Source: Acholoe squamosa (taxonomy: Eukaryota > Annelida > Polychaeta > Phyllodocida > Polynoidae). Taken from it: a stretch of DNA of 64,000 nucleotides. The notes under the pieces are model-generated. The model saw only the letters and a list, made by a program, of their open reading frames with translations. It was not told the origin of the DNA and did no database searches. The stretch covers positions 74,782,002 through 74,846,001 of the forward strand of contig OX439039.1 of assembly GCA_949317995.1 (NCBI GenBank), read 5' to 3'. The number at the start of each line of letters is the position of its first letter. Positions within the stretch are counted from its first letter, which is position 1. Below, piece after piece: positions 1-64,000 of this stretch. A program made the translations under genes and the position numbers.

Positions 1-559
1 ATAGGTTGATGATTTGTTAAATAAACTAGGTAGACAGATAGTAACACCTTTTCTGTGGGAGTCTACATAAGTAAAATATCCACAGATGTATCTGCTTCTT
101 TGTGGGAAACCCAGAGTACCTTGACTCAGGGGTTCTAATGAACATGACATGGGGCATTTCACATGCTTCCTAAATGATGAGACAATGATTTGTGGGATGT
201 GGATCCTATATAGAGCTTACACTCACCATTTGAATTAAACCAAAAAGTATTAGATTGTATACTTAGTCAAAACATGCAAGGATTCTTAGTCAAAATCAGA
301 CAAGCAAGGCAAGTTGGGCACTTTGACTAATGGTTAGGGTAAAGTGACCATGAGTTGTCCACCTGGGCCTCTTTACAACCTACTAGTTAATCTAGGATAT
401 TTGTAATAGTGGGAAAACTTACAGGGGTCATCTAAAAATGGATATAAATATTACCCATATGTCTTACTCTTTTTATCCAGCAATGTTACAACTTTTTTAC
501 CCATAGTCATTGAGCCCTTTGACCACCCATTATTCAATAGATGTGAATCTTCTTTCATC
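1..559. other. non-coding, nothing recognised
   Basis: AT-rich sequence with stops in all frames and no repeat or exon signal that I can see. Confidence 0.6.
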
Positions 560-1520
560 AGTACCATGAGTCGGCCACTGTGGTACCTTGAGTCAGCCAC
601 ATCATAAAATGACTCAAATAATTCCTAGTAAAGAGTGTACTTTTGAAGCAATACAAGGAAAACCTTTATTCCCAGCTGACTGACCTTGGTCAGAGTGTTT
701 CTGTAATGATTTTACAAATTACAATGCTGATTAACACCGTTCCTTGGGTGAAATAAATTATAACAAACTTATCCCCATTTATCCGCTGTCTGTCATTTCA
801 AAGTGGCTGTCAATCTTTCAGAAGACCCCTCTACCTAATTGGTAGAATAAAGTTAATTTTGTTCCAAAATATTGGATAGTGCTAGATTCACTGTCCTAAA
901 GATGGAAAGAAAGCAGGTGCTACAGCTCAACATATTCTAGCTGTATAAATAGCTTAGAACCCAATGAAATGGTAACTACTAGCTTCATTTTTGACCAAAA
1001 AGCAATAGTGGCCGACTCAAGGTACATGTATAGTGGCCGACTCAAGGTAACTGTATTTCTCAAAGACACCTTGGGTCAGTCTTAGCATACCATGAGTCAA
1101 CTTTGACACAGCAGATTATTGACTTTTGTACTGAACACTATAAAAGGAATAGTTTCAAGTTAAATGATGTTTGCAGAGTATGAATGCAATGCTTTATTTC
1201 AATTTTAGTTAGGTTTAACTCTGTTACTTGGTCAATATTACATTATCACTAATCTATCATTTTGTTGCTGGAAAATCATCGTAAACCTTTATCTTACTTC
1301 AAGAATAATTTACAAACTCTAGTGTCACCCAGAGCGCCTGGAATGTACTAGACTTATATTCCAAAAGATGCTAAGATAGCTTATAGCATATCTTGCCAAA
1401 TAGCACCAGTGCAAATAGCTTAAAATCCACTAATATATTCATTAACAGTTTCATTTTGGGCCCAACACCAAGCAAATGGCCGACTCAAGGTACCTGGACG
1501 ACTCAAGGTCACTCTACCCT
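560..1520. repeat. ~470-bp divergent duplication with GGCCGACTCAAGG motifs
   Basis: The motif GGCCGACTCAAGGTA or close variants occurs near 1008, 1033 and 1479, with inverted or degenerate forms near 567, 586, 1066 and 1089. The sequence before the motif around 940-1022 (AATAGCTTA, TTTCATTTT, GCAA) reappears in the same order around 1410-1495, so the block looks like two diverged copies about 470 bp apart. No coding capacity is seen. Confidence 0.55.
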
Positions 1521-2269
1521 AGTCGTATTTAACTAAGAAAAGCTTGGACACTTAGGCACATGCTTTTGACTAGGTATTGTTAGAAAGTTAGCCTTTTGGA
1601 CTAACATCGGACTAAGATTTTGAACATTATTTTTTTCTGTGTTATAATCTCTGTGTTTTCCATCCTCTGGAAGACTTGGAGGAAATGGTCAAATTCATAT
1701 GGGAAGCAACTCTTGCAACAAGTAACCATGGCAGAACACATTAAATACACATAATTGGATTCAAAAATAACGTTAGAATTACATGGGTTGACGCAAGTCT
1801 ATCCTAAAAGGCTAATCAATGAATGTGGTGAATGTGGGTTTTTTTTTCTCTTTATATAATCCCTATTGTCTGTGAGCTGGGTTATGGTGATTAAACAATC
1901 AGAAAAATAGAGATCATCTGTATAATCTGTTTAACCTAAAGCTGACTTCTTATGCCCTTTGTCCCAATACAATACATGTCACAGCTTAAGCAATATCAGG
2001 TGCAAGGCTTTCAGGTAGTACAGGTACAAACACTGGTAATGGTCTCTGGTATAAAACTGTGTGGATTATGGAAATGGTTTCCTCTGTGAAAGAGAGCTAT
2101 TTTGTCCCCAGCCCCACCCCAACAAACAAATGATATATAAATTTATATAGTTGAGTACCCATAGTAGTACCTTTGCATCGAGGTCATGAGATCTTAAGAA
2201 GAATTTTGATGTCAGACTTATCCCCCTCCACACCCACCCCCTCCTAAGACACCAATACACTTCTCACCT
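1521..2269. other. non-coding, nothing recognised
   Basis: AT-rich, with stops in all frames and no repeat structure noted. Confidence 0.55.
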
Positions 2270-2640
2270 TAGACAGTTAACAACTTATCAGGTAGGCGGC
2301 GCTGCAGTATACGGCCTAAGTGGTCTGATAGGTGAATATTACATTCACCTTTAGATTGAGATCGCAGAGATAATGTCGACTGGGGTGTCGAGGCGACGTG
2401 CCTCTCGGCACCTGTGGGCCTTATCGCCGGACGCATCTTAATGTCGGGTCCCCCACCTTTCCCTACCCCCCCCCCCCCCAACATTGCCATGTTTAGCGGA
2501 GCGTGACGACGTACCTGGTGCCGACGACGCTCGTGCCGCGCATGTGCAGTATGCCGGAAACGCTGCTGTTGCTACTGGACGCTGCCGATGGGGGCGCTAC
2601 AGTATTGGGGAGGGCTTTCAGAGGATGGCCTCATATCTAT
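2270..2640. other. CpG-rich unassigned segment
   Basis: This short stretch is much richer in CpG than its surroundings, contains a run of 14 C (2466-2479) and includes GATGGGGGCGCTAC near 2588, which resembles part of a CTCF-type site. A reading frame on the plus strand from about 2500 to 2650 is open but has a stop immediately upstream and no acceptor, so I do not call an exon. It could be a regulatory element or a decayed repeat. Confidence 0.3.
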
Positions 2641-5261
2641 AGGACAATAATTGGAAAATGTGAAAGGATAGAATAGGTTAACAGGGCTGGATACTAACTT
2701 TTTTCTCATCAATTCACATCATAAACTAGCAAGCATAGCTAGATTCCTGCTGATTGTCTCTTTCCAATGGTATATAACTTGCTTATACTTATATGAATTA
2801 GCTTTTGTAAATGTCTCCCTGTAAACTTCTTTGGGCCATCCCGGTCCCACAGGAAGGTAATCGTTGAGAAATCTATGGGACCCCCGGGATGGGTCCACAG
2901 CGGGTCCACAGCCAAATCTGTGGGCCAATGGCCCCAGGACCAGTGTTAGTGTCTGGGTTAATGATATTTTGGTTTATAAGTATTGAAAAAGGCCAAAATA
3001 TTTAGAAAAAAAGACATTTGCTTTCAATATGAAATGAAAGGCAATTGCTTGCTTGCACAGCAATTGTTTAAGTTCTTATTTCCGCGTATCATATATTACA
3101 AAATGTATGTGACTTGGGTGAAATGAGAAATTTGATATCTTGATGAAAAGGGGAAAAAACAAGACTGAAGCTAAAACTCAAACGGAGAAACCATTGCAGA
3201 TATGTGGCAAACATCAACTGTGCCTGAGAGCAGCGGGAGGTATTTCTTTGAACACAGAGAAAAGAAAGCTATGCTCACGCCTGCTTTTCTCCTAAAAGTT
3301 TTTGCACTTGATATTTTCCCCTCGAGCATATACATATATACCATACCATACCGGAAAGGCCGTGTGAAAATGGTGGACCCCCTGTGAGCTCTGGTTTGGT
3401 GGGTTTGCCTTCTGGATGTGTGGAGGTGTGAGGGGGGGGGGTTAGGGGGACATGTCCCAGGGCAGTCTGGAGGATGTTTCCAACCATTGTCTGCTTCAAG
3501 GGCTTTTCTTAATCGTTGCACCACGGGGGTCTCCAGGGCTGGTAGGCCCTATGGCCAACTGCCTTAAGACGCTACTGAAGGGTGGTGCTCATAGAGTTTG
3601 GCTCTTCAATGTGGGAAGCCAAGCTTAAATGATGCTCTATGCATCCTTACTTGAAGGACCCATTCAGCTTGGCCACATATAGATATGGCGTTCACATCAA
3701 GGTATATAGATGCCCACCTGCAGGGACACCCCTAAAGAGAGGCCCCAGCACACCTACCCTCCAACGCTCCAATCCTCACCCATCAATGTCTGCTTCAATA
3801 GATCCTCACTGTATGTATTTGGAGGGGCTTTCCTTTGATCCCACCCTCCTCAATAGCATCAACCTGATTTGCAGGCAGTGAGGGATATGACTTCTCCAGC
3901 GTGGATCCCTGGTGTATATATAAAGGCCAGTTGGAAAGTGGGGGGGGGGGGAGAGACTGGGGGCGAAGATGGATTGGAGTAATAAATAATGGGGAATGGA
4001 AAGAAGGAAATTAATGACATTGCTATGGGTGGACGTTTTATGAAAAAGGGGGTACTGAGAGGAAAGCTGACTAACTGCATCTAAAATAGCTATTAGTGAG
4101 CAACCATTTAGAGCCAAATGCCTGATAATAACTTAACCTGAAACTCTATATCATTAGCGTGGGGAGGTCTGATTCGTTTTATAAAAAGATCAATTTCAGA
4201 GGAAAAAGAAAGAAAAAAGTCTTTCTGAACAGACAGACGCAGATTAAAAACGTCCCTAATACCAAGTCTGAAGAGACAGCATCAATTTATCATTCCTACC
4301 TTCACGTACATTACCAGTCTTGGTGAACTTTCACCAATGCCCCAATGTCCCAATATACATATAATTTCGAGAAAGGAAAATAGATCTAGCAATATAATTA
4401 GTGTTGCTTAAAAACGACCCTGTACATCATATTATTGGTGTTAAAATGATATCTCCAATGCAAGTTTTCATTTTTGTATCTGTTTGGTCTCTTCTACAAA
4501 TTACTACTATTATGCTGTTTCCATTTTCTTTCTACATTGAATCATATGTGGTCTTTCTAATCTACAAGTGTCAACATTTGAAACCACGTACTTTAAGTAC
4601 TTGGCATCAAAACATCGTCGGCATCACATCACTTTGTGCAACAGTGAAAATACTTCAATTAAAAAAAAACAAAAAAAAACACTTTATCTCTGCACCTATT
4701 CATGTACATAGGATTAGTACACGTACTTCCACTGAGTACCTGAACCAGGACAGGGTGTGGAGATGAATACTTTAACAATTATATTGCCCCATGCCAGCTC
4801 ATATTCCATCAATGGCTGCTTGATGTAGACTTGCCTGGGTCTTAACAATATCCGTAAAATTAGCTAAACTCACTCATTTAAGATTTTGAAGCTTTATACT
4901 ATTGTAGACACTCACCCATGAACTGCATTGTGTTATTGAATTTTAGAATCATGTCATGAGAATAATCAAGACCTATGTGGACGGGGGGGAGAGGTTAAAA
5001 AACACAAGATGAGTTAAGTCACTGTATACATGTACACTTTGATATAGGAGTTGTCATCATAATGTGTCATTGCAGCACCAGTGAGTAACTCACAGTCCTT
5101 GAAATGGCTCACCATGCCAACGTGGGATGGGCATGATCCATGGGTCATGCAAAAATGAAACACTTGTTCCATTCATGCAGGACTGTAAAGAAAATGGGAA
5201 AAAAAACATAGGTATGTAAAAGCAGTGTACAGAATTTTAAATGGTCAAAGACTCTCTGTAT
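2641..5261. other. non-coding, nothing recognised
   Basis: Mixed AT-rich sequence with poly-G runs near 3430 and 3941 and A-rich tracts near 4660. Reading frames present are short and overlap on both strands without coding character. Confidence 0.55.
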
Positions 5262-6390
5262 ATGACCAGTCTAAATAGGCCCTTTGAAGGCTCTATTCTA
5301 TAGCCTGCAACCAGGTCCTTCTGGTACGATCTACTCCTCCCAGGGTGTCTGGTCCTACTTGTACCATCTACCCCTCCCAGGGTAGATGCAAGGGATATTA
5401 AGTCTGCAACCAGTCTATATGGAACCCTTTTAGGGGATTGTGTCTTGTGACCAGTCTGTACAGGCCCTATTCAGGGGATTGAGAGTCTGTGACCAGCCGA
5501 TATAGATCCTATTAAGGGTACAGAGAGACAGTGACCAATCTATGCATGGGCCCTATTAATTGGTTGAAAGTCTGTCACCAGTCTACATGGGCCTTTTTGA
5601 GGGGTTGCAGAGTTTGTGACACTGACAGGTCTACTTGGGCCATACTAAGGGCATGCAGAGTTTATGATCAGTCTACATGGGCCTAAAACTACCACATAGG
5701 GTCTGATGTCAGTCTACATGGGCGCTTTTAAAGGCATTGAGGGTCTGTGACCAGTCTATGCAGGCCCTATTATTCTGAGACCAGTCTTTGTGGGTCATTT
5801 TAAGGGCATGCAGAGTCTGTGACACTGACATGTCTACATGGGTGCTTTTTTGGGCATTGATGGTCTGTGACCAGTCTACATGGACCCTACTATGTGCACA
5901 TAAGATCTGTTATCAGTCTACATGGGCACTTTTAAGGGCATTGACTAATCCAGTCTCATCCGGTCGGGATTCTAGGGAATACCCTCTCTTATGTTTGGGG
6001 ATTGTGGGTCCCCATTTTCTGCAATATTACTACGCACGGTACCTGCCTACATCTTACCACTACAGCAACCAGCGACCAGAACTACTTTTACTCATAAACG
6101 CTGGTTACAAGAGACGACTCACACTAGTGTTCGAGCTGGGGCCAGATTGTGAGCAGTCTACATGGGCCCTATTACGTGCACATAGGATCTGTTATCAGTG
6201 TACATGGGCATTTTTAAGGGCATTGAGGGTCTGTGACCAGTCTACACAGTCCCTATTAGGGCATTGAGGGTCTGTGACCAGTCTACACAGTCCCTATTAG
6301 GGCATTGAGGGCCTGTGACCAGTCTATGCAGGCCCTATTAAGGGGATGGAGTGTCGGTGACCAGTCTACACAGGCTCTATTAAGGGATAA
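5262..6390. repeat. 41-44 bp minisatellite with internal interruption
   Basis: Degenerate tandem units of the form GACCAGTCTACATGGGCCCT - ATTAAGGGCATTGAGGGTCTGT repeat across the block. The best conserved units, near 6236-6400, are 41-42 bp. About 20 units are recognisable. Unrelated sequence from about 5947 to 6150 splits the array, after which units resume. The long open frame through the array on the plus strand follows from the repeat and is not a gene. Confidence 0.85.
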
Positions 6391-6641
6391 AGTGGTGGGC
6401 ATTATTAAACGGAGCCAGGTATGGGACCGCGGGCGGGCCGGTAGCAGCTTTGAACAGCTGCCAGTGGCAGGTGAGACGACCAATCTGGAGGTGTGGCCCA
6501 TTCAGGTGTAGGTGTCGGGCGGGAGGTGGGCACAAAGCCCAGGTAAAAAGACACCTTGGCCACGGTCACATGTCAAACAGCCAGAGAGCCGACCATGGGA
6601 GCCTGAATAGTGTGTTGGTATCCTATGTCAGAGAATGTTAA
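6391..6641. other. non-coding spacer after minisatellite
   Basis: A moderately CpG-rich sequence with no repeat or exon recognised. Confidence 0.45.
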
Positions 6642-6854
6642 CCATTAAAGTGTCGCTTAGTGTGCCAATACACTAATACCCTTTGTTGTAGTTATGCATG
6701 GATTGAGCAACTTACTCACACATGCTCGATCCATGCATTATGCCCATCCCATCCTCAACGGATCAGCTTAACGGACCAATTAAAGCTCTATGAGTTACTC
6801 ACTGGCGCTGCATTGGCACATAAAAATGACAAATGACATTAAGTCTTTAAAGGC
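6642..6854. mobile_element. TTAA-flanked palindromic element (piggyBac-like MITE), decayed copy
   Basis: The left end CCATTAAAG follows TTAA (6638-6641) and the right end CTTTAAAGGC precedes TTAA (6855-6858). The interior has an inverted pair around the words ATGCATGGATTGAGC and GCTCGATCCATGCAT, and a GGCGCTGCATTGGCA piece typical of the family. The copy is 213 bp and encodes nothing. Assignment to piggyBac rests only on TTAA plus CCC-type ends. Confidence 0.6.
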
Positions 6855-8980
6855 TTAAAGGGGAGTCTGGGCTGGAGGTGTGTATGTATGTGTATACATA
6901 TACAAGGGCCGCTGGTGTAATGTTAGATATGTGTTTGTGGCTAAATAAATTGAGGCAATCATTTGGCTGGTCGGGTTTGTGGCTTGGGGCTGTGCAGTAC
7001 TTTACGTGGTGAAGGATATCTAGATCTGGAGGTGTTGACTATCTAGAGTGTACAGGTGTCGACTAGACGGATTTGATTACCTCGGCTACTTAAACTTATA
7101 GATTATAGGATACGCTTAATGTAGCTGTCTTTTCTGCTTTATATTCCCTTTGATACAACTCTGTGTATAAAGTTGTTTATATACTTAAGGACACCTTATG
7201 AAGAAAATATATGACAAGGAGAATTGTGTCCCGTGGTAGGAAGAAGTTTAATGATATTACAATTAAAGTTTTGCTATTTCCTTGGGCAAAAAAAAAAAAA
7301 GTTCCGGTCACCCGAGCGACCTCAGCATTTTTTGGAATATTTTTTTTAAATTTTTGTGATTTTTTTAAACATTTTTTTTCAGAAAATTTCTTTAAGTTCT
7401 TACATCAAAACTTGTATTCGGAATACATACATGTATATACCCATCATTTTCTTATATTCCATGCAGGACATGATCATTTCTCACAATAACCAGTGAAAGC
7501 CTAGCATATAGTACAACTAGATACGGGGCATAGGATACTAAAAAAAAATCAAAAAAAAAATCCGACATACCGACCTCAGCATTTTTTACCATGTTAACGG
7601 AAAATCAACTTTTTTTTGGCCTTGGGGAAATTGACGGGAAATTATCTCATACTGTAGGCCCAATTAAAACTGAAAAAGAGAGAATTAAGTACATGTAGCA
7701 AAACAAAACTAGGAGCATGCTGTCAAGCTGAGTTGTATTGTAATGCACAGCAGGAGAAGACTTTCATTGCCAATATAGTTATGTACACATGAAAACCCCT
7801 AAATGCAAATACAGTGCATATTTATACTGAACAGGCAAATACATGTATGCACACTCTATGTAATTGGACAAAATTAAATGTTGTTCCACCACTAGATCCA
7901 TATATAAAGAATATGTTTGTACAAATGGTGAGTGCTAATTGGATAAAATGCCTATATTGATTACTGCATATATGTACTGGTGATAAAGGGTGGATGCACC
8001 ATGAGTCGGGCACATGTCTTACTAATGTCAGGGACCTGAACTTGGAGTGTTATGTGTGTGCCCCTGCTGTCCTTTGTTGGCATAAATGACTCTGGAATTG
8101 CAATGTTATTCACAAATGAAGGCTCGGCATGCAACAGCATTACAAATTCAGGTGTTGGACTCAAAAGGATGTTTCCGACTTCTGGTGAAACTACCTATAC
8201 AAGTAAAGTCTTGTATTATTAAGCCCTTCACCTGAAGCTGTTATCACAGAGAGAGTGGGGAAGGTGAAGGGAAGTTTACCCAGGAGTTTACCCACGTACA
8301 CCGGGGGCACATTCTGAAGTGATCCACACGGCCACCAGTAGGCGCTATACTGCTGCTGTCGTGTAAATTGTGATCTCTGGAGAAGGGGTGGGGGGGGTAG
8401 ATTTGAGGGGGGGGGTGACCAAACATGGGCCACCATTCTCCACCCTACATGCATGTGTGTGTGCGAGGCAAACAGGATCCAGGTAGCATCTTACACTGGC
8501 CATTCACCCTCCTTAAGTGCCTGTGGGCTGGAGGAGTAGAAGGAGGTGTTGAGGGGGACAGGCTTGGGGATGAACTTGAGTGGTTGTGGGAGGGGGTGGT
8601 GAAGAGAAAGGGAGTTTATCACAATGGGCCTGTTTGACCGCACCCTGCTTTCTTTAGCACACCTTTCCTCCTTGTGAAAGAACCCCAATCTTTCCGTCCA
8701 TACAGCACAGCCCCCCTCCTCCTGCGTCTATGGGTGTGGGGTTATAGGGAGGCCACAGGTGCAAGGTTGGGGACTACTTCTACAGGTGTATAGGGGTGGT
8801 GTGGATTGGAGGCTATACTGGGGGTGTTTGCATTGGTTGATCTAGGGATCGGACCCAATGAATGGTTTGATTAAATATGGAATCCATCCACACCTTAGGC
8901 CCCCCCATGGCCACCATTTTCTCCCTGACACCGTGAATCAAGCCCCCAACCACCCCATTTTCCTCGTGCCCTCACCTCTC
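6855..8980. other. non-coding with A/T tracts and poly-G runs
   Basis: Around 7280-7620, long A and T tracts are accompanied by the motif GACCTCAGCATTTTTT twice (near 7318 and 7570), suggesting an old repeat. A CCACCAGTAGGCGCTATAC piece at 8332-8350 resembles a CTCF-type site with two mismatches. Poly-G runs occur near 8390 and 8408. No exon is seen. Confidence 0.5.
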
Positions 8981-9484
8981 GCCCCCAGCCCCTGCACATA
9001 GTGAGTGTAGGGTACGTCACCTGCGTTACCAAAGACATGAAATAAGGGTTCTTTTTCAAAAATTTCCAATGACCTTGAAATCTAAAATAAGGGTTTTTTT
9101 TTCTCCCAAAATATCCATGGATTTTGAAATAAGGGGTCTTTTTCATCTCAAGAAGATCAGTGGATTTCAAAATAAGGGGTGTTTTAATCAAAAGATTGAC
9201 ATGTATGTTTAGAAGAAATGAGTTTGGTAAGAAGGAATCCTCTATCGGTATTGTGAAATCACTGAGGAGGAGAAAGGGTGCAATCATATTCTAGTGTTAG
9301 CATGTCAGGGTTTTCAGAAATAAGGGGTATTTTTAGAGCCCCAGAAATAAGTGGTTTCTCAAAATAAGGGGTATAATTTTGGCCCAAAATCAGTGGATAA
9401 GGGGGTAATTCTGAAAGCTGGTAACGCAGGTGACGCAGGTGACGTACCCTTTTGTTGGAGAGTGCAGGGGCTGGGTCTCGCCCC
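8981..9484. mobile_element. foldback element with ~50-bp inverted arms
   Basis: The left arm (about 8981-9031) contains CCCAGCCCCTGCAC, then GGGTACGTCACCTGCGTTACC. The right arm (about 9419-9484) carries the reverse complements in mirrored order, with one extra 9-bp GTGACGCAG repeat. Between the arms, four or five imperfect direct repeats centre on AAATAAGGGGTCTTTTT. There is no coding sequence. A miniature relative lies at 35935-36015. Confidence 0.7.
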
Positions 9485-9779
9485 TACACCCCTGGTTTTG
9501 GTGCTACTTCCCTGGCTGGGCTGGGAGTGTAAACACAGGAGAGAATGGACGTTCCTGTACCCACCCTGCCCAATCCCCTTGGATACAAACGTAGCCAGGC
9601 CCATGTTTGCCCGCTTTTTAATGAGACCAGATGACAAAAACGGTCCTCACAAAAGGTGGCATTATAGCCTGAGGGAAGGCCATGCAGAGAGGGGGAGGTG
9701 AGGAGTATGTGGAAAGACTTTGAGAGTTTGGAAGGGGGGGGGGTAGTTTTGAAGGGCTTCTAGTATAAGGGCACGGCAG

Positions 9780-9925
9780 GGGGGCTAGACGCTTCAGTCC
9801 GCTTCGCACCTGAGCGTGGAGAAGCGAACCTCACCCCCTTCTCTCTCCGGGAACCGCCCCCCTCCATTCGCCGACCGACCGTCGGTGCGCTCAGTCAGTG
9901 GCGGATACAGGTGCGCCTCCAGGCC
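9780..9925 (+). CDS. weak candidate exon, unknown product
   Basis: A CpG-rich stretch has an open plus-strand frame of about 45 codons with coding-like codon use (many CGC, GTC, CTC and CCG codons). It runs from just after a possible weak acceptor (CACGGCAG, ending 9779-9780) to a possible donor in ATACAG-GTGCGC. The frame closes at TAA shortly after 9930 if not spliced and opens just after a TAG near 9761. The translation (RFAPERGEANLTPFSLREPP is part of it) matches no family I recognise. The enrichment could equally reflect an untranslated promoter segment. Exact ends are uncertain. Confidence 0.25.
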
Positions 9926-10709
9926 GGACCTTAATACTATAACCTGTACACTATACCAGGTAGTGGAGGACAGGTTAGGGACAGGAGCAGTGAGTAGTTG
10001 TGTTAGTGTATATGGTATAGGTGAGAGAGGAGCTGTCACCAGACCTCTACCACCTGGAGTAGTAGCATGAACTGACACAGTGAGATCAGTTTCACCGCTG
10101 GACACCTCAGACTCAGGTGGAGAGGGTCGGATCCACAGCTACTGGAGGACATGATGATACTGAAAGCTTTAAAAACAGACAGCTTTTGGAGAACATTGAT
10201 TGATATAGTACTGGAGTAACATGATCACACATTGAGGTAATTGGATCGATACACGCCAGAGTATAGTAGGAGCTTGAGGTGTGAAATTGGATTCTACTTA
10301 TTAAGTGCTAAACTTCACACACTGGAGTAGGCCCCTAGCTGACCATCAGGTCTTTCCTCCTGGGCAGATAAACAGGGAGGTGCAGCAGTCCCTATGATTA
10401 TCTTTACAATATTAAGTACACAGGGTTGATGTCCACTGTGGATAGGATTTCAATCTGGATTTCCTCCATGGTGTAACATTATAATCAAGCAGGTACCGAG
10501 TCAGGTACATCCTCCCCACACCTGTGAGAGGCTCTGGAGGAGTAGTGGCCAGGTGGAGAAGAGTCAGTCCATCTTAAACCTTACAGAGTGGAGTTGAATG
10601 TCAGGATTAGGCTTATATGATACAAATTGTCACTTATATCTGCCTATTTTGTCATCCTAATATTTCAATACGGAGCCTTACACCTTTGGATCTTTTACCT
10701 ATACCACAG
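9926..10709. other. intron or 5' UTR-like sequence before candidate exon
   Basis: Relatively unique sequence with GGAG-rich wording and no palindromic repeats, ending in a pyrimidine-containing tract and the acceptor ATACCACAG at 10701-10709. Confidence 0.4.
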
Positions 10710-10854
10710 ATGAGCACGGCACACTTAAGGAGTACGAATCGCGCCGCCACCTACAGGAGGGGGGCTGGAGGAGCACCCAGCGGCCCCCCAACACGGGCAT
10801 CCTCGTCAACGCCGACCACGCGGTGACGCCCGCCGCCATGCCACCCTCAACACG
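10710..10854 (+). CDS. candidate internal exon of unrecognised gene
   Basis: The segment is bounded by a good acceptor (CCTATACCACAG, ending 10709) and a consensus donor (ACACG-GTAAGC, GT at 10855). Codons counted from 10712 are open throughout for 47 codons, with a strong preference for G or C in the third position, unlike the flanks. The product includes EHGTLKEYESRRHLQEGG and later TGILVNADHAV, and is polar with no membrane segment. Two bases precede the first whole codon and two remain at the donor, so it would be an internal exon with split codons at both ends. An alternative reading is a 5' exon: GCCGCCATGCC near 10831-10841 is an ideal start context in the same frame, with six residues before the donor. 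I do not recognise the family, and its partner exons were not found. It is on the same strand as RGM but 31 kb upstream of its signal-peptide exon. Confidence 0.5.
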
Positions 10855-13109
10855 GTAAGCTCATTTCCCGTCACGGGGGGCATTTTTGTTGAAAGGGGGG
10901 AGGGTTATATTATTTGAAGCAAATGAAAACAAAGCTTGTAATTTTGGAAAAATGGGAAGGACATGGCAGATTTCAGGACATATCTATTCCATGAAGGATT
11001 TTTATCATCTCATCATCATAAGAGCTTGTCACTTCAGGAGTTTATTCAGTAGACTATACTCGAGTTACCCAGGTATTTAAATCTGTATATTGTCCATTAA
11101 TAATTAAACAAAACCACCAAATGCTATGTATATCTAGATTGCGAAAAAAAAAACAACTACGTCCTACGTAAAAACAGTTCAAAACAACGGATTCACCTTG
11201 TAATATTTTGGTATATAGAGGGAAGAGAGAATTTCAGACGAGAGTTAGTCTACGTTGATGACCCCTACTCCTACCCCCACACTCACCTACTGCCCCCCCC
11301 CCCACCAATACACACCTGCTCCAGGGTTAGGCCCTCCAGGTGACAACAGAGTCTAACGAGTTACACCCACCAACTCCCCACACACCCAGGAGTGTGGGAC
11401 TGTCCAAGAGAATTCTCTATCTCTACTAGGTTTTGTTGACAAGAAAACAGAAATTCGCTGACATTAAATGGACTAGGGATGTCCCCATCCTTTCCCCACT
11501 CCCTTCTTCTCTCCCTGCCCCCAGTATCATGACTTAAATGGCCCAACAGTCGTCGTGAGCCTCTGAGGGGCCTCCTGCTCCATGGGGGGTTGCTACGCAC
11601 CACTGGACAGCTAGTCCTAGCCTTTTGTGTCTAACTCTGTTCTCAATAATAAAATACACAGAAGGGTGTTATTTAGAGAAAGGCATTATATTTTCATTTC
11701 AAAGGGACAAGTTGCAGGGACAAAATATATTACATATATTAGTGCAATGGTCCATGATGTTTATTTCACAGAATGCTGCCTTTAAATTGCATATAGTATA
11801 TTACACAGCTTCCCTTAAGATATTTATAAAAATAAAAACAAATGTTGACTGCAGATGTATTTTTGCTAATACCACTTGTAAGATATCTGATACCAGTTTT
11901 ATTCTAATAGGGGAGCTTCATTTCAAGATGGAAACCTATACCCCTATTTGATTGCTTGTTTATATCAAACTGGTACAATCTGTATCAATATAGAGTGCCT
12001 TAAATGGTAACATAAAACTGCTACCGTATTGTGCCAGCAATGTTATATATCTAAACCACAGTGTAACACCTTCAGCATTGCAAAGTCTCAAAAATCCCTA
12101 CATAAGCCCTTCCCCCTCCCACTCACCCTTTCTCTCTAGAGTCTATACCTTCTCCAGACAATAGCCAACCGTGGGCAGGTGTAGTACACCTTGGAGGATT
12201 AGAGGGAGAGATTAGCACGGGCTGGAGGCTTAATCCCAGGGATCAGGACGCCTCTGGGCATCAGGCGATCCGTATCCGTGTGGCAGAGGTTGGGCTGGAC
12301 GCCTTAGGGGCCTGGAGGATCAGGGAGAGCCAGAGACCAGCGTGTTTAGCGGACAATTTACCGCGTCGCTGGATCCAGGGCTTACATATAATATAGGTGT
12401 TGTTCTAAAAGCTGGTCCCGTCAATGACTTTTTTCTGCTCCCATTTCTATTTCTTACTCTTAATTTACATTTGCCTATTAGGTTTAGGTACATGTTTTGT
12501 CATTGACAAGATCAATGTTTTGCTCAACATAATCTTGCACATCACTACCATTAATACCGTGTATTTTGTACATATATGGATTACTACCTGCTACAATCTT
12601 CTTTTTTTTGTAAACTTAGGAGCCAATTAATACTGCCTTATAAAACTACTGTCCATACCATATTAATATCCACCCAGTGTACAATCTATATTTCTGGGGA
12701 GTTTGGAGGACAGGAAAGGGGGGGGGGGGTTCAGGATACCCAATACTCTAAAGACCGTAGGTCCCAGCCCCATCCCTTTATTTCACGTATATTAAAGCAT
12801 GTAGATATACCATCATGTACATGCCAAAACATCATTTACATTTATTTTTGGTTTGGGTACTGGATATAGACTGTAGATGATATGCAAGTAGTCTAATAAG
12901 GTTCCCATGCGATTTTGAGATTATCCTTAAGCATGTCAACTGTCCTAAATGTCAACCAATAAGAAATGCCTTGATTTATTAGGACAAGAAGCACACAAAA
13001 CAGAACAAATGAGGCCAGTTTTAAATTTGTGTCATCGTGAAAATCACACGAGAGGATGCATGGGATCAAACTACCATTCTGTGTCCTTGCTACCCTATCA
13101 GGACTATAA
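10855..13109. other. non-coding, partly unique sequence
   Basis: No exon is seen. A GC-richer, non-repetitive stretch at 12150-12380 has no clear frame. There is a 12-G run at 12718-12729. Confidence 0.45.
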
Positions 13110-13360
13110 CCCTTTAAGGAGAAATTAATGGAGTAATGCACTATGCCCCTTTGTTTTTATGATGCATGGATATATTAATTGCTAGTAACTGGCCGGTGCT
13201 ACATTTATGCATCAGGTCAATTGCGTTGATACACTCCTCTCCTGAGGGGTCAGCATGATGCACCAATGCAGTGCTAACCAATAGAATCACAAGCACTGCA
13301 TTGGTGCATCATGCCGACCAAGGATTATACTAACATAAGGCACCGTGCAAACCTTTAAGT
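13110..13360. mobile_element. palindromic TTAA-family element
   Basis: The left end CCCTTTAAGGAG (13110) is preceded by ATAA, and the right end CCTTTAAG lies near 13352-13359. The core hairpin GCATGATGCACCAATGCAGT at 13253-13272 faces its inverse ending in TGCATCATGCCGACC near 13300-13320. Confidence 0.65.
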
Positions 13361-14704
13361 GATAGCCACTGGGTATTAGTATGGGAGTGTAGGGGGACTA
13401 TGTGAGCTCGCATGTCAGTGGAGCATTACCCTCCCCAACCTCCACATATCCAATACTTTAGGGGTCATCATTAGAACAGGCCTTTATGCATTGGGGTCGA
13501 GGTCCCCTCTGCCTTTTTTCCTCCAGAGGTGGGCTGAAATTGGTGCTAGATACCCTCATGTTCTGGATTTAGAATACTGGAGGAAGGGTTGGACATGAGT
13601 AGAGCGATTAATGATTTAATCTACGCCTGTCGTGTCAGTTATCACTTGTATTGCCATATAATATACATAGGCAATGTATTTCTCATATTGATACCTATGC
13701 AATACTTTAGCATTGTGCCTTTACCTTCCTACTTCGCTGAATTATTCTATGAAATATGTATATGTAGACTGATAGATATGATTAGGTCACACACAATTTG
13801 TGTGGGGAAAAAGGGGAAAAAACTACTGTATCACATTGCATGCCCAATCCCAATATTCAAGGCCCCTTCGCCTCCCCCCTCCCCTACACTCCTACCCTTA
13901 TATTGGTCGTCATCATAGATGTAACGATGCTTAAGTGGCGTGAGATATGGGCCCTGGCTAACTGCTACTATAGATTTATGAGTGGTCTTATCGATATGCA
14001 AATCGTGGTCATTTGTATGTAATACAAGCAGATGATAGTGATGTATCTAAATAATACCCAACATGAACAGTTGACAAGATATTGGCACTACTCACGCACG
14101 TTGACTTAATGTGTGAAGCATGTCAGACTCGATTATAAACATCTCTATGTCAGAAAAAGAGAAAAAAACACACATGTAAAAAACTGAGAAGTATCATGTC
14201 ATTCACCAATGCTGTGCCCCTCCATTGTCTATATTTAAGGTGGGGGATGTATGTGGCAATGATTGGGGGGGGGGGGGTATTTAGGCTACGTTGCTTTTTC
14301 AAACATTCCCAATATATGTAGGTAGTAGCCACGCTAAAAACAATTCCGAGACATGATACCATATAGTATATTGTAGAATCTAAACACATTTGATGTAAAA
14401 TCCCTCAGCCCTCAAAACCCTGTACCGGAAGTAAAACAAATGCGCCACCTGTTGGCATGTTCTAGCACCATGTCCTACAATTCATGTATAAGGGGCCCAT
14501 TTAGATCACTGTCGTTGCCTGAACACCTGCATCGCATTCTAGTCTCCAAACCCGCTGGATCCCAAGGCACAAAGGTGCACCTGGCCGGATCATGTGTGTA
14601 GCCATGATAAAAAATGTTGAGTCTTTCAAGTTCTTAGTAGAACCCTTTGAGACCTGCATATAGGAGAACAGTGGGCCGAACAGTGATTTGTTTGGCCATC
14701 CCTT
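13361..14704. other. non-coding, nothing recognised
   Basis: AT-rich sequence with a 13-G run (14265-14277). GCGCCACCTGTTGGC at 14442-14456 resembles an inverted CTCF-type site. Confidence 0.5.
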
Positions 14705-14905
14705 GGTCGTTTTAATGCATTAATTTATGCATAATGCATTTATGCATTATGACGACTCTGTAGATGGTATGCAGCCACTCGTGAGAAGACATCATGATGC
14801 ACCAATGTAGCGCTAGTGAACTCATAATCTCTCAAGCGCTGCTTTAATGGTGCATCATGATGACTAAGAGACATGAACCTGGGGAGTATCACGTGGCCCT
14901 TAAAG
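14705..14905. mobile_element. palindromic TTAA-family element, decayed
   Basis: It contains the hairpin pair CATGATGCACCAATGTAGCGC and its inverse GCGCTGCTTTAATGGTGCAT, a second ATGCATTATGACGAC unit, and a right terminus resembling GGCCCTTAAAG (about 14895). The left terminus is eroded. Confidence 0.55.
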
Positions 14906-15077
14906 CATCATATACATGTAGTTGTGTAGAAGGGACCGACATGGCTAGCCGTGGGACGGGTGATCCATGAAACGACTGCTTTCTGTTGCTGTCAGGCGTG
15001 CTTAGTGTGATCCGTTCTGCTCTCACACCTCCACACCGACCTGCCCACTCAGCTGAAGGATGCCTGTGTGTGGTTAA

Positions 15078-15297
15078 CCATTTAAGGGCTGCTGATGCAG
15101 GAATGCATCATGTCCACTGGTCGTCATGATGCACCAATGGAGTGCTAGCGAGTCTTCCTTGGAGCATCATGCTAACCCTCCAGTATTGTATCAAACCCAT
15201 AGGGTCGGCATGAGGAATGAATATAGCCCTGGCGAGTAACTCGCCAGGGCTGCATGATGACCAATGGGCATTAATGTATCAGCAGCTGTTAAAGTGG
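15078..15297. mobile_element. palindromic TTAA-family element
   Basis: TTAA (15074-15077) is followed by CCATTTAAGGGCTGCTGATG. The right end ATCAGCAGCTGTTAAAG mirrors it. Two internal hairpin modules are present, including a perfect GCCCTGGCGAGTAACTCGCCAGGGC-type stem near 15223-15250. Confidence 0.75.
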
Positions 15298-15364
15298 CAA
15301 GGGAAGGGAGGGGGGTGCACATGTAAGTTTATGTGTATGTGAGATGTCAAATATCATGTTTTAA

Positions 15365-15686
15365 ACCTTAAGGTCTTCCTAATATCTCAAGGTTCTTAAT
15401 GCAGCTGTGGACCCTCCAGTACTAAGTCAGAAAATGCATTGCAAACGTTTGATGATAATTAAGGTATGATGCAAGAATGCGCGACTGCAGTACTGTATAG
15501 TCTCCCTTTGCTAAGCCCAGAAACTCATGCAGACCTTCAGTCGTGACTGATGGGCGAGTCCAATACAGCCCTGGCGAGTGACTCACCGTGGCTATGCATC
15601 TCCCTGCTTTGCTAACCGTCAGGCACGTACTGACTAGCATCAGGACGGCCAAGCATGATGTAGCCCTTAAACCCGCCCTTAAAGAG
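15365..15686. mobile_element. palindromic TTAA-family element, decayed
   Basis: The right end CGCCCTTAAAGAG is followed by TTAA (15687-15690). The left end is near ACCTTAAGG at 15365. The interior carries GCCCTGGCGAGTGACTCACC and degenerate GCATGATG units. A 131-codon open frame on the minus strand crosses the element but has no protein character. Confidence 0.5.
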
Positions 15687-17358
15687 TTAACGACGGTGAA
15701 TTTCACTTCTAAGATATAGTAAGAATTATCACTTCTTTTAATGTTTCCTCCCCTCATGCACACCTGTGGTGACTTGGGTGTTTTAGACACCCCCTCCCCC
15801 TTTCTCCCCATGTACATGACACTTATTCAATTTCTCACATGTTGAATACAGGCTTGTGGTCTATTCATCATAGTGTAGTTAGGTGAGACTATTGTGTGAA
15901 GGGGGAGGAGAGACGTCGCCTTGAGGTTATTTTAACAATGAAGACGGATAGGCCCATCATTTCAATTTACACATGTCATCCACATGGTTTATTGCACAGC
16001 TAATTTTGACAGGGTTGGAGTAGATAGGAAAATATGTTATTTCAAAGGTATGCCTATGGATAGATAAAGAGGGTTATGAATTGCTATATCATAAGGCTAA
16101 GCCAAATTCATAAGTTCCTTCAAAAAAACCATAGACATTGCCTCGTGTGTAACGATAATAAGCTGCATCGGCAGTATGTTGATGTGGTTGTCCAGAGGAA
16201 TGTGTACATTATGATCAAAATGCATCCCTGACCACTTTGTCTATCATCTATGGATAAAACTGTGCCTGAGATCTCCTGGTTAGAAACCTTCATGCATTTT
16301 CTGCCCTCTACTTTTATGTTGGGAAATAGGAAGAATTAAGATCAAGAAGTCTTTGAAGGAAAAGTAGAAACATCTTCCAAGGATACAGATGTATAGGGTG
16401 CACCCCCCCCCCTGTCCCAACCGCTCCCCACCTATCTGCCCACCTGAGGGCCCCGGGGCTGGCAGATGAGGGGTGTATTCTGTCACCTTTCACACCTTAC
16501 CATGACCCTGGTGACCCCTCACCTGTCAGCTTACCAGCCCCGCCCCCTGTCCACTTTAATCATCTCCCAATCAGAGGTATTTAAATTTTCACCCTCTCAC
16601 CCAAACCCCATCCTTCCCCCGCAGACATGGCACGATTTTATCGAGACTGGTCCAAGGCTATCATTATTTTCACACCTTTGGATTGAGGGAGTAGTTTTTA
16701 CCTCATTTATGTATCAGTAGTTAGGGGTATAGGGCGGAATGGCAGGGGGGGGGGAGAGGGGGGGACTAGGGTACAAGGCATTGGGGAAATTACCCACCAT
16801 ATTCAGAATAAGTGTCTCTGATCTGACATTTCTCATTGATATTTCCCTATTTTCCCAGTCTGTATTTTTCCAAGCCTGCCTGTCCCATTCTACTCTGGGT
16901 TAAAGGGGCAGGTCCAGGCCGCCCTGTGAACAGGTATATTTTATATACATTTATAGCTATAAAGAGATGCTAACTAGTCCCTTCATGGCTAGCTATTTGT
17001 CATTCTGCCTGACAGCCAACGTGGAACATTTCTATGTCGACATAATAACTATCATTACTCAAGTGACCTGGATAAAATTCAAAAGGGACCCCAAAAAGTA
17101 AGAGAAAATGTGCGCTTTGTACAATTACAAAAACAACTATAGGAAAATATGCTCACTCAAGCTTTAGAAGAATAGAGAAAATACCGTTTCGTCACTGGAA
17201 TGGAAAATTGACAAATTCAATTAGGCCCCTATACTTATAAGTATTACGGTCAGGTAGTATGGGTGCACATTAAAGAGGCTTTTAGTGCCATTGTATACAA
17301 TTTCCTGAATCATCTCTGGTGAATTGTAAATGTGGCAGCTAAAACCATAAAGTGGGCA
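15687..17358. other. non-coding, nothing recognised
   Basis: Contains C-runs near 16402 and G-runs near 16745. No exon or clear repeat. Confidence 0.5.
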
Positions 17359-17465
17359 TACCGTAGAGGCCTGTATAAGCGCCGGGTCTTTGAATGAGCG
17401 CCGGTCTTGAATAAGCGTCGGGGGTAAAGGTAGGCCGGGGCGCTTATAGATTGCCCACTACGGTA
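17359..17465. mobile_element. short inverted-repeat element (TACCGTAG ends)
   Basis: TACCGTAG at 17359-17366 pairs with CTACGGTA at 17458-17465. Inside, ATAAGCGCC and GGCGCTTATA are also inverted, with GCGCCGG-type repeats between. The element is 107 bp and non-coding. It shares the AAGCGCCGG word with a partial copy near 18686-18716. The design resembles hAT-type miniature elements, but no target duplication is clear. Confidence 0.55.
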
Positions 17466-18498
17466 GGTAATTCATCAAGTCATCTCTTGGCAATAGATAA
17501 AAAAAGAATGATGCCTAGGGATAAAGTAAGACAAATTTTTAAAGGATGTGAGACATTTGACTATACTTAATCTAATAGGGTAAATATAAATAAGAATTTC
17601 CATCGAGGTTATAGACAAATTTAAACAGACAAATACAAGAATACCTCAGTCAGTGAGTGTTTGGAGGTCCCCCTGTGAGCAGGGGAGTAGACTTTTAGTT
17701 CCTGGCTGAACCACTGGGTGGCGCCTCAGTGAAGCTGCTCGTCCAGGGACCTCAGCCGTGCAGCCCCAGCGTCTTCTTTCACTTTACTTCCACACACCGA
17801 TCACATGGAGGCTCTGCACTAAGGCACTGAAGGAATTTTTTAGCATTCAGTTCCAACTTGAATATTCCCTGTGTAGCTAAAACAATCACACAATATAGGC
17901 TACTGCAGTTTTGTCGCCCATGTGGTCATATAGGGTTCACTAAGTGCTTTCAAGATTTTCAAGATTTTCGAAAAGCCTAATGTTTTACCACTGGCCCTGT
18001 GAATCACATTATGGAAATACTTGTATTACATTAATGACATTGTCTAATTGCTTCTGGGCCTTGTAGATATACAGGTGATGTTTACACAGGTTGTGTGCTA
18101 ATCTACCTTGGCTGGTGAGGAGATTGACGAATGGATCAAGTGACCATCCTTGTTGGTGATTTAGGTTGTATTCTCCAGACTATTCATAGAGAGCTAATCA
18201 GAACAACCTCATACATCACAGCAGAATATAGGCTTGGCCATAGACTATGACATCCCAACAGAATACAGACTTGACTATATATACATGTATATCAGTCCAT
18301 ACTTGCCCATCTGCCCATCGGGGACAAGCAATCCATGATGCACTAGTCTACCTTGCAGGTGCACAGAGGCCTTTATGTCCGGCCCACAGGGGCTATCTCA
18401 GTGGTCTTTCACCCCCAGGAAGTAGCCTGTGCAGTCCACTATTGTGGCCAACTTGTGGCCTTGTAAAATAGCGATCAAGCGAACTGCTAAGATATAGA
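17466..18498. other. non-coding, nothing recognised
   Basis: Mostly unique sequence. A GC-richer patch at 17650-17810 includes CCACTGGGTGGCGCCTCAG (17711-17729), a CTCF-like core, but no open frame of note. Confidence 0.45.
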
Positions 18499-18636
18499 TA
18501 GAACTAAACGACCGTGGTGTATGAGGTGGTCGATCAACCACGAGGGAGTTGTCTCCCCCGAGGGCTAACGCCCTCGGGGGAGACAACTCCCGAGGGGTGG
18601 ATAGGCCACCGAGGATACCAGGGGAGTTTAGTTCTA
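18499..18636. mobile_element. 138-bp hairpin element with 22-bp perfect central stem
   Basis: The outer ends TAGAACTAAAC (18499-18509) and GTTTAGTTCTA (18626-18636) are inverted. The centre is a perfect 22-bp stem (18544-18565 with 18570-18591) around the 4-nt loop TAAC, GC-rich and built on GAGTTGTCTCCCCCGAGGGC. The arms between are partly complementary. This is a typical miniature inverted-repeat element. Confidence 0.8.
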
Positions 18637-19256
18637 TATTCATTTTATGTTTTTAGAGGTTTAAATAAGGAAAAATTATCAAAATCCGGTACCATAGTTC
18701 CCCGTACAAGCGCCGGTCCGCTATTTTGAATGTTTACATGCACCCAGAACGAGGCTGCAGTGGTGGATCAGCCGCTGTGGTGGATCGACACACGTTACGC
18801 CACTGGGGGTGTGGCGATCGGCCGCGCAATGCTATCTCTACGGGAAGAAGTTATTCACATAAAATAAAGGTAGTGGGATGATACTTTCTCTAAAACAGAT
18901 ATCAAGACTGACACTTTCTTTTATGAATACAGAGTGTATTACATGGTCTTAGAGTGTATCTCGATTGAAATTCATATATACAGAAATTTAATAAATGTAT
19001 AAATTAGCCCCATTATTTCCATAAAACCTATCCTGTCATATTAACTACAGTTCTCAGGTATCCAAACCCTCATGTCTAACTCCACTTAATTTCCAATACA
19101 CTTCCAAGCTTAGCCCATTCCCCCAATCCTTCCCACACACCCACATCCCCTGTACACCTGCACACGGTGTGCCTCCATTGTATTGTGTGTTTACAATCAG
19201 TGAGTATAAATATAAGCAGCTCGTGATGTAAGGCTGTGGGCTGGTCACTCTTTTAA
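18637..19256. other. non-coding, partial repeat and CpG-rich patch
   Basis: ACCATAGTTCCCCGTACAAG followed by CGCCGG (18683-18716) looks like one end of the element family seen at 17359. A CpG-rich patch follows at 18730-18845 without coding evidence. Confidence 0.4.
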
Positions 19257-19495
19257 CTATTTAAATGGAACATAGTTCTTTAATTCTCTTCTTTATTGGT
19301 CGCATTGGTCTTCTCTCCAGGGCTACATTCATGCATCATGGAAATCCTGCAGGGTTCATACACACACGAAGGTCTGGGCATGATGCATGAATGCAGCCCT
19401 GTACATTCTTCTCCTCAGTTCAGGGCTGCAGTCAAGCCTCATAACAGATAACAAATGGGGATACAACTTCATTGCACTGTGCAGCCTTTAGAGGG
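19257..19495. mobile_element. palindromic TTAA-family element
   Basis: TTAA at 19253-19256 and 19496-19499 flank ends CTATTTAAATGG and CCTTTAGAGGG. Inside are GCTACATTCATGCATCATGG and its inverse CATGATGCATGAATGCAGCC, a simple one-module palindrome, plus an extra GGGCTGCAGTCAAGC piece. Confidence 0.7.
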
Positions 19496-20918
19496 TTAAC
19501 TCCTACCCCCTCCCTTCCACCCTCCCTCCTCCAGAGTGTTTGTGTACCTTTATACTTACCTGCTGACTGGGGAACCCTCCTCCAGGTATGAATAGAGCTG
19601 GGAGAATGGCGGCCTGGCGACATTGTTATGTAGACCTTGGATCAAGCCGCCTACTTGAAATTGGGTTAGCCTAGTAGACGACAATTTCACCCATTTTCAG
19701 TGAGAATCGCGAAGGGTAGTCGGGGGTCGCCTTCATCAAATTGTCATAGGTTGAGCACTGATGAACACCAGATCTTTTTTTTAAGTTTGTGAGCTTTTGA
19801 TGCTGTTTTTCAACATCTATAAGGAGGTATACTAAACTCTAACATAAAGTAAGATACTCATCAATTTGACAAGAGCAATTCTGTTGGAATCGTGAATATC
19901 TCCCCTCCTCTACTAGAAAGGCATATTCCAAAAGGCACTGATCACAAATCATACCCCAGCAGCCCCTTCTAAGGGGAATATATTAAAAAAAAAAATTAAA
20001 AAAAATGTCTAGCTCACCTTATCGTACATCCCGACATACCACCCCTATTTATGTGATTACTAGTATTCTTGTTTTCCTATGGCCCACAGCTTATAAAAGG
20101 CTAACAGTTCTTTAACCCATTACTGTAATTACCTTCTCTGTTTCTGACCAATAAGGTGTTAACTCATTAAGAAAGGTGGCAGTTACTTACACACAGGACC
20201 CACATCTAGGTATTAAGGATCTAACACTGACTTTATGTTATGTAAATAGCTCAAAGTATTTGCTTATATTTGGGCTTAGAGATGTAGTTACAGTTGGGGG
20301 TGTGGGTGACAACGTGTAGTTTGAATCAGTAGGTCTAGGCCTACTAATAGAGCTTTAGGTGTAATCTTTTATAATATATATCCAGCTCTTTGAATTTGAC
20401 AGTAGATTGCAGAAGTTGGAATCCACCATCAGTTTCAGTACAAAAAGAAAAATGAGACACAGAAAATAAAAGGGTTTGAGTTAGGGTCAGATTAGCCCAC
20501 AAATGTGGGTTGAATATACATATACATGTCAATGATTGAAAACTTCAACTCAGAAAAAGAGATTAATTAAGTTCAAATAAATTAGGGAAAAACTCATCAA
20601 ACAAAAAAAAAAGCTCATTTAAAGATGCGCACATCGATGCAGCTCGATAGCAAAAGCCTGGTAATCATTAGCTTATCAAACCACCAGAAGCTATCGACCT
20701 AACCACCACAATTCAAGATGTTTGTTGTGTTTTGTGTGTGCACTGATGACACCTACGTCAATGGCGTAATGAGTACGTCACATCCACAATTATGACACCT
20801 CCATCTGTTTTTATATACGTCCTCCCAACTGACTCTTTTCTTTGCTGAAATTTCGGTTATCAAGACCTGCCCTCTATCAAAAGGCTGGTCTTGCATGGGA
20901 TGAAGAGATGTGATTTAA
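19496..20918. other. non-coding, nothing recognised
   Basis: AT-rich. The word CCCGACATACC near 20029 after A-tracts recalls the A/T-rich repeat near 7560. No exon seen. Confidence 0.5.
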
Positions 20919-21173
20919 CTATTTAAGGGCAAAATAAAGTATTGATCCGTTGTGCTTACTTTCTGTAATGGTGCATGAGTCGGTCCATTAAGCCTGCAAT
21001 TTATAATGCATCATACCAATCATTCGAGAGCCTGTCAAGTACCCCCCTTATTAGGATTGCCATGATGCACATGTGCAACCCTGGTGAGTAAAATACCCAG
21101 GGTTGCATTAATGCATTATGTCTAAAATACAAAGACAATGTATTTAGGAATTATATATGTGGTTTATAAAGGG
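20919..21173. mobile_element. palindromic TTAA-family element
   Basis: TTAA at 20915-20918 and 21174-21177 flank ends CTATTTAAGGGC and ATAAAGGG. The interior has GCATCATACC-type arms and GCAACCCTGGTGAG with its near inverse CCCAGGGTTGCATTAATGCA. Confidence 0.65.
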
Positions 21174-21955
21174 TTAAATTAATCACCTCAGACTGTGATT
21201 GCCGCAGGTGTAAGACGGTTAAGTGTCCATAGCAGTGATTGACAAGGCTCTCACACAGTTACGTCGTGAAGAACACTTGATTCCATACAAAATCCCCTTT
21301 ACGTCCTTTTCAATGGGAACGCCAAGGGAACGCCCACGGTCGGTTACTGTGTCACAGTGTTTATCAAGAGCCATGACGTAAGAAAGTCAAGACTTCATTG
21401 GATATTGTCAATTTGAATAATTGGTGTATCCATGGATACAGGGGGATTGAGGAGGAGGGAAACACTTGAAAATAGGGAAGTGGGATTGTCTTCAGTTTGA
21501 CTATTGAGAACTGGGTGAAGAATTCAGGTGTGCCTTTCCCATGGATACTCTGGAGAGACACATACTAATTAGGGTAGGCTTAGGAATTATACACAGGTAA
21601 GATTTAAGAGAGGGTTGGGATAAGTGAATGCCTCCAGGGCTGTTTCAATTAAAATAATGAAGACGTATGGTGTAAACCATTCAGCGTTGGCTTACCACCT
21701 AAGATTTATCCCATGCTTAATGATAATACCGTTCAGCTTATAACATTCTATGCTTTCTTGTGAGGACACATATCCATGGAAAATTCTCCCAAATGATCCA
21801 AACACACGTATTTAGTTAGGTTCGGTCGTGAGTGTAGACAATTAGCCCTGTACATGTTCGTGTCGCCAAGAAGGATGCATAGTACTTATAACCCCATCAT
21901 GCTGCCAGATCAGTCCTTTCTTTGTTGAGAATGAGACTATGAGTCTATCGACCTC
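21174..21955. other. non-coding, nothing recognised
   Basis: Mostly unique AT-rich sequence with no exon signal. Confidence 0.5.
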
Positions 21956-22023
21956 TTTGTTTGTTTGTTTCTTTCTTTCTTTCTTTCTTTCTTTTCCTTT
22001 CTTCCTTTTTTTAATTTTTTTTT
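21956..22023. repeat. (CTTT)n microsatellite and T tract
   Basis: Uninterrupted CTTT/GTTT units followed by a T-rich run. Confidence 0.9.
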
Positions 22024-22199
22024 TAACACAACGCTGAAATTAAAATCCTTGCTGAGGCCTCAAAAACGAGCTCTATTTTTAATAGCAACAACATTGACAA
22101 CCACTATGTCTTTAATAAACAGGCCTAGGACTTGATATTTGCATATAGGCGTCAATGCTATTCTCCCTATCATTTCCCTCAAAACTGTAAAGGTAGATT

Positions 22200-22540
22200 T
22201 ATGGCGAAGAGAGGGCCTTTGGCATGCTGCAGACGCGCAAAAATTGAAACGCGGCAAGACAGAAGCGCCACCTACTCCACTCGTTAGTACCAGCGAGTCT
22301 CGTGAGGTGGCAGGTCAGAGCCAGACGCTTCTTGTAAACAACAGACGCTGAGTAACATTTGAGCAGACGACAAGACGTGTTCTCTGCTCCATGTTGGCGG
22401 CCTTTTGAGTTGAACCGAGCAGGGGAGCAGGGAAAGTAGTGTGTTAACATTCCTCCAGGAACGCCACGGACGCCCAATTTGTCGACTCCAGCACCTCAGG
22501 TTGCCCCGCCGCAGGCTGCTGGTTTCTGTCAGGAGCCTCG
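22200..22540 (+). promoter_or_regulatory. candidate promoter and non-coding first exon
   Basis: This island is clearly richer in CpG and less repetitive than its surroundings. It contains CCATGTTGGCGGCC (around 22390), close to a YY1-type promoter site, and GCGCCACCTACTCC (22265), an inverted CTCF-like core. It ends in a consensus donor, GAGCCTC-GTGAGT, with GT near 22540. No long frame continues to the donor, so I infer an untranslated first exon, possibly of RGM (first coding exon 19 kb downstream, where a good acceptor ends at 41904). Exact start and partner exon are unknown. Confidence 0.35.
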
Positions 22541-23420
22541 TGAGTAGCAGTCCAACACTGTCACTGTGTCAGTGTCTAACACAGGCCATAGGTATTTGTT
22601 GATCATCTATAGGTAGGTTCATGTTTAGTGACATGATAAATTGAAGGAAAAATGGATGATAATACATGTATTTTCGATGGCCCCATTTTTGCACAGACAT
22701 TTTTACTGTACACTTTTATGGCCCCATTCCCTGGTCTCATTTTTGTAATTGGTGACCCATTTAAATGGGCCATGCTGTCAAAACATGTCCAATTAGGCTA
22801 GATATGTACCGGTAGGCCTATCTACACCAATTGGTATTAAACCGTTAGGCCTAGCCTACATACACGATAACATCGATTTATGGAAGTTAACGGGGAGGGT
22901 GCATGGGCCGGGGTACGCCCGTGGGTACAGGGCCGGGGTACAGGGGGAGGGGCCAGAAATATCAGAATATTAGGTTAGAAATATGATCTATCACTGATCT
23001 CGATCTATACCCATAGGCTAAATGGGGGAAGGGGGTGGTTAGTCCTAATTAGGCTATTTTCGTCACATGCACAAAAAAGTGAACCTTTCTCAGTAGGCCT
23101 ATCCTAGAAATGAATGAAGGGGACACAACATTCAGAAGCTCGTTACAGCGCTGAGGTGCTCACCCTGATCCTAGCCTGTGCGTGCCAGACTGTATCACGG
23201 CGCTGAGCAGCCTGAGGCTTGTTAGATTGCCATCCGCCCTGCGTAGCGATTCTAAAGTATAGCTTGATATACTACCCTGATCCCAACCTGATAACCCTGT
23301 ATGATCCCCAGTCAGTGTACCTATCCTATAGGTGCTGTGTAGGGGTGTGTGCTGTCTGGAAGAGACACCGAACAGCAGTAGAGTGCCAATGTATTAACTA
23401 AGGCGGGCGCACTGGTTTAA
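22541..23420. other. non-coding, nothing recognised
   Basis: Intron-like sequence with G-rich patches near 22895-22945. No exon seen. Confidence 0.45.
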
Positions 23421-23695
23421 CCCTGTAAGATGCCACATAAGCCTATTACCGTACGATAATAAATGTAGCGCCAGTTACTCACCAGAGCTGGTGACATGGT
23501 CTTTTCTTAAAATCGATATGTGACATGGAGCTTAGTGACAAGGACATAGGGAAGTAAAAACTTAGTGGCATGTGACATGGCCTTTACATGTGATATAGAG
23601 CTTAGTGACAAGGACATGGGACAATTGAAATTTGGTGACATGTGACATGGTCTTTTCTTAAAATCGACATGTAACATGGGGACCCCCCATCTACA
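23421..23695. repeat. partial TTAA-family left end followed by GACATG direct repeats
   Basis: TTAA (23417-23420) and CCCTGTAAGATGCC open like the palindromic family, and GCGCCAGTTACTCACC is its usual interior. Then 30-60 bp units built on GTGACATGGTCTTTTCTTAA, ATCGACATG and TTAGTGACAAGGACATGGG repeat three or four times up to GGGACCCCCCAT. No right end was found, so the copy is truncated or replaced. Confidence 0.55.
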
Positions 23696-24199
23696 CCCCC
23701 TTGGTAGGCACCTTTACCCTCCACGAATGTGCTGCCTTGAATATAAATGTACCGATGGCATGCCTGGCAATGCAGTACCGTGTTTCTTAAGACCACGTTG
23801 TTATAAAAATGCTCATAGGGACATTGATAAAAAAAAAGATGACCATTAAAAAATTTAACCCATATTTCTCACCTCCACACCTTCTCAGGTTCTGTACCCC
23901 CCTTCCCTCGTGTGGGTTTTCCTGGCATAGTAGGCTACTTTATATTCATATCAAACAGTACAAAGTAAACCTTGAAAATTCGCCCCATCTAACAAAAGAA
24001 CAAAGACCAGTTAACGATCACTGGATCAGGGACTTCCAATATATGACAGCTCCAAGTATTGCCAAGCGTTAAACTGTGAGAGAAGTGAGGAGGAGGAGGA
24101 GTGGGGGTGTTGGCCATAGCTGTCGACCAGGGGACTGAATACACATAGAGTCTTGAGACGGGTAGAATACACATCAATGTGTGCTCAGGAACCGCTGAA
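23696..24199. other. non-coding, nothing recognised
   Basis: No repeat or exon recognised. Confidence 0.45.
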
Positions 24200-24640
24200 C
24201 CCTTTAAGGCCAGCAAGGTGTTTTAATGCCCATTGGTCGTCATAATGATTCATGAGTGTATACTATTGGTGAGTCTACTTTATCTGGCTTCAGACATCAA
24301 CATGGCGACATGAGCTTTTTTGGGCTTATTGACATGGGACATTCACAGTTTCTTAAAATCGACAGGGGGACATGGTCTTTCCTTAAAATGGATAGGGAAT
24401 ATGGACATTTCTTAAAATCGACATGGGACATGCATGGGGGACCCCCTCCCCCAATCAAGGGATAATACTTGCCTAGGTGGCATTCCTGCTTCATATGAAC
24501 CCAACGAACTTGAGTTACTCCTGGGGGATGGCATGATGCACCAATGCAGTGCTGATTAGTCTAATCTCCAACTATGCATTGGTGCATCATGACAACAAAG
24601 GAATATAAACCTGGAGGTATCATGCAGCTCTTAGAGAGCT
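24200..24640. mobile_element. composite palindromic TTAA-family element carrying GACATG repeats
   Basis: The left end CCCTTTAAGGCCAGC starts at 24200 and the decayed right end CTCTTAGAGAGCTAA is near 24638. From about 24290 to 24450 it holds the same GACATGG / TTCTTAAAATCGACA direct repeats as 23490-23695, again ending in GGGGGACCCCC. After this comes the usual hairpin GGCATGATGCACCAATGCAG (about 24530) and its inverse. The two sites together indicate a subfamily with an internal array. Confidence 0.6.
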
Positions 24641-24790
24641 AAAGCGTTGAGCACAAGGGCAGGCATACCCATGGCCGCTTCCAATCCCTTCTTATACTAA
24701 ACATTGCCCACAGTATGCTAAAGGTAGGGAGAGGAGGAAGAGTGATTTATACCCATAGGTATAGTCTCATGCGTTACCAGTACTCTATTT

Positions 24791-24913
24791 AGAGAATAGA
24801 CAACGATCTTCTTCACATCGAGACTGTCTGTTGTCCCATAATGCAAGAATGCATCTGAGTGTATTATAGGACAACAGGCAGTCAAGATGTGAAGAAGGAG
24901 TTGTCTATTCTCT
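24791..24913. mobile_element. ~123-bp long-stem hairpin element
   Basis: The left arm starts AGAGAATAGACAAC (24791) and continues CTTCTTCACATC and TGTTGTCC. The right arm ends GTTGTCTATTCTCT (24900-24913) and carries the reverse complements in order, with few mismatches and a loop around ATGCAAGAATGCAT. Non-coding. Confidence 0.8.
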
Positions 24914-26284
24914 TTATAAAACGTTTTACATTTCATTCCAATCAATCATGTATCCAATCAAGGTATATCTAGAAGAATTATGGGTACCTGACTGGTTTAC
25001 AGCTATGGTGACCTTGCTCAGCCATGCACTGTATTCCTATAATGCACTCAAGGTCACTTCTATCGTGCAGCAGAGCACTGCCAGCTGTTTTATAATAGAT
25101 TCCACTGTATGGGGAATATAAACTCAGTTGTTAAATTCCCCAACTTTGGTTAGATGTATCTATATTGTGGACTCATTTACACAGTTCAGATAATAAATAA
25201 TTGAATATACCGGTACTATACAAACTATTTGAATATACTCAAAGGCTTTAATCAACTCATAAAAGAATCAGCCTAAAGTATCCCCTGCCAGTTTATGAGG
25301 AATACTCCAAACTATCTTTTATGTTATAAATAATGTCACATTCTGAACAAATTTGCAAGAATCGGCCTGTTGGCCAGTCCTCCTTTTAAGGCACCCTCCA
25401 AAGTTTGATAATCTTTTCTACTTTGACCAAACTCATGAGATTCGACCCACAGGTATAAACCCTGTGTGTGGCGATGGCGGTGGCGGTGGTGGTGCTCTGA
25501 TAGTGGCGGCCATGGTGGTGTGGTGGTGCAGGGGGCCTACCACAGGTGAGGTCTATGCATCATAAAGGGGGCCTGCAGCAGTAGTAGCATTGGGAACTCA
25601 GGTGGGCAGGGGAGGCCTACTACATCCATCCAGTCAACATCCAACCATCCATCCACTCAGTCATTCTCTCCTATATCCCACACACGACCACCTACCCACC
25701 CCTCACACTCACTCACTCAGCGTGGCTACCAGTACCTGTGATATACCACCACCATATCTCCCATCTCCTATCGTGTTGGGATCTAAGCTTATTCACCGCT
25801 GACAGTTTCCATCGGCAGGAGTTTTAGGAGCACCGGCTATAAGTACTATAAGCCCCATACACACCTCCACAGCCACCATGTGATGCTTAATCAGAGGATA
25901 TATATCTCAATGGTTACTGACAGTGTGGCTGACTAGGGCTCGTGTAATGATCTTACATTGGTTATTTATGTGTGTATAACGATGGGAGAGGTGGATATCG
26001 AGATGACAGCGGATGGAAAAGGAGGCAGGAGGGTGCCGACAGTCTGTCACTACTGTGAGTTATCAAACTTTTATTAAATCTTCTTCTTGCTTCTTTTCCT
26101 CACCCAACTTGATAGCGCTTTAGGTGTAGCATATCAATTATGCTCCCCTGTTCATACAGGGATTTGAGTCCTCGGCATTACCCCTAATTTCAGGGATTTT
26201 TCAAGTCTCAAAAGACTTATAAAATGCCTCTGTAAAACATATGTTTAAGGGCTTATTCTTGAGTATTTCAGGGATTTCGTTTTG
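24914..26284. other. non-coding, nothing recognised
   Basis: A GGC/GGT-rich patch at 25460-25540 and a CA/CCA-rich patch at 25620-25770. No exon. Confidence 0.45.
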
Positions 26285-26508
26285 CGCTCACTCACTTATC
26301 ATGCCCTTTGGTCTTCATGATAAATAGAGGTTCCCCATGTGAGTTATTCGCTAGGGTGTATTCATGCTTTATGTTGACCCTTCATACTGGGTTGATAGAC
26401 TGTCAAACAGTTGGCATGCTGCTCCCGAGCTACATGTAGTGAGCAGACTGTCCAGCGATGAATTGGCACAAAAGAATATGAATCTGGAGGCATTTAACAC
26501 GCAAAGGG
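26285..26508. mobile_element. palindromic TTAA-family element, decayed
   Basis: The right end GCAAAGGG is followed by TTAA (26509-26512). The interior keeps weak GTCTTCATGATAAA, GAGTTATTCGCTAGGGTG and ATTCATGCTTTATG units. The left end is not clear. Confidence 0.45.
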
Positions 26509-28090
26509 TTAAGATGGTTATGAGTGGGGGAGTATTTGATGAATCTCTGATGTAAGTGCCTCTAGCAAGGACTTAGTGGTGTTTTATGAATGTTAGGGTA
26601 TGTATTTATAATGTTCTATATCATCGCCCCTGGCCTATCTTATTGGTTACGTGATAAAAATTAAAAGGTTCAAGAAGCCCTGAGGCTATGGATGAGGGTG
26701 GTGGATAGATAGGGGATATTATCTGGAACTGCGCACATACCCAGAAAGTGAGGGTATCATCCCTGCCTTCCTCTCATCCCCCTAAGGGTAAACTCACCCT
26801 GAGCCGAAACACATCTTTAGATGAGCAATTTCACCTATGGTGACATGGGGAACCCCCGACCTAATGTCTAAGCCCTCCATTACAGTATAATTTATATATA
26901 ATCCTTTCCAATATAGACGAACAATAAGAGGAATTTATCTCCATGAATAGCTATGAACTGAAGTGTCCGACTTGAGGTGAATCTACCCTCCTATGTACAG
27001 GGAGATGGGTTGTGAAAACTAAAAGGGCCCTGTGCTTGTCGAACAAGTAGAGGTAACACCTCAGCACTTGGCGCGGGTCAGGTGCTCTTGAACCCCGAGT
27101 GTTGGGGGCTGTTGCTGTGGTAGATAGAAGGGGTAAAACAGGGCCTCCTCTCTCCCTCTCACTGACTGGGGCAGGAGGAGAAGGGGTAGGTAGTAGGTAG
27201 GGGCAGGAGGCAGCACCCTCCTCCTGGTCTTCCTACTACTAGATCCCTAGCCTTCCACTTTCACTCAAGCAGCCCGCCAGCGTTACATGTATACAGGCAA
27301 AGATGCATGGGAAGCTGTAAGGGCTATGGTGTGTGTGGGTCTAAAGTGTTGGATCCCCAGGTTGGATCCCTCCAGCTGTCGTATGTGAAACAAACTTTGA
27401 TCTCAGTTTATTTGCCTCTATTATGCCCAAAGTTTAGCCAGAGGATTGGTCACCAAATCTTTATATCATATATGCCACACCGGCGCTGTGGGGTTGGGTA
27501 AATTTTGATAGTGAATTGGGCATTCTTTGTTCAGGGTGGGTTGGTGTGGGTGGAATTTAGAACAGGAAATATCTGCACTTGAAAAGATACACTTGGGAAG
27601 AGAATAAAAGAAAACGTAAAGGGAATTACCTCTTCCTCCACCACAAAACCATTACAAATGATACTCCCATATGTAGTCCAACTGTCATGTTGGTACTTCC
27701 AGATCTTTTTTGAAATTACATGTACCTCATTGTACCTCATTATTATTTATTAGCTTGGTAAATCACTGGAAATGAGGGCAACAGTCTGCTGACCTTAAAG
27801 GATTACATGCAGAAACAATAAAATTCAATGTGTATGTAAACTCAAATACAATAATGTACAATGCCCCCCTACATCCACCACACGTGCACACCTTCCCTAT
27901 ATACTGCAGTTTACAGCCACCACACATCAGCAGCATGCAGGGCTCACCTTCTCCAGTACATGTCCCCAGGGTGTGTACAAGCCTGCCCTAATTATAGGTG
28001 CCAGATGCACGCTATGCCTCCATCAGTTAGCACCCCCTCTATTCCCTCCTCTCACTCCTGTGCATGGATCCTTAGCACTGGAACCTTAAA
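26509..28090. other. non-coding, nothing recognised
   Basis: Some G-rich and CTCC-rich wording near 27040-27260, but no splice-bounded frame. Confidence 0.45.
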
Positions 28091-28260
28091 CCATTTAGGG
28101 GCTGTTTACTGCATCGAAGCCTTATGCCAATAATGTTTGAATGCAGCCTTAATGAGTCAATTACTTGGGCTGCATACATGCACCATGCCAACCCTTCAAG
28201 CGTGAGTCCCAAATGATCAAATGCAGCTTAGATTTGCCAGGGCTGCATTCATTGGTGGAT
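28091..28260. repeat. partial palindromic TTAA-family element
   Basis: TTAAA then CCATTTAGGGGCTG opens the copy. GAATGCAGCCTTAATGAG and CTTGGGCTGCATACATGCAC form the usual inverted pair, and a second GCAGCTTAGATTTGCCAGGG unit follows. The right terminus was not found. Confidence 0.5.
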
Positions 28261-29677
28261 CCAAGTTTAGCAAAATGAGGGGGCACTATCCAAGAGGTCG
28301 GGTCGCAACCCCCTATTTATGAGTTAGCAAATAATCTCTAAGATATAGACAATAATGAGGGGCTTCTGCGCCCCTAATATGATATGCAAATGGCAATCAT
28401 ATATGCTGATGGAAAGTGATTTAAAGTATCAGGCTGGGAGATAAGTATAAGCCCTAATCAGAGGTGACATATGCACGCCATAGCTCCATCATATAGCGCT
28501 GCTGCTACACCTCTCCTGCCCCTAACACTGGCACCTTAACAGGTAGCAACAGCTGACATGCCAAATGCAGGATTACCTGCCAACCAATGCAATTAATGAG
28601 CCAGATAGCTCCCAGCCTAAAATAGATGGAAAGGTGGAAGGTAGTCTTACCAATTATCAGTTTTATTCTGGTTAGGCCCTGTTCATACTAACCAGTTTTA
28701 CAGCGAAGAAGGATGATTTTTTAGCTAAGACGGTGATAAAGGTTTTAAAATCATTCTTAGATTATATCGAAAAGGAAAGAAACAATAAAAACGACCGAAA
28801 GTATAGGATCTCAAGGACTAAAGAGGTTATTGATTCCAGCATTTGGTACTTGATAAGTTGTAGGTATAGGGTTTTTGACCCCACAATTTAGTGCTAGATG
28901 AAGTATAAGGGATTCTGATTACACCCCTCCTGTCCAGCACGCACACACGTCAGTATTATAGACCCTGGAGGACATGCATGTGTGCACCTCAAAGCCTGCC
29001 ACAACCCCTGATTCATCATGTAGGTCTTGGTACCACCTCCCCCACAGTTCACACGTCACTCACTCCTCACACATTTTTACACCCCCACGTATGTATATTG
29101 TAGCACTCTGTGGCACTCATTTCCGCACGCCAGACACATTTTTACATATGTACATACATGCTCCTATAGGTACAATATTGACCTCCCATATTAGAAAATT
29201 CCCAAATTCCTCAGCATGGCAAAGCCCCCCCCCCATAACACCTCCACACCATGTCACTGATCCTCCATGCCATTTTACATCTTCCTCTACGTATTGCTCA
29301 AACTGTATAAAATTCCCATTAAGATGATTGGTGTCCTGATATAGGATCTTCAGAAATGCCAATGTATACATAGTTTTCCTCCAGCTGTCATTTTAGGAGA
29401 AAGGGTACCGGTACTTCATATTTGACCAACGTACAGGTGTATATGTCCTGTCTTGGTAGATACCACTAAGACATGAAGGGCATTTGAAGAAAGTGGAATT
29501 GGTCTTGAATCATGAATGATGGAAGTCTATTCCATCTGTCAAGAGGTAGTCCATTCCTATTTTCTAGCTTCACAGATGTGAAGGGGCCCTACAGGTGTGC
29601 TGCTAGATGTATATATAGTGGATGTATGTAGAAATTTGTTTGGATTTGGGGAGAATGGTGGGGGGGGGGGGGGTTAA
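28261..29677. other. non-coding, nothing recognised
   Basis: No exon seen. A C-run lies near 29226 and G-runs near 29660-29673. Confidence 0.45.
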
Positions 29678-29903
29678 CCCTTCAAGGGCCGCACATGTAT
29701 TAATGCATCATACATATTGGTCGTCATGATGCATTAATACAGCCCTGTCAAGCATCATGACGACCCTATAGGGCCGATACACCTTCGGAGGATCGGCATG
29801 ATGCTCCAATGAGGTGTTGGCGAGCAGTATCGCCAACACTTCATTGGTGCATCATGACGACCAATGGGCATGATGGACTCTTGCATCAGCGGCTCTTAAA
29901 GGG
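29678..29903. mobile_element. palindromic TTAA-family element, well preserved
   Basis: TTAA (29674-29677) precedes CCCTTCAAGGGCCGC, and CGGCTCTTAAAGGG is followed by TTAT (29904-29907). The interior has two modules: TCATGATGCATTAATACAGC, then GGCATGATGCTCCAATGAGG with GTGTTGGCGAG facing its inverse TCGCCAACACTTCATTGGTG. The element is 226 bp and non-coding. Confidence 0.85.
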
Positions 29904-30035
29904 TTATACACCGCTGACAGACCCCTGTCTAGTTGAGGTAGGCCGATTCACACCTCACCTGAGACCCAGGTAGACAGTCCCTTTTAACTCATGTATCACC
30001 AGGATGGCCAATTCCTTTCAAAGGGTAATTCTTAA

Positions 30036-30220
30036 CCCCTTATTGGCATGCACACTATGTACACGTCTTAGCCAATAACTCACCAGTGCTGCATGTATGT
30101 ATCACTTTGTCCCCATGGCCGAGTCAAGGACCGATGCACCATAGTTGTATCAGGATGTCAAAAATTGCATATTTGAAGAATAAACATAAAACCTTCAGAC
30201 ATCCTCTCGCCCTTAAATGG
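30036..30220. mobile_element. palindromic TTAA-family element, short copy
   Basis: TTAA (30032-30035) then CCCCTTATTGGCATGCAC. The right end CGCCCTTAAATGG is followed by TTGA. The interior includes AACTCACCAGTGCTGCATGT. 185 bp. Confidence 0.6.
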
Positions 30221-31519
30221 TTGAATTGTCAACCCTACCTTCTTTAAGGAGCTTCCCTGGTCCAACTTTTTTTACCAACCCCAAAATACAGTTCAACCCA
30301 TTTGTTCCAAACCTCAAAATCCAGATCCCTCTTTCCTGTTCCCATCCCCTTCTATCCCCATAAGCCACCAATGCCCCCCCCCCCCCCCCACCTCCTGCTC
30401 CAGTACCATATTGCTCCAAACAGCCGCCCCATGGATCCCTGTACCGCACCGCGGCCCCATAACCCCACACCCCTGGCCCCAGCGACTCCCCGGCGGGACA
30501 ATTATTATTTGTCATAGCACAATATTCTATATAAAACAGGCAGGCTGGCCAAGATATACCGGCTTGTTTTGCTAGCTGCCCGGCTGTCGGGGGGCTGTGG
30601 GGCCGACGCCGTATCGTATGTTGTTTGCCCCGGCGCCGGTAAAAACTAGGCTTCACACCCTGAGCGTGTCTGCCTTTCTGCCCCCTGTCGTTTGGTATTA
30701 ATAAAGGCGCGCCTCCAACCCCAGCCGGCAGGGCAGCAGGTTTGTACTAGACGTGCACAGAACTCCCCATATGTCTAATCTTCACCTGAAAACCAGGCTA
30801 AATGAAACCAGCGTTCCAGTAGGGCTGCTCTCACTAAGCCTTGAGATTGTTTGTAACTGATCGTTTCTGCAGAGTGATATTCATTGAGGGATTTCACAAA
30901 TTGGGATGGATATTAAGATCATAGCTCAATGCTACATCATGATCATGGGGGGATCATAGTATCTGGGATAAATGAAAAATTCAGAAGAAAACAAGAGTGC
31001 AATAAGAGATGCAACAACGCAATGTCTACAGAGAATTCAGAGGAATTCAACAGGCATCATAGAAAATCACACATTACATTGCAATTTTTGTTAAGGGCAA
31101 ATTGAATAAATTGATTGATGCTAAGCATAATTGATGAGAACTTGGGTGGTGTTGGTGGGGTGGGGGGGGGGTATAGAGGCTAGAACAGAACTAGGCCTGA
31201 AAGGTCAAACACCCCTTGTACATGTACAGAGCAGCCTGCATGGGTTGGAACCATCCCAAAGGAACAAGACTAGACCAAGCTACTCCAACTACAGCCATGG
31301 ATTATAAAACATATGAATAAAAACTCAGTCCTCTCCATCCATCATTTCTGCTTCCCATCAGTCAGGCTGACGGGGGTGAGGATGGGGGTGATTTGTAACA
31401 AGGTAGTGGGAGTTGTCTGCAACAGCTTGTCAGATATTTGTAGGGTGAGGTCAGCGAGTTAAGCACCCCTCTGTGGTTCTTCCTCTAAGAGTGTGGTAGG
31501 TATTGCCCCTTTCTAGATG
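30221..31519. other. non-coding, nothing recognised
   Basis: Includes a 16-C run (30374-30389) and a CpG-rich patch (30420-30640) without a splice-bounded frame. A 147-codon open frame on the minus strand from 30656 to 30213 crosses the C-run and reads as low-complexity glycine. Confidence 0.45.
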
Positions 31520-31520
31520 G

Positions 31521-31597
<77 letters not shown>
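31520..31597. repeat. (CT)n microsatellite
   Basis: About 78 bp of near-perfect CT dinucleotides. Confidence 0.95.
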
Positions 31598-31599
<2 letters not shown>

Positions 31600-32007
31600 A
31601 CTGCTATTTAGATCCCAAGGGAGTTTTTGACCTTCAAAAGATGGCCAGAGTTCCCGGGCCAGAGTTACTGTAGGATTCCCTTGTCTTATACAAAATGTAG
31701 TTGCCATACCATTACCTCGTTGCGGCGCCCTCGTTGCATACCTACTGCTCCTTCCATATATGCCCACAGTCCTCCCCTTACCCCCTTACCCTTCCACCGT
31801 ATGTCCACTTGTCCCTCCCTTCTCTACATCACAGTACATGGTACATGCCCACTGCCCGCACATACATGCCCACTACCCCTGCCCAAAGAGCCCCTGCCTT
31901 CTTATTTAGAACATATTAGAACATAATAGATTGAAATGACCAATGAGAAGGTAGGATTTGAGGCGGTCCATATGCTGTAGAGCCCTGGACAATAACGCGA
32001 CGCACGA
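31598..32007. other. non-coding, nothing recognised
   Basis: CCC-rich sequence with ACATGCCCACTG-type partial repeats near 31840-31880. No exon. Confidence 0.45.
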
Positions 32008-32228
32008 AAAAAAAATTGGCCCCCCCCCTCTCGACGGGTCAAAATCTTTTCCACCCCTCCCCTCGGGAGGCGAAAATCGTGTGCGAATGTGCCCTTTTAA
32101 CCTATAGTAACACACAGGCTTTTTCGCTGAAAACCGGTGAAATTATTTTGACCCCCCTAATCAAGGGGGCAAAAGAATTCTGACCCCCCCTGGTCAAGGG
32201 GTTGAAAAAATTCTGACCCCCCTCAAAC
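32008..32228. repeat. tandem repeat of short C-run/G-run palindromes
   Basis: Five degenerate units of about 33-45 bp each contain a C-run, a few bases, TCAAGGGG or TCGGGAGG, then AAAA. The clearest are TGACCCCCCTAATCAAGGGG near 32149 and CTGACCCCCCCTGGTCAAGG near 32181. Each unit could fold on itself. Confidence 0.65.
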
Positions 32229-33552
32229 CCACCACTATTGTTAAAAAATTATCACTCCCTAACAGGGGTCTAACCCATACATATGCCTCACTCCCTTTAT
32301 GATCCAGAGGACCGGTATGCCTCATGTGTTATACTGCCCTAGGTATACTAACGATGATGTGAAACAGCATTGATGAAATCAGGCATTCACACAGTTGAAA
32401 CATATAGACTCCCAGGGTATAGACTACATGCACTAGTGTTCAAATCAAAGGCAACTGACCACTACATGTGTAGAAACAGGAAAATAAATATCAGTCATAA
32501 AATCTACATAACAACCCCTGGAAATGCCTCTTATCTCCCAGCCCTAAACCCATCCTCCCCCTCCTCCATACCCATAGACACACATAGCTCTGGACGGCAG
32601 ACAATGGCCCTTTTACAGAGCTGGGACATTGAGGTGTTTGTCATAGGGCTCTGATGGACAGTCAGTAGTGTGGAAGCTGCAGTCTTCAAGGTTACCCCCT
32701 CCCCTTCCCACCCACTCTCCCACCTCCTCCTCCAAGGCTGAGCGGCGTCGTTGCCTACAAGTCACGCCGGTTTGTTTGATCTGCCATCCCGACGAGTGCC
32801 GTTTTCAAGTCGAGCCCGACCTCCGTTTGCGCCGCGTCTTCCATGGAAGGCTGTATAAATATACGATGAGCTTATGCGTCAAGGCCCCCACCGGCATATA
32901 CCACCACTAACCCCCCCCCCCCCCAACTTCTTCTCAAACCTTGGCCATATTATTTCTTTCTTTCTGGTTTTCCCGGGGGTTTTCCTCCCCCACCTTCATA
33001 TTCCATCCAAACAGTACCTCACAGTCCTTTCAAGCTATGCCTTCTTCTCTTCCCACTCCTCCAGTCCCAAACAGATCCCCTACATTTTTATGAATTTCTG
33101 TAGTTTCAAATAGATACTTTGTAAGATTCAGTGAATCAATCAGTATGAATGATATATACTTTATAAAAGTGGTACAATAGGAGTAAACTTAGAGGGAAAC
33201 AATATGACTCGTGTTATTTGGTACCTGTTTGAAAGCAAGAAAAATACCATGCAAAGAATCCCAGGCAATAATAACCAAAATAATCACAAGTTGTCTCCAC
33301 TGTAGAGGCAAGAATATTAAAGTATGCAACTACCTATAACTGTACATCTATTAAACAAAGCATGCCTTTCCCACCGTGCTTTCCTTCCTTATTTCTCACC
33401 ATTTTTTTTCTGTCATGGCTGAAGGAGGGGTATTTGCAAGTCTGTCTGGTATTTTATGATTGGCTGGAAGGGGAATTCTCCTTGTGGAGGAGATAGGGGC
33501 GGTGGGGTTGACTTTCCATGATGTAGCATTGGGATTCCTCTATATGATTTAA
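32229..33552. other. non-coding, includes CpG-rich patch
   Basis: The patch at 32735-32870 is unusually rich in CpG for this window (GCGGCGTCGTTGCC, GCGCCGCGTC) and ends in TATAAATATA near 32852. It has an open plus-strand frame but no clear acceptor or donor. It could be a regulatory element, and I do not call a gene. A 14-C run lies at 32911-32924. Confidence 0.35.
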
Positions 33553-33971
33553 CCATTTAAAGGGCCACCTATAGAGTCAAAGGAGAGGGCAGTGGATAGG
33601 TTTTAGCTAATATTGATGTATGCAGGCCTGCTAAGCATAGTTCCGACACTGCTTTGAACCATCATGTTGATATCCTCAGTGCTTTTGTCAATCCTGTAGA
33701 TTCAGTATGCTGTATGAATGCAGCCCTGGCGAATAGACTCACCCTGCATTGATGCATCAAGTCGATTTATGGGAATGATGCATCATATCATGGTGTTGCA
33801 GCTTCATAGGTTCATCTATTTTCAGAGGTCCAGAGGCCCCTCAAATTTAGTCTAAAGTTATATATTTGGAGAAATACTTCCACTTGTGAAGTTTTCAAGG
33901 GCCCTAATATTTTCAAAGGTTGGACCAACACCCAACTGGTCATCAATACCTCTGATGTTGCCCTTAGTGGG
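33553..33971. mobile_element. long palindromic TTAA-family element with extra module
   Basis: TTAA at 33549-33552 and 33972-33975 flank ends CCATTTAAAGGGCCACC and CCCTTAGTGGG. Besides the GAATGCAGCCCTGGCGAATA hairpin module, it carries a ~140-bp module (about 33805-33950) that recurs at 55424-55560. 419 bp, non-coding. Confidence 0.65.
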
Positions 33972-34358
33972 TTAAAAATTCTCACAATGCTTTTAATAAC
34001 GACAGGGCATCTTGATGTAGTGGACCAACTGTCCCTCATGCAATCACTCGTTACAGCGTCACGTTTCTCCTCTGAGCCATGAGAGCACAGAGACTCACTG
34101 ATCCCCCACATTTTAGCCTTTGTTTATACATATCTAACCTTACGACCTCCTGAACCTGGACAATTCTAACAACTTTGGCCAAAATTTATACACCCAGTCT
34201 CCAGGGGCCTTTAACAATTAATATTGCATACAAGTAGCTCTAGAAACACCGCTCTGTTGGGAAAAACATATCGAAACTTTGTAGTTCATGGTAACTTTGT
34301 CCAGTAGATGTTCATAATGATAATATATGTACACTTTGCACAGCTCAGTGCAAATTTA

Positions 34359-34505
34359 CCCTTTAAAGAACGCATAGTCCCTTCATCATTATAGTGGTCA
34401 AGGTACATGCAACAATGCAGTGCTGGTGAGTAGGATCGTACTCCATTGGTGCATCATGCAAACCAAAAGGCAAGAACCTGAAATCAATGTACGACAGTTC
34501 AAGGG
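34359..34505. mobile_element. palindromic TTAA-family element, short copy
   Basis: The left end CCCTTTAAAGAACGC follows TTTA, and the right end CAAGGG precedes TTAG. The interior is one hairpin, GCAATGCAGTGCTGGTGAG, facing CTCCATTGGTGCATCATGC. 147 bp. Confidence 0.65.
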
Positions 34506-35309
34506 TTAGAGATATACTCAACATACATTTTTTGTGTGTCAAATTTTTGCCAAAGTTGTGAGAGCTGACCCTCTTCCCCTGCTCCTTTCACTTATGGTGC
34601 TCTCAGCACAGGAAAGACTGCATTTGGTTAAGTCACAGGGCACACACTATTATGGTCGATTTGAAATGGGGTATTGTGAAAATAGGATTATATACAAACA
34701 CTGCTGAATCACCAAGTCCGATGGTTTGTTCACTTTGTGGAATAGGTGAATATTCTGGACGTGTCTTTGCATTGGTCATGCTGCTTTTTTGAATTTGAAA
34801 TATAACGGGAAGAGTCGTATAATACTTGGATGTGTGAAGAAATGTGTGCACATTTAGTTGAATCATATATTCACAGACTATACATGGGAATCACATAACC
34901 ACACTTTTAATTTGCATTGCAATGTATGAAGTCAAAATTATTGACTACGACCATAGATCTACTGTATTTCTATATGAAAACACATGTACTGTATCATACT
35001 TTACTCAGGTACCTACATATGTGTAGGTCTAGAGATTCCTAATGAAATATGATTGCTAAAAATGATAAAAACATGAGATGATTGATTGGCAAACTTCTAA
35101 TAAAGTTGGTTTTTTTCAGAAATGAGGAGATTAACTGCCTAATTTCATGAAAGTAATCAAGTTGCAATCTAAATGGCCTATAGAGACTGTAATTCATTTC
35201 CCCTGACACTCCCAGATTATGTATACCTCTCCCCACCTGTGGGGTGGGAATATATGCAGGTGGGTTCAGCCAACCTGTTAATTGAAATGGGCAAGATCCC
35301 ATACAATAA
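34506..35309. other. non-coding, nothing recognised
   Basis: AT-rich sequence with no exon or repeat noted. Confidence 0.5.
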
Positions 35310-35553
35310 CCCTTTAATGGCTGCCTAGTGCATTAATGCGTCATGCCTTTTGGTCGTCATGATGCATGAATGCAGCCCTGGTGAATAACTCGCCAGTGCT
35401 GTATTCAAGCATCATGCCAACCCTACCGGAATGATGCACTTGCCAAAGAGTCAGCATGATGTACCAATGTAGTGCCTGCTCACCAGCACTGCATTGGTGC
35501 ATCATGACAACTAGGGAACATGAACCTGGGGGCATCCTGAGGCCCTTCAAAGG
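35310..35553. mobile_element. palindromic TTAA-family element, well preserved
   Basis: ATAA then CCCTTTAATGGCTGCC opens the copy. GGCCCTTCAAAGG followed by TTAA (35554-35557) closes it. Two modules: GAATGCAGCCCTGGTGAATA with CGCCAGTGCTGTATTCAAGC, and GCATGATGTACCAATGTAGT with GCACTGCATTGGTGCATCAT. Confidence 0.8.
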
Positions 35554-35724
35554 TTAATTGAAATAGGTAAGGTCCCATACAGTAGCACAGCAGGGCCCTG
35601 CACAAACCGTTGACTTTATCACAGCCATATCAGCAACTATAAGGTCTCAGATACCTAAAACCTCCTGCTACAGCATCCTTCCCCTATGCTGGAGACAATA
35701 AGGAACCAGCCCTCCATTTGTAAG

Positions 35725-36086
35725 CTCTTTAAAAACTGCATAATGCAATAGTGTATAATATCCTATTGTTGTCGTGATACATAAATGCAGCCCTGGTGCG
35801 TAGCACACCAATGCTGCATTCATGCATCATACTGGCTGTATGGGGTTGATGCACTTTCCAAGGATCTGCATGCTGCCCTCGTGCAACAGTGGGGAGTCAC
35901 CACGGCTTCTGCACTCAATGGGCACATGGTACATACACATGCGTTCCCAAAACGTTAAATAAGGGTCTTTTTGCAATGAAAAAGCGGTGCTTTGAGAAAG
36001 TGGGAACGCAGGTGTTTGTATAGTGTGTGCATCATGACCACAAATGCGAAAAAAAAAGCACTAAAACTTCTGCAGACCTTAAAGGG
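35725..36086. mobile_element. palindromic TTAA-family element with nested 81-bp foldback
   Basis: The left end is near CTCTTTAAAAACTGC. The right end GACCTTAAAGGG is followed by TTAA (36087-36090). The interior has the AAATGCAGCCCTGGTGCGTA hairpin. From 35935 to 36015 a smaller palindrome sits inside: ACACATGCGTTCCCA faces TGGGAACGCAGGTGT, with AATAAGGGTCTTTTT between, as in the foldback at 8981-9484. Confidence 0.65.
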
Positions 36087-37017
36087 TTAATATATAGAGG
36101 CCTAACCTCCTGGTCTATTAGTACACTAGGTTAGGCCCATGTGGTGATATATTATTTTTATGACAGAACAAGTTGTGCTGGTTAGTTGTCAGAGATAGGC
36201 TGAGAGGTGTGAACAGGATGTACTGTATGGGGTCTGTGGTTGGAGTAGACTTGTTAAAGGCATGCAAATACACAGATTTGACACACAGGGAAGTTTGCAG
36301 GGAAGAAGTAGACTTGCTACAGTCTTCAACTTTGTATATTTGTGTCATCAGATTCTGTCTGCTCTAAGAGTAAAGCCAGATGGACCATAGTCTTGTTGAA
36401 TTTGCATGGTTGGTAAATTTTACCATCCACACAATATATATTAAATTGATTTATTTCATTGATATTTATCAGGACATTATTGACATAAAAGTTTTGAGGG
36501 TTGATGATTTCTGAAACATGATAATGGGTAAATATAACACAACACCATAGCCTACATGCCTTCATCATGTGTTTCCCATGTAGGTATGTAGACAATAAGA
36601 CATACAGCACACGCCATGCCTCAACTGTTGATGTACAGGATCCCTTATTCATCTTTTTTTTACCTTTTATCCCCCCTCCCCACCTTCCTCAAAGATAACA
36701 ATAGTTTCATTCTTGATAAACAACAAGCCAATCCTGTAGCATACAAAGGTGCATGTCTTGATAACACTATACAATGTACCAAGGAGGTAGATTACCTGTC
36801 TGCACGTCAAACATAGCATCATGTCATCTCCACAATAAACCTTTAGGGACTACAAGTTGGACTTTGCTTCCTCGACCGTTATATTCCTCAGATCCCTCAC
36901 TACCCCAGACACAGGATCAACAACCCCCTCTATGTTTTCTATTATATTTGTTCTTAAAATTCTCCAGGGGCGTAGGAAAAGGGGAGAAGGGGGCCTGCCC
37001 CCCCCCAATCATAAATT
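36087..37017. other. non-coding, nothing recognised
   Basis: AT-rich, with no exon or repeat noted. Confidence 0.5.
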
Positions 37018-37487
37018 CAGAGATGTAAGTTGTCAGGGATTTCCCTGAAAATAGGGAATTCAGAAATGTTGAAATGTAGTCTGAATAGGGATATCCAGGG
37101 TCTTCAGGGACAGAATTTATTCACAGCCTTCTTTCCCTAGTCATTTTCTTCACATAGACCCAGTCCTCAGTTGTCTAATTCAACTAGGGACTTCACTAAG
37201 CCCCCCTGGTGTAAGCAGAGGGACTCACTGGTCCAGAGGAGACTCTGGGCAGGGAATCTCAGGGGCAGACCCTCCCAGGGAGAAATGAAGGGAATGCTGC
37301 TCTCTGATTGGTCTAAAATCATCAGTCAGCAACATGTTACAGTTGTTAAACACCAGGGGTGCCATGATGCTATGCTGGCCAGAGTCTGCCCTGAACACTC
37401 TGCTTATACCAGGGGGCACTGTCAACTCTCCCAGTGTCGCGATAACAGCTTTTCAGGGATTTTCCCAGTACCTGACTTACATCTCTG
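37018..37487. mobile_element. 470-bp inverted-repeat element
   Basis: CAGAGATGTAAG (37018-37029) pairs with CTTACATCTCTG (37476-37487). Inward, TCAGGGATTTCCCTG pairs imperfectly with TTCAGGGATTTTCCCAG, and CCCCCTGGTGTAAGCAGAGG (about 37202) with CTCTGCTTATACCAGGGGG (about 37399). No transposase is encoded and no clear target duplication is seen. Fragments of the same ends occur near 61288 and 54410-54540. Confidence 0.7.
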
Positions 37488-37739
37488 CATAAGGGAGGTG
37501 GGGTCTGAATATGTATGCCCCCCCCCCCCCAAAAAAAAAAAAAGATTTGCCAAGAATTCATAATAAATTGGATAAGAAGCTAAAACTGGTAACGTAGTCA
37601 CGATGGGCCCCCAGCTGCCCCCCGCCCCCCCCCCCAATGAAGATTTGCTTCCTGCGCCTCTGTTCTCGAATAATTTGCTTCCTCAGGCTTGCATTTTCAA
37701 TATCTGAGGAAGCAAGGGCGGCCGCCTGTACATGAGTTT
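37488..37739. other. poly-C/poly-A and poly-C tracts
   Basis: 13 C followed by 13 A (37518-37543) and another C-run near 37622-37635. Confidence 0.7.
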
Positions 37740-37935
37740 ATGTACCTTGGTCATCATGATGCACCAATGCATGGCTGGCGAGTCTACCCATTAGACCTGC
37801 ATTGCTGCATCATAACGACCCTTCAGGATTGTATCAATCCCATATCGTCAAAATGATGATGTGTGAATGCATCATTGGCTAGTAGACTCACCAGGGCTGC
37901 ATTCATGCATCATGCCGACCAGTGTGCAAGACCCA
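37740..37935. repeat. palindromic TTAA-family interior modules
   Basis: CATGATGCACCAATGCATGG faces CTGCATTGCTGCATCATAAC, and a second pair ends in GGGCTGCATTCATGCATCAT then GCCGACC. Recognisable termini are missing. Confidence 0.6.
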
Positions 37936-40124
37936 GTAATGTATTTTTACAACTTAGTTATGTGTACTTAATGTGAACTTACACATTCAAGAGCATTTTT
38001 CGCCTCATTGAATTTCTGATTCCTGAAAAGGAAAATCCATTTGAATAATAGATCGGTGAAGGAGTTGAAATGCCCAATGATAAATCATGAATGTTCTCTT
38101 TTATGACAAGTCATACAGCAATGCGACCATCGACCATCTTTAATGAAGATGTGATATAAATTTGTCAGTTATTATTGATATAGGGGCCCTTCAGTGGGAT
38201 TTGAAAGGTGTATAGTGAAGGGGGGGGGGGGTCTTCAAATGGCCCTCGTCACGGAAGTCGGCTACTGATTTCTGGTGTGTCGTTATTTACGACCATCTTC
38301 ACGCCAGGTGCGCCACTGAAAAGAAAATTCGCTGGTTGCCTGCGGATAGATTGGACGTGTTTGTGTGGGTCGCTGGTAGCCAGCGTAGTGTGTCGATTGT
38401 CGTCTGGGCCGGCGTCTGGGTGACCTGGGGTTGGCTGTCTGGCTAATGAGACTCTATCCACACACCATAAAACGATTCACTACTGATTAGTTCTGTCTTT
38501 TATTAGTGTAGTTTTCCCATCGATTTTAGCACCTTTCTCTATTGTAGCTTCTCCTTTTCGTTCACCTGGGGCTTCTAAACTCACCGCACTTCAATTTTAT
38601 ATTAATAAGGGGGTTTTCTTTAAGAAAAAGACAAAATAATAATAAATCTCTATTTATTCATATAATTTCTTTTTGTCAGGTACATACATATATTGCAAGA
38701 CAAATTAAATACTGTCTGGTCCTTTCAATGATGACTTTTGATGGGAAACTTTCAAATGTAAATCGTATACACTGCAAACTATATATAATGAGTATTTAAG
38801 TGCAAAATAACGTTTTAATAAAATTTAAGTACCCTGGCCTCGTGGAAACCAGGATTTAAATCTGTAGTATTATTTACATGCATGGGAATCTATATTACTA
38901 TCATGAAAACTCTACGCCAATATCTGGTCATCTGACCCTCCATATCAAGCACATTTAAACTGAAACAGTTATTTGATAGCTTTTACATATACAAACCCAC
39001 TTAAGACAAAGTCCATTTCAAATTTGAAAAGCATCGTGAGGCCTGCCCACGCGTGTGATGCTGAACAGTAGCCCTATCACCTTATCAATAGCGTGTCGAG
39101 ATTACAATCAGATATCGTTTCAAATAGGAGGTTATCAGCACGGTAGTACCTGGGGTATAACGAGAGTGATGGGATGGATGTATGACTTTAAGTTTAAGGC
39201 TGTGATGAGCTTAGCTCTTTAAGGGCCACATAATTATCTAATGCTAAATATTTTATTTTTATTGGCCCAGGTCCTCCTGGGTCATTGGCGGCGCCTTTTC
39301 AGCCAAATCCACAAATTTGTAATCACCAACTTTAGGGTGTAATCATGCAGTGATATACTGTTATTTTGCATATTTCTCAAAAGCCAAATGAAAGTTTCAG
39401 ACCGGGGTTTCAGATCTCATCTATCGGACAACATTTTGTCCTTCATGGTGAGTGATGTCTTTCTCTACGAAAAAAGCTGCTGTATTTACGTCATGTCTTC
39501 GGGTGCTATACTGACTACAAGGCCTTTAAGTATTGAGTCTATGGGTGCGATAAACTTTGGCGATAGAATGAACACATGGGCTCCTATGGGAATCAGCAGA
39601 TTAAGACGATAACAATTGCGATAGCACCTACGGCTGAAGGGTTATATGTATTGTCGGAATGTGAAAAGTCTCCATATATGGAGACCGTTCATTAGCAGAC
39701 CGTTCATGTAGTTATATGTTTCATCACTAGTTGTCAGGAAGGTCTATACGAGGACCTGTCATATGCCTTTTTTTCAGTCGGCAGGTGGCATGCGATGTCC
39801 GTGTAGCCAATGGCATTCCGCATTTTTGTGAACAGTCTCATAACACTTCTGTTATTTTTGGCAAGGAAGTGTCATACCCCCTGGTCATTGGTACAATGGT
39901 TCACTGGGATGGAAGTTTGATCAGAATGGAAGACTTTAAGTGGGAATTTCTTCTACAAAATATGGGAAAATAAATAGTGAGTCCCCTACAGTATGTTCAT
40001 AACTGCTTTACAGCAGACAATCTATTTTAATTTCATCTTTTTTTTCATATTTGGTGGAAGACCCTGGGCCATAAGTGCTCTATAGCACTCGTAAAATCTT
40101 TGATATTTAAAGTTTTTGCATGGA
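37936..40124. other. non-coding, nothing recognised
   Basis: A G-run at 38220-38230 is followed by a mildly CpG-rich segment to 38440 without splice-bounded frame. A lone terminus-like CTCTTTAAGGGCCAC lies near 39218. ATGGAGACCGTTCATTAGCA near 39676 contains a short local repeat (GACCGTTCAT twice). Confidence 0.45.
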
Positions 40125-40350
40125 AGCATGCCTAACGAGTAACTTTTCTAATTTCTTGACCCATGCAGATCCTACAGGATCGATACACTTCTGAAGGTGA
40201 CTTGGCATGATGCACCTGAGAAACTATAAGGGAGGGAGGGGGGGTCAGCATGATGCACCGATGCAGCAACTCACAAGCACTGCATTGGTGCATCATGACA
40301 ACAAAGAGCACAATCATTGAGGCATCATGCATGCATCAGAGGGCTAGCTG
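40125..40350. repeat. palindromic TTAA-family element, decayed
   Basis: GGCATGATGCACCTG and GCATGATGCACCGATGCAGC are followed by CACTGCATTGGTGCATCATG. Termini are not clear. Confidence 0.5.
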
Positions 40351-41904
40351 TGAAGTTATAGTGGGGTGAAGGTCAGAGGGATGACGGGTAAAAGGGGTTC
40401 TGGCCAATGGCAGCGCGAGAAATAATGTTTATTTGCAATTAGGCATAGCAGCTGGTAGTCGACACTGGAGAAGGGGGTGCTGTGATCAGATCACCACAGG
40501 AGGGAGGTGTTGGAGTGCTGTTCCCCTCACCCCATCCCCCTACCCCCCACCTGGGGGTGTTGTCTGCCCATGCCTCTATCCGCCCACTGACCCAGATTTT
40601 GGGGGCTGTAGAAACGGTTTGGTGTTGGTTGGGGGTGTTGGGTGGAGTGCTAGTATGGGTTCAGCACCAGTGAAGATGGTGAGAGATGTTTGAGTGTAGG
40701 GTGGTGCTGGTGGTGGCCAGAGATTGAATTGGAGGCATCATCATCAAAATCAGCAGTGGCATATATTGGCTTTGAAGGCTCAGGGAATCACTCTGTTAGC
40801 TTCTGTTGAGAGGACTTGTATTTATACCTACTACCTTTGTCTCCTACCTGCACCTTTAGACCCTAGGCCACCAGTTCCTCTAAAAGATAATGGAGAGTGA
40901 GATTGGCCTGAGTCCTAGATTGGAGGCGAAATAAGCAACTCATCAAAATCAGCAGCAGTAGCAGATATTAGCTTTTACAGCTTAGGCAATCGTCTCGTTA
41001 AAGATTAGGAGGAGGCCTCCAGGAGGCTAATTTTGATGATGGGACTTACACTCAAATACCTCACAATTGTTCCCTCCCGGGGTTCCCTGTCTACTACATA
41101 TACCTGCATCCTTTAGATCCATAAGAGATTTAGTGAGTGGAGACATAGGCTGAGGCGTAGAAGTATAGATCTTAGAGTATAGAGGTGTATGCCAAAGTTT
41201 GGGGGCGTCAACTGACAACATCAAATGCATTTATTAGCAATATGAGAGCTGAACCAGTCTGTAGAAAAGGCTCACAGATCCCCACCTGCACCTTTCACAG
41301 ACCATATCCCACCTCCAGTGGGTGGCCTATGACTGGTGCCTCCTGTGTACAGCTGGTGCTTTCCTCCAGGGTCTATAACAACCTCATCTCCTCCATCACA
41401 TAAGCCAGTCTCCTCCAGTGGTGCTAAGACCTCATCAACCCAGCCTCTCAGCACTGACTCAGGGATCAACAAGGACACACCACTACTACTTGATCTTAGG
41501 AACGCGACTATGGGGACCTGACACAAACTCTTACCACTATAGGCTATTTACCCATGTGAAAAGGAGGGGTAGGACCTGGAGGTACACTATAATCATATGT
41601 AAAAACTATTGTAAAAACCTATAGGATCTATATTTCAATTACAAGGAATCATTCATAATCTGATGCAAGGATCCACCCTGGAGCAGATGCAGCCTATATA
41701 TGAGGACATTTAACTTTTATTACAGGAGTGTTGTTGATTGTTGTGAGCTTTATTTTTCCCATGATCTCTGATCGCCAAGGTTTGATATGCAGCGAGCACT
41801 CACCTTTCCTGACGATACAACCTTGACATTGAATCACACCATATATTTATGACAAATTCTGATACTGATTGTGGCTGACTGGAGTTACTCCTTGGTATTT
41901 CCAG
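40351..41904. other. non-coding upstream of RGM signal-peptide exon
   Basis: Two similar segments near 40725-40800 and 40920-40990 share TTGGAGGC, CATCAAAATCAGCAG and GCAGATATTAGCTT words, suggesting a ~200-bp diverged direct duplication. It ends in a good acceptor, ACTCCTTGGTATTTCCAG (AG at 41903-41904). Confidence 0.5.
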
Positions 41905-41971
41905 AAAACAAAGGAGGGCCAACAGGAGGGACAGGGAGGGCCACCAACCGTCGGTCACCATATGGAAGGGC

Positions 41972-42068
41972 ATGGGGAGGAGGGGGAGCCGCTCCAGCTG
42001 GTCGGCTGTAGGGCCCCGAGCCCTCCTCCTGCTCCTAGCCATCCTGCTCACCACCTGCAGCGGAATAG
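41972..42068 (+). CDS. RGM signal-peptide exon (first coding exon)
   Basis: It encodes the signal peptide that sends RGM into the secretory route. From the ATG at 41972 (context GGGCATGG, a good start) the 32 whole codons give a basic N-region (MGRRGSRSSW), a hydrophobic core of eleven mostly leucine residues at positions 17-27 (ALLLLLAILLT) and a small-residue cleavage region (TTCSGI). The exon ends at a consensus donor, AATAG-GTAAGG (GT at 42069), with one base over. That base plus the CC opening the exon at 53833 makes an alanine codon, so the product reads SGI-A-ESCK, matching vertebrate RGMs where the signal peptide ends just before the first CK-x-x-x-C. The exon probably begins at the acceptor ending 41904, and the frame is open from there, so translation could start upstream if another exon supplies an ATG. 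An ATG at 41962 is in another frame and would act as a short upstream frame. Confidence 0.75.
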
Positions 42069-42317
42069 GTAAGGCCGCCTTTTATTGTTTATTTGATAGA
42101 TGTCACTCTATCTGGGCAAGGCAACCCACACGTGCATGGTGCCCCAGAAACCAGGGGATAGAGGTGTTTTATGTTGTCTGGTACCGTGGGGAGGGGAGAC
42201 GGGTGTGGGTGTCTGTTTGTTTAGATTGTTACACTTGTCAAAAGAAAATAAGAAATCATGTGGAGGTGGCATTTTCTCCTGTGTTAGACTCCCAGACTCC
42301 GTAGGCTACCTTTTCTG
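42069..42317. other. RGM intron, 5' part
   Basis: Starts with the donor GTAAGG. No further feature is seen before the microsatellite. Confidence 0.6.
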
Positions 42318-42494
42318 TCACTGTCTTTGTTTCTCTCTCGGTCTCCCCCTGTCTCTGTCTATGTGTCTCTCTTTCTCTCTCTGTCTTCCTCGCCCTGTCA
42401 CTCTGTATCTCTCTTTCTCTCTGTCTCTGTCTCTCTCTTCGTACTATACTTCCCATCTCTCTTCTGTGCCAAATTTGAACTACATGTATATTCT

Positions 42495-42565
<71 letters not shown>

Positions 42566-42575
42566 TCTCTCTCTG
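42318..42575. repeat. CT-rich microsatellite in RGM intron
   Basis: Imperfect TCTCTGTCTC units grade into pure (CT)n at 42497-42562. Long serine/leucine and arginine/glutamate frames here are artefacts of the repeat. Confidence 0.95.
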
Positions 42576-44028
42576 TTGATGAGAAAAATAAAATCTAAAA
42601 AAATATTTTAATTATCAGTTATTTATGAGTGTTCATGTATGTTTATAGCGCATGATACAAGTGTTAGTGACTCAGTAACTTAGTGTTATCTCTGTTCATT
42701 TCTTGGAAAAGCAACAGTATGGCTAGAATATTTATCCGTGACAAGCAGTCTTCTTCAATGATACCACAGTGACACCAGTAGAGACATATCAGCTCTATAT
42801 TGTTACAGCTTTATCAGTAGTTACACAATAGTGAGTGCTAATATCACAAATCCTTACACATGTTATGCCAACGAGGGCACACATGTATCATTCATATCTG
42901 AGGCATGGCTTGATAATACGGTCTGTTCACGACACTATGCCGCTGGGGGCGCTACAGTCGCTCCTGTCGGATAGCGCCCTTTGGGGATGGGTCATTGGGG
43001 TGAGGGCCATAAATCATATAAAATAGGTCGTGACACATACCCATCATACATATAGCAGGCCACATGGGGTATGAAGTAGTCATGAACCTATTCTCCTGCC
43101 CTCCTTTTTTCTACTTCTCACCACCAAAATGAACAATGTAGGTGCTCTTTTTTTTTGTAATAATATATGAAAATATGGGTAGAACTATCTTGAAATGATT
43201 AGTAGACATATGAGTCTGGAAATCCCAGAGACATGTTATTAATGTCGGTTTTAGCCAGCAATATGCCCAGTTATATTTACAATTTGTTAACATTAGTAAT
43301 CTGACATAATATAGAGCAGTTTGATTGACAGCTACAAGTTATTTTGTTTGACTAGCGTTGGTTCCAACTACTTCACATATACACGAACATGTATATTTTA
43401 GGTTTGGATAGGCAATGGTCTCTATCTAAACACCACACTTAAAGGCATAAGTTATGTGTTTAACATTTATAAACAGAGCATCGTCATAAATATTCCAATG
43501 ATACCTGTATGTCTAAATAGTTAAAGGCATATGTTATCCAAAAAGTTATAGATCTGGTGTTGTCCTAGATTCTGCACGTGTGGGTTTGAGTAATCCGTTG
43601 TCTGAAATGATATTGTGACTGTCTTAAAGACAGTAAACACTAGTTTGGATATTAAAGGCAATAATGTACCTGATATGACCAGACAAAGGTGTTGTCCTCA
43701 AGATTTGAATACTGTACACATAGGCTTGGAGAGAAATTCAAAATAATGTTATCAATACAGTTTGATATCACCTCTGAATGCCCTTCAAAGGGCATCATTT
43801 TAAACACTGCCCTTCATGTCAGGATAAGGTATTCCACACTGCCCTTCTAGATCTGAATAAGGTATAGCTGTTGCTTCCTGTCCTCATTGAGTCCTTATCA
43901 GTCATGTCGTGCCTTATCACCCATCACCAACCTGTCATATTCCTACGCAGCCATGTCCCATCTCAATCTCCTGTGTCAGTTTGGTGTGGAGACCAGGGAC
44001 GAGCAGTGGGGCATTGTGCTTAACTTAA
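42576..44028. other. RGM intron, nothing recognised
   Basis: CCGCTGGGGGCGCTACAGT at 42940-42958 is a close CTCF-like core. Otherwise AT-rich intronic sequence. TAAAGGCAT...TTATGT words recur near 43440, 43522 and 43654. Confidence 0.5.
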
Positions 44029-44249
44029 CCCTTTAAAGGCCGCTGATGCACCAATGAAGGGCTGGCGAGCAGTCTCGCCAGCACTTCATTGGAGCATCAT
44101 GATGACCCTACGGGGTTGATACCTGTACTCCTGGAGGGTCGGCATGAAGCTCCAATGAAGTGCTGGCGAGACTGCTCGCCAGCACTTCATTGGTGCATCA
44201 TGCCGACCAATGGGCATGATGCGCTCCTGCATCAGCACACTTTAAAGGG
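44029..44249. mobile_element. palindromic TTAA-family element, best-preserved copy
   Basis: TTAA at 44025-44028 and at 44250-44253 flank perfectly inverted ends CCCTTTAAAGG / CTTTAAAGGG, followed by GCTGATGCA and TGCATCAGC. Inside are two hairpins in tandem: ACCAATGAAGGGCTGGCGAG facing CTCGCCAGCACTTCATTGGA, and AGCTCCAATGAAGTGCTGGC facing GCCAGCACTTCATTGGTGCA. 221 bp, no coding capacity. This copy defines the family structure used elsewhere in this annotation. Confidence 0.9.
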
Positions 44250-45885
44250 TTAATCTGTGGCCTTGTGGAAGATAAGACCATATGCTACGTGATATTAGAC
44301 TCTTAGATATTGTGTGTTACATGCTCGTGGCCCACATCTAGAGATATGAGCACAAACCGAGATCTGATTAGACTACTTAGGTGGGCTGTTATCTGTATCA
44401 GAGTTTTGGTGATCCTACTTCTTAAATCTACCCCAATCTACCTGTGAAATAGAAAGGTTACAAGTACACGGTGAAATTGTGTGTCTATTTGGTAGCTAAT
44501 TTGTGTAGTTGCCCTGTGTTTAGAAAATCTAGTCGTATACTCATATTCAAATGAATTAATTCTACAAGGGTGATTGTACAATTGAACTGCTAACACGTGT
44601 TTGAGCTAAGACATAGATTATAGCTATACAAAAATTGCGGTCGGCTAATGATACAAATGTGATATTGAGAAAGGAACGACAAAAATAATAACAAAAAACA
44701 AGATGCTAATGTCCCCTAATTGATTAATCATGTCGCATATAGCACGGCACCATTTTAGCCTTCTATGGGCACAATAGACAAAGACAATACAGTTCTATAC
44801 GTACTTGCTGCATTGCACCTATTGTGACAGGAGCTAAGTATTTAACATTATGTCAGTAGGTAGGTCCATTGTCTCTGGCTCACCTTAATTCCTTTTATCT
44901 ATTGTTTATCCCATTACTGGCATTAGCCGGCTAGCACCTGCATGTTTAGAGCAGGCATTCACTGTGTCAACAATACACACCTTAGCGGCTTAACTTAAGT
45001 CCCAAAACACCGCTACACGACAAGACGCTGGACGGAGAATTAGGACTAACACAATGATCCGACACATACACAAAAAGATATTGTCAAAGGGTTATGTTTA
45101 TGTCGGTGCTTAAGGTGTCTTTAAGTTAATGTTCTGCTGCATTTTTCACCTTATGTTGCATATGGATGTGTAACAATGTACATGTACACCTACGTTCCCT
45201 AAATTTACACCTGCGTCCTCTGGTTTTAATGACTCACAAAGGAACTGCACAAGTTCCGGTTTCATCAGATCTTTTATAAAATGTTGCAATACCAGAATGT
45301 GACTGCATCCGTATGAAGAAAAAAAGTGAGAGTTTGGGATGTGTATTGAACCCTGTGATGGCTATGTGTATTTGACCATAGCGGTTTGTCGCCAACTTAA
45401 TTTCCATTATTCTATCTAGATTTTATAGAATGGCCGAGTGATGCATCATAACGTATAATGCAGACAGTCATGAGCTTTGTGAAGATATGATAAGAATGTG
45501 ATTTAAAAAAACTGTTACAATTAAACCATATTTTATTACACGTTACCTAAATTGATAGTTCCAAAGTGCAATATATGTGTATGATAAACGCTCATACTGG
45601 TATCTGGAAATCTCATTGACAGGAGCCTGGGGGGATTCAAGGTAGGGGGTAATTTCAATGAGACAATTATTTCTTTTGACTAAAGATATCTGTATGCAAT
45701 TATTTGGGTTCTTGCATTGAGACCCCCTCTTGGGGGACTTCAGATGTTTAATGACCTTCTAAACTTAGCCATATCCTCAGGGGCCGGGTATTGGGCAAAG
45801 CAGATTACCCTACTTCCAGACCACTGCCCAGCCAAGCCTGCTGTGTATAGGATGGACAATGGTGTCATCTCCTGACCCTTTGAGG
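44250..45885. other. RGM intron, nothing recognised
   Basis: AT-rich. Two TACACCTACGTTCC / TACACCTGCGTCC words near 45185-45220 resemble ends of the foldback family at 8981. Confidence 0.45.
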
Positions 45886-46289
45886 GGGACATGATGTACC
45901 CAAGTCCATGCTCAATCATTGTCATGATGCACCAAAATCAAGCACTGAAAGGTGCATCATGCTGACCATTCAGAACTATTCATCGTGATGCAAGAATGAT
46001 ATATCCCTGGTGAGACGACTTGCCAGGGCTACATTCTTGTGTTTTGGTGACAAATGGGCACCACACTTTAATAACCTTTTAGGCCTCTCATGTATCATAC
46101 CTATTGCTCGTCATAATGCATGGATGCAGCCCTGGCACGATTCACTGCGGGTCGAGAGATTAATGTATTCCAACAGGGTCGGCATGAAACTCCAATGACG
46201 TGCTGGCGAGTAGACTCCCCAGCACGTCATTGGGGCATCATGACGACCAAAGGGCAGGGTGCAATCCTGCATCAGCCGCCCTTAAAGGG
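45886..46289. mobile_element. palindromic TTAA-family elements, one or two adjacent copies
   Basis: The clear copy is about 46075-46289: ATAA, CCTTTTAGGCC, GGATGCAGCCCTGGC, then GGCATGAAACTCCAATGACG facing its inverse CACGTCATTGGGGCATCATG, and CGCCCTTAAAGGG followed by TTAA (46290-46293). Upstream (45886-46060) lie further CATGATGCACCA and TCCCTGGTGAGACGACTTGC hairpins of the same family without clear termini. Confidence 0.75.
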
Positions 46290-46470
46290 TTAACATCATA
46301 TGTGGTCTTTAAAGGGTTAAATGGTTTGAGATGCCCAGTCACCTGGACATCCCACTGTTAGGGCCATTCAACATCCTATTTCAGCTAGAGCTGAATGAAA
46401 ATATTCACCTCAGGTGGTAACGGGGTGATGTTTGGGGGGTTAAGATGGGAGGAAGACAAATGCCCTGATA
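46290..46470. other. RGM intron, nothing recognised
   Basis: A second CTTTAAAGGGTTAA near 46310 repeats the terminus without a partner. Confidence 0.4.
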
Positions 46471-46725
46471 ACCATTTAAGGAGAACAAAGGGTTTTAATG
46501 CCCTATCTTCAGTGGTTTCTATAATAAATGAATGCAGCCCGGGTCAGTAACTTTACATAATTGCATTCATGTACCACACCGAACATATAGGGTTGATACA
46601 GCCTTAAAGATTGGCATGATGCACAATTGCAGTGCCAGATGATGCACATTCCTTACCAACATTTGTGTATCATGAAGGCAAAAGTACAATTAACTGTGTG
46701 GCATAGTGATGTGCTCAGGGGGCTA
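46471..46725. mobile_element. palindromic TTAA-family element, decayed
   Basis: The left end is CCATTTAAGGAG after ATAA. The interior has GAATGCAGCCCGGGTCAGTA and GGCATGATGCACAATTGCAG. The right end, near GGGGGCTAA, is strongly altered. Confidence 0.5.
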
Positions 46726-47686
46726 AATGAAAAGGCTGAGGCTTTGGTTGGGGGGGGGGGTGAGGCTTGATTTAAAGTAGGCTTACAAGGGTAGATTTCA
46801 AGAGAAGTACAGTATGTGCTGTCAGGCATACAAGGCTTATATCCTTAGCCCCCCCCCCCTTACAATGAGAGAAACACGTGTATTCCGTCGCTGAGGTTTA
46901 AAACTATGCATTGAAGACTGCAGGTACACATGAAATGTACAAACTAAATTTAATGACAGAATTTTCCTTACTCTGTTATACGATTTATCAAATACAAATA
47001 ACAGCAATGATTTAATGATTTTGTCATAGCATTCTTCAATGCTTATTAATATTATCTCTAGTTACGACGAGAAGCATATTCTCATATGTATAATCATAAT
47101 GAGAGCTGTTCGCTACACGTATCATGCATTGATAAATGTTTCTTCATAGGTAGACAGTCTCTTTCAGAAACATCAATAGCAATACAAATGATCCTACCTT
47201 TCAGCACTCTAGACCATTTACAATGTATCGATATCTCTACATGCCACTATGAAAAGAATCATGTTTTCATATATGTAATATTTAGTAGCTATCATCATTA
47301 TATCAATCAATGCTTACATACGTGTACTAAGAATTTGTTGGGGAAGGTGTGTGTGTGTGGGGGGGGGGGTGTACAAATGTACATTGTCTAGGTGTGTCTC
47401 CTCATGTTAGATCAAAGGCATGGTTCACACACTGAACGTGCCAGACAGGCTCTACCACTGTGAACATGCCAAACCATGAGCAACCTTTGCCAAATCTTCA
47501 CAGCCCTGCCTCGCATTGTTGGACCACACATGTGCTATCATCAAACAATTACTCTGAATAGGTGTTGTGGTCAATACTGATACATGCAATGTTTGTTTCC
47601 CATTGTGGATCTACATGTATGTTGGATATAATTGGGGGGGGGGGGTGATGGAACCAACATATAGACTAAACATGAATTATATTTCC
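46726..47686. other. RGM intron, nothing recognised
   Basis: Poly-G runs near 46751, 47360 and 47635, and a poly-C run near 46850. No exon. Confidence 0.45.
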
Positions 47687-47935
47687 CACTAGTTTTTTAG
47701 AGTGGTTTCTTCTTTATGGAACAGATGCCTAAAGTTAATTCCACAATTCTTCACTATTTTGACTTGAAATATTCTATTCCCCACTAGTTTAGAGTGGTTT
47801 CTTCTTCATGGAACCAATGCCTCAATAAAATTACACAATTCTTTCTTATTTTTACTTGAATTATTCCTGTTCCCACTAATTCAGTGTGGTTTCTTTTACA
47901 TGGTACAGATGCCTTAAATATATCAAATATTTTTG
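47687..47935. repeat. three ~92-bp tandem repeats
   Basis: Three successive units begin CCCACTAGTTTTTTAGAGTG, CCCACTAGTTTAGAGTG and CCCACTAATTCAGTGTG. Each is followed by GGTTTCTTCTT(T/C)ATGGAAC-like, AGATGCCT and CACAATTCTT words. The third is shorter and most diverged. Confidence 0.85.
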
Positions 47936-49303
47936 CCCTCTTTACAAAGTCCTCTAAGGATTATTCCCTTGGGCAATCATTGAATCAATGGGGATCTACA
48001 AAGGCGAGCTCTATCAAAATTCTCGTCATGTTAGATTTTGATATGTAGCATGATCAAAAAGGGCATGATCTCAAAAAGGCCACACACTGCATGTGAATGT
48101 CTAGAGGTATGTTGGTATGTCTAGTTCCTCTAAATGACACGTGATGGCGCTCCGGACTTTATAGGGGAAGGGGGCAGGGGAGGGGGTGGGGTACTGCAGC
48201 GATTGCAGCGACACCACGGGCGGGCAGGGGAGGCTCTGTAAGCAGTAAGGTACTAGTCAGTCAGCTGAATAACAATGGAGGGGGTAGGAGCAACGTGAAC
48301 TAGCCTCTACTCCTGCACTCCACACGGATTTAACACACTATAACACTACCACAGGCTAAGGCAGGCCGACCCAGGGCTAAATAGACGTGTTCTGTAAGGC
48401 CTGGTGGCAAATACAAGGAGTATCTCAGCGTGTCTAGGATAGAAACAGGGGTATATGGACCGAGGGGTGTCTTCAGCGGCCCTGCAGTCTCTCCCCCTCA
48501 TAGCTCCCTTGGTCGGGTTGCTGGGAGCCTGCTACTACTACAACTACTACTACTGAGGGGAGGTAGCCCCGGCCGTGGTGGTAGCTGCCGAGGTACCCTA
48601 GTGAATTAGGCCACGCTGCACCTTGCCTCCCTACCTCGCTGTAGTAAAGGGGTGGAGGAGAGAAAGGCTAGGGTCTGGTCTAGACTTAGCAGGCAAGGAT
48701 CAACAGTGAGGGACGCCTGTGTGGCTAGAGGATCTCACTGGAGAACACCATAGGAATAGAGATCCACTGACAGCCAAGGGAATCTGTGCAGTCCACAATC
48801 ACAGCGCAATACACATCACACCCAGTCTGAGTCTGGGGCATTTTGATAGTAGAGTTGGAGCTGGGGACGAGCCCCGTCAACCCCATCTTTCCTTCAGACC
48901 ACTGACTGTCAAGGATTGCCAGAGGCACTATCAACGCACAGGTCCAGTGCAGAGACTGTGTTAGATTTTCGTTTGGATGTAAAGAGTGACAGCCTACTGG
49001 AATACAGGGGCTCCAGAGAGGTTTTAAAGAAGACATTCACTTGGCACTTGAACAGAGGTGGGAGAATTAAGTGCTGTGTATAGATAAGGCATTTACACAG
49101 GAGGAATCTGCCATGTAAATTCATAATAACAGTACTGGAGTTCCCTATCATTTACAATTGTCAACACTGACAAAACAACACCCAGACCATCTTTAGGCTT
49201 AAGTACAGTACCACAAATCAGATCCCCTGGAGGAGACAGATAGAGACCACACAGGGCCATGCTGTGGCCATGCTGCGGACAGCAATGACCCGGAGTCAGC
49301 GTC
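47936..49303 (+). promoter_or_regulatory. possible promoter and 5' UTR of an alternative RGM transcript
   Basis: From about 48130 to 49290 the sequence lacks palindromic repeats and is GC-richer than the neighbouring intron, with GATGGCGCTCC near 48143, several GGAGG and CTGCAG words and a CTA triplet run (48531-48555). It directly precedes the open frame at 49304. An in-frame TGA at 49286-49288 ends any upstream extension. I infer an alternative promoter, and no TATA or initiator element is clear. Confidence 0.3.
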
Positions 49304-49673
49304 ATGCCCCTCTCCCGGCAGTCTCCAACCTGGCGACCCAACCCGTGGCCCTCCTCCGGTACTACCACCAAGACATTCTCTCTACCCCTGCTAAGACCTT
49401 TTACCTCCTGGGCTGCAAGGTCTCTCTTCCTCCTGGCCATGCTGGGGCCTTGGTTAGTGACCGGACCCATGCTGGCGGGAGGCCGGCCCTTTCCTTTCGG
49501 CACGACGGACGATGAGGACCTTCCTCTGGGACGAGGAGGTCGGGGAGGAGGCGGGGGGATCGCCGGGTTCCTGGAGGGTGAGGACTGTGGAAGCAGTGGA
49601 TGTGGGCCACAGTATGATCAGTATGACGATCAGTATGTGGATCCTGATGATGGGATGCTACCTGGGCTACTAG
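49304..49673 (+). CDS. candidate alternative first coding exon (or cassette exon) of RGM
   Basis: From the ATG at 49304 a frame of 123 codons runs to a donor, CTACTAG-GTGGGT (GT at 49674), leaving one base. This is exactly the phase needed to join the RGM exon at 53833, again making an alanine codon before ESCK. The first 39 residues are basic and proline-rich, residues 40-57 are hydrophobic (SLFLLAMLGPWLVTGPML) like a signal peptide, 76-88 are Gly/Arg-rich, C95 and C100 lie in an EDCGSSGC motif, and 103-117 are tyrosine- and aspartate-rich. Codon use is GC-rich, unlike the intron. Alternatively the acceptor CCTTGGTTAG (ending 49457) would make a 216-bp, frame-preserving cassette (49458-49673) between the signal exon and the main exon. 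The N-terminal segment has no counterpart I know in vertebrate RGMs. Confidence 0.5.
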
Positions 49674-49860
49674 GTGGGTATTTTGTTGGATGGGATGGTG
49701 AGGTGTTGGGTGATAAATGAGGTATATACCCTTCACATTATTTCCATGAATAGGCCTTTAATTTATATGCTTATTTCCTACTTCTCACTCTTCTGAATAT
49801 ACATGTACTATTTATTAACAAACTAACACACTGCCAGGCCGTAGTATACCAGACCTAATA
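49674..49860. other. RGM intron sequence
   Basis: Follows the candidate donor. It ends with the ATA target duplication of the next element. Confidence 0.5.
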
Positions 49861-50003
49861 GGGAACGTTCAACAATTATCTCACCGGTATTTAGGCATTT
49901 TTCAGGACCCACCCACCCCTTGTCACTGTTTTTGTATGGAACATAGAGAGGCACCCTAAGACCCCCCACCCCCTAAGCAGTTACGTAATTGTTGAACGTT
50001 CCC
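49861..50003. mobile_element. Harbinger-like MITE, copy 1
   Basis: The 18-bp ends GGGAACGTTCAACAATTA and TAATTGTTGAACGTTCCC are perfectly inverted, with ATA directly on both sides (49858-49860 and 50004-50006). 143 bp, non-coding. The interior, with TTTAGGCATTTTTCAGGACC and TTGTCACTGTTTTTGTATGG, matches 56161-56313 closely. A 3-bp duplication and GGG-starting ends point to the PIF/Harbinger group. Confidence 0.9.
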
Positions 50004-51499
50004 ATACTGATACAACATGTGTACAGTACACCATACGTGTGGATGCTTGTATTACCATAGAGTCTTAGAGAAGGTAGCCTCGTCAAAATATGTATTTAGA
50101 TGTATGTATTATTCAAAATGTGTGTCACTGTGTGATAATTACATGTGTAAGCTATAATTATGTTATAAAGATACATACTCTGTTGTCTATGATTGGTCAT
50201 GCCTGTGGTGACATTATACGTACCGCCAAGTACTGGCAGAACTTTCTCTTCATTGCCCTTTGTTTCCATGTGACACCAAACCTAGATCCACCCTAACCAA
50301 AGCACCATTAAAGTCAGCCACTGGTCATATTTGACAACCACTCATCTCACCCTTTCACACTCCTCAGCACGACTTCCGATCATACCTGCCCCCTACTCTC
50401 ACCCACCCAACACTGCTCAGTCCATCCTTTGTTCTAAGTTTCCTCTCTTAAACTACAGGGGTGTGGCAACTACAGTACACATCCCCTAAAAAATCGTACA
50501 TGTACAATTGTATAAGCCACAAGGATTCTCAATTCTCAAAAGTAGAGCGTACCCCCTTCTTCCTAGTATCGGAAGCCCCTTTTAGATTGAGCAACAGTGT
50601 AACCCCCCCCCCCCCCGGATATATCAGTGTCAAAAGTATTTTTTCAGAAGATTCTGCCAACCATGCATGAGACTTTGATTCAAAACCGAAATGCTTTCTG
50701 AAAGGGAGGGGGGGGGGTGGAATCCTCCTTACAAGACTCGCCCCAGTTCCCCTTTCTCACCTGTTGATGTGCATAGGAGGACTACCAGTATGTATATGTG
50801 AGAAGGTAAGGGGAGAAGGATGACACATAAAAGGCCCTACAGAACATCCCTTTTGCTTGTCTACTCTCATGTGTATATTTAGGGAGGGGGGGGGGGTGCA
50901 GAGGTCAGCACCTACTGGTGCCAGGGCCTGCTAGTCAGGAGATAACAGCAATCTATACCTGCCCCAATGTGTCATATGAATACCACAGGGTATCAGCTAG
51001 TCTTGATACTTTGCTGATAAGGCGGAAGGTAATACACTGATTAGACCTATCGATTGTGATAGATTGCTGTCAAGGCATCTGGAGGTGTGTTCATGTGTAG
51101 TGATATTGTCAACTTGAAAGCTGTACTGTGACGAGAGTTGAGGTGGCAGAAATGCTACAAATACCCCCTGGATGTTTAATACCATCACATGTCATTGTTG
51201 TCCAACACCATGTATATTTTGGTGAAGATATTATTTAAAAAATGGTGGCATCAGAGCGATGCTAGATTGAACAAATCAGATATTACTTTCAGCCAAGAAT
51301 CTACATCAAAATTGCTGTTCCTCATATCCCAATGTTCTACCCTAAAATTGACCATATAGACAATGCATACACATGCATGTGTGATATAAGTCATAGGGAA
51401 ATTCCACAGTTGAGGTGATGGAAAATAGAATCTACATCATACATCCAACCCCTCTAGGTAATATGAGCCTCCCCTTTCGACGACCAAGCCGTCTAGTAA
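50004..51499. other. RGM intron, nothing recognised
   Basis: A 14-C run at 50603-50616 and G-runs near 50710 and 50885. No exon. Confidence 0.5.
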
Positions 51500-51765
51500 C
51501 CCCCTTCTTTAGCCCTGTAAGGAACTTATGATCGCTCAAGGTCCATTGCCGTCAAGATGCACCTATGCAGTGCTAGCGAGTCTACTGTCTAGGACTGTAT
51601 GAGTGCATTATGACGATCCTCCAGGAATGGACAGACCCTGGAATGGCAGAATGATGGAGAATGCAGCCCTGGTTAGTATAGACTCTCCATGAGTCATGAA
51701 TGCATTGGTCCATCATGACGACCAATAACCATAATGCTTTAATGTGCTATGCAATACTTAAAGAT
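51500..51765. repeat. palindromic TTAA-family element, decayed
   Basis: CAAGATGCACCTATGCAGTG, GAATGCAGCCCTGGTTAGTA and ATGCATTGGTCCATCATGAC occur in family order. Termini are not recognisable beyond ATACTTAAAG near 51755. Confidence 0.5.
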
Positions 51766-51786
51766 CTACTACCCATGCTTGGTAGT

Positions 51787-51825
51787 CTCCCTCCTCCTCC
51801 CTCCCTCCCTCCCTCCCTCCCTCCC
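51787..51825. repeat. (CCCT)n microsatellite
   Basis: About nine CTCC/CCCT units. Confidence 0.9.
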
Positions 51826-53832
51826 ACACAAAGTTGTTTATTTGAGTCAGTTGTCAAGTGGGTGAAGTATCTCCAAGTCACCCCCTGAACTCTCGAGTTC
51901 TTTTCTTCTTTTTGCACCATACGACAAAAAGAAAAAGTGGAAGAAAATGTCCATCTTCTCCACTCAATTGTGTGTGTGAGGATGCCGTAGGCTTTGGTAG
52001 TAACATTTTCCATTTGTGTCCTGATGATGCTTGTTATCTAAGCTGCAGCGATGGCGAGTAACTCGCCTGTTTATGATACCACAGCTCCAGTAACGATGTG
52101 TCTCAAAACAGAAATAATGTACTAACCTACAGTTGATGGCACTGATCGTTTAATACTTAGAGTAGTGTGCTCCCCTTGAATGGTTTGATAGTGAGGGAAA
52201 TTGAGGGTTGTATATAATGTTTTTCTCCCTGATAATAAAGGACTTCTCAAGAGAGCTCCCTTCTTTCCTCTACCTGGTACCTCCTGCCATAAAGACTGAA
52301 GACATTTATGGGAGCTGAGGGGGGCCTCCTAAAGGCCATAAACATCAACAAAAATCAATACAATTTTCTTCTCGCCTTCTATATTTATACACACTGAGGT
52401 CAGTCGGTATTAGCAGATCGATAATTTAATATATTTTTTTTTACTGCCAAGTCAATAACCTTATTTCAGTGCAGGAAGGGCCTGTCATGGGTTCACTTGA
52501 AAATTGGTATCGACTACTTATCATTTGAACAGACAGCTGAGACACAGAACTAGCAATTTAGATTAAAAGTCTGACTTCGTTGTTGACTTGTTTTAGAGCC
52601 ATTTACATCGACATATAGAGGGGTTGCCAAATACAATTAAACTGTGACTATCTTTGGCATTCTGAATGTCCTATTTGGAAGAGGTTGTAAAGTCACTAGG
52701 GAAATAAGAAAGGTTCATAGAATGCACTGAGAATGCTGTACCTAAGTCTAAAAGAGAGTGGTATCTATATACAGACATGTATAATGCATCCCAGTTATCA
52801 CCAAATATGCCTTGTCTTGTAGTTTAATAGTTATACAGTGTTCATCGACTAAACTATGCCAAGTAGCTTTTAGGCTACAACAAAGGTTCAACACAGACAC
52901 TTTGCCATTTAATCTGTAAGTTATCTACTTGAACCAAGGGACAAAATGTTTACAAAGTTCACTTTGTAGATAAGGAGAGATTGGGTAACCCTGGCTGTCA
53001 GTTTTTGCATCTCTACTGAGGAATCTAGTTCAGTGTTGCTGAGGAAATAATAGTGGGATTCTTTTCTTTTTCTTTTTTTTTTTTTTAGATAATGATATAT
53101 GGAAGCTGTACTCTGTTGACTGATTCAGAGCAAGGCAAGAAATTATGTTTCATGTATACCTGGTACTGCCTCTTTTTCGTAGAAATCCATGTTATTGTCA
53201 ATAGGACTCTGCCCTCAATACTGTAGCCATTTTATGAGTTAGGATGATGTCTGTAAAAAGCCCATCATTTGCCATTTTGGTCCATTATTTTTCCATATTA
53301 CATTAGTATGAAAATGTGTGCTAGCCCGGGGTGCTAGCATTGAAGTGTCTACTTCCAAGTATTGTATCAGATGGGGCTTAGAAATTTACATTCTGCTCAT
53401 GTCACTCTGGCTACCAGAGATAGCAGAGTCAGAATTAAGATAACACTGCTTTATATAGGTAGATAAACACACCACTCTGGTAGCTCTTACAATTGTTGTA
53501 TCCATAGTGGTTATCATAGATAGGAGCCAATATCTAGGCCTCCATAGGATAGAGTTTGTATTTGTGCAAGCTAGATTTGTAACTAAATCTGATTCACTGA
53601 ATTTGCCATGTTTTCTTCATGCATTCTTCTCCAGAAATGACTAGTTTTCCACTGGAATTGAACCGGGAGTGGCAATGCAATGTGCAATAAACATTTGATA
53701 TGAGCCTCCAAAGTTTTGAATTCCCAAATTTCTGAGGAGAAATTGATGATAACAAAAGTCAAAAATATTTGAAAAAAGTCTGATTGTAAGTTCAATCTGT
53801 ACTAAAGTCAATGTTTGTTTTCTCCCCAACAG
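51826..53832. other. RGM intron, 3' part
   Basis: AT-rich with a T-tract near 53072. It ends in the acceptor TTTGTTTTCTCCCCAACAG (AG at 53831-53832) with a good pyrimidine tract. A GCGATGGCGAGTAACTCGCC palindrome near 52050 is a fragment of the TTAA family. Confidence 0.6.
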
Positions 53833-54371
53833 CCGAGAGTTGTAAATTGGACGGTTGCTGGCAGCTCTACCAAACAGCACAGACAAGCCTTGGTCTTGGA
53901 GACGGCTTCTCAGCCTCCAGGGATGACTCTACCCCATCCCCACAGGCTCTAAGGGACAGGTGTATAGCACTAAGGACGTACCGCCGCTGTATAGACAATA
54001 TGACAAGGTGCAAAGGCAACCTTAACTACCATACCTCACACCAAGTTGTACAGGCTAAAATGAGGCAGTTTAATTGCACCATTTCAGGACCTGTTTTTGA
54101 TGGGGCAGCTGCTCCTCCAGGGCGGGGAGGCCCTGGGGGGTACAGAGGGGGCCGGGGGCAGGCTCGGCCCCAGGTGTGTTCATATGCAGGACGTAAGGAG
54201 CATAAACACTGTGGATTGTTTGGGGATCCACATTTAAGGACGTTTGATGATAAATTCCAGACGTGTAAGGTGCAGGGGGCTTGGCCCTTGTTGGACAATC
54301 AGTATCTTACTGTGCAGGTCACTAATGACCCTGTTGGAGTATGGGAGGGCACAGCCACAGCTACAAGCAAG
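53833..54371 (+). CDS. repulsive guidance molecule (RGM), N-terminal domain and GDPH exon
   Basis: RGMs are GPI-anchored cell-surface proteins that bind neogenin and act as BMP co-receptors. This 539-bp exon lies between a strong acceptor (CCCCAACAG) and a consensus donor (AGCAAG-GTAAGG). Numbered from the signal exon it covers residues 33-212. Eight cysteines before the cleavage site (36, 41, 76, 85, 92, 114, 148, 159) follow the vertebrate order, including CK-x-x-x-C and FNC. CGLFGDPHLRTF (159-170) holds the Asp-Pro bond (164-165) at which RGMs self-cleave. FQTCKVQGAWPLLDN-QYL (174-191) and QVTN then ATATSK are nearly vertebrate-like. NMT (88) and NCT (113) are likely N-glycosylation sites. 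The usual RGD is replaced by KGN (93-95). A Gly/Arg-rich insert lies at 127-145. The remaining D-type domain and the GPI signal, which start after ATATSK in the family, are not found downstream, so the gene continues beyond the window. Confidence 0.97.
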
Positions 54372-55423
54372 GTAAGGATTGTTAATATTTCTAAACTTTG
54401 ATTAGAAAACCCTTCAGGGATGAAAGTCTTCAGGGATTTCCCTGATTTCAGGAAACTGAAGCTCCAAGACTATACATTCATATAAAAGCTAAGGTTTTTG
54501 GACAAATATTGGACAATTTCAGGGAATTTCGTGCTCTTTCATCCCTGAACCTTCATAATGTGTGTTGCAATAAGCTTGCTGAAAAATGTTTGATAAAGGG
54601 ATAAAGTATCCTTTAGGTGGAATCAGAGAGTTCAGCCTCTTTGGTGGACCTCAAAAGGAATATGATGAAATTTAACATTGAAATGAAAACAAAACAAGTC
54701 AAATTTTTATTACAGATGGTTGGGCCAATAGTTTGCTTTTATTTGAATATTGGAGAAAAAAAAACTGGTGTTCATGTATTTATACAAATTGACTTTGTAC
54801 CATGGATAATCTGAACATGGATAATTGACACTGGTAAAAATAAGGTCGGCGTTTGACTTCTGATGCCACTGTCATAAGGGCACAATTACATGTACAGTAC
54901 AGGTGTGCTAATGTAAATCATGTACTACAAATTATTTGACTCATATTAGACATTTACAAATTCAGTTGAAAAAAAGAGTAAATTTAACTGAATAATGTAA
55001 GGTCAATTATGTCATTTACATTAAAGTCAAAAGCCATATATTCCAACCATTCTCCCAACAACACATGTATTTGAGACATGCTGAAACTCCATTACTTTGT
55101 CAATCAAAGACCCAATGGGCCTCTGTAATGAGCACTTGCCTGACATATGAGGAAATGGTATGAGTTGGAATCGTTAAATGTTCCTAGACGTAGCCCAGGG
55201 GTGTGCAATTAGGACTTATTACTCGGCTCAGGCAGGGGAATGACTTAAACGATCTGTGCATGGAGGATATGTACGTGGACCTTTAAGTTTAGCTCTTCCA
55301 GGGTCTCGTAATGGCTCAAAACTTAATGTATGTTTGTGTGTCACCAAGAAGATCCAATGCAGTGCTGGCGAGTCTAACCCACCAAGGCATTGGTTGTAGA
55401 CGTCAGACCCTCAGAGGTTCATC
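54372..55423. other. RGM intron, with fragments of repeats
   Basis: TTCAGGGATTTCCCTGATTT near 54431, and its partial inverse near 54520-54550, resemble ends of the 470-bp element at 37018. A GATCCAATGCAGTGCTGGCG fragment near 55351 is from the TTAA family. No exon. Confidence 0.5.
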
Positions 55424-55560
55424 TACTTTCAGAGGTTCAGAGGCTCCTCAAATTTAGACTTAAGTTTCATATGTTGAGAAATCCTTCCACTTGTGAAGTG
55501 TTCAAGGGTCCTAAAATTTCATACCTTGGACCAACACCCAACGGAGACCTCTGGGTGGAC
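55424..55560. repeat. dispersed module shared with 33805-33950
   Basis: AGGTTCATCTACTTTCAGAG, CTTCCACTTGTGAAGTGTTC, AAGGG and GGACCAACACCCAAC occur in the same order and spacing as in the element at 33553-33971. Here the flanking termini are decayed. Confidence 0.75.
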
Positions 55561-55887
55561 CCTGCTTAGTTCTCTGCTTGAGTTTATCTCAAGTTGAATA
55601 CGACAGTCCCATAGGTTTAACCAAGAACCTCTGTATCACACCCCCTAATGTGATAACCCTTCCCCGTATCACACTGCAAGGTAGATCATTGCAAATGGTC
55701 ACATAACTGATGATGAAATGATCACTAATGCCAAATAAATGAATTTTTGAACATTTCTGACAAAAATAACTTGAGATAAATACAAAGGAATACTCGTATT
55801 AGTCCGCACTGAGGATGTCTATGTATCAACACCGTTAGATTGGCATGATGCGTTGATGTAGCGCTGCGCTGCTTTCATGCATTATAG
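55561..55887. other. RGM intron with decayed TTAA-family fragment
   Basis: GGCATGATGCGTTGATGTAG and CTGCTTTCATGCATTATAGG near 55845-55885 are family hairpin arms. The rest is unremarkable. Confidence 0.45.
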
Positions 55888-56100
55888 GAAGTGAGTGAGT
55901 AATAGATGTTTAACGCCATTTCGACAGCTAAGGTCATATTCATGGCGAGAACGACATCACACAATTTCACAGGGGAATGTGTCAGTGCCCGCGCATATGT
56001 GCACCACACACATCCCGAGGGGATAGGAAAGAGGAGAAATAGACCCTTTTAAGTGGGCCAGGGAAGCCCGTGCATTATAGGGACAAATGTACATGATATA
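55888..56100. repeat. GTGAGTGAGT-headed SINE-like repeat
   Basis: AAGTGAGTGAGTAATAGATG then TTTAACGCCATTTCGACAGC resembles a repeat head I associate with molluscan genomes (GTGAGTGAGT followed by TTTAACGCC). It continues through a CpG-containing body to about 56080. The right end is not defined and no tail is evident. Family assignment is from memory and tentative. Confidence 0.4.
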
Positions 56101-56160
56101 TTAAGGTATTATGGGACTGTGGGCCTCTATAAATGGCATCCACTCATACTTGTGCTTTAA

Positions 56161-56313
56161 GGGAACGCTCAACAATTATGTCACTGTTATTTAGGCATTT
56201 TTTCAGGACCCACCCACCCCCTTGTCACTGTTTTTGTATGGAACCTATAGAGGAACCCAAAGACCCCCCACACACGCACACCCTAAGCAGTGACGTATTT
56301 GTTGTACGTTCCC
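56161..56313. mobile_element. Harbinger-like MITE, copy 2
   Basis: The ends GGGAACGCTCAACAATTA and ATTTGTTGTACGTTCCC are imperfectly inverted, flanked directly by TAA on both sides (56158-56160 and 56314-56316). It is 153 bp and differs from the copy at 49861 mainly by an ACACACGCACA insertion and a few substitutions. Confidence 0.9.
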
Positions 56314-56316
56314 TAA

Positions 56317-57186
56317 AGATTAAGAAATTCTAGCAAGAACTAAAGAAAAAAAAGAAAAGAGTACTGAATGTTTTTAAGGCAATTAATCATTTAAATTGTC
56401 GGCTATTAACTTGTTTATTGCATGTCAGCTTTGGCACAGCTGAAAAAATAGACGAAGGTTAAGGGAAAACATGTGACAGGATCTGCGAAAGAGGCCCTTT
56501 AGTGCAGGGTGCATTTAGGTCCTTTTTCCCAGTACATGTCACACATGGCGATAAGGGCAAAAAGGATTCACAAGCTTTGGACTGAACTTGAGAATGTCAT
56601 GTAATTCTGACATGGGCTCTATTAGATGACACTGCTCAAAATAGAGAAGCTGTTTTCACTACAAGCAATGCATCCTTTTATACTCGTAGATATGCAAGTG
56701 TAGGGGAAGTGATACATCAAATGATTTGATTAAAACCTATTGGTTCAATGGAGGGGCGGGTAGTAGTAGATTATTCAGAGCATGAGTAAGAGTTCTTTGG
56801 GTTGATTGTCAATGTCAGGGAAACTGTTAGTGAAAGTAGACGACCCTTTGAATGATTTAAGTGCACTGGAGGCGGATCTTTGTACTCTTTACGATCGCTA
56901 CAAATGTATATCACAGTCCCACTAAGGGGCTACATGTATATTGAATGGTAGGTACACACGTCCAGTGATCCATATAGATCTATATGGCCAGGTTTAAGGT
57001 TAGCAGATGCGAGGGATAACCTGACCACCCCAGTTTTAGCAGCCGAGTATAAAAGGATCGAAGGTGTATAATTTGTCTCTTGGACCCCTTTTGATTAACC
57101 ACCCAATGCCATGTTGAGGGCCATTGATCCAATCGTCCGCCATGTTGTTGGCCACAAACCTCATGTTGATATTGCATGCTGACCTG
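56317..57186. other. RGM intron, nothing recognised
   Basis: AT-rich with no repeat or exon noted. Confidence 0.5.
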
Positions 57187-57290
57187 CCACTAGGGGCAGC
57201 ACCAGTTGGTCCATTCCCACCCACCAGAGGGCGCGCCAAGGCCACCTCGCGGCCGACAGGTGCACTACCACTGGCCACCTAGCGGCGAGC
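57187..57290. promoter_or_regulatory. cluster of CTCF-like sites
   Basis: CCACCAGAGGGCGC (57221-57234) fits the degenerate CTCF consensus CCASYAGRKGGCRS at every position. CCACTAGGGGCAGC (57187-57200) is one G short of it, and CCACCTAGCGGCGAGC (57275-57290) is a weaker relative. The segment is also CpG-rich relative to the intron. CTCF is conserved across bilaterians, but binding here is inference. Confidence 0.45.
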
Positions 57291-58292
57291 AGCTTCATCA
57301 GCGTCCCAGAGATGCTCTGAGTGAATGATTACATGTGTTGTATCTCCTGACAGCGTTACTACACACATCGACGGCTCATTTCAGTTTAAATCAAGAGAAA
57401 AGTTTTCAATGGGGATAAACATGGTACCTGGACCGTCACCACAGCTATATTCAGGTTGAATTTACTGTAATGTTTGCACATCTAGAATGCATTGCTTCTC
57501 AGAGTGTCATAGTCAGCAAAATATGAAACAATGTACTCCATTCACCACAAAATACATTTATGCTACCTCATAAAGTAGGTCATGTCAAAAAGGACCAATA
57601 TGTTAATAACCATCACTGATCTTGAGAGGTGTTGGCGATTAACTCGCCTTCGCTGCATCAGGGCATTATGCCCACCCTTCGGAGCATTTAATATCCCATC
57701 GACTCGTTAAAACATGGTGCATATTGAACTCGAGCACGACCGAGTTACTCCCTGAGCTGCATTAATAGATCCTTCTGTCAAAAGACAATAATGCATTCAA
57801 ACACAATGCTGTCCATACAGAACTATCAAACACAGCTATTCCATCATGTTGTGGTCATCCAGTGTTGTAGCTTCAGTTCCCATGGTGGTACATTTGTAGT
57901 AGGACAGGTAAAACGTGATGATTTATTCACCAGATTGTTGCCTCCACTTCTATAGGACACGTCCATTCAGGCTAGAGCCTATTGCTTCCATGCAGGTAGA
58001 CAAAAACCTACTTTTCCCATGTGTCTGGGGTGAATATATCCTACCCGTACATGTCATGGGTGATAACTCATCCTATGAAAGGCGAATATGGTCGATTCTC
58101 ACGGGTTTGGCCAATGTCTAACCCACAGAAAAGTTGAGAGCTTTTGCTGTAATGTGCATCAGAGGATACAGCATCAGGCAACACACAGTGACACCCAGTC
58201 CCAACATCAGCACTGAAATCTAGCCACATAGGCTAATGGCATGAGCAATGGCAAGTCTACTCGGCAGCCCTGCATTTATGCACCATGACGGT
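57291..58292. other. RGM intron with degenerate palindromic fragments
   Basis: GTTGGCGATTAACTCGCC (57631-57648) and GAGTTACTCCCTGAGCTGCA near 57741 are decayed TTAA-family hairpins. No exon. Confidence 0.45.
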
Positions 58293-58520
58293 AATACCTC
58301 GCATCCATGTGGCACCCCACGTATAAGGCGCACCCTAGCTTGATAGAAGACTATACTATTATAAAGATACACCTGTTGCTTGATTTTGAGTAGTTTAGTA
58401 CTGCTCTATAGTATAAAACCCTAGCCTATAATACGCGCCCCAACTTTTCCTGATCCTATAAGGTGAACATGTACTAGGGGTCCCCCTAGCTTATCAACCG
58501 CGCCTTATACGCAAGGTATT
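58293..58520. mobile_element. inverted-repeat element with GTATAAGGCGC ends
   Basis: AATACCTCGCATCCATG and then CGTATAAGGCGC on the left face GCGCCTTATACGCAAGGTATT on the right. A second inner pair is TATAATACGCGCC. The element is 228 bp and non-coding. The end words resemble hAT-type miniature elements widespread in animals. No clear target duplication. Confidence 0.65.
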
Positions 58521-59652
58521 TATTACAATACATTTAAAGCATTATGCAGAATATCAAGGGCTACCAAACAGCACACAAACCCCCGCAGGGGCTTGGTGAT
58601 GGATTGCGTGCCATCCGCTCTCCTCCGTGCAGGGACCAGGGAGCAAAGATGGAGTGGGGTTTAATTAGAAATAAAAGTTTCAGAAAACGCATGGTGCAAT
58701 CTAAAATGGTAAAAGGCCTACATGTTTACCCCTGCCCCACCCCAAACACCTGTAACCTACACAGCGCCCACACTGCCATGTTATGGATGTTTAGTCATCA
58801 ATCTTGGCCTCAGTGTATTGCTTCCCCTTTACCAGTTAGCAGTCGCCCTGGTAGATCTGCCATAATAATACTTTAAATATTAGTCTTTAGGATATATGGT
58901 ATAAAATGAAGTAATTGGAGTGGAGGAATATAAGTGGTTTGGCCAAAGAAACAGGTACAATGAAGAAGGGAACTGGGAGAGCATGAAGATATATCCATTG
59001 ATACCAAACTTGAGGAAGAGAAGGTGAGATCCAGAAAAAGCCATAGTACAAATTCGAGAAAATAGACACTTCAACAAGTCTCACCCATTCTCAGAAAAAA
59101 GCAGTCCTATCTTGTGGATTCAGATGGCTATGGCCAAACCTTGACAGGGAATACATATAGGTCGGAGCAATATGTTTTTAGTATCCAGAAAAAAGTTTAA
59201 AACCCTAATTTCTTGTTCATTTTCCCCAAAACATTCATTGGAATCATAGAATGGGAAAATGAGGTTGTAGAGTCATGAATTTCAAGTTTTGGCCAAAGTG
59301 GTAAGAATCTACCATCTCCGCTTCACTCCAGCGGCGGCGGCGGCTAGCGGGGAGCATTGCGTGTCATGAACTGATTATGGGCCATTTAATATAGAAGCCC
59401 GTGGCCTACAACAATGCACCAGTCATGCATTAATGATGTCTCCCGCCCGCTCCATGACATCGGATACCCCCATACACCTGCAGTAGTCACTAGTAATAAA
59501 ACTCTGCCGCCAACCTCCAGTTTACATTCCACAGTAGCGCTGTCAGGACTCCAGAGGCTGAGAGTAGTGAATGGGTGGGAAGGATGGGAGATGGGGTGGG
59601 TGGAGGGGGGGGGGGGTGAAGTTGATGTTCACAAGGTCCCCTGCCATACTAA
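58521..59652. other. RGM intron, nothing recognised
   Basis: A GGC triplet run near 59331-59344 and a G-run near 59606-59616. No exon. Confidence 0.45.
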
Positions 59653-59886
59653 CCCTATAAGGGCAGGGTATTGTGCGACAATTGTACACTTATCAACTCT
59701 GGGCTTTGGAGGCTTTATGGGGGCCATGGTGCATGTGTGGGCCTCTTGGCGATTACTTTGTGCATTATTATGATGGCCTTGAAGGATAGAATAGTCGGCA
59801 TGATGCTCAAATGTAGTGCTGGCGATTAGACTTACAGCCACTGTATTTGTGCATCATGATGAGCTATTATGTGGCCTTCTAAAGGT
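59653..59886. mobile_element. palindromic TTAA-family element, decayed
   Basis: The left end CCCTATAAGGGCAGGG follows CTAA. The right end GGCCTTCTAAAGG precedes TTTAA. The interior hairpin GGCATGATGCTCAAATGTAG and TGGCGATTAGACTT faces CACTGTATTTGTGCATCATG. Confidence 0.6.
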
Positions 59887-61255
59887 TTAACCCTTCACCC
59901 TCCACTTCTCCCAATAATAACAATCCCCAGGCCACTAATCACCCCTCCGCCCACCCTGGCAGCCTCCTGGTCCGCAGTGGAGCATTGAAGGAGGAGGGCG
60001 CGTTGTATATGTATCTTCTCCAGGGTGTAGGTCGTAAAGACAGCGAGATGGAACAATTATCTGTCATGGGAAATGAAGTAGGGACATAAAATGTAGCCTA
60101 GATCCATATTTATTATTACAGTTCGTACAGCCATATAGTTGCAGGGTGTACCGATATTTTAGATACAGTAGCAAATATTGAACATACGCATGATGTAAAA
60201 ATGCATAGGGAAACTCAAAATGGCAACCACCTACAAATTTGGGGTAGGGCAAGGGGGTTTTCTAGCAGTTTTGACCTTTTAGATCTGACCTTTTATGCTG
60301 GTCAAAAGGCTGGAGAGGCAGGCACCCTACTCCATCACAAATTGTACTCTTGTTTTGCCATCCCCTGATATCCTTACCCTTATCTTTTTACCAAATTTCA
60401 TCCCAAGTATACTCCCACGCCACCTTACGTCTAAACACAGTATACAATGACGTATTCCACCTGCGTCCCTACGTCAATTGACGTACACCTGCGTGGTGAC
60501 GTCAGTGTGTGCCGACCACACGTCTTGAATGACAAACTTCACACGTCCACATTCCTCTAAGTAGAAACAATGTCATCCCTGCCCCTTCTTCATCCTCTCT
60601 CTCCTCCTCCTCCAGTCAACTCCAGGGTCGTCTCCTCCAGACAGTTAGTACTCCAGACACCCCTCCACTATAAAACCCTCTCCTTCCACCCACCACTCCT
60701 AAGTACATCCTAAGTACGACTGGCATTTTGTATCTAATGTATGGTGTGAAATGGCGATATAAATAATAACCAGAGAGAGAGAGATGGGGTTTGTGCTATC
60801 GACATTGCGCTTTCCTATTTTACAATGGCCAACATGTATTCAATGTGATATCAAAGAATTGAAAAGAGGGTTTGAAAGTGTGGAGCGACGCCACATAGTG
60901 ACCCCATGGCTATTTTGACTGCATACCTCCCGCTCTACACCAGTCCATTTAGATTTGAATAATTTCTAAGTTGATCAACACAAAATTAAAATGATGTATT
61001 AGTGCCGTATTGGTGAGAATTTGGTTTTACCCACGGTACCTCACCCTATGCAGCACACACCACCGGCAGCTAGGTAGCTCATTTGTATGATGGAGGAGAA
61101 ATCGGTGTAAATTCTCGTGGTAAGCCCCACCCTCTTATCTATCCATAATATGCGGCCTAGAGCTGTGATATCCTCATCTGTATGCCATACATAATGCCTC
61201 CATCTTCATGTCATTAGCACTCACCACACCTAGAAATGACCCGGAGCACCCATAA
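59887..61255. other. RGM intron, nothing recognised
   Basis: TATAAAA near 60669 in a CTCC-rich stretch is not supported by any other promoter or exon signal. GACGTCAATTGACGTACACC near 60471 is a local palindrome. A short GAGAGAGAGAG run lies near 60773. Confidence 0.45.
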
Positions 61256-61640
61256 CCCTTCTAGGGCCACATAATGTATTAATTAATGCAGAGATATAAG
61301 TTGTCAGAATCTTGTCTAACTTGAGATATTTTTTTTATCTCAGGTTCCCCATCCCAAGAATTTGTATCAAAGTTTAATACTTAGATGAACGTTTTGCAGG
61401 AGGATTTATATTCATGAATTTAAAATTTCTGTTTTTAGAAATTGTCACCCTTTCTTACCCTGTATTATGTCCTAACTGCATAATTTTGTCCTGATATTGC
61501 ACGAATGCAGCCTTGACGAGTAACATGCATCATGCCGACACTACAGGTTCGATATAATCCTGGAGGGTCGGCATGATGCACCGATGCAGTGCTGGCGGGT
61601 ATGCTCGCATCATGTGACACATAAATGGCTAATGTTACAT
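61256..61640. mobile_element. palindromic TTAA-family element with inserted fragment
   Basis: ATAA then CCCTTCTAGGGCCAC opens the copy. GAATGCAGCCTTGACGAGTA and GGCATGATGCACCGATGCAG with GTGCTGGCGGG continue it. Between them, GCAGAGATATAAGTTGTCAG near 61289 matches the end of the 470-bp element at 37018, suggesting a nested or fused fragment. The right terminus is unclear. Confidence 0.5.
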
Positions 61641-64000
61641 ATTTCAGTGTGACTTATTGTTATATTCATTATGGGGGCGTTGATTTGTACTCAGCCTGGT
61701 ACAGTGATTAGTACAGTGACTGTGATATATACAGACTGTGGTTTACACATTAGGACACGGTGCCAATATTATGGTGTACTAGTGTTGCTCAGGTCTGTAA
61801 GTAGATATATAGTGTTGCAAAAGTCAGTGAGTGGGGATATCATATTATGTCAGGTTATGAGGTAACTATACCTAGAGAGGTCTAGCTGTCAAAGTGTTTT
61901 GTTACCTGAATGGGTATTAGCAGTAGTATCTATATGTATAGGGCTTATCACTCAGTATCTTATCAAAAGTAGGACATTGCTACAGACCATGACTTTGGGA
62001 CTTTGGTAATGTATCTTTTTTAGGATGAGATGTTGACTATATCTGGCTACTGTATTTAAACCCATTGATATCCCCCATTCACACGTATGGGTATTGTCAA
62101 TCATTCCAAATCCAAAATATTGACAGGATTGGTTTTAACTAGAGTCCATTTGTGCCAATTGAATTCTGTCCATCAACCAGTCATGTGAAATTGTATCAAT
62201 TGAAACTACCGATATGTGACATAATATATTTTACGCCTGCCTGCCTACTATGTTCGAATCATATCACATGACGCAAATAGTTCGTGGTTCACTTTTATAA
62301 TATAATACCCAACGCTATTGAGTGTATGACTACATTAGCATGCCCACAAAGGGCTGTGTTTTTATCTCCGTTATAACTCTGTAAAAACGCTCTACCCTGT
62401 GGTTGCCTCACAATGAGGTATACATAAAAAAAGGGGAAGAAAAAAAACCTGACCCATTGAACCTCAACCTCCCTGCTCTGTTTGGAGGAGACAAAAGAAA
62501 GGGTCTTTATAATCACGCTAACTTGGTATATATTTGTACACAGCAACAACATAGGGCAGCATTTTGTGCCACCTGCGCATGCCCACGCATGCGTAATAAA
62601 CAATGAAAGTTGGATGCCCAATGTGAAGTCTGTTAAATGAATTGTTTTAGCAGAATTTAAGGACCATTGTTTACCAAAAATGAACCTTTAGGCTATGCTG
62701 CTGATTGGTTTGGTTTTGGGTTGGGGGCTGGTTTGTGTTTTGGAGAAAGTGTTGTCAATGGTTACTTTACTGCAGTGGTTGTTCAAACGTCTTTTTAATG
62801 AATAAGTTACAGTTCAGAATATTTGCAATATGAGCAGTGGTATTCAACAGAATTATGTATGGACCAAAAGCTCATAAATCTATTCAATAAGCACTAGTCT
62901 TGATTGGTTACTGGAGCAAAACCTACTCACTACCCCCTGCTACCCGGGCCCTGCTAGTACTAAAGGCACCAGGGTAAATATACAGGCAATTAGGGTATGC
63001 AAAACATACCTGCATTTATTATTAACAAGCTTACAATAACAAAAACACACATAAAGCACACCCCCCCCCCTGGAGGCCGCCCCTCGAGGTCAGGGTTGCA
63101 GCTGGGTTTCTATATGGACTGGAGGATTATTGGCTTAGGTCATGTGGGTACAATATAGGTTGGTCTTTATGGGAGGTACTTTATCGTGGACCCTTTTAGT
63201 GCAGCTTCCATACCCTGCATTATAGGGTTTATGAGCTGTATGGTCGTGACTAGGGGCGGTAGGCTTTTGTGTGAGAGCTTGTAGTACGGTTTGTAGGTGT
63301 AGCCCTTATACATGTTCTTGTGTGTGGCTAACTAAATTCTTGTTTACAGGCCTGCATGGGATACTTCAGGAAATTTGGAAATTTTTAGGTCATACAGGTC
63401 ACTTTTGTAACTTGCACAGATCCACTGAGAAAATGTTTTAACATTAATAAGGGGGGGGGGGTCTTAGATGATTGAGGGGCCTCATCCCCTAAAATTGCTC
63501 CCAAATACCAACCGGAAGAGGAATTAAATCACCCGCTTGTAAATTTCTTCAAAGCCCAGTACCATGCCTGTGGTCAAAACCCAGTCCCATGCCTGTGTAT
63601 ATACACTGGGGTTTGAAAATTCCTGAATGGGATTTCAGTATATATTCATCTACTTAAATGACTTAGTCGCCAAAGTTAATAACATGGCATCTCTATTAAT
63701 GTCCCTCAATCCAGCAAAACTAGTCACTGGTCAGGGCTAAAGAAAATGCTTCAATTTATGGTTATATTTATTGGAACAAGTGAGTTGACGGGAGAGAGGT
63801 GCATGCTATAAGTTGGGAGAATGAGGTGGGAGGGGAGGGGGTACCACGGAGTACCACGAAAGGTGATCATGGCTGCTGACATCTGGTAGCAGCACCTATA
63901 GCATGACCTCAGCCCCTTCTCCTCCATCTTAAACTACAATCACCTCCACCCATTACCTGTAGCACCAACCCCCTCATCAGCACAGGTAGCTACAGGTATC
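61641..64000. other. RGM intron, nothing recognised
   Basis: AT-rich with C-runs near 63061 and G-runs near 63452. I searched for the expected C-terminal RGM exon (starting with an L-T-I-I-F-K-like sequence) and saw none. Confidence 0.55.

Follow-up and report, generated by a model that had tools for sequence, protein, structure and literature searches.

Short palindromic sequences bounded by TTAA recur in the 64-kb stretch of DNA analyzed here (the window), and they raise the question of what kind of element they are, where the element ends and its target begins, and what the hairpins inside it represent. We consider them a decayed non-autonomous MITE family of the piggyBac/TTAA type, a new family of a known kind of system, and put the probability of this sequence-based assignment at about 0.8. 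Target and tips are the only features that point to piggyBac, and a transposase of that class is what they would imply.

Starting from three seed copies, all taken from the window itself, we built up a profile and searched the window with it. At E<1e-3 the search returned 33 loci, of which 29 reached E<1e-5 and 22 scored ≥60 bits. Among the 33 loci that were kept, 25 cover over 100 columns of the profile with E<1e-5. In each of ten dinucleotide shuffles no match was obtained at E<1e-3, the top score being 7.9 bits. The original prediction of at least 20 intact or decayed copies in 64 kb is thus confirmed. That the family saturates the locus was an overstatement: 32 hand-listed segments comprise 6,399 bases, which corresponds to about 10% of the window. 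A scan with an end matrix found 40 sites of at least 12 bits (training ends counted in), while 20 first-order Markov sequences contained 3.0 such sites on average. Across 30 matched segments 65–91% of the positions are identical to the consensus (3,475 of 4,627 overall), and the family is therefore old; the mismatches comprise 580 transitions and 572 transversions. Uninterrupted end pairs measure 222–263 bp. With a length below 500 bp, terminal inverted repeats, no coding capacity and many copies of similar size the family has the features of a MITE. Inside the copies we found no Pfam match above the cut-off and no recognisable coding sequence, and neither the hairpin core nor the end motif, used as search patterns, had any match in viral contigs. 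Among the papers listed in searches of an open-licence library, none was seen to describe this family or a twin-hairpin TTAA MITE; the family may be catalogued in Repbase or Dfam.

In its canonical form the element measures about 250 bp and consists of inverted TTAACCCTTTAARGGC ends, a hairpin A, a spacer and a hairpin B. In the consensus the subterminal stretch inside the TTAACCCTTTAARGGC end contains ATTAATGCAT, the arm of hairpin A reads GTCGTCATGATGCATGAATGCAGCCCTGGCGAGT, that of hairpin B GTCGGCATGATGCACCAATGCAGTGCTGGTGAGT, and the spacer between them comprises about 27 bases. The inverted right end is GCCCTTAAAGGGTTAA in an alignment of 22 copies. After the tip some ends carry GCTGATGCA (15074, 29907, 44253, 46293) and others CACATAATG or a similar sequence, so that at least two end types can be distinguished. 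Hairpins A and B have much sequence in common and look like a duplicated palindrome. When folded as RNA, the most canonical copy (35306) reaches -115.7 kcal/mol with a z of -8.8, and none of 200 shuffles was equally good. The copies are:

6638–6858, + strand: decayed copy, TTAA at both ends
13106–13355, + strand: copy with both hairpins, decayed right end
14664–14910, + strand: copy with decayed ends
15074–15297, - strand: copy whose end at 15074 is of the GCTGATGCA type and whose opposite end has decayed
15559–15690, - strand: fragment of a separate copy, adjoining the copy at 15074–15297
19253–19499, - strand: copy with TTAA at both ends
20915–21177, - strand: copy with TTAA at both ends
24196–24642, + strand: copy split by unrelated DNA including a tandem repeat (~24311–24461)
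26270–26512, + strand: copy retaining the right TTAA
28087–28262, + strand: decayed copy
29674–29907, + strand: full copy, right end of GCTGATGCA type, left hairpin A shortened
33549–33975, - strand: TTAA at both ends, family match at 33550–33800 only
34355–34508, + strand: short copy with a B-type hairpin only
35306–35557, + strand: full copy of 252 bp and the most canonical one, both hairpins (A and B) present, ATAA in place of the left TTAA, 85% identical to the consensus
35721–36090, + strand: copy split by another palindromic insert (~35923–36025)
37714–37945, - strand: copy with both hairpins, decayed ends
40117–40337, + strand: decayed copy
44025–44253, + strand: flagged copy, derived variant, 229 bp with both TTAA, both hairpins B-type
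45874–46320, - strand: outer copy, split by the inner one at an internal TTAA, right end at 46294–46320
46068–46293, + strand: inner nested copy, left TTAA 46068–46071, right TTAA 46290–46293
46468–46700, + strand: copy with decayed right end
51509–51765, - strand: copy with both hairpins
57626–57820, - strand: decayed copy
59649–59890, + strand: decayed copy, both ends still recognisable
61476–61640, + strand: decayed copy

Other repeats are present in the same window. The palindromic insert at 35923–36025 that interrupts a family copy has arms at 35918–35949 and 36001–36032 (78% complementary) and may be a further short mobile element. At 18488–18647 an inverted repeat of 78 nt with 77% complementarity and a loop of 4 nt is not among the family matches at E<1e-3, and an inverted repeat with 38-nt arms (87% complementary) and a 14-nt loop at 24808–24897 likewise lies outside the family matches. 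Tandem repeats were noted at 6148–6382 (41-bp unit, 5.7 copies, with related spaced repeats at ~5580–5940) and at 47696–47914 (92-bp unit, 2.4 copies, 81% matches).

The copy at 44025 had been singled out as the best of the family. The architecture described for it was recovered in full, with TTAA at 44025–44028 and 44250–44253, inverted ends, a second inverted step and two hairpins. The first 14 letters, TTAACCCTTTAAAG, are identical at both inverted ends and are followed by GG at one and TG at the other, while GCTGATGCA is found near 44042 and, inverted, near 44228. The hairpins occupy 44044–44099 and 44137–44208, arms of 71 nt with 92% complementarity span both of them, and the fold of the copy as single-stranded DNA has -108.1 kcal/mol, with a z of -22.6 and none of 200 shuffles equally good. 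It is nevertheless a derived form and not the archetype: about 35 nt of left subterminal sequence are missing and its left hairpin is of the B type. The two segments are:

44044–44100, + strand: left hairpin of the flagged copy
44145–44201, + strand: right hairpin (B-type) of the flagged copy

Aligned with the reverse complement of the right hairpin of this copy, the left hairpin agrees in 54 of 58 columns; with the right hairpin read directly it agrees in 51 of 58. Its agreement with hairpin B of the 29674 copy amounts to 49 of 57 columns and with hairpin A of the 35306 copy to 38 of 61. On the simplest reading of these similarities, the left hairpin would have arisen by inverted duplication or conversion within the element.

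The position of the element boundary was analyzed on 34 ends, which were hand-picked from 48 matrix hits. The TTAA columns carry 0.75–1.36 bits and the eight columns outside at most 0.13 bits. Since the matrix itself includes the TTAA and tip columns, we repeated the boundary test with columns 5–18 only. TTAA within one mismatch then adjoined 27 of the 63 selected ends, or 15 of the 51 non-seed ends, compared to a background of 6.8% and to 6, 5 and 0 of 63 at shifted control positions; Markov sequences indicate that about 19 of these 63 hits are expected by chance. An exact TTAA was present in 12 of the 63, but in only 2 of the 51 non-seed ends. Exact TTAA on both sides was found for 5 of 15 hand-chosen end pairs and in addition for 6638/6858. 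TTAA had also been predicted on both sides of copies at 6642, 19257, 20919 and 33553. This applies to all four, with the right-hand TTAA of the copies at 6638, 19253, 20915 and 33549 ending at 6858, 19499, 21177 and 33975, but the stretch starting at 33549 matches the family only in part (33550–33800).

TTAA is palindromic and fixed, and for single copies the original prediction was correct that target and terminus cannot be told apart. This leaves room for a reading in which TTAA is part of the element and movement takes another route without duplication of a TTAA target. Two paralogous empty sites within the window partly answer the question. When the nested copy at 46068–46293 is removed and one TTAA restored, the outer copy matches the family end over 62 columns without a gap, and TTAA is aligned with TTAA. 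Restoring one, no or two TTAA gave scores of 40, 36 and 40 against the consensus, 29, 25 and 25 against the end of the 29674 copy, and 24, 20 and 28 against the end of the 35306 copy. One TTAA is thus better than none in all three comparisons, which speaks against an element that moves without target duplication, whereas two TTAA tie or win in two of the three, and the scores do not separate one from two. The sequence at the left junction of the inner copy, TTAATAACC, leaves an ambiguity of 3 bases. Because of this ambiguity and the scores for two TTAA, the nested test is a modest one.

The second site is that of the 35306 copy, the left TTAA of which is now ATAA. It lies between direct repeats of 28 bp that are identical at 25 of 28 positions and each start with TTAA, the copy filling the TTAA of unit 2:

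35278–35305, + strand: 28-bp direct repeat unit 1, TTAA at its start, directly left of the 35306 copy
35554–35581, + strand: unit 2 of the 28-bp direct repeat, bases 1–4 of which form the right TTAA of the 35306 copy

Repeats of at least 25/28 identity at a distance of 200–399 occur elsewhere only at ~5580–5940, in the tandem array region, and at 14790, where two family copies are involved. Unit 2 has its own TTAA at the correct place, and in the flanks of the 15 hand-chosen pairs we found no perfectly duplicated adjacent stretch of 3 to 11 bases outside TTAA. Both observations make an element that carries its own TTAA and leaves the target single very unlikely. A long target duplication at the 35306 flanks was rejected as well, given that the 15 pairs lack such duplications and that the TTAA-led 28-bp repeat explains these flanks. 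Taken together, the two sites favour TTAA as the duplicated target, as far as paralogous sequences can indicate it.

Next to this target the inverted tips read CC[C/T]T or CCCTT (C in 31, C in 28, C in 25 and T in 33 of the 34 hand-picked ends). In a survey of animal piggyBac elements, as far as its text was available, no tip motif is more conserved than CCCTT, and the target is usually TTAA (PMC10813416). In the accessible text on corals, the ends of CMITE family II read CCCTTTAAGCCCTA with TTAA, and AmiPB2, an ORF-bearing coral piggyBac, starts with CCCTTTAACGCCC (PMC2872659); these first letters are almost those of our ends. Boundary and empty sites support TTAA as a duplicated target, the tips agree with published piggyBac ends (PMC10813416, PMC2872659), and the proposal of a piggyBac-type element on the basis of TTAA targets and CCC-type ends is partly supported.

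No transposase was detected in the window, which was searched as 30 six-frame pieces with stops as X, 24 of them by Pfam and 6 by phmmer against PDB chains. A few bases at the piece borders remained uncovered, the PDB-only search is the weaker one, and a heavily frameshifted transposase could have escaped detection. A non-autonomous element need not encode a transposase. In addition we scanned 18 of the 21 stop-to-stop ORFs of at least 115 aa singly with Pfam, those starting at 42100, 49401 and 59390 being left out. Only RGM_N and RGM_C at 53790–54401 passed the cut-offs, and the six-frame search likewise returned RGM only. This segment (+ strand) is an exon of an RGM (repulsive guidance molecule) gene that encodes the N-terminal domain and the beginning of the C-terminal one; it is the sole coding sequence recognised in the window, and its nearest PDB chain is RGM family member B. 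A match to Atrophin-1 is sub-threshold (23.1 bits, cut-off 29.9) and sits on a TC repeat at 31521–31597. No tRNA was found in the window, which reads as animal nuclear DNA.

Piggybac elements are not the only ones to target TTAA. Sola3 does so with a Sola-type transposase. The family could therefore be a MITE of Sola3 or of Kolobok, moved by the transposase of that superfamily. Kolobok inserts at TTAA, as do the non-autonomous Xenopus T2-MITEs, and its tips are AG/RR directly after TTAA, according to the accessible portion of the source (PMC6004289). The inner TTTAAAGGG of our ends resembles the T2-type AGGRR beside TTAA, and a window that shows no transposase is compatible with this origin. 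However, it is CCC that follows the outer TTAA here, and since conservation stops at the outer TTAA, the inner TTAA is not the boundary. We regard another TTAA-targeting superfamily as an unlikely source and retain the assignment to piggyBac.

The twin hairpins call for a separate explanation. Within copies 454 of 693 cells of the hairpin A arms are paired (0.655) compared to 0.621 between copies, and for hairpin B the corresponding values are 437 of 607 (0.720) and 0.672. Compensated cells are likewise in excess: 25 for hairpin A against a mean of 15.8 in shuffled copies (1 of 500 shuffles as high) and 26 for hairpin B against 16.4 (3 of 500). If the hairpin modules were the functional unit, as structured RNA or regulatory DNA under selection with incidental TTAA ends, such agreement within copies would be expected, and the hairpins (0.75 and 0.79) are indeed somewhat better conserved than the subterminal part (0.67). 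The highest conservation is nevertheless found in the outermost end columns (0.85, based on fewer copies), and no Rfam family matched in the window at gathering scores. Furthermore, arm pairing exceeds the expectation for independent decay by no more than 0.05, or falls below it, in 31 of 45 per-copy rows, and this arm-pairing test does not support in-place hairpin function as the main reading. Related subfamilies alone can produce an excess of compensated cells without selection, and 27 of the 51 compensated cells fall into only seven copies (44025, 29674, 46068, 14664, 6638, 13106 and 5051). We consider it highly improbable that the hairpin modules are the functional unit. We infer instead that the arm matching within copies reflects subfamilies with self-matched palindromes that later decayed in place.

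It is also conceivable, albeit doubtful, that the twin palindromes are the working part of the element, a hairpin cassette that was duplicated, inverted and kept self-matched by source elements, as the copy at 44025 may illustrate. They would then perhaps provide extra sites for a palindrome-reading domain of the transposase or result from fold-back copying during hairpin-ended excision. Were this the case, fold-back duplication would make new element forms, which would spread partly via their own internal TTAA sites. The nested modular palindromes had been called unusual. This holds in a mild sense for one feature, the matched twin hairpins, for which we found no match in the open-licence papers listed, whereas the family is otherwise of a known kind.

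For the piggyBac-type MITE family that we favour, the following course of events appears plausible. A transposase supplied from elsewhere would recognise the CCCTTTAARGGC tips, excise the element at TTAA and insert it at another TTAA, so that TTAA would be found on both sides, and the copies would decay after insertion. The internal hairpins would represent a duplicated palindromic module that was carried in source lineages with its arms kept partly matched, and they may have arisen or been refreshed via inverted duplication, as in the copy at 44025. Although much of this amounts to ordinary repeat annotation, the family is a compact and readable example of a TTAA-targeting MITE. Having two paralogous empty sites in one 64-kb window partly settles the ambiguity between target and terminus, and the matched twin hairpins offer a small test case for the origin and persistence of palindromes inside transposons.

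Among known systems, LanceleTn MITEs have been found in amphioxus. LanceletTn-2 is mentioned in passing in the available part of one report (PMC5802833). The ends of piggyBac and piggyBat contain subterminal palindromes that are bound by cysteine-rich domains, and some copies of our family (e.g. 15074) similarly have palindromic sequence just inside the tips; the accessible text of this source presents no counterpart to the large internal hairpins (PMC11707139). For 12 hand-chosen ends a piggyBac-like subterminal palindrome did not reach significance, with 22 of 300 shuffles scoring as high. Animal piggyBac elements share the TTAA target and the CCCTT tip with the family, but the available survey text gives them a length of 1.23–9.51 kb (PMC10813416) in contrast to about 250 bp here, and no transposase was detected in the window. 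As far as the accessible part of their description goes, the CMITE families of Acropora corals, which are piggyBac-type MITEs, differ in being about 100 bp long with a 75-base internal region, in mean identities of 84–97% (65–91% to the own consensus for the segments here) and in that no twin hairpins are described, where our family has two (PMC2872659). Like our family they are non-coding, have TTAA on both sides, CCCTTTAA... tips and a well conserved internal region. In CMITE-IN, a coral element related to them, a CMITE is located at a TTAA between two direct repeats of 23 bp, much like the copy at 35306 (PMC2872659).
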